The position numbers and the translations under genes were made by a program. Positions 1 to 64,000 of a stretch of DNA of 64,000 nucleotides are shown here, piece after piece. The notes under the pieces are model-generated. The model did no database searches. It was given only the letters and a program-made list of their open reading frames with translations, and had not been told where the DNA came from. This DNA comes from Nyssa sinensis (taxonomy: Eukaryota; Streptophyta; Magnoliopsida; Cornales; Nyssaceae). The stretch's first letter is position 1. Each line of letters begins with the position of its first letter. The DNA lies in the NCBI GenBank assembly GCA_008638375.1, contig CM018040.1, forward strand, positions 32,365,970 to 32,429,969, given 5' to 3'.

Positions 1-1431
1 AATTAACTGGCCACTAATTAGATGATTTTAATCTTGTGATTTGTTGTCGAAAGAAGGAATTATAGGATGGACCTTGAATATTTCAGCATAGGTAAATATA
101 GAGATCGAAAGACTTATATGAACCTATGTAGTATTGAAAAAAATCATTGGTCTTAGTGCATTCTTGTTTTATTACTTTGCATACTCTTCTGTAAATAATG
201 AACAAGAATAGTGTCTAATTGACTGTTGAAAGAGGCTTTTGGATGATTTAGAGATTTGCTAACAAACATGAAGCATTAAATTCAATTAGTTAAATGAGTA
301 AAGCATAGTGAGGAATTAGGTGAAATCGATTTCCTAGAATACTTCTCTCCTATTAATTTGAATTTCAAACAATATCTCTCTTTTCGATTGAGTATTTTCT
401 TTGCATTAATTTTAGTTTAATTTGCAATTACAAAAATCTTAGTGAATTTTCTAAATAAAGTCGAGATTAGTTTAATTTTGGTACTTGTCAAAAGTAAGAC
501 ATCAATCCCTGAGGATGATACTCTTCTTATCATTTTACTATAAAGCTACGATACTGTGCACTTACAATTTTGCACCGATCAACAACATAATCTTAAAGCA
601 AAGTTATCACCATCCACTTTAGTCTATATATAACTGAAACTAAATATCAATCATCAATGAAGATTAACCTATTAATTTCAAGCATATATATTAACTGGAT
701 ATTCAAATGTAGACAATGTAGTCTATGTATTCCAAACATGAAACCTAAGGCAATATATCAAGGTTAAAAAAAAAACATTAGAGAAAGTAAAAAAAAATAT
801 CCCAATTTCATCTAAGGTTATTCTAACTCATCATCATTCTAATCAATATATTAAATAAAGTCTCACAACAATTGAGATTCTTAGTGAAACTCTTTACCTA
901 TTTAACTATAAATATATAAATCTGTATACACATGTATCAAAACATACATACATACAAACATGGTTAAACATACCCTTATACAGGCATTAATACCAATCCA
1001 ATCTAATGTTTTGGGTTTTCCTGAACGTATAGATATCATAGTCGTAGTACTGTAACCTTATGATTATCGAGTACTAACCTATCATACATACATAAAATCT
1101 CAGGCAACACGTAACCTACCACATAAACACTTAGGTATAGGATCCATACTAAAAATATACATATACATAAATAAGCATACAACTTATCATATAGTTAACT
1201 AGGCACACATCCAATCCTATGGATATCCAAGCTTATAGCCTATCTTATAGATAACTAAGCATATAGCCTATCTCATAAATCATCTATCCACAGTTGATCA
1301 ATCAAGCATACCACATACCCCTAGAAAATCAAGAAAATAAGCACATTGTATAATTATACATACTAAAGTAACAAGCACACACATTATTATGTAATCCAAA
1401 CCAGCCCAATTAACTTGAGGTCTAACCTCTC
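1..1431. other. AT-rich sequence, probably decayed interior of element E
   Basis: No gene or RNA can be supported here. The stretch is AT-rich with many short ATA/CATA runs and no long open frame. It lies downstream, in minus-strand sense, of the RT relic at 1432-2195, where RNase H and integrase would be expected. I see no recognisable integrase or RNase H motif, so it is either eroded pol sequence or unrelated filler. The other end of element E lies outside the window. Confidence 0.35.
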
Positions 1432-2195
1432 CTAACTCATGACAAAGTCAATCTTAGAAGGATCCACGGATGCTCCACTACCTAATACAACATGGCCTAG
1501 AAACTGTACCTCTTGAAGCCAAAACTCACACTTTGAGAACTTAGCAAACAAACGATGCTCCCTTAAAATCTGTAATACAGTCCATAAGTGAAAAGTATGC
1601 TCCTCCTCAGAAGGTGAATCAATCAGAATATCATCTGCAAAAACCACCACAAACTGATCTAAATAAGGACTAAAGATGCAATACATCAAGTCCATAAATG
1701 CCACCGGGGCATTCGTCACACCGAATAGCATAACTACAAACTCATAATGGCCATAACGAGTGCAGAAAGCTATTTTCGCCACATCCTCCTGCCTTACTCT
1801 CAACTGATGATACCCCGATCGAAGATCGATCTTTGAGAAACATCTCGAACCCCTAAGCTGATCAAACAAGTTATCTATCCTCGGTAACGGGTACTTATTC
1901 TTGATAGTAACCCGGTTCAATCTCCTATAATCCATACACAAACGTAATGTCCCATCCTTTTTCTTCGGGAACAATGCTGAAGCACCCCACGGCGAAGTAC
2001 TAAGACGACTAAAACCCTTACCCTGTAAATCAGTAAACTGCTCATTCAGCTCCCTTAACTCAGCTGGAGCCATATGGTAAGGTGGAATGAAAATAGGCAT
2101 AGTGCCTAGGATAAGCTCTATCGTGAACTCTATCTCTCGTCTCGGTGGTAGACTAGTCAAGTCATTCGAAAGACATCTGGAAACTCATCCACTAC
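1432..2195 (-). pseudogene. Ty3/gypsy reverse transcriptase relic (element E)
   Basis: Pol fragment covering the end of the protease-RT linker and most of the RT palm and fingers. Visible motifs are the linker REIEF with the downstream [10 protein letters not shown] helix, [50 protein letters not shown], the FGVTNAP block and the catalytic box, here FADDIL (usually FIDDIL or YIDDIL). The open frame ends just after the FLGHVV thumb motif. Upstream, the usual FPDVF lead-in is one frame off, a one-base loss near 2170, so the gene is dead. RNase H and integrase are not recognisable. It belongs to Ty3/gypsy by sequence. It is much more diverged than the pol of element A, so this is an older insertion. 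Confidence 0.9.
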
Positions 2196-2816
2196 TGGCA
2201 GTAATACTCTCTATGTAGTCCCACTCCCATCTCCCTCTCCCTCGACCTACTTTACCTCAACCCAGTGTTTTGAATGACATCCTATAGCAGGAACAAGCAT
2301 TATTTAGAAATTCAGCTTTTACTCATCTAATATAGTCTACATCCCATGGTATTCTCCCATAATGCTACATGATATTATGAAGGCAAACAAGCATCAATCT
2401 ATCATGTATGTAAACATATACTAAGTTACCACATACAGTCATGTCAATACACACATTACCTATATCATGCACCACACTGCATCAAATCACGTAATCATGC
2501 ATCATAGTATAGCATTAACTAACGCATAATCACAACATGTGATGCTTCAAGTATAATAACCACATAACACACAAGGTCCGATCTCATACCACTAACAATT
2601 CACACTAAGTCACACGCTCTCCTCTAGGTGCCCATGGTGTTCAATAACACCCTATCGTCACCAAGTATTTTTAAACTAGATCTCTAATACCAAACTGTCC
2701 AAGTTGTCAGAGTCTACACATTACACAATATTTACAAAAAAAAAAAAAATCAAATCATGCATCGTGGTCCTATTGTGTTCAACAACACCCCACGGTCCCT
2801 AAGTATTCGAACCTAA
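2196..2816. other. Decayed gag/leader region of element E
   Basis: Between the RT relic and the primer binding site there is no readable gag or zinc knuckle. The last 200 bp contain two diverged copies of a segment (about 2625-2700 and 2760-2830) sharing a GTGTTCAAYAACACCC core. The first copy ends in a primer-site-like CTCTAATACCA, the second in the true-looking CTCTGATACCA, so the leader next to the primer site was duplicated. Confidence 0.45.
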
Positions 2817-2828
2817 GCTCTGATACCA
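2817..2828 (-). promoter_or_regulatory. Primer binding site of element E (initiator tRNA-Met)
   Basis: The minus strand reads TGGTATCAGAGC, complementary to the 3' end of plant initiator tRNA-Met, the usual minus-strand DNA primer site of plant gypsy elements. It sits 2-3 bases inside the LTR that starts near 2831, which places the 5' LTR to the right and the interior to the left. This agrees with the minus-strand RT relic. Confidence 0.85.
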
Positions 2829-2830
2829 CG

Positions 2831-4400
2831 TTATCACTGCCCCGAATTTTCATAAACCCAGGGAGTGAGTGGAAATGAATTAAGAAAAATTAATAAAAGA
2901 TAATTAAATGGATTTAGTTGATTACCCAATAATTGTCCATGTTTCCCAAAATTAATAATGAAAATTTATTAACTAGACTCACCCAAGATGAATTCCAAAT
3001 TGTAGTCAAACACCTCCCCCAATCAATGGCCAAATAGTCTAAGTCATGTCCAAGCATGACCTCTAAGATGGCCCAAAAAATATCTTTAATGTGGCTTGAA
3101 ACAGTGGCTCAAATAGATCCCAAATATCCTAAGGCATAGACCAATAATAGGTCAAAAATTCTACCTAAGGAAGTGGCCAAATATGGCCTATGAGAGTGGC
3201 CAAACATAGCCCAATAGGGTGGCCAAACATGACCCAAAAGAGTGGCCAGACATGGCCTAAGGATTGGGAAAACATGGTCCAATAGGGTGGCCAAACATGG
3301 CCCAAAAGGATGACCAAACACGGCCCAAAAGGGTGGCCAAGGGCTGGTGTCAAGAGGTGTCAGGCTGAGCTGGGCGTGCAAAAGCGCACGCACTAGGCAC
3401 GCAGGATGACAGGCACGGCGTGGGGCCCGCGGGCGGGAGCGCAAGGCACGCGAGCTGGCTGGTCTTCTAGCCTTGGTCCAAAATCTATTTTTTTTTGGTT
3501 CACTATTCATCGCTACAGTAAACTAGTAGCTAAAATGCTACAGTGCCAGAATTTCAACCGTTGTCCAAAAATCATGGTTTTGACATTTTTATACCCACTT
3601 CAATTTATTTCATTACCAAACTTGGTGTGGGACTTTATAACACGTGAAATGACTATTTTACCATTTTTCTCCTTATTTTTTGACTTCAAATAATTTTTGG
3701 ACTAATTTACTCCTATTTTTCATTTCTTTACCTTTTTTTTTCTTCTTAAGTCATTTAATTCCCTAATAGAAAATATAGGCATGCTCTCTCGCTCCACTCA
3801 ATCTAGTTGCTATATTTTGAAAAACTTCACCATAATTTCCTTTGTTTTCTAAACGTTTTCCATCTAATATTTCTCAACACAATCCACTACTCTAAAACTA
3901 ACAACCAAACTATATCCTTTAATTCAATTAAACATTCATACATCATTTAAACATACAATCCACCATATCTACACATATACTTAAAATTTAAATGTTACCA
4001 ACTTTCATGCTCATTACAATTTTAGGGCCTTGCCCACTGTTTTCATACTATACAAGATTTCTACAAGAAAATACACACGTCTCAGGGCTTATGTCCTCAT
4101 ACATCCAAAATCTAGCCCTTAGGTCAAATATACTTCAAAAATCCATTTTTCCTCCGTGCTTCAACGACTCATCAAGTCTCATGTGCCGGGAGTCTCATCT
4201 GTAATATGTAATCTCGTATAGGGTACGCACAACGGCCTAGTATGACATAATGCTAATGTAAAGAACAAAGTTAAGGCGTGGCATGTGCAAAGTGTACATT
4301 TATAATCTATATGCCTTCCAATTCATCAATGAAATGTAATGACAATATGCATGACTCACACTTGCAACTCTATGCCCAATACATGTCTCGTTTCACGGTC
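2831..4400 (-). mobile_element. 5' LTR of element E (far boundary uncertain)
   Basis: Sequence next to the primer site begins ATCACTGCCCCGAATTTTCATAAACCC on the plus strand (given here as the first 27 bases only to locate it: 2834-2860), the usual shape of a gypsy LTR end. The segment carries the repeat array at 3165-3345 and otherwise AT-rich sequence without a gene. I cannot place the left end of this LTR: sequence looks like the next LTR (element D) from somewhere between 4200 and 4500. No target duplication could be checked. Confidence 0.45.
3165..3345. repeat. Degenerate tandem repeat, about 20-27 bp unit
   Basis: Some seven to eight imperfect copies of a unit like GTGGCCAAACATGGCCCAAA are strung together, with spacing between about 20 and 27 bases. 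The long minus-strand open frames across it are by-products of the repeat (recurring WPPYWAMFGH-like peptides), not a gene. Confidence 0.8.
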
Positions 4401-4449
4401 CTTCCCCGTTGGATTCGCGAGTACCACTTATGTAAAACCCTGACCGATT

Positions 4450-4717
4450 AAAGAATAAAAAAAAAAAAGGGACACAGAAGTAAGTAGTAAGTCCGGATGA
4501 TAAATACAATAAAACGATATATAAAAATGAATCAAATGTACATAAGAGTATGAATATATATGTACTTATATATTAAATCATATATAAAAATATATATACG
4601 GCTGCTAATTACAATATAAGTATATATATATATATATAAAGATATATACATGCATCTATATATGTATGTAAAATGAAAGATAAGTATATATGTATATATA
4701 CTATACGGCTGTCTTAT

Positions 4718-4762
<45 letters not shown>

Positions 4763-7700
4763 AGTGAGCTAAAGAACATCTTAGAAGCTTGGAGAAAGGT
4801 TTAGAAGATAAAAGAAAAATTAAGAAAGATGAAAGAGAATTAGTGTTGCATGAAATTATGCAGTTGTTCTCCATATATATATATATATAAATAAAAATAA
4901 AAACAATGAAATGATGGAGGAAGAGCGGTAGCCATGTGATGAGAGAGAAGCAGTGGCCATGCAACCGAAAGGTGTTCTCCATGCAAAAGTGGAAGCCAAC
5001 AGGTGGCAATGTCACCGCCTTCAAGGTTAGTTTAAAAGAGAAATTAGGGAAGATAGAAAGTGAGTAATGCGTAGAGGAATTTAGAGAGTGAGAGAAGGAA
5101 GCTGAGGCGCTGAGAAAGTGAAGAAATGAGGGAAATTCTGGGAAAGTTTTGAAAGGTGGAAACTCGGCTTTAAACAGGTATACTTTCGGTTGAATTATGT
5201 TCAATTATGTTTTAGATTTAAAGCATGCAAATACAGGGTCTTAATCTACATGTTTTAAGCTTTAGTTTGCAAAAATAATGAATGAAAATCGTGTAAGGTT
5301 GAGTGAGAAATTTGGGATTACAGTTGAACAAAAAAATTTGGAACTGTTAATGCAAGTCTGAAATTATTGGAACCAAACCAAGTTTGGCCTATTGGAACCT
5401 AAACTAGGCCATCCCAATGTCTTAAAAACACTAGACCGCGACCCTAAATCTCAAAGAATGAGCCCTAAAACCTGAGTTGCAGTTTTCGGTCATAAACCCA
5501 GCCCTTGTTTTAAACTCCTAAACCCGCTTTTGAGAATAGGGATTGAACCCCCATGTCATGAAGGTCACGTTGAACCAAACCCCACTAGAAATGGTGATGA
5601 AATAAGGGTTTATTATGGAGTTACAGGTTCAGGTATCAAGTCTTAGACTGAACGTTTAGGTTAGTTTTAAGGTTTCAAATGAATGCCAAAAGATTGGCCA
5701 AACCCCTAGGAATGCATATCACCCAAGAACAGAGGAAATCAGTGATTAAAAACGCATGAATTGGAAGAAATGAAACCCAGAAATTAGGGCAACAGTAACC
5801 TTAGGTGATGAAGAAGACGACGAGTCAACTGAGTCGCCCAACTCGCTCAACCTAGTCGTGTCGACTCGGACAGGTGTCAGCTTGCGGGTTAGCCACTACA
5901 TTATTGGAATGGCACCGTTTGAAGTCGTTTTGTTTCTTTTAAATACAAATTCTGGCCTGTTTGGATATGAGCACAATAAATTGAAATCAGGATTCGATTA
6001 ACCCAAAATACGGATAAGGGTCAAATTAAAAGTAACCAGGACATGTTATCCCGGTTCAGTGAGAGTAAACTGAACCGGTTGGTTCAGTAAAGGCTTGGAC
6101 CGGTTTAAGGTTTTGTCTAGTGAGCCCACTTGTTCAAACCGGAAGTTAGGAAAATTATAAATTGACCCCTGACGCTGTGAAAAATCACAGTAAGGGCCAA
6201 CAGTAATAAATTAAATATTTAATTAATAAAATTTAAATAGAAAAAATGTCTAAAATACCCCTAATTCAAAAATGGGTCAAATGAAGTCCAAATAAAATAA
6301 ACGAATAGTGTATTTTAACTATTTTGGACATTTTGAACCCAATGGTGAAATCTTTTTCTTGAGACGAGACTCCAAAAAATTAAGACGCGTTAAAGTATAA
6401 ATGACCAAATTACCCCAGTGCCCCTAACGTCAAATGGAAGTCCGAGAGGATCTAAATTGACTTTCTTCGATGTTCTGGACTTAATGGTGAGGTCCATATT
6501 ATGAAATGAAGTACGAAAAAATATGAACGAAGCTACCTTAAGAGTATAACGCCTAAAATTAAAAATTAGGATTTAATACGATTTAGGCATAAGTTAAGAG
6601 CATCAATAAGAGATATTGAAGTGATTAAGAAGTTAATAAACTCTTTATCTATTGTTCTTAGGAACTACAAAAGAAAGGGAAAGGCACATCAATAACGCCA
6701 ACCCAGAAGTATAAGGTGAGTAACCCTACATTTGAAGAAGTTTTAAATTCAAAATATGTGAAGTGTTTGAATAGCAAATTCAGTGTTTACATGATTCTTG
6801 TTTCAAGTACTTCCGTTCTTACAAATCCTATTGTGACATGCTCAGTGAAATGATTTCTATTATAGCTTCATTTTAAAATATATTCCAACATGTCTAAGTT
6901 TTAAATGTCGTACGTTGTTAAATATTTTGAATTTGCATGTTCCAAGTATTTGAAGATTCTATCATGAAGTCATGAATTTTATGTTTAGAATACTCATGAA
7001 AAGTATCTATTTGAAGAAGCTATCTGTTAAATGTATTTGAATGTAAGATAAACAGTGCATAAGCACATAGACAGGATTTTGGGTTTCTTCGAAGTTCAAC
7101 TGACCTGTCAAAATAGATATGATTTTGGGTTCTTCAGAATTCAATTGACCTGTCAAATGCCAGGTAGCAGGATCTAATCTCCCCGAGCATATGAGATATC
7201 TCCACGTAAAATAAAACGGGAATCTGGTTCGAAATGGATTCTATTAATGAAAGTGATAAGGTGTGTGTTGAAAATGGAAGCAAGTTTTACCCTTATTTTC
7301 ACCATGCATATTTACATGTTTTGAAGTTCATATATTTTATGTGAAGAAGTACAGGTTTAGCTTGAATACTTTAAATGTTTCAAAGCTAATTGTTTTAAAG
7401 GAATATATATATTCTGTATTCGAAAGTATACGAGCAATTGGCAGTGAGTATTTTTATAAACTCTCATGTGTTAAACTACTACCAATTGAAACCCAATGAA
7501 AAATGCTAGAATTACTCACAAGCTTAGTTTAGCTTACCCGAATTTTATCCGTCCCCCTTTCAGGTGACCGTCGGCAGTCTTGATTTTGGTGATAATGATG
7601 ATAAGTCTGACCGTTTGGGAGGAATGTTTAAATAGTTTCTTTGTGAAAACCTATGAACCTTTAATGGTAAATTTTGTATTAGAAGACAGTGCACAGTTAT

Positions 7701-7988
7701 GTATTATCCCTGCGGGGCAACTGAATATGTATTGTATATAAAACTTTAGAAATTTTATTATGCTCTAAATATACTATCAGATGTACCGCTTTGAAGAGCG
7801 ACAGTACCGGACGGATGTGCGAGAGATTTAAATAAGAAAATAAAACAAAAAGTTTTTACACTTCCGCAAAACACAAGACGCACCGCCGTCCGATACTATT
7901 GCTTCTGTGAGCCTTCCCTAAGGTCCTCGGGTCGAAGGGTGGCAGTCGTGATACGAGATCTGCACAAGGTGAGTTTCGGGTCATGATA
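4450..7988 (+). mobile_element. 5' LTR of element D (left edge approximate)
   Basis: The right end, GTTTCGGGTCATGATA at 7973-7988, resembles the GGGTTTCGGGTCGTGACA ends of the other LTRs and lies 3 bp before a plus-strand primer site. Inside are a CA/AT microsatellite (about 4720-4762), the recurring 'TGGACTTAATGGTGAGGTCC' module (about 6300-6540), a small exon-like block 6662-6715 between acceptor CTTAG and donor AG|GTGAGT, and a pyrimidine-CAG acceptor at 7563. By comparison with a 4.1-kb relative at 46961-51036 the left edge should lie near 4200-4500, but I cannot see it. Confidence 0.6.
6662..6715 (+). other. Putative leader exon in LTR D
   Basis: A 54-base block bounded by acceptor TTGTTCTTAG (ends 6661) and donor AAG|GTGAGT (intron starts 6716). 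In the phase used by the LTR small gene of element B it would encode a short basic tail, NYKRKGKAHQ then stop, resembling the KGKGKAPL tail of that protein. The upstream coding exon is not present in this LTR. The following intron would run to CAG at 7563 (848 bp). Confidence 0.45.
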
Positions 7989-7991
7989 GAG

Positions 7992-8003
7992 TGGTATCAG
8001 AGC
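7992..8003 (+). promoter_or_regulatory. Primer binding site of element D (initiator tRNA-Met)
   Basis: TGGTATCAGAGC, three bases after the LTR end at 7988, on the plus strand. It fixes the direction of element D: LTR to the left, interior to the right. Confidence 0.9.
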
Positions 8004-8103
8004 ACTAGGTTAACTTGAACAAACTTAGTGGCACTGGGAAAATTAGAAGTAAAACTATGAGTTAAGTAGGGTCTAGGCTACCTAAAATATTAGAAGGACG
8101 TGA

Positions 8104-8362
8104 TTTGATGTGAAAGAGGGGTATGGGACCCGCATTACATGAAGTAGATATATAAAGAACGTGATTTGATATGAAAGCGGGGTATGGGACCCGCATTACA
8201 TGAAGTAGATATGTGAAGTATATGACGTGATGTGAAGGCAGGGTATGGGACCTGCATTAGAGTTAAGTAAGTATTCGATAAGAAGGCAGGGTATAAAAAC
8301 CGCAATGACATGAAGTAAGTATTTTGAAGTACGTGATAAGAAGGCGGGGTATGGGACCCGCG
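8104..8362 (+). repeat. Leader array of about 58-bp repeats, each with a hairpin
   Basis: Five tandem copies lie between the primer site and the region where gag should be. Each centres on a dyad of the form stem-GTATGGGA-stem. Copies 2 and 5 have GCGGG/CCCGC, copy 3 has GCAGG/CCTGC (both arms changed together), and copies 1 and 4 are degenerate. The same hairpin repeats occur, on the other strand, in the leader of element B (54316-54460 and 57759-57880). The long minus-strand frame here is a repeat artefact. Confidence 0.8.
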
Positions 8363-10525
8363 GTAGAGTAAAAGGAATAGAGTCTGAAGATTAGAAGTAA
8401 ACATAGACTATAAAGGTGGATAATTGTGATTGAAAGAGGTTTAAAGCGAAAGGGAAGATTTTGAAAGTCACTAGTGTGCTATCAGGACCTCTGTACCGGT
8501 GAGGAACGACCGCCTTATCATGTAACTACGATAACTGAGAAACACATAGTGTTACCTTATCTAACCTGATCGAGGGAATTCTTAAACCATTGGAAGATAT
8601 GAATCTAGTAAGTGACATGAGAAATTAGAATTGTACGTTAGTGATTTTAAGTCATATGAGCAGTTGAGTTTAAGGGACAAAACTCTTTTAAGGGGGGAAG
8701 AATGTTTAAATAGTATGCTTAAAGGCAAAGGTTAAGAATTCTTAGGAAGAATCATATCAATGTCGAGGTTGATGACTTTTAAGTCATTAAACTGTGAATC
8801 AACCAATGAATTGGGGGAAACTATCATTTGAACAAAGGCAATGGTTAATGCTCTTTTGAAAGATATAAGAACATAGAGTTGGGATTGTGAAATCTGGGAA
8901 AGTTGGTGGATTTAACAACAAATCTATATGAGGGATGGTCTAAGGAAGACTTAATGAATAGTAACATGAGGAGTTTGAGACTCTGGATAGATTGATGACA
9001 TATCAGAAATATGAGGATTCTTGGGTGAGTCATATAGGGTAAAGACAAATAGACCTTTGGAAGGCAAATACTGGTTAAACGAGACTGTCAAATGAACATT
9101 ATGAAATATGATGATCCTAAAATGAGATTGACACATGATGAATAATCATTGGGACAAATTCAATGAATCTTGTTGGTCTGGGTGACAATATGACCCAATT
9201 GAGAGTGGTACTTTATTAAGTTAGCTGAATCTATTTCAAAAGATAAATGATTGATGACTCCGAATGACTTTTGAGGATCAATGTGATCTAACAATTAAAG
9301 AGACAAAAATTGTGGCATAGTGTCTAAAAAAACTGGTGAGGACAATGACTGTGCTAAAGTGCTACATAATTCTTTGAGATACTACAAGAACAATTAAGAT
9401 TAAGGTAGAAAGTAAGCATAACTCAATTTGTGAAACTAAGGAAGTAGAGAAATTCCATGGTAGGAAAGACTTGATATAATCTTGATAAACTTTGAAGGTC
9501 AAATGTAACGATAAAATAATGGCACGACAAATTGATGTAAACAATTCTGAAATATGATATGAAGTCACAGAATGTACAAGGAACCCCTATATGGTTGAAT
9601 AAGTTCTTGAAAGAACAAATTGTAAAAGTTGAATAACGAATGGGGAGAAAAATGTAACATATGATGAAAAATCGAACATAATGACAAGCATAAGAAGTGA
9701 GACAGTTGAACAATCTTTCTGAGCAAAATTAAGTAAAACCAAAATAATGATTATAAAATTAAAAAGTCATAAGACTTTGAGATTTGAACTGATCAAATGA
9801 TGTGAAAAATTCAACGTAAACCAAATATGATAGCACCATTAAGGATGCTTTCGAAGTAGACTGTCACATGAAGAATCAGTGACTGGGATAAAAGACTACC
9901 CTAAAATTTTCTAAGTATATGTACCATACTTTAATCTATGAAGGGTTGAGGAATCAAAACCTGTGAAAAGAGCAATCGTAAAAAGCACCAGCCTATAATG
10001 TGAAAAAAAAAAATAGAGGAACTGATTTCCTCAATCTATCTAAATCATAAAAAGATGAACACGAATTTGAAAACAAAGGCAGTAATGCCAAGGAATAATA
10101 CAAAACTAATGAAATAAAACAAAATGAAATGAAAAAAGGATTGATAAATCTTCAAGAAATGGGCATTTGATTGAGAAATCACAAATGAAAATAAATCTGA
10201 GGTCACCCGTGTATGGGAGAAATATTGTAATGCAAAGAGAATATAAGTAAACCGTCCTGGCATGAACCAAAAGATGTTTATGGAAACCAAAGGGAATATG
10301 ACGCTGAAAATACTGAAGGAAAATAGAATAATGGTCGTAAGAAAAAAAAAAAGTTCAATACACAAAAAGAAACCCTTTCGCTTGAGAATATGGCATCTGA
10401 ATACCAGAGATAAGTCCAAGAGACAGATTAAAAGGATAAATTATGAAGATGATGAAATTGGTATGAGGAGATCATAGAGTTTCTTAGATTATGGACATTC
10501 GAGTTTTGAGGACAAAACTTATTTT
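8363..10525 (+). mobile_element. Non-coding interior of element D
   Basis: About 2.1 kb between leader repeats and polypurine tract without a readable gag, protease, RT or integrase. A second polypurine-like stretch (8686-8702, TTTTAAGGGGGGAAGAA followed by TGTTT) lies in the middle, so the interior may be a composite or hold a remnant 3' end of another copy. Short frames up to 124 codons are AT-rich, hydrophobic and unlike known proteins, and I do not call them genes. Confidence 0.5.
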
Positions 10526-10537
10526 AAGGGAGTAGAA
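10522..10537 (+). promoter_or_regulatory. Polypurine tract of element D
   Basis: TTTTAAGGGAGTAGAA immediately precedes an LTR start, TGTAATACCCCGAACC, and follows GAGGACAAAACTTA. It matches the arrangement before the 3' LTRs of elements A and B. This is the plus-strand DNA primer of reverse transcription. Confidence 0.8.
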
Positions 10538-11013
10538 TGTAATACCCCGAACCAAATTATAACCAAGCAAAACATGTAGACCCGAGATGTTAGGGCTTTA
10601 CGTCATGACATTGAATAAAATAGACGATTTTGGAAACTCAATAGTTTCGAAAGTACGGATAATGTTGGGCGATGCCCGAGCAAGCCATGAACGAATACCG
10701 AAATAAAAATAACAAAATAAAATGAAAATGAAAATAAAATTTAATAATAAAATAAAAATATATACATGGAAATGAGTATGTACGTGTACATGTGAAGGTG
10801 TATAAATATACATATATATCAGTATATTTATGAAAGCATGACATAGATATATATATATAGTAAACCGTATATGTATATATGTAGGTAACCACTTGGATAG
10901 GATAGATATGTATAAATGGTGATAAGTGAGGGGGCGTGATTTAAGGATTTAGGAGATTTGAAAAAAAAAAAGGAAACTTCCATCAAAAGAAAAAGTCAAA
11001 GGGAGAGAAAAGA

Positions 11014-11052
<39 letters not shown>

Positions 11053-11140
11053 GTATATACATAATATACATATATAAAATAAAAATAATAGCTAATAAAG
11101 GGGGAGGCGGTTATGGATCTAGAAAATTAAAATAAAATAG
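10538..11140 (+). mobile_element. Truncated 3' LTR of element D
   Basis: Begins TGTAATACCCCGAAC right after the polypurine tract. Only about 0.6 kb remains, with a TA-rich part and a TG microsatellite (about 11024-11052), before sequence joins the 5' flank of the PWD fragment. The exact join is not visible; it lies somewhere between about 11100 and 11240. Purine-rich GGAGGCGG and GGGGGCGGCAG patches resemble the region near the transcription start of LTR A3 (55060-55160). Confidence 0.65.
11024..11052. repeat. TG microsatellite
   Basis: Run of about 13 TG units flanked by ATATAT, inside the truncated LTR of element D. Confidence 0.95.
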
Positions 11141-11322
11141 GGTTGGGCCTGTTAAGGGAATTGAGAAACAGCAGGAAGGAAGAGAGAAGAGGAGAAAAAG
11201 GGGGCGGCAGCTATGAGAAGCAGATCGTCGTCCCTAAGACACTAAAGCAGTTCACACAATCTCTCTATCTATCCCTCTATATATACATACCAATAACTAC
11301 ATCTATATTTGTAGACACTGCA

Positions 11323-11854
11323 ATGGATTCTTTGCGTGTTTTGCATACTGGAAACAGCCTTACAAGGCACCATCAACGCCACCACAGAACTTTTACTTTC
11401 TTAAATCCTAGAGTTTCTCTGCCTTTTCATAGTACAGGGTTTGTGGATCGTTCAACCAGTCTTTACAGACACTCCTCTCGAATCTTTTGTGGTGTTTCAT
11501 CTAGTGGAACAAGAAAGAAAAACAAGAAGGACAAGAAGAAGAAGAAGAAGAAGAGGTTGAGGCCAGGGAGCAGTAAGGTGCGGCTGCATGTCCAACTTGA
11601 TCACCAAGTTGAATATGGTGGTCATGTTGCAATATTGGGGTCGACAAAAGAGTTCGGGTCATGGAAGAAGAAAGTGGCGATGGATTGGACAAACAATGGA
11701 TGGGTTTGTGAAGTGGAACTAAAAGGGGGTGAATCTATTAAGTACAAATTTCTGATTGGAAGAAAGGACAAGAGTGTGGTTTGGGAAAGTGGTGATAACC
11801 GAGTCTTGAAGCTGCCAGAATGAGGGTGTTTTAAGATAGTTTCTCGATGGGACA
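11323..11854 (+). pseudogene. PWD (GWD3): Phosphoglucan, water dikinase N-terminus (transit peptide + CBM20), 5' part
   Basis: PWD phosphorylates the C3 position of glucosyl units in starch granules in plastids. Its N-terminus is a transit peptide plus a CBM20 starch-binding domain, followed by about 1000 residues with the phospho-histidine and PPDK-like catalytic parts. From ATG 11323: residues 1-60 are Ser/Arg/His-rich like a plastid transit peptide, 64-80 are Lys-rich, and 84-166 are CBM20 with motifs VRLHVQLDHQVEYGGHVAILG, GSWKKK, NGWVCEVEL, KYKFLI and WESGDNRVL. I chose this ATG because residues before it are 5'UTR-like and it gives the typical start. Codon 167 is TGA (11821-11823) where PWD has Gly (GGA to TGA). 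The frame then continues (GCFKIVSRWD) to 11854, where element A is inserted. No introns are visible. A TATA-like box sits at about 11275-11285. The catalytic region is absent from the window. Confidence 0.85.
11850..11854. repeat. Target-site duplication GGACA, left
   Basis: GGACA precedes the LTR start TGTCACGACC at 11855. The same five bases follow the right end of element A at 28668-28672. The duplication lies inside the PWD reading frame. Confidence 0.95.
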
Positions 11855-14800
11855 TGTCACGACCCGAAACCCACCCTATGCGGATCTCGTGTCGCGGGGC
11901 CGACCCGAAGGCCGTCCCTACTTTTTCCATTCCTGTATCATAGTACTAATAGGCAATGTACTAAAATTTTTAAACATTAAACAGCGGAAGTCTTTATCTA
12001 TTACAGTAATCCAGCGGAAGTCTTTAAAATAAATTTAGTAACGGAAATCTATTAAATACATGACATAGTTCTACAAAATTCAAAATGAGAACTAAACCGT
12101 AACCAGCACCCGGGGGTGGTGAATACATGGGAGAACTAACATAGACTGATACAATACTTCAAAATGTCCCCCTACGCTCTCAGACTCCTACTGGGGTCTC
12201 GCAGCGTCATCACCTGAAATGGGGGTAAATGGGGTGGAATGAGCTACAAGGCTCAGTAAGTAAAATAGATCTCCAACACTGGTATCGATGATCAATGTGA
12301 ATCCATGAATAAGATAATGATAGCCAATCATAAGGAAGGAGATGCTATGATAGCCAATGAACATAATCGCCACGAGGGCCAATGGAAACAATTGCCACGA
12401 GGGCCACTGAAAAGTAATCACAATACACAATCAGGAGTAATAGTGTAAAATGAAAATATAACAACAATGAAGTACTGCCACAATGAACCGATCACAATCA
12501 AATCAATCAATACAAGTCCTTCAAGACTTTGAAGAATCATAAGGAATAGTGCCATTTAATCAATCAAGTTCTGTCAATCATAAGAGATGCTGTTATTCTG
12601 TTTCAGGGTTCGGCAGACCCTCGATCTTTTGGGGCCCGGCATACCCCCCAATCAATTCCAGTAAATTGCCATTTGTCCATTCACGGACTTGACCCGTAGG
12701 TCCCATTCAACCAGATAGCATCAGATGGGTGTTGTGACTGAGCACAACTCCCGTGTCCATAAACATGTCATGATCATAAGTAATTCCATAGAATATAAAT
12801 GGAATATCATTCATTCAATAAGGATACAACAGTAGGCCTTTCAAGGCATGGTTCAACATGATAACAATGATATAACAGTCAAGCAATGTCCACGAGATAG
12901 AACAATATCACAAGTGGATAGCAATAACATATGTGCTTTCAAAGCATAGTGAAACATGATAACAGTGATACATCAGTCAATGATACGTCCACAAGATAGC
13001 AAATATCGAAATGTGGAACACAAAGATATCAATACTTTCAAGAGTACAAGTTTGGCAGTAAAAGAATAAACTTGGCTTGTGGAAACACCACATGTAAGAG
13101 AGAGTGATCCACTTACTTCTATCGTGCTTCTATCTCAGAAATCCCTGAGTGTACCCTTGCCTTTCGAGTTTCCTATATATCAGTGAATACGTTTCAGAAT
13201 AAATGCTATTCATCAAATTTTATGCCTTTCTATCATAAGTATTTCAAATACTATTTTAGACTTTACCATTGAGTCCGGAACGCCGAAGAAAGTCGGTTTA
13301 GGCTTTCGCGGAATTCCATTTGGACTTTTGCACTAAAAAGGGCAAAATAGTCATTTTACACTTTTGCGGTATTTTATCCTTCGGGGTTCCATCTCGTAAA
13401 ACAGACCCCACCATTGGACTCAGAACGTCCGAGATAATAAGTTTTGACTATTCATTTGTATCGTTTGGACTTCGTTTGACCCAATTTTGAAATAGGGGCA
13501 TTATTGTAAAATTAATATTTAATTAATTTTTTATGTTTGGGCAACAGTGTAATTTTTCAAAACATTTGGGGCCGGTTCACAATTTCTAAAAGCTGCGGTC
13601 TGAACCAGTTGGTTCAGACCTAAAAACCCTAAACCGGTCTGCCCATTCACTGAACCAAACGGTTCAGTCCATTCAGAGAACCGGATTCCAATAACCCTGA
13701 TTCCCTATCCTATCCTTGGTCTGGATAACCCCAAACCCAATTCCCAATTTACTATCCATGCACCCAAACAAGCCCAATCCCATTTAAATTAAAAAGCCAA
13801 ACGACACAGTTTCAGTCCGTTTCATATCCGGTCGGGTACCGACCCGATCCGAACCCAAACCCGTTCCAGTTTTGACCCGATAGCCCCCCACGCTTTTCCG
13901 GTCATCTTCCCTACGTCTCCGGTAGGGTTCCGGCGTGAACAGTCGTCTTCTCTGGCGACTGTCACGTATTTTCCGGTGAGATTTCGGCCCGTTTTAAATG
14001 CCATTCTTTCCCCCTTTTCCCAAGGATTTCAAATCCACTTTCGGTTTCCCTTGGATCTTTCCCCATCTTCACGAAATAAAGCCTAAATGTCTCCGGCCGA
14101 CTTTCCGGCCAAGTGACATTTCCCATTTTCATGGCATTTTACGCACTGTTTTGGCTCTAAAATTCTCCTAGTGTGTTTCTGCACTAGTATAGGTTGTTTC
14201 TACAAACTTTAAACAAGGTTTGATGCATAAAATACCACATAGCCGATTATTCTCTATAACCTGCAACTTGGTTTTTCTCCTTGGTTTCTAAACCATTTAA
14301 CCTGATTCTTTTTGCAAAATAACCTATATTTCATGCTTGTTTAGACCCTATAATTATATACAAGCTTCATGCTTTAAATCGTAAAAACAGAACTAAAACC
14401 ACTTACCTGGGTTTCGGATTTCAGCCCACTATGACCCTCCAAAGTTCCTGTTTATGCTCCTGAGTTCTTTGCCAAAGTGTTCTCCCAACAATGGTCTCCT
14501 TTTTGCCTTTAAACCCACACCCGTAGGTTCATACATATAGAGAGAAGTTTCCACCGCCTCTCTCTCTTTTCTCTCTCTCCCTCTCTTGGTTTCTCCCCCT
14601 TCTATGGCCTCTTTCCTTGACCTAGGACCTATGTTTTCTCTGCCAAATGCAACCTTTGCATTAAATGGTTGGGAGACTTGTTTTACACTCATATATACAT
14701 ATATCATATTATATATATATATATGACACACACACACATCACACTTAACCGCCACACACACACCTCACATGCAGTGAACCTGCATACTGCCCAAGGGTAG

Positions 14801-15220
14801 TTCTCCTTTTCCTTTTTCCTTTCCTTTCATTTCTTTTATATATACATATATACATAAATACATCATATTATATTTTATTATACATGTATACATATACACA
14901 TAAAATACATGTTTTTATACATGTATATACATGCATGTGTAGAGGCATTAACCCATTTTAAATCTCATTTACATACACTTATTTTAATTAAGCTATGTAT
15001 CTATGTTCACGTATGCATGCATGGAAGTACGTGCATGCACGCATTTCAATGCAATGCCCTGTGATGCTCGGGTGTCACCCAGCCTTGATCATCTATTCCT
15101 ATCATTCCAGTCATTCATTTCCATGAAAATATTAAGATATACATATCTTACCATTCAAGTTACATGTTTTAACCGACCTACCTCGGTAATACGTGACGTA
15201 TCCCGGGTCGGGATATTACA
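11855..15220 (-). repeat. Left (3') LTR of element A
   Basis: Bounded by TGTCACGACCCGAAACCC on the left and GGGTCGGGATATTACA on the right. Read in coding (minus) sense it starts TGTAATATCCCGACCCGGG and has, in order: a TATATG box near 14534-14541, donor CCAG|GTAAGT (intron starts 14406), acceptor GATATATAG (intron ends 13173), a 56-base exon 13172-13117, donor AA|GTAAGT (intron starts 13116), acceptor ATTTCAG (ends 12214) and the last exon to 11855. No protein-coding frame of note. Confidence 0.93.
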
Positions 15221-15238
15221 TTCTTACCTCCTTAAAAA
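15221..15238 (-). promoter_or_regulatory. Polypurine tract of element A
   Basis: The minus strand reads TTTTTAAGGAGGTAAGAA directly before LTR start TGTAATATCC, preceded by GAGGACAAACTTA. Same layout as elements B and D. Confidence 0.9.
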
Positions 15239-15268
15239 TAAGTTTGTCCTCAAACTTAGCATATACTA

Positions 15269-18200
15269 CTATGAAAATAAATGCGGGTACTTGGCGCGCA
15301 TATCATCTTCTCGCTCCCAAGTAGCCTCTTCCATCCGGTGATTCCTCCACAGAACTTTGACTAATGGAATAGTCTTGTTCCGTAGCACCTGATCTCGACG
15401 ATCCAAAATCTGAACTGGATGCTCTATGTAACTCAGATTTTCCTGGACGTCTAATGGTTCGTGGTCGATCACTTGATCTGCACTCTGTATACACTTCCTT
15501 AGCATCGAGACATGAAACACATTGTGAACATGTGCTAACTCGGATGGTAAGGCAAGCTCGTAAGCTACGGGTCCAACCCTCTTCGTGATCCTGAATGGCC
15601 CAATGTATCTGGGGCCTAGCTTTCCCCTCTTGCCAAACCTGACTACCCCTTTCATGGGTGATACTTTCAAGTACACATAATCGTCTTTCGCAAACTCTAA
15701 GTCTCGTCGGTGAACATTCGCATAGCTTTTTTGTCGACTTTGAGTTGCTAATAAACGCTGTCGGATCAATTGTATCTTTTGTGCGGTCTGTTCCACTATC
15801 TCTGGCCCATAGAGTTTCCTTTCTCCCACCTCTGTCCAACACAGTGGTGATCGGCACTTCCTGCCGTACAATGCCTCATATGGCGCCATACCAATACTAG
15901 CTTGATAGCTATTATTGTACGTGAACTCGACCAATGGCAACTGATCTTCCCAACTCCCTTCAAAGTCTATGACACAGAAACGTAGTAAGTCTTCTAAAGT
16001 TTGTATCGTCCTTTCCGACTGGCCGTCGGTCTCGGGATGATACGCAGTGCTAAGACTCAGTTCCGTGCCCATAGCTTGTTGTAGTCCCTTCCAGAATCGT
16101 GATACGAACCGGGGGTCCCTATCAGAAACAATCGATACTGGAACTCTGTGAAGTCTAACAATCTCTCTGATGTATAGCTCGGCTAGTCACTGAAGAGATT
16201 GTGTCATCTTGGTTGCCAGGAAGTGAGCTGTCTTAGTTAATCTGTCTACGATAACCCAGATAGAGTCACTTCCCCTGACTGTCTTTGGCAATCCTGACAC
16301 AAAGTCCATCGTGATGTGTTCCCACTTCCACTCAGGAATGAGCAGTGACTGCAGAAGTCCTCCCGGCTTCTGATGTTCCACCTTGATTTGCTGGCACATG
16401 GCACATCGTGCTATGTACTCAGCTATGTGACGTTTCATTCCAGACCACCAATAAGTATCCTTAACATTGTGATACATTTTGGTGCCTCCGGGATGTAAGG
16501 CGAACTTCGAACTGTGTGCCTCATCAAGAATCTCTTTCCGGATCTCAGGCACGTCGGGTACGCAGATCCTATCCTGATAATACAATATCACATCTCTCAC
16601 TGTGTACTCGGAATCTATGCCTGTCTCGATTCCTTGAAGAAGCTTAGCCAACTTCTCATCCTGTGTCTGCTGTCCCCTGATCTTGTCCACAATCGACAAC
16701 CCGACTGTGACATTGGCACATAGTGCCTTGGAACTGGGCAGAACTATCTCTATTTCCATGTCCTCCAATTCTTTCAGTATTTCCGTCTGTGTTGTCAACA
16801 GGCAAGCTAAACTTCCTGATGACTTTCGACTAAGAGCGTCAGCTACCACATTTACTTTTCCTGGGTGGTACTGTATGTTGACCTCGTAGTCTTTCAATAA
16901 CTCTAACCAACGGCGTTGTCTCATATTGAGCTCTTTCTGTGTAAACAGATATTTGAGGCTCTTATGATCGGTGAAGATTTCGCACGTGGTTCTGTATAAA
17001 TAGTGCCTCTATATCTTCAAAGCGAAGACAATGGCTGCTAGCTCAAGGTCATGTGTCGGATAATTCCCCTCGTGGGGTCTCAACTGTCGGGAAGCATAAG
17101 CTACCACTTTTCCGTTCTGCATCAACACACACCCTAAGCCTTTGTATGAGGCATCACTGTAAATTACAAAACCATCAGTCCCTTCTGGCACTGTCAATAT
17201 AGGAGCTGTAACCAGACGCTCCTTCAACTCTTGGAAACTCTTTTCTTGCTCCTCTGTCCAAACAAAAGGAACACCTTTCCGGGTCAGTTTGGTAATAGGC
17301 GTAGCTATTTTGGAGAAGTCCTGGACAAATCTCCTATAGTAGCCTACTAACCCCATGAAACTTCGCACCTCCATGACACTCGTAGGTTGAGGCCAATTCA
17401 TGATTGCCTCGATCTTCTGGGAATCAACAGAGATTCCCTCTTTACTGATCACGTGTCCTAGAAATGCTATACTAGGAAGCCAGAATTCGCATTTCTTCAG
17501 CTTAGCATACAACTTCTGCTCCCCTAACTTCTGTAGCACTCTCCTCAGATGTACCTCGTGTTCTTCCTGGTTCGTAGAGTAAACCAAGATGTCGTCTATA
17601 AACACAATCACGAAGTCATCCAAGTATGGCTTGAACACACGGTTCATCATATCCATGAATGCAGCTGGGGCATTGGTCACCCCAAATGGCATAACAAGGA
17701 ACTCGTAGTGTCCATACCGTGTTCTAAATGCTGTCTTCTGAATGTCAGTGGGCCTGACCTTCAGCTGATGATAACCGGACCTCAGATCGATCTTCGAGAA
17801 TACCTGGGCCCCTTTCAACTGGTCGAACAAATCATCCACTCTGGGCAGTGGATATCTGTTCCGGATGGTAACTTTGTTCAACTCACGATAGTCGATACAC
17901 AGTCTCATAGTTCCATCCTTTTTCTTTACGAACAATACAGGTGCACCCCATGGCGACGAGCTGGGACGTATAAAACCCTTGTCCAATAATTCCTGCAACT
18001 GGAGCTTCAGCTCCTTCAGCTCTGCCGGTGCCATCCTGTATGGAGTCTTGGATATCGGTGTAGTGCCTGGCAATACGTCGATACAAAACTCGATCTCTCT
18101 GTCTATGGGCATTCTTGGAAGATCATCCAAGAACACTCCGGGAAATTCCCTAGCAATGGGAATCTTCTCTAACTCAGGCTGCTGAGAGTCAGTGTCTTGA

Positions 18201-19783
18201 ACACTACAAAAGAATCCGTGGCATCCCTTTCGAAGCAGACGCCTTGCCTGGATAGAGGAAACAAAGTAGGGTGGGGAAGCCACTCCTGTCCCCTCAAAGT
18301 CAACTGTCGGAAACTGTGGATTCTGTATGAGAACCCGTTTGGCCATACAGTCTATCGTAGCATAATTGGCGGCCAGCCAATCCATTCCAAGGATAACATC
18401 GAATCCACAAATTTCCAAGGGTATAAGGTCAGCCAATAAATGTGTATCCCCCATCTGTATCCCACAATTCCTATACATGGTATCCCCCAACAATGATTTC
18501 CCCGATGGTATAGAAACATTCAGTAAATACGCTAAGGGTTCCGTTACTAGGTTCAATCTAGCAGCATATGTAGGGGATATAAATGAATGTGTAGATCCAG
18601 TGTCAAATAAAACATGAGCAGGCTGTGAGCATACTAAAAGAGTACCTGCGACTACAGAGGTTGTAGCCTGCACGTCTCCTGGTAGAAGGGAGAAAACCCG
18701 TCCTGCCTGCTGCTGGACATTCCCCTGTCCACTCCTTTGGGCTGGAGGTCTAGGTGGTGCTACTCCAGTGGTTGGTGCTTTAACCGAAGCAGTACTGGGC
18801 GTGGCCTGATCCTTCTGAGGGCATTCTCTTGCAAAATGTCCCTCCTGGCCACAGTAGTAGCAAGCATTGCTGTCCTTGAGACATTGGCCTTTATGGATCT
18901 TATTGCAACGAGAGCACTTGGCTGCCCCCTTTTTGTTGCCTTGTTTCTTCTGACCGGACCCTGTCGCTTGTGATGTGGGTCCAGGTCTGGTAAATGTAGA
19001 TCCATGTTCTGAAGTAGAAGGCCCTTGCCTCTTTTTCTGATTGCCGCCCTGCTTCAGGTTTCCTTTCCTCTTGGCGAATTCCTCGCCACTCCTTTCTATG
19101 ACTCGAGTTGTCTCCACTACATCATCATAAGTGGCCAGTCGATGAGGTACCAGCCTATCCTTGATAGCCCATCTCAATCCCTCCTCGAACTTGCGAGCTT
19201 TCAGATCCTCGGTATTGACAGCACTTGGAGCAAACCTGGCCAATTCAGTAAATTTAGCCTCGTATTACTCTACTGTCATTCCCCCTTGTTGCAGTACCAT
19301 AAACTCTGCAACTCTTCGGTTTCGTACTTCTTGGGAGAAGTACTTCTTGTTGAAGATATCAGTGAATCGTTGCCAGTTCATGCCTGGCTCTTTATCTTCC
19401 TCTATCATCCACCATTTATGTGCCATTCCTTTGAGCATATAAGTGGCATATGCCACTTTTTGGACTTCAGTGCATATCAGAATTTTGAAGATCCTGTTCA
19501 TCTCTAGTAACCACTCCTTAGCTATAGTGGCTCCTCCTGTACAGTCGAAAGTCGGGGGTTTCATTTTCTGAAACCGCTTATATAAGTCTGCAGCGTCTCG
19601 TTCGTTTCCTTGACGATTCCCTGCATTGTCGCCTGCATTGACAGGCTGCTCCTGCTGTACTGGCTGTGCTGGTTGGTTAGCACCAGCCTGAATCTGTGGT
19701 AGACTTTCAATGATAGTCCGCATCATTCTTTCCAGTTGTTCTAAACGATCCATAGGCAACGGACCTTGCCTCGTGTTTACCAT
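15269..19783 (-). pseudogene. gag-pol: Gag-Pol polyprotein of chromovirus A, three nonsense codons
   Basis: One continuous frame of 1505 codons from ATG 19783 (MVNTRQGPLP) to the stop at 15269. Order of domains by residue: capsid-like Gag to about 260; CCHC zinc knuckle [14 protein letters not shown] at about 308-321; aspartic protease [11 protein letters not shown] with the DTG at 394-396; RT with FIDD at 728-731; RNase H about 840-950; integrase with its HHCC zinc domain (HPGGTKMYH ... CAMC) about 1090-1125 and DDE core; then a C-terminal chromodomain ([15 protein letters not shown]) over the last 50 residues, which typifies chromoviruses. In-frame stops: TAA at 19265-19267 (residue 173, context TVE*YEAKF, normally Gln), TAG at 17009-17011 (residue 925, ALKI*RHYL, normally Trp) and TGA at 16187-16189 (residue 1199, SLQ*LAELY, normally Arg). 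No frameshift. gag and pol are in the same frame, as in the Tekay lineage. The encoded enzymes would copy and integrate the element; the chromodomain is thought to guide it to heterochromatin. Confidence 0.95.
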
Positions 19784-19799
19784 GACTGTGAATAGAATC

Positions 19800-19880
19800 A
19801 ATGAAGCTACCAATGAGATAACCAGTGACATAACCAATGAAATAACCAGCGAAAGAACCAATGAAACAACCAGTCAATGT
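19800..19880. repeat. Short tandem repeat in leader of element A
   Basis: Five or so copies of a 15-17-base unit like ATAACCAATGAAATAACC lie between primer site and gag start. The apparent 26-residue Leu/Ser/Val-rich N-terminal extension of Gag arises from translating this repeat and is not counted as protein, because MVNTRQ is the family start. Confidence 0.75.
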
Positions 19881-19960
19881 GTAAGACAAAAATAAATGTC
19901 AGTCATATCTAGCAGTCTTAACTCTAGTCCTATCTCCCATGACTCACTATCGAACCTATA

Positions 19961-19972
19961 GCTCTGATACCA
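19961..19972 (-). promoter_or_regulatory. Primer binding site of element A (initiator tRNA-Met)
   Basis: The minus strand reads TGGTATCAGAGC, three bases inside the right LTR that begins at 19976. Confidence 0.95.
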
Positions 19973-22350
19973 AGCTGTCACGACCCGAAACCCACCCTAT
20001 GCGGATCTCATGTCGCGGGGCCGACCCGAAGGCCGTCCCTACTTTTTCCATTCCTGTATCATAGTACTAATATGCAATGTACTAAAATTTTTAAACATTA
20101 AACAGCGGAAGTCTTTATCTATTACAGTAATCCAGCGGAAGTCTTTAAAATAAATTTAGTAACGGAAATCTATTAAATACATGACATAGTTCTACAAAAT
20201 TCAAAATGAGAACTAAACCGTAACCAGCACCCGGGGGTGGTGAATACATGGGAGAACTAACATAGACTGATACAATACTTCAAAATATCCCCCTACGCTC
20301 TCAGACTCCTACTGGGGTCTCGCAGCGTCATCACCTGAAATGGGGGTAAATGGGGTGGAATGAGCTACAAGGCTCAGTAAGTAAAACAGATCTCCAACAC
20401 TGGTATCGATGATCAATGTGAATCCATGAATAAGATAATGATAGCCAATCATAAGGAAGGAGATGCTGTGATAGCCAATGAACATAATCGCCACGAGGGC
20501 CAATGGAAACAATTGCCACGAGGGCCAATGAAAAGTAATCACAATACACAATCAGGAGTAATAGTGTAAAATGAAAATATAACAACAATGAAGTACTGCC
20601 ACAATGAACCGATCACAATCAAATCAATCAATACAAGTCCTTCAAGACTTTGAAGAATCATAAGGAATAGTGCCATTCAATCAATCAAGTTCTGTCAATC
20701 ATAAGAGATGCTGTTATTCTGTTTCAGGGTTCGGCAGACCCTCGATCTTTTGGGGCCCGGCATACCCCCCAATCAATTCCAGTAAATTTCCATTTGTCCG
20801 TTCACGGACTTGACCCGTAGGTCCCATTCAACCAGATAGCATCAGATGGGTGTTGTGACTGAGCACAACTCCCGTGTCCATAAACATGTCATGATCATAA
20901 GTAATTCTATAGAATATAAATGGAATATCATTCATTTAATAAGGATACAACAGTAGGCCTTTCAAGGCATGGTTCAACATGATAACAATGATATAACAGT
21001 CAAGCAATGTCCACGAGATAGAACAATATCACAAGTGGATAGCAATAACATATGTGCTTTCAAAGCACAGTGAAACATGATAACAGTGATACATCAGTCA
21101 ATGATACGTCCACAAGATAGCAAATATCGAAATGTGGAACACAAAAATATCAATACTTTCAAGAGTACAAGTTTGGCAGTAAAAGAATAAACTTGGCTTA
21201 TGGAAATACCACATGTAAGAGAGAGTGATCCACTTACTTCTATCTTGCTTCTATCTCAGAAATCCCTGAGTGTACCCTTGCCTTTCGAGTTTCCTATATA
21301 TCAGTGAATACGTTTCAGAATAAATGCTATTCATCAAATTTTATGCCTTTCTATCATAAGTATTTCAAATACTATTTTAGACTTTACCATTGAGTCCGGA
21401 ACGCCGAAGAAAGTCGGTTTAGGCTTTCGCGGAATTCCATTTGGACTTTTGCACTAAAAAGGGCAAAATAGTCATTTTGCACTTTTGCGGTATTTTATCC
21501 TTCGGGGTTCCGTCTCGTAAAATGGACCCCACCATTGGACTCAGAACGTCCGAGATAATAAGTTTTGACTATTCATTTGTATCGTTTGGACTTCGTTTGA
21601 CCCAATTTTGAAATAGGGGCATTATTGTAAAATTAATATTTAATTAATTTTTTATGTTTGGGCAACAGTGTAATTTTTCAAAACATTTGGGGCCGGTTCA
21701 CAATTTCTAAAAGCTGCGGTCTGAACCAGTTGGTTCAGACCTAAAAACCCTAAACCGGTCTGCCCATTCACTGAACCAAACGGTTCAGTCCATTCAGAGA
21801 ACCGGATTCCAATAACCCTGATTCCCTATCCTATCCTTGGTCTGGATAACCCCAAACCCAATTCACAATTTACTATCCATGCACCCAAACAAGCCCAATC
21901 CCATTTAAATTAAAAAGCCAAACTGTAACACCCCGACTCTGTATAATTAATAATTAAATAATTAATTATTAATTAGTACCGGCTTAGGGAATAATTAAGG
22001 AAATTAACCTTAATCTCCCGGTGGTCACACTAGACCAATAGAATGATTAAACATGTCCGAGAATAGGGTATAATACCCGAACCTAATTATCCATTAATTT
22101 GGTGAGATAATGTCAATTTAACACTGACGGAATTCGAATTAATTAACCACGGAAATCCCGAATGACTAATAAATGACACGGAACCTCTGACACTGTAGAT
22201 AACTGAAATATGAAACTCTCGGAACAAACGGCATCGAAAAAGGAGTTACGGAATGAAAGTTATGAGGCAAACATCGGAAACTGAATTAATGCGCAGCCAA
22301 ACAGGGCCTTAGCCCAAAATGGTGAAAAATGGCCAAATTGGTGGTCAAGG

Positions 22351-22412
22351 GGAATTGAACCCTTGACCTATGGAGAGTATGAATTCCATCCAAAAATTAA
22401 ACCAAGTGGCCA
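22351..22412 (-). other. tRNA-like A-box/B-box module, antisense in LTR C1
   Basis: On the minus strand TGGCCACTTGGT (A-box-like, 22401-22412) is followed 38 bases later by GGGTTCAATTCC (B-box, 22351-22362) with a stem-forming T-arm (AAGGG..CCCTT type). It is not a complete tRNA: no acceptor stem could be paired. The homologous place in LTR C2 (36051-36114) has the same pair. Confidence 0.5.
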
Positions 22413-24039
22413 CCAGTACCTTTGTGCCCATATACACAACTTAATGGTATATAACACTGAATTGCCCCAACTTGCCACCCAATGGACCAATGGGGTTTCA
22501 TGCAGCCACATATAAGACATATAATATATGTTTTATATATATATATATGTATATATATATATAAATAATCTGATTGGACCCCTCACCCCCACCAATAAAG
22601 AAGCATGCAACCAAGTGAATTATAAAATATATATACATATTTGTATATGTTGTACCTGTGTCTCAGATTGGGAGAAACCAAAAACTGCCTATGAGTGTTG
22701 GTGTATGGACGGATCTGCCATTGAGAGGAAAGGGTTCTTGCATGAGTGAGATTGTACATGCAAATGGGTGTATGTACATGGTGACATTCATGGAGATGCA
22801 CCAAAGGAAGAGAGGATTCAGGGGGCATGACTAAACTGTGGCAACCAAGGGGGTCAGAACTGAGCTATATAGGAGCAGTGGCCTGAACCAAGGTAAAATC
22901 CCTAAACTGAAAACCTTTCTGTTTGGGTTTTGTTACTGTTTTGATAGTTTGAGCCATATAAACTATATGTATGCACTCCTGGGAGGCCTAGGATTGCTCT
23001 AGAACAACTGAGAAGGGTCGGAATAGCCTAGAACCCCAACCCGTGAGTGAAACCGCCATGGATAGAGCTTCCCTGTAGCAGGTCTGATTCGACCTCCCTA
23101 AAACCGAGTTCTGATGGTCTAAAACTAATCTAGACACTGAGAGGGTCCCAATTACACCAACCCGTGACCCTAGAACACTGATTTAAACCCCCAAACCGTG
23201 AGTCGCAGTCACGGGTTTGACACCCAACACCCCTGAAATCGTGACCAAACTGAGATATGAAGACGGCGAATGAAACGCCATGACCTGTAGGTCACAACGT
23301 AACAAACCCCGTGAGGTTTGGACCAAAAATGGATGCCCTAGAACCAGTTGCAGGTCTGCGTAATAATGGAGTGGACCGAGCTCCACCCGTAGACTCGAGG
23401 CACCAAACCGATGCCAAAATGTTGGCTTCACCTCCAGAGAACGTTTGGGATCAAATCAGATGAAAAACCCTACCTGAAACTCAACGAAAATGAAGGAAAA
23501 GAAAATTGGAAACTAGGGTTACTGTTCATCGTCGTGAGGAAGACGATGAACAGTACCGGACACGGTTCGGGTCCATTTCGGGTTCGGGTCAGGACCCGAC
23601 CCATCGCGCAAACGGGCTTTAGTTGGACGGCACCGTTTTGGGGCTAATTGTTTTAAATTAAAATCTGATTTCATCCTGTTTGGTTACGGGCCTTAGAAAT
23701 AAAAATTGGGAAATTTGGGATAGGCTATCCGAGGATTAAGGGCCAAATTTGGGGTTAACCAGGATATCTAATTCCGGTTTTCTGAAGGTCACAGAACCGG
23801 TTGGTTTTTAAGAATTGTGAACCGGTTCACTGCCTGAACCCTAGAACCGTTTGGTTTGAACCCTAATTTAATGAAATTCCATTTTTGACCCCTAAAGTTC
23901 CTAAAATTACGGATTTACCCCTACTGTTTGACAGAATTGCATAGTGGCCCAGACTTTTGAAAATTTATACATTTAAGCCCTGAATAAATTAATTAAATAA
24001 TAAAATAATTATTTTATTATTTTATTAAATAGGTAAAAT

Positions 24040-25200
24040 TACAATTTTACCCCTAGACATTAAATATGTCAAACGGAGTCCAAATTAAATAAATAAATAG
24101 TGTATTTTCACTATTTCAAGCATTCTGGACTCAATGGTACAGTCCGATTTTGGAAATACAGTCCTGAAAAATACAGACCCGTAAGTGATAAATGACCGAA
24201 CTGCCCCTGGTGGCACCCAGACCCAAATAAAAATATCAGATAGCCTATTTTGACTATCTCGGGCATTCTGAACTCAGCGGTAAGGTCCGTTTAACGAACT
24301 GGAGTCCCGAAAAATACAGACACATAAAGTGTAAATGACCGTACTGCCCCTAATGATTCTCAGGGTCAATTAAACATAACAGATAGTCCAACTTAATTAT
24401 GTCGGACACTCTGGACCCAACGGTGAGGTCCATTTTATGAACTGACGTGCCGAAAAATACGACACATGAAATTACCAAATTACCCCTGATACCGTACGAG
24501 ACTTAAACAAAGTCCGATTGGGACGAAACTGATACCGGTAGGAGCCCAGACACATGTGAGACTGTATACTTGATTAGATGACGAATCAGGGTCAGAATTA
24601 CACAAAACGTAAAATGACCAAAATACCCCTGAGCACTGTAAGTGCAAAGTAGAGGTCGAATAAAGGTCAAATTGATCTGATAAATTATCATAGGGATAAT
24701 TATGAACACTGAAGGGCTAAATAAGACTCCGAGACAGTCAACGCGTAAAACGAGAAATGACCGATGTGTCCCGACGATCTAAAACAGATACCAAATGAAG
24801 TCCAAGGGACTTACAAATTTATACATGAGATATATGGGACGTTCTGAGGACCATGATAGGGTCCGGGGCAAAAATGACAAAATTACCATTTTGCCCCTAA
24901 GACTAAATAAGTACCTAACTGATACCGATTAAAGTCTAAAAGACTTAAAACTTCATATATACGATATATGGGATACTCTGAGGACCAGAATAGGGTCCGG
25001 GATAAGAATGGCAAAATTACCATTTTGCCCCTATGGTTAAAATGAGAACCTAACTGATACCGATTGGAGTCCAAAGGACGTAGAACTTTGTACTTAAGAT
25101 ATAAAGACTATTCCGAAGACCACGACAGGGTCCGGGACAAAAATGGTAAAATTACCATTTTGCCCCTAAGGTTGAATGAGTGCCTGACTGATAACAATTG
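24040..25200 (+). repeat. Array of about 125-135-bp degenerate modules in LTR C1
   Basis: Eight or nine diverged units follow one another, each with a 'CTGAACTCAACGGTGAGGTCC'-like core (20-21 bases), a CCGAAAAATACAGA box and an ATGACCAAAATTACCCCT box. The last three units, spaced about 133 bases, share ATTACCATTTTGCCCCTA. The same module occurs in LTRs A, B, D, F, G and H. Confidence 0.75.
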
Positions 25201-25394
25201 AAGTCTAAATGACTTAGGATATAATCCTAATAACTGCTAAGCCTAATTAAAGAATGAAATAGCCTCGGGTGAGACCCAATGGAAGGGCGATAGGCTACTA
25301 GGCTATCTTAGGTAATCCGATAGATACCTAAGATGACGAATGAGACCTGAATGGATGAGTTCTGATCTGTCTGTGATTGATGATTATTATTCAG

Positions 25395-25466
25395 GATATA
25401 CATGAAGATGCCTGACGTACTCGGAGGTTATCGGATTATTTATGCAAGGAAATAAGCGTAAAGTTT
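25395..25466 (+). other. Putative leader exon with 17-codon micro-frame, LTR C1
   Basis: Bounded by acceptor TTATTCAG and donor GTGAGT. Holds ATG..TAA encoding MKMPDVLGGYRIIYARK. LTR C2 has the matching exon at about 42104-42178 with MEMPDVSGGYRIICARR and the same length. Conserved in sequence and borders, but so is much of the LTR. Confidence 0.4.
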
Positions 25467-28400
25467 GTGAGTAACTTCTGACACTGTTTTGATACTGTCC
25501 CTTGATTTACTGATCTGTTTTGAATGCAATTATTTAAGTGCAATTATTTGAATGCATGCCTTTTCGTACTATATCACTTATGACATGGTTTTAGTCCTTT
25601 TAAATAATTGACTATATTCCTGATCCCTGTGCTAGCATTCCGTACTGTTTTGCCCGTTTTGAACTGTTGAGATAAAATGGATATATTGAACCATTATTTC
25701 TGAAACGATTAAATAAACCATGTGATATAGGCAAAGAACAACATTTTGTTGTATCGTACAGCTTTGTATAGTATACTGTCTGAATGCTATATTGTTTAAA
25801 TGTATGTACTTAATGTACGCCCTTTGTATCACATTCCACGTGATGTGCTTGTATCCTTCGAATTAGGAATTCCGTTTAGTTCGGTTATGTGCTGTCCGTT
25901 AATGATATGTCTACCTCGATTGATATGTTCCGTCCGGTTCTGACATGTTCCGTCCGTTAATGATGTTAAGTCCGCCTTGATTGATATATGGTCCAGTTCC
26001 GTTATGATCTGTCCGTTGATGATATGTCTTTGCTTTGACTAATGTTTTGTTCTGTTCGATTCTGTTATGTTCCGTTCATTGATAATGTGTCTGCCTTGAT
26101 TGATATATGGTCCAGTTCCGTTGTGTATTGTCCGTTGATGATACGTCTGTCTTGATTGAAATATTGTTCAGTCCAGTTATGATTAGTTCCGACAGTGATG
26201 TGTCCCTGACTTGATTGTTATATTGTTTCTACCCAGTTCCGTTATGTTGTGTCCTGCTCATGATTTGCCTGTGTCTTAATTAGTGTATTGTTTCCGTTTA
26301 GTTCCGTTATAATTTTATCCGTTCGCGATATGCCTTTGCTTGACTGATGTATTGTTACCGTCCGATTCCGTTATATTCCGTCCGTTAATGTTATGTCTGC
26401 CTCGATTGATATGTTCCGTCCGGTTCTGACATGTTCCGTCCGTTGATGATCTGTCTGTCTTGATTGATATATGGTCCAGTTCCGTTATGATTCGTTCCGT
26501 TAATGAAGAGTCTGTGTCTTGACCGATATATTAGCAATAGTTATTGTTCTGACCGATTGGTTATGTCATGTTCCGATCCGTTTGTATTATCTGTTCGATT
26601 CTGTTTTATTGTACTAGACTGCTTATGAAATGGATTTATAAAAAATAGTTATTTTTGTAATGACTAAATTATCCATGTGCCTTGGGAGCACAAAACTAGT
26701 TTTGAAACCCATGATAGGGAATCTGTGTTACTCACTGGGCTTATTTAAGCTCACCCCATTATTCTGACATTTTTCAGGATTTACCTCCATTGGATTTGAA
26801 GGTACTATGACATGACGTGAATAGGCCAAGTGGCATCGCAAGTAAGGATCTGACGGCACTGAATTGTAGAGACTGGTTTATTGTGGATTGAACCTGGTTA
26901 TTCCGGTGAGTGGTATGTTATGACTGACTTGACTGATATATATAGATATACATGGCTCATGGAACTAATGGTACTCTAGAGATATTAGATCTGCTTTGTT
27001 GTTATATGCTTGATTTTAGATATGCTCTGAGATTAGAATTGTTGACTGACTGGATTTAGTCTTGCTCTGTGATACATATACTTAAAATGGATAAGTGAGT
27101 TGCATTCCCGTGACAAAGAAAAAAAAAAAGTTTTAAATTCCGCTGCCTCTGACCCTACAGTTGGAGTGCAATTCGTCGAAAAGTTCAGAATTTGCCTTTG
27201 GTTGGTCGCGTCGCGACCGACTGGCAGTCACGTCCTCGACATCCGCGTAGGGTGGGGTTCGGGATGTGACACAAACGACACAGTTTCAGTCCGTTTCATA
27301 TCCGGTCGGGTACCGACCCGATTCGAACCCAAACCCATTCCAGTTTTGACCCGATAGCCCCCCACGCTTTTCCGGTCATCTTCCCTGCGTCTCCGGTAGG
27401 GTTCCGGCATGAACAGTCGTCTTCTCCGGCGACTGTCACGTATTTTTCGGTGAGATTTCGGCCCGTTTTAAATGCCATTCTGTCCCCCTTTTCCCAAGGA
27501 TTTCAAATCCACTTTCGGTTTCCCTTGGATCTTTCCCCATCTTCACGAAATAGAGCCTCTCCGGCCGACTTTCCGGCCAAGTGACATTTCCTATTTTCAT
27601 GGCATTTTACGCACTGTTTTGGCTCTAAAATTCTCCTAGTGTGTTTCTGCACTAGTATAGGTTGTTTCTACAAACTTTAAACAAGGTTTGATGCATAAAA
27701 TACCACATAGCCGATTATTCTTTATAACCTACAACTTGGTTTTTCTCCTTGTTTCTAAACCATTTAACCTGATTCTTTTTGCAAAATAGCCTATATTTCA
27801 TGCTTGTTTAGACCCTATAATTATATACAAGCTTCATGCTTTAAATCGTAAAAACAGAACTAAAACCACTTACCTGGGTTTCGGATTTCAGCCCACTATG
27901 ACCCTCCAAAGTTCCTGTTTGTGCTCCTGAGTTCTTTGCCAAAGTGTTCTCCCAACAATGGTCTCCTTTTTGCCTTTAAACCCACACCCGTAGGTTCATA
28001 CATATAGAGAGAAGTTTCCACCGCCTCTTTCTCTTTTCTCTCTCCCCCTTCTATGGCCTCTTTCCTTGACCTAGGACCTATGTTTTCTCTGCCAAATGCA
28101 ACCTTTGCATTAAATGGTTGGGAGACTTGTTTTACACTCATATATACATATATCATATTATATATATATATGACACACACACACATCACACTTAACCGAC
28201 ACACACACACCTCACATGCAGTGAACCTGCATACTGCCCAAGGGGAGTTCCCCTTTTCCTTTTTCCTTTCCTTTCATTTCTTTTATATATACATATATAC
28301 ATAAATACATCATATTATATTTTATTATACATGTATACATATACACATAAAATACATGTTTTTATACATGTATATACATGCATGTGTAGAGGCATTAACC

Positions 28401-28672
28401 CATTTTAAATCTCATTTACATACACTTATTTTAATTAAGCTATGTATCTATGTTCACGTATGCATGCATGGAAGTACGTGCATGCACGTATTTCGATGCA
28501 ATGCCCTGTGATGCTCGGGTGTCACCCAGCCTTGATCATTTATTCCTATCATTCCAGTCATTCATTTCCATGAAAATATTAAGATATACATATCTTACCA
28601 TTCAAGTTACATGTTTTAACCGACCTACCTCGGTAATACGTGACGTATCCCGGGTCGGGATATTACAGGACA

Positions 28673-28887
28673 TGACTGTTGAGACTGTGGATTTACTGCC
28701 TTTGGAATCCAGAGATGACGAGGAAGAAATAGATGATGTAGGTGATAATGGGTCTGCAGTTACTGATGGTGCTACTTATTTGGAGGGAGTGACAAGTCCG
28801 TTTGTTGAGCAATGGCAAGGGAAGGCTGTATCATTTATGCAATCAAATGAGCATCGGAACAAAAGAATCAAGGAATTAGGTGCTTGA
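28673..28887 (+). pseudogene. PWD (GWD3): Phosphoglucan, water dikinase fragment, continuation after insertion
   Basis: Removing element A (11855-28667) and one copy of its GGACA duplication rejoins the PWD frame exactly: WDM from 11846 onward continues as TVETVDLLPLESRDDEEE, DDVGDNGSAVTDGATYLEG, then VEQWQGKAVSFMQSNEHRN. This is the acidic linker after CBM20 and the WQGK..SFMRSN motif of plant PWD. Homology fades after about 28862, and a TGA ends the frame at 28885-28887, well before any catalytic domain. The piece is thus a partial copy of the gene, not merely a gene split by a transposon. An intact PWD elsewhere in the genome is expected but cannot be seen here. Confidence 0.85.
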
Positions 28888-29602
28888 GATTTTCAAATGG
28901 GTGTGTCTCAAAATGATGATATAATGGAAGGGTGGTTGTATCTTATTCGTTCCAATCGGATTGGATTCAAGATCACCATCTAAAAAGCTATAAATCAGTA
29001 CCGATTTGAAAAAAAAATGAGGATCCTATTAGAAGTGCTATTATAGATTCTTGCATTTGGGTGATGAACAATAGGAGAGAGAGCATTCAAAGAAAAGTAT
29101 TCTTTATTTTCACGTTGTATAATACTTCTAACCACAATGATCAACTAAAGTCTTGAGTGAGCAGTCCGAAAAAAGCGGGAAGATGGATTCAGTCCTTTCA
29201 GGAAACAGCGTTAAAGGCCGATCCAAATCCATGAGGAGATGTGGGTTATCCCAAGACTGAATTGCAGTCTTTGAGGTCAAGCTGTTCCAAGAGGGCACGT
29301 CATATAAACTCCATTTTCCTTAGACTCTTCACTCATCCACGCTCATGAATTCAATAATCTCTGATGTTATTGTACCTTCTCCTTAGACAATCCTTGGATG
29401 TCAGAATGGTCTCTGATTATTTAAAGCAGCAAAAGATAGGGAATGTCATGGGAAGTAGTGGGATGATCATCCTGCTACAAAGGTTATGGGTGTAGTTAAT
29501 TGAACTTCAAAGGCCATTTTCCAAACACTAATGTCTCTTGGTCCTTCAAGATCAAAACAAGTCAAAGAGAAAGGAGGAGAAACAGCAAAGAGGAAGGTAA
29601 GA
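28888..29602. other. Unassigned sequence between PWD fragment and solo LTR F
   Basis: About 0.7 kb of more balanced base composition, not recognisable as LTR. Short open frames occur (for example one around 29025-29154 reading DPIRSAIIDSCIWVMNN) but I recognise none. The right edge, AAGAGGAAG|GTAAGAAAATT, looks like an exon/intron border. It may be further eroded PWD sequence or a fragment of another gene. Confidence 0.4.
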
Positions 29603-31831
29603 AAATTTGTCACGACCCGAAACCCACCTTGTGCCGATCTTAAATCGCGACCGTCACCCTTCGACCCAGGGGCGAAATCGTGAAAAACTTTTTCTTTTCT
29701 TTTTCTTCTTTTAAATTTTTTGCACATCCGCCCGGTACTGCCACTCTTCAAAGCGGTACACATGATTATACATTCAGAGCATAATAAAAATTTTAAGACT
29801 TTATAATCAATACATGTTCAGTTGTCCCTCAGGACTTAGTTACATAACATTTAAATATCTTCTATAACAAAAGTGACTTACTATAAGTCCTTAGTGCTTC
29901 CCAAAAACTGCTAGTCCTGTAAGGAGCTTCCTACACCCTTCCTCAAAATGGGAAAGCTCTAACCATCTTCATCATCAAAAGTTAGGATTTCTTTCAGTTA
30001 CCTGCAATGTAGGTCAGATAAATCCATGTAAGTTAAACTAAGCTTGTGAGTAATTCCAGCATTTGTCATGGGTTTTCAATTGGCAGTGGTTAGTATAAGA
30101 GATTTTATAAAACATTCACTCCCAATTACTCGTATACTTCAAATATAGAATATAGGAATTCTTTTAAACAGATAGCTTTGAAACATTCAAGGTATTCAAG
30201 CTAAACATGTACTTCTTCAAATAAAGTATAGGAAATTTCAAAACACGTAACACGAAGCAATTTAAAGCATTCGAGTAAAATAAATATTTCATGTATACAA
30301 AGTGTAAGAATCTTCAAAATATATAACACGGGTGTTTAAAGCACTCGAGTGGGATATGCAATATGCAATGTAAACTTGTAAACATGTATATGATGGCCAA
30401 TGTGACCAAAAGAGTTTAAATCTTTTGCTTCTCAATAGGATGAATAAAAATCTTTCTTGTTGTAAACATGAGGGTATGACCCTTTATTTTAAAACTGGCT
30501 CATTTCCTTTAAAACAAATACTTCTTCATGTGAAAAGGGTTTGAAAAACCTTCTGCCATTTCTTATGAAAACAATGAAAACTTTAGTTCATGAAATCAAC
30601 ATATATAATACATTTAGGAATGGAGGGATAAACCTGCTACCATTTCTAAATGTCTCATCTTTTCACTTTGATTGGGTGGAAATCTGTTTCGAACCAGATT
30701 CCAGTCTTACTTCCTATGGAGAATTCTCATGAATGGGGGATTAGATCCTGCTACCTAACATTTTACATGTCAATTGAGTTCCGAAGAACCCGAAATCAAT
30801 CTTAGTGCTTATGCACGCTTTATCTTGCATTACCAGTGGCAATAGGAGGCATATAAAACATTTATAAATAGATGCTATTTAAAACATTAAGACATGACCT
30901 CCCTATAGTTGCATTTAAATACATTTAATACATGACTTCTTCAAATAGATGCTTTTATGAGCATTCAAAACATGATGTTCATGACTTCATGATAGAGTCT
31001 TCAAATACTTGAAATATACAAATTCAGAATATTTAAAGAGATTTGGCATTTTAAACTTAGACATGCTGAAACATTTTTTTTAAGAAAAGCTATAGTAGAA
31101 ACCATTCACTGAGCATGTCACAATAGGGTTTATAAGAACAGAAATACCTTAAAACAAGGATCAAGTAAATACTGAATTTGATATTCAAATGCTTCAGATA
31201 TTTTGAACTTAAAACTTCTTCAATCCATGGAGTTAAATCTCCACTTCAAATACGGGATTACTCATCTTTGTCCATAAGGTCAATGCTACTAATGCGCTTT
31301 TCCTTTTTCCCTGTAGTTCCTAAGAACAAATATAAAGAGTTTATTAACTTCATATTCACTTCAAATATCACATATTAATGCTCTTAACTTATGTTTAGAT
31401 CCTAATTTTTATCTTATGTTTTTATACCTTTTAAGTATACTCTTCTGGTAGCTTCTTTATATCTTTGGGTCATTTTTGTAATTTTATGTATTTACGCTTC
31501 ATATTTTTCTGTACTTTATTTCATAATATGCACCTCACCATTGAGTCCAGAACGTTGGAAAAAGTCAACTCGACCCTCTCGGACTTCTATTTGGCTTTAG
31601 GGGCACTAAAGGCAAAATGGTCATTTTACATATTTACATGTCTTTATTTTTTTGGAGTCTCATCACGTAAAATGAACTTCACCATTAGTGTTAAAATGTT
31701 CCTTACGTAAAGAAAAAACTATTGACTTGTCCAATTTGGACATCGGAGATTTTCTTAAATAAATAACTAATTAAATTTATTTAATTGATTAATTATATAT
31801 TATTTTCATATATGTGCACACGTGGTTGGCA

Positions 31832-31886
31832 TGGCACAGTGGTGAGTGTGCCCCCCTTCCATGTCACAGCTTCTAGGTTCGAACCC
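31832..31886 (+). other. tRNA-like module 1 in LTR F (antisense to LTR)
   Basis: TGGCACAGTGG (A box, 31832-31842) and GGTTCGAACCC (B box, 31876-31886), 33 bases apart: both match the plant Pol III consensus well. No full cloverleaf was found. Followed 160 bases later by a second, weaker module. Confidence 0.6.
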
Positions 31887-31990
31887 GGCAGCCTCCATTT
31901 CTTTAACCCATTTTTTCTAAAGGCTGCTTCTAATTACATAATATATATATATATATATATATTCTCCATTTATATTCACATGTATTAGCG

Positions 31991-32047
31991 TGGCACAGTG
32001 GTGGTTATGCCCCCCCCCCACTGCCACCCATTCCCTGGTTTAATACC
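31991..32047 (+). other. tRNA-like module 2 in LTR F (antisense to LTR)
   Basis: The A box TGGCACAGTGG (31991-32001) is identical to module 1. The B box is eroded to GGTTTAATACC (32037-32047). Spacing 35 bases. It looks like a diverged duplicate of module 1. Confidence 0.5.
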
Positions 32048-32631
32048 CCGTAGCAACAATTCTTCCCATCCCTTTTCTTTTTGAATCAGTTTGAAGCAAT
32101 GCGGTGTGTGGCAACCTCAACAGCCCATTACTACACCCAGGTCAGGCCCGTGACCCAGCACAAGGCCCAACTCATGACTGACCTCCTTCCCTCTTCTCCC
32201 TGCATGAAATTCCGGTGAGAGATCCAGTAGCTCCGGTCACCTTCTCCGGCGATGGGGATCGGACTGCTATATTTTTCATCTTTTTTTTCTTCATCTTTTC
32301 ATGATTTTGAATCCTAAATTCACTTCTAATCATCCTAAAATGTGTTTTAGGACATTTATATAGCAATTTAAATATCAAAAACACCTTCAAATCTCAATTT
32401 TCTTAAACAACAACTTTCCGATAATCTTTAATATCTCCTTCATTTCTCAATCATTTTTCATGTGGTTTCTTCCTATATGTTCAATTTTCTTACTTCTTTC
32501 TTGCAATTTTTCTCTTCTTCTCTTTCTGTCCTCCATTTCTGAATATTCCAAAACTTCTTTCAACTTCTTATTCTTCTTTTAAAAGCATTCTAGCTGTATA
32601 TGTATATACATGTACACCAACCTTTTGGACG

Positions 32632-32634
<3 letters not shown>

Positions 32635-32678
<44 letters not shown>
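32635..32678. repeat. CT microsatellite
   Basis: About 22 uninterrupted CT units within LTR F, in the position where A- and B-type LTRs also carry GA/CT-rich leader sequence. Confidence 0.97.
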
Positions 32679-32681
<3 letters not shown>

Positions 32682-33194
32682 CTTTGTTCTCCTGATTTTA
32701 ATTTCTTTTTTTCATTTTTCAGCTTTGCATTAATGCTTGCTGATTTTTTTGTTGTTTATATACATTTTATATAAAAACACACACCACTCACACACAATTG
32801 GCCGACACTCCCATCTCTTCACACTCTTCTTCTGCATTCTTCAATTTTTTTCATTTAATAATTATTTTATCTATACATATATACATATATACATATATAT
32901 ATATATTCTAATATACATGTATATTAGAACATATATATATATATTTATACACATGAATATATATTTTTCCTATATTTATATATAAATAAATATTTTATAT
33001 ATTTTCGTGAATATATATGTGTGTGTATACGTATCCATATGTTTATGTATACACGGATTTTTGTGCAGTTGGTTCTTTAACTGAATGATCCCAATGTACT
33101 CGGGTAATTTTATAGTCTATTTAAACTATAAAATTCAAATCTCGTAATGCGAGTCAAATTGCTCGGGTATTTTGGGTCGAGGTATTACAAAATT

Positions 33195-34962
33195 ATCTGT
33201 ATATTTTTTTAAATTCGATTACTGGGTTTTCGTAAAGTTGCTTTAAACTAGAACAAATTGTATAGTTAAATTCTATAGAGAAAATGGAACACGTAGGAAG
33301 AAACCGCATGTAAATTAATTAATTTAGTTATTAATTTAATTAGTTTTCGATCTCCAATTGAGTCAGGTGAATAGTGTAAATTTACTATTTTGGACCTTCT
33401 GAACCCAATGGTGAGATCCGTTTCACGAGACGGAGTTCCAAAAAATAAAATACCCGTAGAAATGCCCTGAGTCAAATGTAAGTCAAACGGACTCCGATTA
33501 AACTAAGTAATAATGAATCTTTATTAATTCAAACATTCTAGACTCGACGGTGAAATCTGATTTGTGAAACTAGGTCCCGAAAAATAGAGACATATAAAAT
33601 GACCATTCTGCCCTTTCGGTATAGGATTTCCAAATTAAAAATCGTGAAAGTCTAAACTCATTTTCTTCGATGTTCCGGACTCAATGGTAGAGTCTAAACT
33701 AGTAAAAGAGATACTTATAATAATGAGACATAAAATTTGATGAATAGCATTAGAACTGAGACATGTTTACTGAATGATAGGGAACTTTAAGGGAGAAGGA
33801 AAAGTTAAGGAATGTTGAGGTAGATCACACGAATAGAAGGTAAGTAAACTTCTATCTCTAATACGTAGTTTTTCAAGCCACATTCTTTCTATTACTGCCA
33901 AAATTTTGTACTCATGTACGTACCCACTGCTATTGTCCCACCATCGATATTGTCCTATCTGGTGGATGCTTATTGATTGTTATCTCATTATTACTATATT
34001 GTACTGTGCCTTGAAAGACCTATTGATGGATATTAATGCTTGTTATTCCATACCTTATGCACTTCTTATGGAGTCACAAAAAGTTTTGAGTTATTGAATG
34101 CCGAATTTGTGCTCAGTCATAATATCCATCCGATGCTATCTGATTAACATGACCTACGGGTCGAGTCTGTGAACGGACACATGGCAATGATGGCATTTTT
34201 ACGCAATGAGTTAAAAAGGGCATTTTACATGCATTCATGTTAAGGGGGGTATGACGGGCCCCCAAAAGACCGAAGGTTTGCCAAACCCTAAACAGAGGAA
34301 ATGCATTATTCATTTTTTACTGTTATGTTAACGTTTATTGGATTCATAGGATGCTTTCATTTCCCTATGAATGATTCCATGTTGATAGTTCCTTATTTAT
34401 TGAACTTGATTGTGACCATTTTATTATGGCAGTATATTCATGTTAATTGTGATTATTGAGCTTTATCCATATCCATGTTACACCATTACTCATATTTGTT
34501 TATTATGCCTTACTATTCATTAACCATTGTGGCATTTTACTGTTAACTGCAACCGTTGTCATGACTGGCTATCATGTTACCTTTGAGTTTATATTCCTCT
34601 ATGTAATCCCTAACTCGTATTGGAGATAGACTTTTACTTACTGGGCCTGTTAGCTCACCCCACTTACTAATTTTTTCATGTAAGAATGCTACAGAACCAC
34701 AGTAGGAGTTCAGGAGCATGATAGAAATGAATAGAGTCTCTCTCCCGTATACTCACCACCTAAGAGTGGTTGTATGTTATGTTGATGTCGGTTTATAGTT
34801 TTCAGTTGTTAAACAATTTTATATTAAGACTTCTGCTGATGTACTATTTAATTTTACATTATTTATTGTTATTATTGATACAAAGAATGAAAAAAGTAAG
34901 GATGGCCATTGGGTCTGCCCCAAGACACGAGATCCGCATAGGATGGGTTTCGGGTCGTGACA
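33195..34962 (+). mobile_element. Truncated LTR G, 3' part only
   Basis: Ends GGGTTTCGGGTCGTGACA at 34962 and shares the 'AAAAAGTAAGGATGGCC...GACACGAGATCCGC' tail of A-type LTRs. The usual start (TGTAATA) is missing; the left part begins abruptly near 33200. Retained are two of the 'TGAACCCAATGGTGAGATCC' modules, acceptor GAATGATAG (ends 33780), a 59-base exon to 33839, donor GAAG|GTAAGT (33840), and the conserved tail. No primer site follows: 5 bases later (TATAT) LTR C3 begins. Confidence 0.75.
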
Positions 34963-34967
34963 TATAT

Positions 34968-35644
34968 TGTCACATCCCGCACCCCACCTTACGCGGATGC
35001 CGAAGATGTGATGCCAGTTAGCTGCCTTGCCGGTTTTCCCGCCGACAATGCGACCAACTCATCTATATACCACATACGTATGTACCACAGAGCAAGCCTA
35101 TAATCAGACATATATAACTTTAACCACAGAGCACATCTATAACAGATATATAACACAGAGCATATCAAATTTCTCCAGAGTACCATTAACATGAGCCATG
35201 TCCCTACACATCTATTGTATATGAATAAAGTCAACTATATCATCACACTCACCTGAATAGCCAGAGTCAATCCATTAGAACCCAGGTCGCCATATTTTAT
35301 TGCCCTTAGATCCTCACTTAGGAATGCCTTTCAATCTACAAGTATCATGTCCTTGTGCTTTCTAATCCAATGGAGATGATCCTGAAAAATGTTAGATAAA
35401 TGGAATGAGCTTAAACAAGCTCAGTGAGTAACATAGGTTCTTGTCATGAGTTTCAAATCCAGTTCACATATACATGCACGCTTAAATGCAGCTTAAATAG
35501 AACAATGCAGATCAAGTAAAACAAATGCAGCTCAAACAGATCAGATCAGATCAGAACAGATCAAACAGATCAAACAGAACAGATCAGGACTGAACAGATG
35601 CTTGAGTACTAGGATGCTGAGTTCACCACGCCTCATAGCCAGCC
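34968..35644 (-). mobile_element. LTR C3, first segment (family C, minus)
   Basis: Begins TGTCACATCCCGCACCCC, the reverse of the family C end, and contains the acceptor/'AGCTCACTGAGTAACA' region matching C1 read backwards. It continues at 44246-44510 after removal of C2 and is then interrupted by element B, so its far end lies outside the window. Confidence 0.8.
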
Positions 35645-36050
35645 TGTAACACCCCGATCCCGTGAAATTATTAATTAATACTGACTTACAGAATGATTTA
35701 GGGAATTAATCATAATCCCGGCGGTCGCCATAGACCGATTAAATAATTAAATGTCTGGGGGGGGAGGGTATTCTACCCGAACCCAAATCACTGATTAATT
35801 CGATGAAATAACGCCGTTTTAATACTAACGGAACCCGAATTAGCTAACCCGGGAAAATCCTGAATGATTAATAAATGACACGGAACCTCTGACACTGAAG
35901 ATAACTGAAATAGGAACTGACCGGAACAAACCGCATCGAAAAAAGAGCTACGGAATGAAAGTTATGTAGCAAACATTGAAACTGAATTAATGCGCAGCCA
36001 AACGTGGCCTTAACCAAAAATGGTGAAAAAGGGGCCAAAGGGGAGGCCAA

Positions 36051-36114
36051 GGGAATTGAACCCTTGACCTTTGAGAGGGAATGAATTTTTCTCAAAAAGT
36101 TTACCAACTGGGCT
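36051..36114 (-). other. tRNA-like A-box/B-box module, antisense in LTR C2
   Basis: The minus strand has AGCCCAGTTGGT (36103-36114), a good D-arm/A-box, and GGGTTCAATTCCC (36051-36063) with a T-arm stem. This copy is closer to a real tRNA than that of C1. No matching acceptor stem was identified. Confidence 0.55.
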
Positions 36115-37540
36115 GTCATTACTTTGTGCACATATATATAACCAAAATATATATATCTTTGAATTGCCCAAGGCTCCACCTCAAATTGGGCCAATGGGAT
36201 TTTATGCAACCATGTATGATATATAATATATGTTTTATATATATATATACAATCTGATTGGACCACCCTCTCCACCAATGGAGAAGCATGCAACAAAACA
36301 ATTCATAAAATATATGTACACATACTTGTACTTATTGTGCCTGGTGTCTCAGAATTGAGGGGTCCGAAAATTGCCTGTGAGTGTGAAACTGATCTGTTAG
36401 GGTCTTAGAGAGAAATAGAGGTGAGGCCTTGCATGTGCATGCAAAGTGTGTGTCCATGGTGTGTACATTCATGGAGATGCACCAAAGGGGACTGAGGAGC
36501 TGAGCAGCACCGTGTGCCTGACTGAGGCACCACCAAGGTGATTGGACCGAGCCGTGTAGAAACAATAAGCCACTGCTTGAGGGGTAAACACCTTAAACTA
36601 CAAACTGTCAAATTTTTGTTTTGATTTATTGGCACTGCTCTGATGGATTTTGAGCCATATAAACTACACATATAGACTACTGAGAGGCCTGGGATTGTTA
36701 TAGAACAATTGGGAAGGTCGAATAGGACTGAAACCCCAAAACTGTAGCAAAAATCTGCCATTAATGGACCTCAGGTTGCAGGTCTGAACCGACCTCAACC
36801 AATTGACTTCTTGCATGTACAGAACTGAACTAGACCTTCCTAGGGTTACAAAAACACTGATCAGCGACCTGAAATCACACTAGAAGACCCTCAAATCTGG
36901 AATTATTCTTTTCGGCCGTGGAAGCTAAAATCTGAAATCGACTCCTAAACTAGATTTTGATAATGGGACTTGAAACCACATGACTCAAGGATCATTTTAA
37001 AACAAACCTCACAACATTTGGTTGAGAAATAAGGATTTGCAACCGAGTTGCAGGTCCGGTTGTTCCCCACCTAGATCAAGCATTTTGGCTTGATTCGAAG
37101 CCCAATACCGATGCCAAAATGATGGCTTCACATCCAGAAACATTTTGGAATAAAAATCAGTTGGAAACCCTACCTGAAACTCCACGAAAATGGAGGAGAC
37201 CGAAACCGTAAATCAGGGCATCAAACGGGGAAGAAGGGTGGAGAAGACGGTGAGTCGACTCACTGTTGGAACCGAGTCACACGGGTTGACTCAGAACACG
37301 TGTCCACTCCCGATGTGCCACCCCATTAATGGAACGACACCGTTCTGGGGCTAAACTGATTTGTTTAAAATCAAATTCTGTCTGTTTGGATGCGGAACTA
37401 ATAAATTAAAATCAGGTTTTGGGGATAAGCTATCCGAGGATTAAAGGCAAATTGAGGTTAATTGGAATATTTAATTCCGGTTTTCTGGGGGTTAGTGAAT
37501 CGGTTGGTTCACAGTGTAATTGGACCGGTTCAGCCAGTGA

Positions 37541-40386
37541 TGTCACGACCCGAAACCCACCCTATGCGGATCTCGTGTCGCGGGGCCGACCCGAAAGCCG
37601 TCCCTACTTTTTCCATTCCTGTATCATAGTACTAATATGCAAAGTACTAAAACCTCAAAACAATAACAGCGGAAGTCTTATCAGTAATAATACATCAGCG
37701 GAAGTTTTTCAATACACAATGTTAGCGAAAATCTTTACAATACATAATATGGTTCTACATAAACAAAATAAGAACCAAACATGACCAGCACCCGAGGGTG
37801 GTGAATACATGGGAGAACTAAAACATAAACTGATCCATTTCCTTAAATGTCCTTCTACGTCTTTAGACTCCTACCGGGGTCTCGCGGCATCAGTACCTGA
37901 AATGGGGGTGAGGAGGGTGGAATGAGCTACAAGAGCCCAGCAAGTAAATACAGATCTCCGACACTGGTATCGAGGATCATAAAAGAATATGAATCCAAGA
38001 ATAAGGATATGATAGCCAATCATAAGAAATAAGATGCTATGATAGCCAATGGGCACAGTTGCCATAAAGGCCAATAAACAATAGAACACAATGTACAATT
38101 AGGAGTAAGGGACATCACATCAACATGAAACTCTTAACATGTGAACAGTGGCAAATGAACAGTAGGATCACAATGTGTAATCAGTAGGAATGGCATAACA
38201 ATGTTCTGGAATTCTCAACGATAATACAATAACAAGAAAGTACTGCCATTATAATTGATCACAATAAATCAATAAAGGAATATCTCGCAATACAAGATAA
38301 TCACAAGAACAATGTAACTCAACAATTTTAGTTGAGCAATCATATAAGAGATGCTTTTGTTCTGTGTCAGGGCTTGATTTGCCCTCGGTCTTTGGGGGCC
38401 CGGTTTACCCCCTTCAGTGCATTCCAGTGTATGGCCATATGTCCGTTCACGGACTCGACCCGAAGGTCTTCAGTGTATTTAAAAGCATCGGATGGATATT
38501 GTGACTGAGCACAAATCCAGTATACATAAACATTTCATGATCATAAATGATTCCATAAGAGTATATAAAATGGAATATCATCAGTTCAATGGAAACATAA
38601 CAATAGGCATTTGAAAGTACGGTTCAACATGATAACCATGGTACAACAATAAATCAATGTCCACCAGATAGAACAATATCACATTGTGGAGACAATAACA
38701 TCAGATACGCTCAGGAGTACAAGTTCGGCAGTAAAAGAATGAACTTGGCTTGATAACACCACATGGAAGAGAAAGGGTATCTACTTACCTCTAATGCATT
38801 GCTAAATCAGTCTTCTGTAGGTTTTCCTTTTCCCGTTGAGTTCCCTATATATCAGTAAATACATTTCAGAATAATTTCTATTCACCAAAGTCTATGCCTT
38901 GCTATGACCAGTATTTCTAATACTTATTTAGACTTTTATATGTCCGTTGTTCTCGGAACCTATTTTCATAATTTTGACATTACCAATAGATTCGGAAGGT
39001 TCAGAATAATAAAAATTCACTAATTATTTAATTCAATCGGAGTCCATTTGACTCACCTATGAAGCAGGGGTATTTTGGTCATTTGCACAAGTCGTAACTT
39101 TTCGGGACTCCGTCTCGTGAAACGGACCTCACCATTGAACTCAGAGCATGCGAGATAATAAAAATTGACTATTCATTTGCCCTATTTGGACCTCGTTTGA
39201 CCCACTTTTGAGTCAGGGGCATTTTTGTAAATTTAACATTTTTCTGTTGGGCCTTAGTGGAATTAGCTATAACTTTTGGGGTCATAATATAAATAACCAG
39301 AGTTGCGGTCTGAGCCATTGGGTTCACTGACTAGAAACCCTAACCGGTTCGGTTCTTCACTGAACCAAACGGTTCAGTTAAATTTAGAGAACCGGATTAA
39401 CATATCCAATTCTCTCACTTTATCCACGGTTTGGACAACTCCAACCCAATTCCAATCCCTTATACCCGTGACCAAACAAGCCCAATTGATTTTAATTTCA
39501 TATTCAAAACGACACAGTGTTGGACCTGTATTGCGGTCGGTCGGATCTCAACCCGATCCGACCCAGACCCGATCTCATCCTGACCCGAAGAAGCCCCCGA
39601 TACTCCGGTTGTCTTCTCCGGTGGGGTTTTCCGGCCACGGTCGCCGGAATAGCGAATTTCCTCACGGATCTTAGCGATTTCACGTCCAAAATTTACTGTT
39701 TTCGTTCCAAATGAAATCTAACATTGTAAGGAACCTTTTAGGACCGGTTTTAACCTCCAACACCACCGGTTTCACGCACCCATTTCCAGTTTCCGACGTT
39801 GCACCGGTGAGGGGATAACTGGCCACAGAATGGCCATTTCTTGACCATTTAAGCTGATTCGAAGTGCGTTGGGTCCCTAGAGACTTTTCCTATCCATCCT
39901 ATGGTTCAATTTTCCACTTGGGTTCACCTATTTTAAGTCACCATTTCAACCGAAACCCAGTTTTGGTTTTTTTCTTGTTTTTCTTTTCTATTTCGGATTC
40001 TACCAATTCAGTCATGAATTCTATGATAACAGGGATGATAACAGGGAGTAAAACTAAAGAAGTGAAGATGAAATAGGTTACCTATTTTAGTTGCTGATTT
40101 CCTTCAACTGCTTCAATCGGTTCTCTCTCTCTCTAACTTCTTGCGATTCAGTTTTATTTCTCTATTCCCATCCTCTTTCCCTTTAATTCTTTCAACCGCT
40201 TCCTCAGTCGGTGGCTTTTGCCACCTATAGCCACGGTGGCAGCACACACATGCACACAAGACACCTCACACACATAGCTTTCTCTCTCTCTCACCTCCTC
40301 ACACGTTGCACCCTAGCCCTCTCTTGCCGATTTCCCACTCGGTGGCTTTGCCACCTCCTCATCATGCAAGGCCCACTTTACATACC

Positions 40387-40421
<35 letters not shown>

Positions 40422-40765
40422 ACCGTATACACATATATACATATATAAATAATATTGTATTATAATATATATATATATCATCCAACCGTATATATATATA
40501 TGATATTCATAATCATTTAGATTTACAATAAAAATTTATGCATCGACATTCACTTACACGTTTTTCAATAAACTCGGCTTCCGGTGCAACGGCACCCGGA
40601 CACCCGTGATTGTTTGCTTCTCGTACCTATGCATCGTAATTAAACAATACAGTCTATTACTCATCCACTTTTATTTATGTCATTTCACGGCTTATAATTC
40701 GGGATTACATTTTATAGCCCGGTCCAGCCCGGTGCACATGCTATATCCTGGGTCGGGATATTACA
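37541..40765 (-). mobile_element. Solo LTR A2 (A type, 3225 bp)
   Basis: TGTCACGACCCGAAACCC to GGTCGGGATATTACA, flanked by AGTGA at 37536-37540 and 40766-40770. Its right end is diverged from element A but the left 150 bp are almost the same. It keeps the acceptor CATTTCAG near 37898 and donor AG|GTAAGT near 38788 in minus sense. AT microsatellite at about 40388-40418. Confidence 0.92.
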
Positions 40766-42289
40766 AGTGAACCCTAAAACCAAAGGGTTTGAACCCCTAA
40801 ATTATGTAATTATACTTTTAACCCTAATGTTTTCTGAAATTACGAGTCAACCCCAACTGTTTTGGGGAATTACACAGTGGCGATTAAATAGGTAAAATTA
40901 CGATTTTACCCCTGGACATTAAATATGTCAAACGGAGTCCAAATAAATTAAATGAATAGTGTATTTTCACTATTTCAAATATTCCGGACTCAATGGTACA
41001 GTCCAAATTGGGAAATATAGTACCGAAAAATACAGACCTGTAAGTGATAAATTACTGTACTGCCCCTGATGGCACCAGACCCAAATAAAAATAAAAGACA
41101 GTCTATTTTGACTATGTCGGGCATTCTGAACTCAACGGTGAGGTCCGTTTAACGAACTGGAGTCCCGAAAAATATAGACACAAAGTGTAAATGACCGTAC
41201 TGCCCCTAATGATTCACAGGGTCAATTGAACATAACAGACAGTCCAACTTAATTATGTCGGACACTCTGGACCCAATGGTGAGGTCCATTTTATGAACTG
41301 ACGTGCCGAAAAATATGACACGTGAAATTAACAAATTACCCCTGATACTGTACGAAGCCCAAATGAAGTCCGATTGGGACGAAACTGATACCGATAGAAA
41401 CCCGAACACTGGTGAAACTGTATTCCCGAATAAATGACGAACCGGGGTCAGAATCTTACAAAACGTAAAATGACCAAAATACCCCTGAGCACTGTGAGTG
41501 CAAGATAAAGGTCAATCTGATCTGATAAATTATCGTAAGTATAATTATGAACACTGAAGGGCTAAGTAAGACTCCGGAACTATCAACGCGTAAAACGAGA
41601 AATGACTGACGTGTCCCGATGATCTAAAGCAGATACCAAATGAAGTCCAAACGACTTAGAAAATTATATACATAATATATGGGACATTCTGAAGACCACG
41701 ACAGGGTCCGGGGCGAGAATGGCAAACATTACCATTTTACCCCTAAGGCTAATAAGCAGCTAACTGATACCGATTTAAGTCTAAAAGACTTAGAACTTCA
41801 CACATAAGATATGTAGACTATTCTGAGGACCATGACAGAGTCCGGGGCAAGAATGACAAAATTACCATTTTGCCCCTAAGGTCAAATAAGTGCTTAACTG
41901 ATAACGATTGAAGTCCAAATGACTTAAATCATAATCCTGATGACTGCTAAGCCTAATTAAAGAATGAAATAGCCTCGGGTGAGACCCAGTGAAAGGGCGA
42001 TAGGCTACTAGGCTATCTTAGGTGATCCGATAGATACCTAAGATGACAAATGAGAACTGAATGGATGAGTTCTGATCTGTATATGATTGATGATTATTGT
42101 TCAGGATATACATGGAGATGCCTGACGTATCTGGAGGTTATCGAATTATTTGCGCAAGGAGATAACCGTAACAGTTTGTGAGTAACCCTGACTCCTGAAT
42201 TGGTGTATAAGTTCTGTCTAGATACTGCATTTTGAAGCTCTGTACTGTTTTGAATGTTATACTGTTTAAAAAGCATATATTTAATGTAT

Positions 42290-42915
42290 GATATGCCTTG
42301 TCCTGATTGATATTGTTCCGCTTTGTTCCGACATGTTCAGTTCCGATATGTCTTGTTCTGATTGATGTATTGTTCAGTTCCGATATGCCTTGATCTGATT
42401 GATATTGTACCGTTTTGTTCCGACTTGTTCAGTTCCGATATGTCTTGATCTGATTGATATTGTACCGTTTTGTTCCGACTTGTTCAGTTCCGATATGCCT
42501 TGATCTGATTGATATTGTACCGTTTTGTTCTGACTTGTTCAGTTCCGATATGTCTTGATCTGATTGATATTGTACCGTTTTGTTCCGACTTGTTCAGTTC
42601 CGATACGACTGGATCTGATTGATATTGTACCGTTTTGTTCCGACTTGTTCAGTTCCGATATGTCTTGATCTGATTGATATTGTACCGTTTTGTTCCGACT
42701 TGTTCAGTTCCGATATGCCTTGATCTGATTGATATTGTACCGTTTTGTTCCGACTTGTTCAGTTCCGATATGTCTTGATCTGATTGATATTGTACCGTTT
42801 TGTTCCGACTTGTTCAGTTCCGATACGACTTGATCTGATTGATATTGTACCGTTTGTTTCCGTCATGTTCAGTTCCGATATGACTTGTCCTGATTGATAT
42901 TGTTCCGTTTTGTTC
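42290..42915 (+). repeat. 55-bp minisatellite in LTR C2
   Basis: About nine to ten head-to-tail copies of a 55-base unit (core GATTGATATTGTACCGTTTT then CCGACTTGTTCAGTTCCGAT), several almost identical. The same place in C1 holds only loosely related, irregular TCCGTTATG/TTGATTGATAT repeats. The array lies between putative donor GTGAGT (about 42177) and acceptor (about 43743). The 159-codon minus-strand frame across 42759-43238 is a repeat artefact. Confidence 0.93.
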
Positions 42916-44245
42916 CGTCCGTTATGATCTATCCGTTTCATGGTCTGTCCGTTACTGATATGTCCTTGTTTTGACTGACGTATTGTTCCGCTTGGTTCTG
43001 TTATATCCCGACCGTTAATGATCTGTCTGTCTTGATTGTTTACCTGTGACTTGAACTGGTGTTTTGCTCCGTCTGATTCCGTTATGTTCCGTCCGTTAAT
43101 GATTTGTCCGTCTTGATTGATATATGGTCCAGTTCCGTTATGATCTGTCCGGATTCTTGACTTGGTATATAAGTTACTGCCTAGATACTGTATTTTGATG
43201 CACTGTACGGTTTTAAAAGTTATACTGTCTGAATGCATGTTTTTAAATGCAAACTTTTATACTGTATTGTACGCGGCATGATTTTGTCCCATCCTACTAT
43301 TGTTATGTTCGGTCTGTCTTGTCCCGTTTTATGGTCTGTCTGATTTTGTTCTGCTATGATGTGTCTGACTCTGGGTACCATTCTGATAATGAGCGGTCTG
43401 GCATAAGTAGGCTTGATTATGTGCCTAACTGATATATTGTTTGTTATGCCCTGTTATATTCCGCCCAGTACTGACCTGTTCTAATATTGAATTAATTGCC
43501 TATACTCTCGATTAATATATTGGCATCATGCACTGTTCCTTCCGTCCTGATTTGTTGTTCTGTTTAGTTCAGTCCCGTTTTATTCTACTTAAACTGTATT
43601 CGAGTAGATTTATAAAACTGTTATTCCTAAGCGATTGAACTATCCTCGTGATTTATAAACAAGACCGGGTTTGAAACCCATGACAGGGAACCTGTGTTAC
43701 TCACTGGGCTTTTCGAAGCTCACCCCATTCCCTAACATTTTTTAGGGATTATCTCTGGTGATTTAGAAGACACCATGATATGACATGATAGGCCGAGTGG
43801 CACTTCAAGTAAAGGATCTGACGGCACTGATCTGTAGAGACTGGATTCTTGTGGACTGATTCTGTTATTCAGGTGAGTGATATGATACGGCTAACCTGAT
43901 TTACATGTACTGGATGGATAATTATGGCTCATGGAAATAAACGGTACTCTAAAGATATTAGATCTGCTCTGTACTATATGCCTGATTTTAGATATGCTCT
44001 GAACTTAGAACTGTTAACTGTTTTGGATTTAGACTTGCTCTGTGGTACATACCTTTATGGTGGATAAGTGAGTTGCATTCCCGTGACACAAAGAAAAAGT
44101 TTTAAATTCCGCTGCATCTGACCCTACAGTTGGAATGCAATTCGTCGGAAAGTTCAGAATTTGCCTTTGGTTGGTCGCGTCGCGACCGACTGGCAGTCAC
44201 GTCCTCGACATCCGCGTAGGGTGGGGTTCGGGATGTGACACAGCC

Positions 44246-44510
44246 ATCCTAGTATCAGAGCGGAACAGAATAGAATTGACTGGGACAGAAACAGAATGCC
44301 AATCATACAGATGGGAAAGGATGCTGAGTTCACCACGCCTCATAGCCAGCCATCCACTCCCTGGCATAAAACCGCCCAATCCTGTAGTGGGCCCAAAGGA
44401 AGACTCAATATAACAAAATAGAATCGAACAAGACTCCAATGGTGTAGACAAGTTAAAACAACAGACCTAATCAAAATAAGAACAGGAGATATCAAGAAGC
44501 AAGATAGAAT
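44246..44510 (-). mobile_element. LTR C3, second segment
   Basis: Continuation of LTR C3 after C2. Contains a second copy of a 33-base stretch (44319-44351) also found just left of C2 (about 35611-35643), so C3 had a local tandem duplication of about 107-bp period before C2 landed in it. Ends at 44510 where element B begins. Confidence 0.7.
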
Positions 44511-45838
44511 TGTCACGACCCGAAACCCACCCTATGCGGATTACCGGATCGCGACCGCCACCCTTTGGCCCGGAGGCCTTAGGGCAAGGTTCGTACATAA
44601 GCAACAATATCAGACAGTGATGCGACCTGTGGTTGCGGAAGCGTGAAAATTTTTTTTCTTTTCCTTTAAAAATAAAACATCTGTCGCATATCCGCCTGAT
44701 ACTGCCACTCTTCATAGCGGCACACATAAATATAATAATCAGAGCATAATAATAATAACTAAAGGTTCTACATAGTACATATCCATGTGCCCCTCGGGCT
44801 TAAGTACATAATTGTCCAAAAATTTCAACTACAAAAGCTTAACCAGTGATGGGTCCTAATACTACCAAAATATCTCCAAGAACCTACTGGAGTTGCCATT
44901 CATTGCTCCCCAAATTGAGCAAGTGTCCAACCTTGATCATCACCTGAAAAATGTTGGGGAATGGGGTGAGCTTCGAAAAGCCCAATGAGTAATTCCTACA
45001 TCTGTCATAGGTTTTCAATTGGTAGAGGTTTCGCACATGAGAGTTTATAAAATACTCAACTACCAATTGGTCATATACTTGAACATAGAGAACATGCATT
45101 CTTAAAATATATAGCTTTGAAACATTCAAGGTATTCAAGCTAGAACAAATATTTCCATAAAAGAGTATGTGTATTTCAGAACATGTAACTTAAAATCATG
45201 TAAACATGCATAGCGAAAATGGGGGTAAAACCTGCTTCCATTTCCAAAATCGTTTGTCATATTCTCTCTCTGATTAGGTGGAATCTGTTTCGAACCAGAC
45301 TCCCATTTTACGTATACGTGGAGATATCTCATTACCTGTGGGATTAAATCCTGCTACCAGGCATTACACATGACAGGTCAATTGAGTTCCGTATAACCCA
45401 AAATCCTGACTATGTGTTGATGCACACGATAGGCCCATTGAGTTCCGTACAACCCAAGACCTACCTATGTGCTTATTATTATCTTGTAAAACATTTGTCA
45501 TATGACTTCTTCATATTGATACTTTTCATGAGTATTTAAAACATGTAACGTATAACTTTTGCAATGATGCTTCAATACTTGTAATAATCAAATTCAGAAT
45601 ATTTGAGGAAATCAGACATGCTAACTATTTTGAAGAGGAAACATTTACGAATATAAATATGTAAATAATCGTGGAGCATGTCATAGCATAATGTTTAAGA
45701 AAACAAAAATCATGAATACTGAATTTGATATACCAATGCTGTAAATATCTTGAACTTAAAAACATCCGTTGAAATCCGTGGAGTTAAAGCCTCCACTTCA
45801 AATGCAAGATTACTCACCTTGGTCCTTTAGGGTTAGCT

Positions 45839-46315
45839 TTACAGAGGCGCCTTCCCTTTACCCTTCTCCCTCCTTAGCCTATCAAGATTTATGAAGATTC
45901 CATAAATTCTATATGTGCTTAATCAACTTCATAACTCACCAATTGTAGACTGTGAAAAGCCTAAATTCCTATACTGGTCCGACTTATAGCTGTATTATAG
46001 ATCTAGCAACTTATGTACTTAATGATAATAATATTACCTGCGACGCCATTCGGCTAAGGTTTCCGTGTTCTCTCTTTCCTCTTCCATTTTTCTTTTTTCC
46101 TCATTCTTTTTCTTAGCCTCTGCCACCATTGCCTTGGTGGGTGATTTGTGAATGAAGGGGCTCACCGAGACGACCTCCGTCACCTTGGCTATCCTGACGA
46201 ACCTGCCAATCACTCTCTGACGATGTAACAGTTCTTGCATGAAGGCCTGTTGTTTTGGGTCCTTAGCCCTTTGGGCCTTGGTCATGATCGTGAACTTCAG
46301 TCGTTGTTCTTCCAT
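45839..46315 (-). CDS. LTR-encoded small protein, two coding exons (copy 1, intact)
   Basis: I do not recognise this protein. Within the left LTR of element B, exon 46315-46038 and exon 45878-45839 join across a 159-bp intron (CAG|GTAATA ... TTGATAG|G) to give 105 residues. Start ATG 46315 lies 10 bases after an acceptor, GATCTTAG. The N-terminal half has DPKQQAF, RFVRIAK and VSPFI motifs; the C-terminal half is a Lys/Glu-rich likely coiled coil (EKRKMEEERE) followed by TETLAEW and a basic tail KGKGKAPL. No signal peptide or membrane segment. Three relatives are in the window: 61078-61554 (one stop), 63635-63978 (cut by an insertion) and the diverged intronless 49440-49724. Splicing is inferred from the match of the joined tail to the intronless relative. 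Function unknown; nuclear or RNA/chromatin-associated roles would be guesses. Confidence 0.6.
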
Positions 46316-47422
46316 AATTATCACCTAAGATCAATTTATGAGTTAGAAATTTTATTCTAAGGTTGATGTGTTGTCGTGTCTTTTCGTAATTCCTGTCCTC
46401 GTTTACGCCGTAGATTAGTACGTTGGCATTACTTTAGTTTATAACATCTGACAGATGCTATTCATCAAATTTTATGTATTTTTATTTTAGACATTTATTT
46501 TGGTCGAATAGACTCTACCATTGAGTCCGGAGCATCGAAGAAAGTCAGTTTAGGCTTTCTTAGAATTTAATTCGGCATAGGACATGTTAGGGGCATTTTG
46601 GTAATTTATACCTTAACGTGTCTAAATTTTTTAGAGTCCCACCTCATGAAACGGAATCTACCATTAGATTCAGAATGTTTGAAATAGTTAAAATCCACTA
46701 TTTATTTATTTTATTTGGACATCGTTTGACTTATTTATGGGGCAGGGGCATTTTGGTCATTTTGACATTTTTAGGGGTCTTTAATTTTTTGGAACCTCAT
46801 CTCATGTTTTGGACCTCACCAATGGACTCAGGGGGTCCGAGATAGTAAGTTTTCATATATAACTCATCTCATTTGGACACCGGGCCATTTTAGAGTATTT
46901 AATTTAATTAAATATATTTAATTAAATTAAATTAATAAAGTATGATATATATATATATATTGTAATATCCCGACCCGGGATACCGGGTCACATGACACGT
47001 ACTACGAGGGAAGAAAATCATATATATATAATTAATTGATTATTACATTAATTAATTAATTATAAGACTTGATATATATATATATGGATTAATTTAATGT
47101 ATGTAAATGAATATATATATATGTATTAAATAAATGAAATATGAAAAAGATGAAAAGTGAAGAGGTGAACAATGTGAATGTGTGTGTGTGTGTCGGCAAA
47201 TGTGTGTGTGTGTGTGTCTTGTATATGTATGTGTATATGTATATATATGTATATAATATGTATAAATATCTATGGGAAATTAATGCAAAGTAGGAAAGAG
47301 AGAAGGCTGAAATTATGAGATGGGAAGTCTATGTAGGGCTAGAATTCAGAATGCAGAGAGAGAGAAAGATAGCTGTAGAGAGAGAGAGAGATGGGAGGAG
47401 TGAGAAGAGTCGGTCACTTCTC

Positions 47423-47429
47423 TATAAAG
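47423..47429 (+). promoter_or_regulatory. TATA box of LTR H
   Basis: TATAAAG in CTCTATAAAGGC, about 110 bases before the first donor, preceded by GA-repeats. This is the clearest core-promoter motif among the LTRs. The transcription start would be near 47455. Confidence 0.55.
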
Positions 47430-48362
47430 GCTAAGCATGTAAATCATGCTTTCTTCTTGCTAAAGAAACCAAAAGAACAATAACTGAAGAGAAGAGAAGA
47501 AGGATTAAGGCAAGAAAGAGGAGGAAAATCAACCAAAAAGGTGAGAGTGTTCAAAACTGTCAAAATTCCCTCTCTAGAATTTCTCTACATATGAACTGAT
47601 TTAAAGCTTCCATTTTGTATATATGATGTTTAGAACAAGTCTAAACCTTAACAAGCATGAAAATATAGCTTAAAAACACCTAAGATTGCATGACCCATAA
47701 GCCACGGCCATGGATGGACCTTGCTCAAGCAGGTCTGATCGAAGGGAAACCAAACTTGGTTTGGTGTATAGGGACCTATTTTAGACCACATAAACATGTT
47801 AAAAACGTGTGACCGCGACCAAAAAGCATGAACAAAGGCCCTCAAATGTCAAGTTGCAGGTTTCGGGTCTACACCCCAAACCTCTAAACGCATGATTTAA
47901 GCCGTTTATTTAAATGAAAACTTGATCTCCATGAAGAGGGGATCACAACAAGCCAAACCTCATAACAAATGGTCAAGAAACGAGTATGAACCGAGGCTAT
48001 TACAGGTTCAGCTATCAAGTCCAAAACCGAACATGTGAAGGAGTTTTAAAGCTCAAAATCAATGCCAATCGATTTGTATGAACCTTAAGGATAAATTGGG
48101 ACAAAAACAGTCGAGCTTGGAAGAGTAAAACGTCACGAAATAGGAGAAAAAGGAAATCGGGAATTAGGGTTTTCAGTCGGTCGCTCGGGGAAGACGACCG
48201 AGTCGACTCGTGCACTGTTTAAAACAGTGGGTGGACTCGGGACAGTGGCAGCCTTGGGGCTTGCCACCGAGTTATTGGAACGGCGCCGTTTAGGGGCGTA
48301 TACGGTTATATATAAACCGTGTTGTAAAAAAATAAGAGAAAGGAAGCAAATCGTGGCTAAGG

Positions 48363-48416
48363 GGTTTCGATCCCTAACCCTCGCGCGTGGGAAGTCTCCT
48401 CCTTTCCACTCGGCCA
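48363..48416 (-). other. tRNA-like module 1 in LTR H (antisense)
   Basis: Minus strand TGGCCGAGTGG (A box, 48406-48416) and GGATCGAAACC (B-like, 48363-48373), 32 bases apart. The same A box, spacing and orientation relative to the LTR occur at 51244-51297 and 60209-60261. Confidence 0.55.
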
Positions 48417-48507
48417 CGCGCTCACATGTGTCCATTTATAAACACGATATATATATATATTATAATGTATATATTACGGAAATAAAAAAGGTGCAGCCGC
48501 ACCTGGT

Positions 48508-48562
48508 GGGACTCGATCCTGTGATGTATGGGGAGGGAGATGGCACGCTGGCCAGCGTGCCA
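48508..48562 (-). other. tRNA-like module 2 in LTR H, with 26-bp palindrome
   Basis: B-box-like GGATCGAGTCCC (48508-48519) on the minus strand; the A-box position is occupied by a perfect 26-bp palindrome, 48539-48564, centred on GCTGGCCAGC. Homologous pieces are at 51098-51152 (20-bp palindrome) and 60352-60405 (16 bp). Confidence 0.55.
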
Positions 48563-49439
48563 TCCTATTCAACCTATTCTCTTTTCCCCATTAATAATAT
48601 ATATATTACATGTTATAATTAATTTAATTAAATTTGATTAATTAAATTAATTACTCCGAAATGGCCCGTTGTCCAAAAATTACAAGTTATATATGTAACC
48701 TTACTATCTTGGACCCCCTAAGCCCATTGGTGAGGTCCACAACATGAGATGAGGTCCCGAAAAATTTAAGACCCCTAGAAAATGTCAAAATGACCAAAAT
48801 GCCCTTGCCCCATAAACAAGTCAAACAAAGTCCAAATTTAATAAATGAATAGTGTATCCTTACTATTTCGGATATTCTGAGACTAATGGTAGGGTCCGTT
48901 TTACGAGACGGAGCCCGAAAAATAAAGTCACGTAAGGGGTAAATTACCAAAATACCCCTTGACCAAAATTGACAAATTATTAATGTATTCTTACTATTTT
49001 GGACCTTCTGAGTCCAATGGTGAGGTCCACGACATGAGACGGGGTCCCGAAAAATAAAGACACGTAAGGAGGGTAAAATGACAAAAATACCCCTGGTACC
49101 CCTAAAGCCAAAATGAAATCAGAAAAGGTCTAAACCGACTTTCTTAAACACTTCGGACTCAATGGTAGAGTCTATTCGACCTAAAGAAATGTCTAAAATA
49201 AAAAGACATAAAATTTGATGAATAGCATCTGTTAGATGACTATGAACTGAATTGTTGCCAAAGGACTAAACTGAGGCAAATACGAGAAATGAAATACGAT
49301 AAGACACGACACGTAAACATGTTAAGTAAATAACTTTAAATTAAAAGTTAATGGAACTCCCAGAAGAGTATGATTGTAGAAATCTATTTTTCTTGACATG
49401 ATAAATTGTGTTTTAAACAGATAATTAATTAAACACAAA

Positions 49440-49724
49440 ATGAGCCAAGAAAAGGAAGTCACTCCTATGAAGACAAGGGCCCAATTGGCAAGTGACCCAA
49501 GACAGCAAGCTTTCCGGGAACAGCTAGAAAGACAACTTCAGCTGATTCAAAATCGTATCCGAATTTCTAAAACAAATGAAGTATGCTGCGTAAGCCCCTT
49601 TATTTACAAGACAATAACAAAGGAGCAATTAGCAGCTAAACAGCTTAAGAAACGGGAAGATACGGAAACATTGCAGCAATGGCTTCAAAGGCTAAAGGAA
49701 GCCAGGGGCAAAGCACCCAAATAG
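49440..49724 (+). CDS. LTR-encoded small protein, intronless relative (LTR H)
   Basis: Unrecognised 94-residue frame that lines up with the spliced protein of element B from its first residue: MSQEKEVTPMKTRAQ against MEEQRLKFTIMTKAQ, then DPRQQAF, RIRISK, NEV, CVSPFIYK, TETLQQW and RGKAPK. It is shorter in the charged middle. Where copy 1 has its 159-bp intron, this copy reads straight through (CAAAG then GCTAAAG), so the intron is missing exactly. ATG 49440 lies 19 bases after acceptor TTTTAAACAG, and donor AAG|GTGAGT follows the stop by 20 bases. The frame is open although the sequence is diverged at many sites, which suggests selection at some time. Confidence 0.6.
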   Translation: MSQEKEVTPMKTRAQLASDPRQQAFREQLERQLQLIQNRIRISKTNEVCCVSPFIYKTITKEQLAAKQLKKREDTETLQQWLQRLKEARGKAPK

Positions 49725-51032
49725 AACAAGACTAAAAGTACAAGGTGAGTAACCCTGTATTTGAATTGGAGATTTAACTCCATGATTTAAAAAGAGTTTT
49801 AAGTATAAGATATGAAGTATTTGAAGTTTCAAATTCAGTATTTACATGATTCAGTTTTTAATTGTTCTGTTTTAGAAATTCATTGTGACATGCTTAGTGA
49901 TTGGTTTCTGCAACAGTTTTTCCTTCAAATACTTTTTAGCATGTCTAGTTAAAATGCAATTATTGTTAAATATTCTGAATTTGTTTATTTCAAGTATACG
50001 AATGTTTATTACGAAATTATGAAAAGCATCTATAAGACAAGTCACATGATAAATGTTTTACAAGATAAATGGTGCATAAGCACTTAGACAGGATTCTGAG
50101 TTTTCAGTTGCCCTGTAAAATAGGCAGGATTTTGGGTTTTACGGAACTCAATTGCCCTGTAAAATGCCCGGTAGCAGGATCTAATCCCTCAGGCAGATGA
50201 GATATCTCCATAGATAAGTAATATGGGACTCCGGTTCGAAACGGATTCCACTAATGGAAGTGATAAGACGACAAATGATTTGAAAGTGGAAGCAAGTTTT
50301 TACTCTCATTTTCATTATGCATATGATGAGTTTTATATACTCTATTTAAGAAATACATGATATGTTATATGTTTTAAAGTTCACATGTATAAGTTTAGCT
50401 TGAATGTTTTAAATATTTCACAGCTACATGTTTTAAGGAATGCATATATCTTGTATTCAATTATATGAACAATTGGCGGTGACTATTTTACGAACTCTTA
50501 TGTACTAAACCACTGCCAATTGAAAAACACCATGACGAATACTGGAATTGCTCACAAGCTTAGATTAGCTTACCCGGACTTTGTTCGGACCCCCCCTTTC
50601 AGGTAATTAGCAGCAGTTTGGATTTAAGGACGATGATGACAAGTCTGCTGATTTTGGGAGGACATGGTTAATTAGTCTCTTTTGATAAGTCTGTAAACTC
50701 TAATAGTACTTTTATATTAGTAGACATAGTAAGGTAATGTAATAAGCCCTCTGGGAAAATCGGTTATGTATGGTATGAATGTATGAAGTCTTTAAGTTTT
50801 TAGTTATACTCTGAATGTGTAACCATGTATGCTATGTATGGAGCGGCAGTACCGAACGGATGTGCATAATTTAAAAATGATAAAAGAAAAGAAAAAGTTT
50901 TTCACGCTTCCGCAAAACGTATGTTGCACATTTATTCGATACCGCTGCATATGCGAGCCTTGTCTCGGGGCCCTCGGGTCTCGGGGCGGCGATCGCGATC
51001 CGGTAATCCGCTTAGGGTGGGTTTCGGGTCGT

Positions 51033-51069
<37 letters not shown>

Positions 51070-51097
51070 TGTGCAATAAGTCACAGGTCGAATAGGG

Positions 51098-51152
51098 TGG
51101 CACGCTGGCCAGCGTGCCGCCTCCTTCCCAAAAGACACCACGTTCGAATCCC
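51098..51152 (+). other. tRNA-like module 2 in left LTR of B (antisense)
   Basis: TGGCACGCTGGCC, part of a 20-bp perfect palindrome (51099-51118), then GTTCGAATCCC (B box, 51142-51152) 31 bases on. Confidence 0.5.
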
Positions 51153-51243
51153 AATAGGTGCAGTCGCACCTTTTTATTTTTCTGATTTCATTTATATATT
51201 ATATATATATATATGCTGCCATAATAAGACACGTGCAGGTGCG

Positions 51244-51297
51244 TGGCCGAGTGGAAAGGAGTTGGGTTTACGCGCGTGAGGATGGGGGTTCAAGTCC
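51244..51297 (+). other. tRNA-like module 1 in left LTR of B (antisense)
   Basis: TGGCCGAGTGG (51244-51254) and GGTTCAAGTCC (51287-51297), 32 bases apart. Both boxes match the Pol III consensus, of the Ser/Leu tRNA type. A full cloverleaf is not evident. Confidence 0.6.
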
Positions 51298-52683
51298 CAG
51301 GGGCTTCGGCCCCTTTTATTTTTCCTTGTTTTCGTAAACCAAACGGCGGACAAGGGTATTAAACCGGAATAAGCCATGCCATTCGCGCCTAGTTTATTGA
51401 ATTTGGACCATAACCGTATAACCAAACAAGGCAATTCAGGGTTTTAAACCCTTAAACCAAAACGACGTCGCCTCATTAATTCGGTGGCAGCTTTAAACGT
51501 TGCCACGCGTCCGAGTCAACACGGTCAGGGCTTTTAAAACCGAGTCGACCCACCATCGTCTTCCTCGTTCGACCCCTATTGTTGCCCTAATTCCCGTCTT
51601 CCTTTTTCTTTAATTTCGTGAGTTTTGGGTTGTTCAAACCCTACTATTTTTAACTCAATTGATTTCTAGGACACTAAGGATCCACCTGCATTCGTTTTAG
51701 GGTTTGAAATGGTCCAACGAGCTCGGGAAGGGGGTCGATAATTCCCACCTGCAACTGGTTGGTAAACCTTTGTTTCTTCACTATTTTTAGCGTGGTTTGG
51801 TTCTGTGTGACCCCCAAGTTAATGGGATTCAACCGCCATTCTCAGAAAAAGGTTTAATGGTCAATTTTTAATATGGGTCATCAAGACCCAAAGCTGCAAC
51901 TAGACTTTTGAGGGTCATTTATCTAAGTTTTTGGTCGTGTGTTGGGTTTATTAGAACCCTCATGGTCTCTACTTTAAGTCTTGGTAAACCAAGTTGGGTT
52001 TGGAAGAAGTCGGTTCAGACCTGCTTCAAGCAAGGTCTTCAATGGCTGCCTTGTGTACGGCTGATGTTTCTAAGGTGTTTTAGGTTGAAATCTCATGCTT
52101 ATCATTGTTTAAACATGCTATAAACATTATATACACTAAATCAAGGCTTAAAACAGTTCATACGTATGGAAATTCTAGAGAGAGAAATTCAAGTGTTTTG
52201 TGGGTTTACCTTGTTCCAAACTGTTTCTCTCCCCTTTGCTCCTTGCTTCCCACTTCTGAACGTCCTAGAATCTCCTTCAATCTCTCCCTCACTCTCGGAT
52301 GGTTGTGTGTGTGTGTGTACAAGCACCATGCATATGTGTATATAGAGATGTGAATCATGGCAATTCTGATTGCCCTTCTACTTGGGTTAGCCAAATTCAG
52401 GTTCTCTTCATGAGTGGTCTGAATTGCCACTGTTTGGCAGGCCATTGAGTGGCCGGTTATATGTGTGTGTGGTGTTTGACTTGTATTTTACTTACATATA
52501 TATATATATATATATGCATGGTTCAACCCTAATACACCTTGGATAATACACACACTCACTTTTGTACACTTTGGACAATAGCATGCTCTCTTATTCCATA
52601 CATACATTTCACATATACATATTTTAACATACATGCATGCATGCATACACACACACTCATATATATATACATTCATGTATAAT

Positions 52684-52714
<31 letters not shown>

Positions 52715-52895
52715 TTAAAGTTACAATTATTCATATAGTATATATTTTTGCATTTAATTATATATATTAGTTGTTACAATTTATTTCTTATATTTAAAAA
52801 TTAATTATTTTCTTAAATGTATCATCTTTGTACTAATCTTCGTATCCTCGTAATACGTGTCACATTACCCGACATTCTCGGGTCGGGGTATTACA

Positions 52896-52913
52896 TTATT
52901 CCCTCCTTAAAAG
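52896..52913 (-). promoter_or_regulatory. Polypurine tract of element B
   Basis: The minus strand reads CTTTTAAGGGAGGAATAA directly before LTR start TGTAATACCCC, preceded by GAGGACAAAC. Confidence 0.9.
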
Positions 52914-53040
52914 AGGTTTGTCCTCAAAACTCGAGGTGTCTTACTTTCAAGGTTCTCCTCTCTATTTCTTTTTCATAATATCTATTTATCATGCTTATAT
53001 TCAGATAGTCAATTTTAAATGACGAGTATATATTTCAAAT

Positions 53041-54149
53041 TTAAAACTTTCGTAGTGTACCTAATTGATCATCAGGGGTTTGTGTTGTACCAGCAAATAT
53101 ATTATATACTCGCCCGTACCTCATGGGTTCCTTGTTCCCTCCAGGTTTCCCCGTATTTGTGGTCGGTGGTTGTGGGGTGGCCGATGATGCTACTGCGGTA
53201 GGCTCCTTAGCATTTGAATTCAACGTTGGGCAATCCTTGATGCGATGCCCAGCCAGTCCGCATTTATAACAGACTCCTGTTCCTTGTCGGCAAGGTGCGA
53301 AATGCTTCTTTTGGCATGTCGGGCAGGTAGGAATGTCCACTGTCTTTTGGCCAGTGCTACTACCTTCATTGACAGATGTCGCGCTCTTGGCCCCAGTCTT
53401 TGTCTTTTTCATTTGTTGAGGGTTGGGGCTAAATTGTTTCTTATCTTTCTTTTGGGATAAGGCAATCCCAACTCTCTCAAAAATTTTAGCGCGATCCACC
53501 ACTGCAATATACGTGGGAAGTTCGAAAGGTTCGAGTCGATATCTTATGCCGTCCCTCAAGCCACTTTCAAACTTCCTAGCCTTTAGGTCTTCAGTTTGAA
53601 CCATGTGGGGTGCGAACCGAGCTAACTTCATAAACTTGGTTTCATACTCGGCCACAGTCATTGTCCCCTGAGTTAGGATTGCAAATTCCGCAATCTTTTG
53701 ATTCTTTAATGACCTTGGAAAGTACTTATCATAAAATACCTCCAAGAACCTAGTCCAGGTCATCGGGGGTTCTCTCTCTTTTTCCAGAAGCCACCATTCA
53801 TGAACTGCATCTTTAAAAGTAAAAGCAGCAAAAGAGACCTTTTGTTCTTCAGTGCATGGCATAACCGTGAAAATACGTTCCATTCCTTGACCCAAGTTTC
53901 AGCGTCAATGGTGGTGTCAAGTCCGTCAAACCTGGGAGGTTTGAAACCTTGAAACGTTTTATAATTCGCCGTGTTTATAGCATCCGTAGGTTGTCCCAGA
54001 TTTTGTGGTGGTCCGGGATTTTGCACCGGTTGTGGTGCTCTACTTTGTGTTTGGATGTCGATCATGTTCCGAGCCATTGCCTCTAAAATATGTTCGACTC
54101 GATCTAATCAGTCATCCGAATTTCCCGTATTCCTTCTCGTGTTCACCAT
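53041..54149 (-). pseudogene. gag: Gag of element B, nonsense codon and frameshift, pol missing
   Basis: Gag would form the virus-like particle that packages element RNA. The frame opens MVNTRRNTGNSDD at 54149, hits TGA at 54108-54110, and continues as LDRVEHILEAMARN. Near 53890 a single base is missing (AETWV then QGMERIF in another frame). After that it stays open through the capsid region ([19 protein letters not shown]) to a CCHC knuckle CYKCGLAGHRIKDC and ends shortly after GRVYNIFAG, where protease should begin. Instead, about 150 bases later comes the polypurine tract. All of pol is therefore deleted. Gag is clearly related to, but distinct from, that of element A. Confidence 0.9.
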
Positions 54150-54315
54150 TTAGCTGGAAACATACAATAGTTAGTTTTCTAACACATTTTTATCACATAA
54201 GGTTTATATTTACTTACTTCATATTTTCAAGGTTTAATATTTTTATTATCCTTGATGTTTGTGGTGGAATTATAGTCCACATTTCTTCTCGTTTTCGTTT
54301 CGCTATTCTTAATCA

Positions 54316-54460
54316 CCTACGGGTCCCATACCCCGCCTTCTTATCGTATACGTATTTCTAATAACTTACTTACTCTAGTGCAGGTCTCATACCCTGCCCT
54401 TACATTACATTACATATCACGTATCTTTACATATCTTATTCATAAACTGCGAGTCCCATA
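54316..54460 (-). repeat. Hairpin-repeat leader of element B, part 1
   Basis: Three units between gag and the nested LTR A3. Dyads on the plus strand: ACGGG-TCCCATAC-CCCGC, GCAGG-TCTCATAC-CCTGC, and GCGAG-TCCCATA cut by the insertion of LTR A3 (its other arm, CTCGC, is at 57764-57768). Same family as the leader array of element D. Confidence 0.8.
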
Positions 54461-57400
54461 TGTGATATCCCGACCCGGGATACGACACGTTTACCGAGGC
54501 AAGTCGACTGAATAGCATAACCTAAACTGTCTTAAACTCTATGTCACAATAATTATGGAACTGAACTTAGATTAAAAAGATAAATGTTTTGCGTCGAATG
54601 ATCAAGGCTGGGTAACACCCGAGCACCCCAGGGCACTGCATCGTAATGCGTGCATGCACGTATTCCCATGCATGCATACGTGAACATAGATGAGTAGCCC
54701 GACCAAAATGAGTGTATGTGTATACGATTAAAAATGAGTTTATATCCTTACACATGCATGTATATACATGTACAAAAAGATGTATTTTATGTGTATATAT
54801 ATGTATATAATGTAAAGTATTAAACATGTATATATGTATATATGTATATATGTATATGTGTAATAAGAAAAAGGAAAAGAAAACAAGAAAGGAAGCTTCC
54901 AAGCAAAATATCAGTGAGTGTGTGCATCACTGTGTGTGTGTGTGTGCATCACTGTGTGTGTATGTGTTTGGGAAACCACACCAACCGACTTAGTGATGGC
55001 GTGTGTATATATGTAATATATCTATATATATATATATATATGTGAGGTACGTGGGTGGTTAGGGTTAAAGGGGCGGTTCTCTGCAGTCAAGGATGACTGC
55101 AAGAGAGAGAGAGAGAGAAAGAGAGAGAGAGTGATAAGGTAGAGAGAGAAAGGGGCGGTGGTGTTTATATATATGTATACGGGTCTTGTGAGTTGAGAGG
55201 AATAGAAACAACTGAAGGAAACTAAGGGGCTTAGAGTGAGAAGAGTATCATTAGGGATTCAGAACAGAAGCAAAAGGGGTTCAAGGGCATAACAACCGTG
55301 AGCAAACAAGCAAAAACAAGTAAGTGATAGTGTTTCTGTTTTTATGATTCTAAGCATGAATGTTTGATTTAGAGCTAGGGTCTTAATAAGCATGATATTA
55401 GCTTTTAAATGCAAAAAGAATCAGGTTAAATGGTTTGGAAACCAAGGAGAAAAACCGAGTAGCAGGTTTCATAGATAATCTCGGGTTCCATGAATTTTAT
55501 GTTTAAAACTTGTTTTAAAGTTTATGAAAATGGTCCTTATACATGCAGAAAACTGTTAGAAATAATTAGAGGACAAAACAGTGGCTAAACGAGCATGAAA
55601 TAGAGAAATTTCAGTTGGCCGGAGCCACGGTTTTTCTCTATTTCGTGAAGAATTGATAGGTCAAATTGAAAACTAAGGTTGGAAATATACTCTACATGAA
55701 AAATAGAAAAGAATGGCATTTAAAACAGGCCGAAATCTCACTGAAATTGGGTCACCGTCGCCGGAGAAGGTGACTATTCACCACCGGAACCCTACCGGAG
55801 CTTTGGGAGAGACGACCGGAAAGTCGTGTGTTTACCGGGTTAAGTCTAGACCGGATTCGGGTTGGATCCGGGTCGGGACCCGACCGGATATGAGATGGGG
55901 CATGAAACTGTGTCGTTTAAAATTGGGATTTTAAATGGGTTTTGGGCTGTTTGGTTGCAGGGATAATAAATAGAAATTGGGTTTGGGGTTATCCAAACCA
56001 TGGATAGGATAGGAAACCAAGTTTATTGAAACCCGGTTTTTAAACTAAAGTGAACCGTTTGGTTCAAGGGAAGGGTGGATCGGTTTAGGGTTTCTGGTCT
56101 TGAACCAACTGGTTCAGACCGTAGCTTTAGGAAATTGTGAACCGGCCCCAAATGTTTTGAGAAATTCCACTAAGGCCCAAACAGAAAAATTAATAAAATA
56201 TTAATTTTTACAATAATGCCCCTATCTCAAATATGGGTCAAACGAAGTCCAAACGATACAAATGAATAGTCAAAACTTATTATCTCGGACGTTCTGAGTC
56301 CAATGGTGGGGTCCGTTTTATGAGACGAAACTCTGAAGGATAAAATACCGTAAAAGTGCAAAATGACCATTTTGCCCTTTTTAGTACGAAAGTCCAAATG
56401 GAATTCCGCGAAAGCCTAAACCGACTTTCTTCGGCGTTCCAGACTCAATGGTAAAGTCTAAAATAGTATTTGAAATACTTATGATAGAAAGGCATAAAAT
56501 TTGATGAATAGCATTTATTCTGAAACGTATTCACTGATATATAGGAAACTCGAAAGACAAAGGTACACTCAGGGATTTCTGAGATAGAATCACGATAGAA
56601 GTAAGTGAATCACTTTCTCTTCCATGTGGTGTTTCTAAAGCCAAGTTTATTCTTTACTGCCAAACTTGTACTCTTGAAAGTACTTCATGTTATTGCTATT
56701 CACAATGTGATATTGTTCTATCTTGTGGACATTGATTGACTATTGTACCATTGTTATCATATTGAACCATGCCTTGAAGGGCTTACTATTATGCTTTACT
56801 GTATATATGATATTCCATTTTCATACTCCTTATGGAATCACAAATGATCATGCTATGTTTATAAATGCTGGAATTGTGCTCAGTCACAATATCCATCCGA
56901 TGCTTCTGTGACGAACTAGTCCGTGAACGGACGTGTGGCAAAAGATGTGAGTTTAACTGAGAGGTATGCCGGGCCTCGAATTACGAAGAGGGACTGCCAT
57001 CCCCTACTACAGATTATAAGCATCTCCATTGGATTATTGTTATGGATATATTGTTGAATGGTTACTGTTTCTTATGGATTATTGTTTCTTATGGATTATC
57101 TTACGTCGTTCATTGGTTTGATTGTAATCGTTTTATTGTGGCAGTACTCTTATTGTGACAGGTTATTGTTGAGAAACCCTTATCACTGCTTATTCATTAC
57201 TCCTGATTGTATATTGTGCCCCACTATTTATTGGCCATCATGGCAACTGTTCTCATTGGCTATCACAGCATCTTACTTCTTATGATTGGCTATCATATTT
57301 TTATTCATGGATTTGTATCTTATCAATACCAGTGTCGGAGATCTAGTTTACTTGTTGAGCTTCATAGCTCATTCCACCCCACTTACCCCCCATTTCAGGT

Positions 57401-57758
57401 GATGACGCTGCGAGACCCCAGTAGGAGTCTGAGAGCGTAGGGGGACATTTTGAAGTACTGTATCAGTCTATGATAGTTCTCCCATGTATTCACCACCCCC
57501 GGGTGCTGGTTACATTTAGTTCTCATTTTGTTTTATGTAGAACTAAGTCATGTATTTAATAGACTTCTGCTGTGTAATTTATTTAAAAAGACTTCCGCTG
57601 GATTACTGTAATTGATAAAGACTTCCGCTGTTCATTGTTTAAAATTTTTAGTACATTTGCATATTAGTACTATGATACAGGAATGGAAAAAGTAGGGACG
57701 GCCTTCGGGTCGGCCCCGCGACACGAGATCTGCATAGGGTGGATTTCGGGTCGTGACA
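54461..57758 (+). mobile_element. Solo LTR A3 (A type, 3298 bp) in leader of B
   Basis: Starts TGTGATATCCCGACCCGGG (G for A at base 4), ends GATTTCGGGTCGTGACA, flanked by CCATA at 54456-54460 and 57759-57763. Plus-sense signals: GA-repeat, TATA-like TTTATATATATG near 55167, donor AA|GTAAGT (55320), acceptor GATATATAG (ends 56544), a 56-base exon, donor AA|GTAAGT (56601), acceptor CATTTCAG (ends 57398) and the tail. These match the left LTR of element A position by position. Confidence 0.93.
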
Positions 57759-57763
57759 CCATA

Positions 57764-57880
57764 CCTCGCTTCGCATATCTACTTCATATAATACGGGTCC
57801 CATACCCCGCCTTCTTATCGTATCGTATACTTCACATAATCTATTTCATACAACGCGAGTCCCATACCTCGCCTTCATAT
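57764..57880 (-). repeat. Hairpin-repeat leader of element B, part 2
   Basis: After LTR A3 the array resumes: the CTCGC arm of the split hairpin, then ACGGG-TCCCATAC-CCCGC (57793-57810) and GCGAG-TCCCATAC-CTCGC (about 57855-57872). The unit is about 60 bases. Confidence 0.8.
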
Positions 57881-57983
57881 CATATCGCGTACCTTACATA
57901 TCTTAGGTAGCCTAAGACCTACCTAACTTACGGTTCTGTTCTAATTCCCCTACGGTCACTAAGTTTGTTCAAGTAAACCTAGT

Positions 57984-57995
57984 GCTCTGATACCA
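57984..57995 (-). promoter_or_regulatory. Primer binding site of element B (initiator tRNA-Met)
   Basis: The minus strand reads TGGTATCAGAGC, three bases inside the right LTR starting at 57999. Confidence 0.95.
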
Positions 57996-60208
57996 CTCTG
58001 TCACGACCCGAAACCCACCCTATGCGGATTACCGGATCGCGACCGCCACCCTTCGGCCCGGAGGCCTTGGGGCAAGGCTCGTACATAAGCAACAATATCA
58101 GATAGTGATGCGACCTGTGGTTGCGGAAGCGTGAAAAAAAATTTTCTTTTCTTTTAAACATAAAACATCTGTCGCATATCCGCCTGATACTGCCACTCTT
58201 CATAGTGGCACACATAAATATAATAATCAGAGAATAATAATAATAACTAAAGGTTCTACATAGTACATATCCATGTGCCCCTCGGGCTTAAGTACATAAT
58301 TGTCTAAAAATTTCAACTACAAAAGCTTAACCAGTGATGGGTCCTAATACTACCAAAATATCTCCAAGAACCTACTGGAGTTGCCATTCATGGCTCCCCA
58401 AATTGAGCAAGTGTCCAACCTTGATCATCACCTGAAAAATGTTGGGGAATGGGGTGAGCTTCGAAAAGCCCAATGAGTAATTCCTACATCTGTCATGGGT
58501 TTTCAATTGGTAGAGGTTTCGCACATGAGAGTTTATAAAATACTCAACTACCAATTGGTCATATACTTGAACATAGAGAACATGCATTCTTAAAATATGT
58601 AGCTTTGAAACATTCAAGGTATTCAAGCTAGAACATATATTTCCATAAAAGAGTATGTGTATTGTAATACCCCGACCCGAGAATGTCGGGTAATGTGACA
58701 CGTATTACGAGGATACGAAGATTAGTACCAAGATGATACATTTAAGAAAATAATTAATTTTTAAAGTAATTAATTATTTTAAATATAAGAAGTAAATTGT
58801 AACAACTAATATATATAATTAAATGCAAAAATATATACTATATAAATGATTATAACCTTAAATATATATATAATTATACATGAATATATATATATATGAG
58901 TGTGTGTATGCATGCATGCATGTATGTTAAAATATGTATATATGAAATGTATATATATTATATATGGAATAAGAGGGCATGCTATTGTCCAAAGTGTACA
59001 AAAGAGAGTGTGTGTCAAAGAGAGGTGTGTGTATTATCCAAGGTGTATTAGGGTTAAACCATGTATATATACATATATATATATGTAAGTCAAACACCAC
59101 ACACACACACAACCGGCCACTCAATGGCCTGCCAAACAGTGGCAATTCAGACCCACTCATGAAGAAGCCTGAAATTGGCTAACCCAAGTAGAGGGGCAAT
59201 CAGATTTGCCATGATTCACCTTTCTTTATACAAGTATGCATGGTGCTTGTACACACACACACACAACCATCCGAGAGTGAAGGAGAGTTTGAAGGAGATT
59301 CTAGGACATTCAGAAGTGAGAAGCAAGGAGCAAAGGAGAGAGAAACAGTTTGGAACAAGGTAAACCCACAAAACACTTGAATTTCTCTCTCTAGAATTTT
59401 TATACGTATGAATCTGTTTTAGCCTTTGATTTAGTATATATGATGATTAAAATGAATATACATGAACTAGGCATGATTAATTGACTCTAAGACACATCAG
59501 AAACACAAACCGTACACCAAACCGCCATTGTTGAGCTTGGTGAGAGCAGGTCTGAACCAACTTTCCCCAAACCCAATTTGGCCGATCAAGACTTCAAGTA
59601 GATCTCACAAGCATCCCAAAAACATACGTACGCGATCAAAAATCATAAGAAATGGCCCCCAACCATCGACTTGCAGGTTACGGGTTTACAACCCAAACCT
59701 TTAAACTCTCATCTAAATCAACAAATAGGAATGGGAATTGAATCCTCATGAAGATGGGATCAAAATAAGCCCAACCTCACTAAAAATGATGAAAAAACGA
59801 GCATGAACCAACGATTTACAGGTTCGGATTATCGTGGTTTGAACCAAGCTTTTGAGCTACATTCGAATCTCCAAATGAATGCAAACATAATCCTTCATGT
59901 CCTAGAAATGATTTGGAGAAGAAACAGTAAGAAAATAGTTGGCCAAAATCCACGAAATAGAAAAAAATGAAACGCAGAAATTAGGGCAACAGGGGGGTGA
60001 TCATGGGGAAGACGACCGAGTCGACTCACGACTCGCTTGAAATGAGCAGGGGAGACTCGGACACGTGTCGAGCTATGGACCTGCCACCGAATTAAAACGA
60101 CGGCGTCGTTTTGGGCCTATTACGTATATATATATATATAGATAGATATATATATATATATATAACGGTTTGAGTTTAAAAGAAAAGAGGAGAAACTCAC
60201 GGTCAGTG

Positions 60209-60261
60209 GGGTTCGAACCCCTGACCTCACGCGCCCCACATGTTTCCTTTCCACTCGGCCA
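60209..60261 (-). other. tRNA-like module 1 in LTR B2 (antisense)
   Basis: Minus strand TGGCCGAGTGG (60251-60261) and GGGTTCGAACC (60209-60219), 31 bases apart; a perfect B box and a good A box. Homologous to 51244-51297 and 48363-48416. Confidence 0.6.
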
Positions 60262-60351
60262 CGCATGCGCGTGTGTCTCATATGGGGCAACATATTTATA
60301 TATAATACATATAAAATAAAACCGAAAATAAAAAGGTGCATTGCACCTGGT

Positions 60352-60405
60352 GGGACTCGAACTCGGGTATATGGGGAGGGAGGTGACACGCTGGCCAGCG
60401 TGCCA
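60352..60405 (-). other. tRNA-like module 2 in LTR B2 (antisense)
   Basis: GAGTTCGAGTCCC (60352-60364) with TGGCACGCTGGCC (60393-60405) on the minus strand. The palindrome here is reduced to 16 bp (60387-60402) by one change. Confidence 0.5.
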
Positions 60406-61077
60406 CCCTATTCAACCTGTCACTTATTCCCCTTTGAAAATATATATACTACATTTATAATTTAATTTAATTAAATGAAATTAATTAAATTAAATACTCC
60501 GAAATGGCCCGTTGTCCAAAAATTACATGTTATATATGTAACCTTACTATCTTGGACCCTCTGAGCCCATTGGTGAGGTCCTCGACATGAGATGAGGTCC
60601 CGAAAAATTAAAGACCCCTAAAAATGTCAAAATGACCAAAATGCCCCTGACCCATAAATAAGTCAAACAAAGTCCAAATTAAATAAATGAATAGTGTATC
60701 CTTACTATTTCGGATATTCTGAAGCCAATGGTAGGGTCCGTTTCATGAGGCAGTACTCTGAAAAAATTAGACACGTTAAGGTATAAATTACCAAAATACC
60801 CCTAACATGTCTTAAGCCGAATTAAATTCTAAGAAAGCCTAAACTGACTTTCTTGGACACTCCGGACTCAATGGTAGAGTCCATTCGATCAAAAGAAATG
60901 TCTAAAATAAAAAGACATAAAATTTGATGAATAGAATCTGTCAAATGACTATAAATTGAGGTAATGCCAACGTACTAATCTACGACGTATGCAAGGACGT
61001 GAATTACGAAAAGACACGACAACACACCAACCTTAGAATAGAATTTCTAACTCATAAATTGATCTTAGGTGATAATT

Positions 61078-61554
61078 ATGGAAGAACAACGACCAAAGTT
61101 CACGATCATGACCAAGGCCCAAAGGGCTAAGGACCCAAAACAATAGGCCTTCATGCAAGAACTGTTGCATCGTCAGAGAGTGATTGACAGGTTCGTCAGG
61201 ATAGCCAAGGCGACAGAAGTCATCTCGGTGAGACCCTTCATTTTCAAATCACCCACCAAGGCAATGGTGGCAGAGGCTAAGAAAAAGAAGGAGGAAAAAA
61301 GGAAAATAGAGGAGGAAAGAGAGAACACGGAAACCTTAGCCGAATGGTGTCGCAGGTAATATTATTATCATTAAGTACATAAGTTGCTAGATCTATAATA
61401 CAGCTATAAGTCGGACCGGTATAAGAATTTAGGCTTCTCACAGTCTACACTTAGTGAGTTATGAAGTTGATTTAACACATATGAAATTTATGGAATCTTC
61501 ATAAATCTTGATAGGCTAAGGAAAGAGAAAGGTAAAGGGAAGGCGCCTCTGTAG
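61078..61554 (+). pseudogene. LTR-encoded small protein (copy 2, one stop codon)
   Basis: Same two-exon gene as at 45839-46315, in LTR B2. Exon 61078-61355 (278 bases) and exon 61515-61554 (40 bases) flank an intron of 159 bases; all three lengths equal those of copy 1. Codon 23 is TAG (61144-61146) where copy 1 has CAG (DPKQ*AF). Otherwise open, with mostly single-residue differences (for example VISVRPFIF for VVSVSPFIH). An internal ATG at 61153 could give a 68-codon remnant. Preceded by acceptor GATCTTAG (61068). Confidence 0.65.
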
Positions 61555-63634
61555 AGCTAACCCTAAAGGACCGAAGTGAGTAACCCTGTATTTGAAGTGG
61601 AGATTTAACTCCATGGATTTGAAAAGGTTTTAAATGCAAAGATATGAAGAGTTTGAAATTCGGAATTCAGTATTTACATGATTCAGTTTTAAATTGTTCT
61701 ATTTTATAAACTCTATTATGGCATGCTTAGTGAAAGGATTTACCATAGTTTTCTTCAAACATATTTCAGCATGTCTAAAGTTTTAAATGCCAAATTATGT
61801 AAAGTGTTCTGAATTTGTTATATCAAATGTTTAAAGGATTTGTTATGAAATTATGTACATGATGTTTTAAATGTTCATGAGAAGCACCTATTTGAAGGAA
61901 ATCATGTATTAAATGTTATGTTTTAAAGTACCCACGAGAAATATCTATTTGACATGCTCATATGTTAAATGTATTTGAAATGCAAGATAAATAATAAGCA
62001 CATAGGTAGTGAGGAGGGTTGTATGGAACCCAACGGACCTATCATGTGCATTATCACATAGGTAGTGAGGAGGGTTGTACGAAACCCAACGGACCTATCA
62101 AGTGAAATGCCCGGTAGCAGGATCTAATCCCCCAGGCAAATGAGATATCTCCACGTATACGAAAAATGGGAGTCTGGTTCGAAACAGATTCCACCTAATT
62201 AAAGAGAAAATATGACAAACGATTTTGGGAATGGAAGCAGGTTTTACCCCCATTTTCACGATGCATGTTTATATGATTTTAAGATACACGTTCTGAAATA
62301 CATATGCTCTTTTATGGAAATATATGTTCTAGCTTGAATACCTTGAATGTTTCAAAGCTACATATTTCAAGAAAGCATATTCTCTATGTTCAAGTATACG
62401 ACCAATTGGTAGTTGAGTATTTTATAAACTCTCATGTACGAAACCTTTACCAATTGAAAACCCATGACAGATGTAGGAATTACTCATTGGGCTTTTCGAA
62501 GCTCACCCCATTCCCCAACATTTTTCAAGTGATGATCAAGGTTGGACACTTGCTCAATATGGGGAGCAATGATTGGCAGCTCTAGTAGGATCTGGAGTTA
62601 TTTTGGAAGTTTAGGACCCTTCATTAGTTAAACTTTTGTAGTTGAAACTTTTGGACAATTATGTACTTAAGCCCGAGGGGCACTTGGATATGTATTATGT
62701 AAAAATCTTTAGTTAATATTATTATGCTCTGATTATTATATTTATGTGTACCGCTATGAAGAGTGGCAGTATCAGGCGGATATGCGACAGATGTTTATTT
62801 TTAAAAGAAAAGAAAAGCAAAAAAGTTTTTCACGCTTCCGTAACCACAGGTCGCATCGCTGTCTGATATTGTTGCTTATGTACGAGCCTTGTCCCGAGGC
62901 CTTCGGATCTCGGGGCGGCGATCGCGATCCGGTAATCCGCGTAGGGTGGGTTTCGGGTCGTGACATGTATTTTAGAACATGTAACTTAAAATCATGTAAA
63001 CATGCATAGAGAAAATGGGGGTAAAACCTGCTTCCATTTCCAAAATCGTATGTCATATTCTCTCTCTGATTAGGTGGAATTTGTTTCGAACCAGACTCCC
63101 ATTTTACGTATACGTGGAGATATCTCATTACCTGTGGGATTAAATCCTGCTACCAGGCATTACACATGACAGGTCAATTGAGTTCCGTATAACCCAAAAT
63201 CCTGACTATGTGTTGATGCACACGATAGGCCCATTGAGTTCCGTACAACCCAAGACCTACCTATGTGCTTATTATTATCTTGTAAAACATTTGTCATATG
63301 ACTTCTTCATATTGATACTTTTCAAGAGTATTTAAAACATGTAACGTATAACTTTTGCAATGATGCTTCAATACTTGTAATAATCAAATTCAGAATATTT
63401 GAGGAAATCAGACATGCTAACTATTTTGAAGAGGAAACATTTACGAATATAAATATGTAAATAATCGTGGAGCATGTCATAGCATAATGTTTAAGAAAAC
63501 AGAAATCATGAATACTGAATTTGATATACCAATGCTGTAAATATCTTGAACTTAAAAACATCCGTTGAAATCCGTGGAGTTAAAGCCTCCATTTCAAATG
63601 CAAGATTACTCACCTTGGTCCTTTAGGGTTAGCT

Positions 63635-63978
63635 TTACAGAGGCGCCTTCCCTTTACCCTTCTCCCTCCTTAGCCTATCAAGATTTATGAAGATTCCATA
63701 AATTCTATATGTGCTTAATCAACTTCATAACTCACCAATTGTAGACTGTGAAAAGCCTAAATTCCTATACTGGTCCGACTTATAGCTGTATTATAGATCT
63801 AGCAACTTATGTACTTAATGATAATAATATTACCTGCGACGCCATTCGGCTAAGGTTTCCGTGTTCTCTCTTTCCTCTTCCATTTTTCTTTTTTCCTCCT
63901 TCTTTTTCTTAGCCTCTGCCACCATTGCCTTGGTGGGTGATTTGTGAATGAAGGGGCTCACCAAGACGACCTCCGTCG
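63635..63978 (-). pseudogene. LTR-encoded small protein (copy 3, cut by an LTR insertion)
   Basis: In the right LTR of element B. The last exon (63674-63635), a 159-bp intron (63833-63675) and the 3' part of the first coding exon (63978-63834) are present and match copy 1 almost exactly. The reading frame stops at 63978, where a new plus-oriented LTR start (TGTAATATCCCTACCC) is inserted. The remainder should resume beyond the window. Confidence 0.7.
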
Positions 63979-64000
63979 TGTAATATCCCTACCCGGGATA
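63979..64000 (+). mobile_element. Start of another LTR at window edge
   Basis: TGTAATATCCCTACCCGGGA matches the A/H-type LTR start with one change and interrupts the LTR of element B. Only 22 bases are visible. Confidence 0.75.

Follow-up and report, generated by a model that had tools for sequence, protein, structure and literature searches.

On balance, we think that the LTRs of one group of gypsy elements carry a real, spliced, protein-coding accessory gene. That the frame codes for a protein and has been under selection is, in our judgement, highly probable, and that it is spliced is probable too. A selected, spliced coding frame is supported because the protein is kept where synonymous sites are saturated and because the intron is precisely absent in one diverged copy. 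The original prediction spoke of an LTR-encoded accessory protein: the frame, its splicing and its selection have gained support, and the accessory role is carried forward as a proposal.

Nested elements and the copies of the frame

The window, by which we mean the whole stretch of 64,000 nucleotides that was analysed, is packed with nested gypsy elements of plant type, and the family that bears the frame looks like plant gypsy retrotransposons. The frame lies in sense orientation within the LTRs of one element, X, and within two solo LTRs, S and H, that are inserted in X (Table 1). In fact, this is much as originally predicted: the same frame around a 159-nt GT..AG intron, twice in X (once partially) and once in S; one full copy open over 105 codons, which is X-left with its 278 and 40 nt joined; and a fourth, diverged copy of 94 residues in H, with all four inside LTRs. 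The S copy has a TAG at codon 23 (61144-61146) as its sole stop, so that two of the three full-length copies, X-left and H, are open. X-right is partial because LTR-like sequence begins at about 63979; this further sequence breaks the X 5' LTR a second time.

Element X has LTRs of about 4.3 kb bounded by TG..CA, and its LTR pieces are 97.4 and 99.1% identical in self-comparison. Three bases past the edge of its 5' LTR (57999) is a primer-site-like TGGTATCAGAGC, which we take to be the initiator tRNA-Met primer site, pairing with that tRNA, and the purine tract AAGGAGGGAATAA adjoins the edge of the 3' LTR (52895). With its gypsy-type gag, X thus has the features of a gypsy element. The gag frame starts at TTG in the ORF list and its start coordinate is provisional; its end and the 3' LTR are about 145 nt apart, and therefore pol is missing behind gag. 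Non-autonomous elements with LTRs, a primer site, a purine tract and gag without pol are known as TR-GAG elements, and X has just this composition. Both solo LTRs are flanked by a duplication, that of H being weak because TATAT sits inside an AT repeat. Given this nesting, and the high identity of the X LTR pieces, H has probably transposed not long ago, carrying an open gene.

The X gag resembles that of another element, E1. At the end of E1 pol, a match to Chromo, the domain that would mark a chromovirus such as Tekay, stays below threshold (21.4 against a cut-off of 25.1 bits), and in self-comparison part of the X internal region (about 54460-57758) resembles the LTR and the 3' part of E1. 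E1 itself occupies 11855-21923, with LTRs 98.9% identical over 1948 bases and a minus-strand gag-pol divided into four open pieces. A CBM_20 starch-binding domain (E 1.1e-15) marks 11143-11823 (+) as probably an exon of a host gene.

Two further, diverged LTRs, K6 and K31, hold an in-frame stretch that resembles exon 2, preceded in both by TTCTTAG, the AG being displaced 6 nt inward relative to the X acceptor. The likeness of K6 was seen in a multiple alignment; for K31, a blastn match with S covers exon 2 and about 36 nt of the intron (61479 onwards). Exon 1 was not found in K6 or K31 by alignment and sequence comparison, and such LTRs can therefore do without it.

Table 1. Positions in the window of element X, the solo LTRs, the copies of the frame and the related signals.
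Feature	Position	Strand	Basis or remarks
X 3' LTR	44511..52895	-	self-comparison, termini, purine tract; split by solo LTR H (46961-51036)
X 5' LTR	57999..64000 (from 57999 upward)	-	self-comparison, termini; split by S at 58663; runs past window end
Solo LTR H	46961..51036	+	self-comparison, termini; within X 3' LTR; TATAT duplication
Solo LTR S	58663..62965	+	self-comparison, termini; within X 5' LTR; 5-bp duplication TGTAT
X gag frame	53041..53895	-	Retrotrans_gag, E 1.1e-16; CCHC knuckle
X-left exon 1	46038..46315	-	278 nt; ATG at 46315
X-left intron	45879..46037	-	159 nt; GT..AG
X-left exon 2	45839..45878	-	40 nt including stop; proposed extension to 45818, ahead of donor 45817
X splice-like chain	44943..46324	-	acceptor 46324, donor 46037, acceptor 45878, donor 45817, acceptor 44943; candidate sites from sequence signals
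S copy	61078..61554	+	exon 1 61078-61355, intron 61356-61514, exon 2 61515-61554
X-right partial copy	63635..63978	-	last ~145 nt of exon 1, intron, exon 2
H copy	49440..49724	+	intronless; 94 codons (49440-49721), then TAG
K6 exon-2-like stretch	6657..6695	+	in frame: LRNYKRKGKAHQ, then stop
K31 exon-2-like stretch	31286..31324	-	LRNYREKGKAH; two stops

These LTRs hold other recurrent sequences as well. A unit of about 142 bp is found at 24074-24467, 40933-41323, 33348-33594, 6282-6531, 48957-49064 and 60668-60775; it is tandem in several LTR-like regions and also lies upstream of the gene in S and H. Another tandem array, with a 55-bp unit, occupies 42290-43119 and is adjoined by a 159-codon open frame (-) at 42759-43238. 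Antisense stretches that resemble tRNA occur at 60200-60370 in S and 48350-48530 in H, with the motifs GGGTTCGAACCCC (60209), CACTCGGCCACGC (60252 and 48407) and GGTGGGACTCGA (60349 and 48505); they are probably derived from SINEs, and neither ARAGORN nor Rfam called a tRNA or Rfam element. When the 3' halves of the LTRs of S, X, H, K6 and K31 are aligned, a common block appears, GGTAGCAGGATCTAATC...TCTGGTTCGAAACAGATTCC, with a box-B-like GGTTCGAA, and by eye the block containing the latter is among the best kept parts common to the five LTRs.

Conservation of the predicted protein

Our statements on selection concern the three full-length copies in the window, of which X and S are close relatives. 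The distant pair, X and H, is the most telling. Over 94 codons (Nei-Gojobori) pS is 0.83, which is saturated, and pN 0.37, with 37/36/58 differences by codon position; 41 of the 94 residues are identical, and two gaps of 27 and 9 nt are needed in the alignment at the DNA level. The protein alignment scores 176, whereas none of 500 codon shuffles exceeds 41.5. Codon-shuffled H also gives a pS above pN (0.86/0.56), and the excess of pS is therefore weak evidence by itself. The other five frames of the alignment have 5-13 stops each: the two shifted frames lose the pattern of conservation (9-13 stops), and the opposite strand has 5-12 stops, with a pS of 0.70, a pN of 0.38 and 5 stops in the frame whose third positions coincide.

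We compared this signal with the rest of the window in a self-comparison that yielded 913 translated segments of at least 40 aa, 55 of which passed a filter of at most two stops, pN > 0.05 and pS > 1.7 pN. Among these 55, a pS of at least 0.75 with at most one stop is reached by pol (0.85/0.25), gag (0.91/0.30) and the X-H gene pair (0.80/0.39, 60 aa) alone; two further segments, one antisense to pol and one from a tandem repeat, also have a pS of at least 0.75 but contain two stops. The S-H gene pair is absent from the 55 filtered segments. In a tblastx of H against S, with segments of at least 28 aa considered, the gene appears as a segment of 73 aa with one stop, pS 0.75 and pN 0.40, and no other segment as long has as few stops together with a pS this high. 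Some AT-rich segments at 47.1-47.3 kb, shorter at 43-54 aa and with 0-1 stops, are similar in pS (0.74-0.81) but have a pN of 0.43-0.49, and none of the other candidate coding segments of the LTR in this comparison is as clear as the gene. At about 100 codons the frame is short, and K and E abound in its C-terminal part, as might befit a frame open by chance; the protein alignment of X and H, its score beside those of the shuffles, the stops in the other frames and the control over the window all contradict that origin, which we reject as extremely improbable.

The close pair is less one-sided. Between X and S (104 codons, the S stop codon left out), 8 of 64.7 synonymous and 11 of 247.3 non-synonymous sites differ, giving an omega of 0.34 (Fisher p 0.035). 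Counted by nucleotide, 9/159 positions differ in the intron, 17/278 in exon 1 and 4/40 in exon 2, and the flanks differ more (73/637 and 215/1322). Thus the exons are kept no better than the intron, unlike what strong constraint on the exons alone would give. Between X-left and X-right there are three differences, all in exon 1 and one of them at the cut edge. For these reasons we read the present copies as no longer mattering individually. The original prediction also held that the gene might persist independently in solo LTRs; with the stop in S, the exon 1 changes between X-left and X-right, and an X-S intron no more diverged than the exons, we keep this only as a possibility.

The same observations raise the question of decay, in which the frame would have been functional in ancestral elements and would be a relic in present ones. 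The stop in S, the exon 1 differences within X and the lack of a detected exon 1 in K6 and K31 all fit such a course, but X-left and H are fully open at a distance where synonymous changes are saturated, and the X into which H inserted is young. In addition, when X was left to evolve neutrally in a simulation (5000 runs, no indels, an approximate model), the fraction of open frames fell to 0.061, 0.022 and 0.012 at 0.29, 0.5 and 0.8 substitutions per site. A gene that is only now decaying is, in our view, improbable.

Splice-like signals, gene cassette and proposed role

Three features go beyond the original prediction: H is intronless at the same site, splice-like signals stand on both sides of the frame, and the gene and the LTR around it are discordant. 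Where X reads AATGGCGTCGCAG, then GT...AG, then GCTAAGG, H reads AATGGCTTCAAAG followed directly by GCTAAAGG, so that the predicted intron is absent exactly. The simplest history that we infer is an old intron that would have been lost in H; gain of an intron in the X/S line is possible. The GC content of the X exons is 0.49 and 0.55, against 0.30 in the intron.

Splice sites were ranked with approximate weights, over 44511-46960 for X and over the whole solo LTR for S. The coding donor ranks 2/127 in X (46037) and 1/215 in S; the predicted coding acceptor, at 21/146 in X (45878) and 27/265 in S, scores as middling in both. Outside the frame, the ATG is preceded by a candidate acceptor, at a distance of 9 nt in X (46324, rank 10/146) and S (61069, 12/265) and of 19 nt in H (49421, 6/263). 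About 20 nt past the stop, X, S and H share a GTGAGT donor that is also present in K6 and reads ATGAGT in K31; it ranks 1/127 in X (45817), 2/223 in H and 24/215 in S. A candidate far acceptor follows some 860-950 bp on, at 44943 in X (1/146), 50603 in H (3/263) and 62530 in S (93/265), and some sites score both ways, H 50603 being also the best donor. Because there are splice-like signals on both sides of the frame, they suggest that its exons may be internal exons of a longer LTR transcript. With the stop about 20 nt from the last junction, such a transcript would be spared nonsense-mediated decay under its usual 50-nt rule.

Signals of this kind could also belong to a functional, non-coding, multi-exon LTR leader, in which they would be kept for RNA processing and the frame would be a by-product. 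Such a leader would suit K6, where splice-like signals surround exon 2 without an exon 1, and it would suit an X-S intron as conserved as the exons; it does not account for the similarity of X and H at the protein level when synonymous sites are saturated, nor for the stops in all five other frames, and we regard it as very improbable.

The discordance emerges when identity between S and H is followed along the LTR. Upstream it is 278/301 at 60440-60740 and 218/280 at 60741-61021, falling to 30/56 just before the ATG; it is 134/248 in exon 1 and 22/37 in exon 2, then 119/144 at 61555-61700 and 123/195 at 61701-61900. The gene is thus 54-59% identical, against 63-92% for most of the surrounding LTR, and the dip is centred on the gene, with a second drop further downstream. 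Likewise, the dN of the gene (about 0.5) exceeds the divergence of the flanks (85/581, 157/484 and 35/176 sites). The gene and the LTR backbone therefore lack one common history: cassette and backbone seem to have had different ones. From the sequence comparison we take this to mean that LTR families have exchanged the cassette, for which recombination of co-packaged RNAs would be the simplest route.

A host gene, or gene family, might instead have been captured by the LTR, perhaps twice, with its intron in X and S and as a processed copy in H; selection would then have conserved the host genes, with the copies in LTRs carried along as passengers. This would explain why S and H differ more in the gene than in most of the adjoining LTR, and why one copy type has an intron that the other lacks; moreover, captured genes in plant LTR elements are described in the excerpt of PMC7264820. 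Against capture, both copy types stand at the same LTR position in the same sense, the exon-2-like stretch recurs at the same place in K6 and K31, the copies in X and H are both open even though the insertion of H is the later one, and no host relative appeared in the collections searched, which appear to hold few plants. Overall, capture of a host gene strikes us as unlikely.

The product, with 105 (X) and 94 (H) residues and pI values of 10.5 and 10.0, would probably be a small, basic, helical protein. Its structure model for H is weak, with helices predicted at 13-17, 20-39, 61-74 and 78-90, and is too poor for a fold search because the mean pLDDT is 61.8. Searches gave 5 and 10 candidates in a protein collection, none at E up to 1, no matches among PDB sequences, and 83 pattern matches in viral contigs, none confirmed; these collections appear to hold few plants, and therefore the lack of relatives says little on the novelty of the family. 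A Pfam scan gave no family above cut-off for the gene. The best Pfam match of H, DUF6887 (E 0.003), scores 18.2 bits against a cut-off of 24.2 and was not taken as homology.

To explain these results we propose that the LTR promoter would yield a short spliced transcript, in which the frame exons would be internal and the stop codon would stand about 20 nt ahead of the next donor. The resulting protein, of about 11-12.5 kDa, small, basic and helical, would aid the element in trans. We are inclined to accept that it helps the element, with moderate confidence; its likeliest activities would be to bind nucleic acid in the handling of element RNA or to counteract silencing, a choice of roles that is itself rather doubtful. 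Selection would act between transpositions, on source elements rather than on each dead copy. Reverse transcription of spliced RNA would have removed the intron from H, and the cassette would have been swapped between LTR families as set out above.

A wider reading, which we offer tentatively, is that a class of plant retrotransposons may carry an intron-bearing, regulatory LTR gene swapped as a cassette between LTR families. Each insertion would then bring two gene copies, a solo LTR would amount to a gene complete in itself, promoter and terminator included, and non-autonomous, even solo, LTRs would supply a trans-acting, perhaps anti-silencing, protein.

Relation to known systems

In the excerpts of the literature cited here, plant LTRs are treated as regulatory and non-coding, and surveys of additional ORFs covered internal regions or long frames. 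The survey in PMC6317226, as excerpted, counted ORFs of at least 250 codons and would therefore have missed a frame of about 100 aa. Among the matches listed from the open-licence literature we recognised no gene inside a plant LTR; listed matches worded as 'LTR ORF' or 'LTRs encode' concerned fungi, insects, fish or mammals, and the 'gene within the LTR' of a grass paper is a host gene within an LTR retrotransposon. A small spliced LTR gene would change the meaning of a solo LTR: since the protein is kept while the DNA has changed, a lone LTR may still be a gene copy. Elements with large LTRs and gag-only elements would gain a possible helper protein, and LTRs with and without the intron would serve as a marker of splicing followed by reverse transcription.

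For the action of such a protein, VANC of VANDAL offers a model, as an element-encoded accessory protein that acts on the element's own silencing (PMC12844716, in excerpt). We use it as a functional model alone: VANDALs are DNA transposons, and relation in sequence was checked by the Pfam scan alone. Spliced plant retrotransposon transcripts that make distinct proteins are likewise described in excerpts of PMC6317226 and PMC7730604, where the intron of Ogre lies between gag-pro and the remainder of pol, and the spliced isoforms of sunflower concern gag. In our case the intron, by predicted splicing, divides the LTR gene itself.

The nearest analogue is sag of MMTV, also a gene within an LTR: sag is located mostly in U3, and LTRs do not ordinarily code for protein (PMC4667437, in excerpt). 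The LTR frame differs in that it has no superantigen match in Pfam, and its host differs, as presumably does its role. TATA-like motifs are many in our LTR, and the frame could be placed in U3 or in R.

Among plants, the comparison is with the aORFs, namely the Tekay 5'aORF, ORF0 of Retrosat2, RIRE3 and RIRE8, gene23 of Grande and the env-like frame of Athila, which also provide an extra protein beyond gag-pol in many copies. As far as the excerpts go, Tekay 5'aORF proteins are predicted to be nuclear in both sunflower and grasses, with about 400 aa in sunflower (PMC11728184), Retrosat2 ORF0 lies upstream of gag-pol (PMC3485330), and plant additional ORFs are internal, or upstream or downstream of gag-pol (PMC7264820, PMC3485330, PMC6317226), PMC7264820 treating them as internal. 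None of the aORF domains that PMC6317226 names, PF10536, PF04195 and PF03078, appeared for our gene in the Pfam scan up to E 10. The LTR frame shares with the aORFs that it is conserved beyond gag-pol in several copies (X, S and H), but instead of an internal place 5' or 3' of gag-pol it sits inside the LTR, with about 100 aa and an intron. Being inside the LTR, it is therefore present in two copies per element, and in solo LTRs as well.
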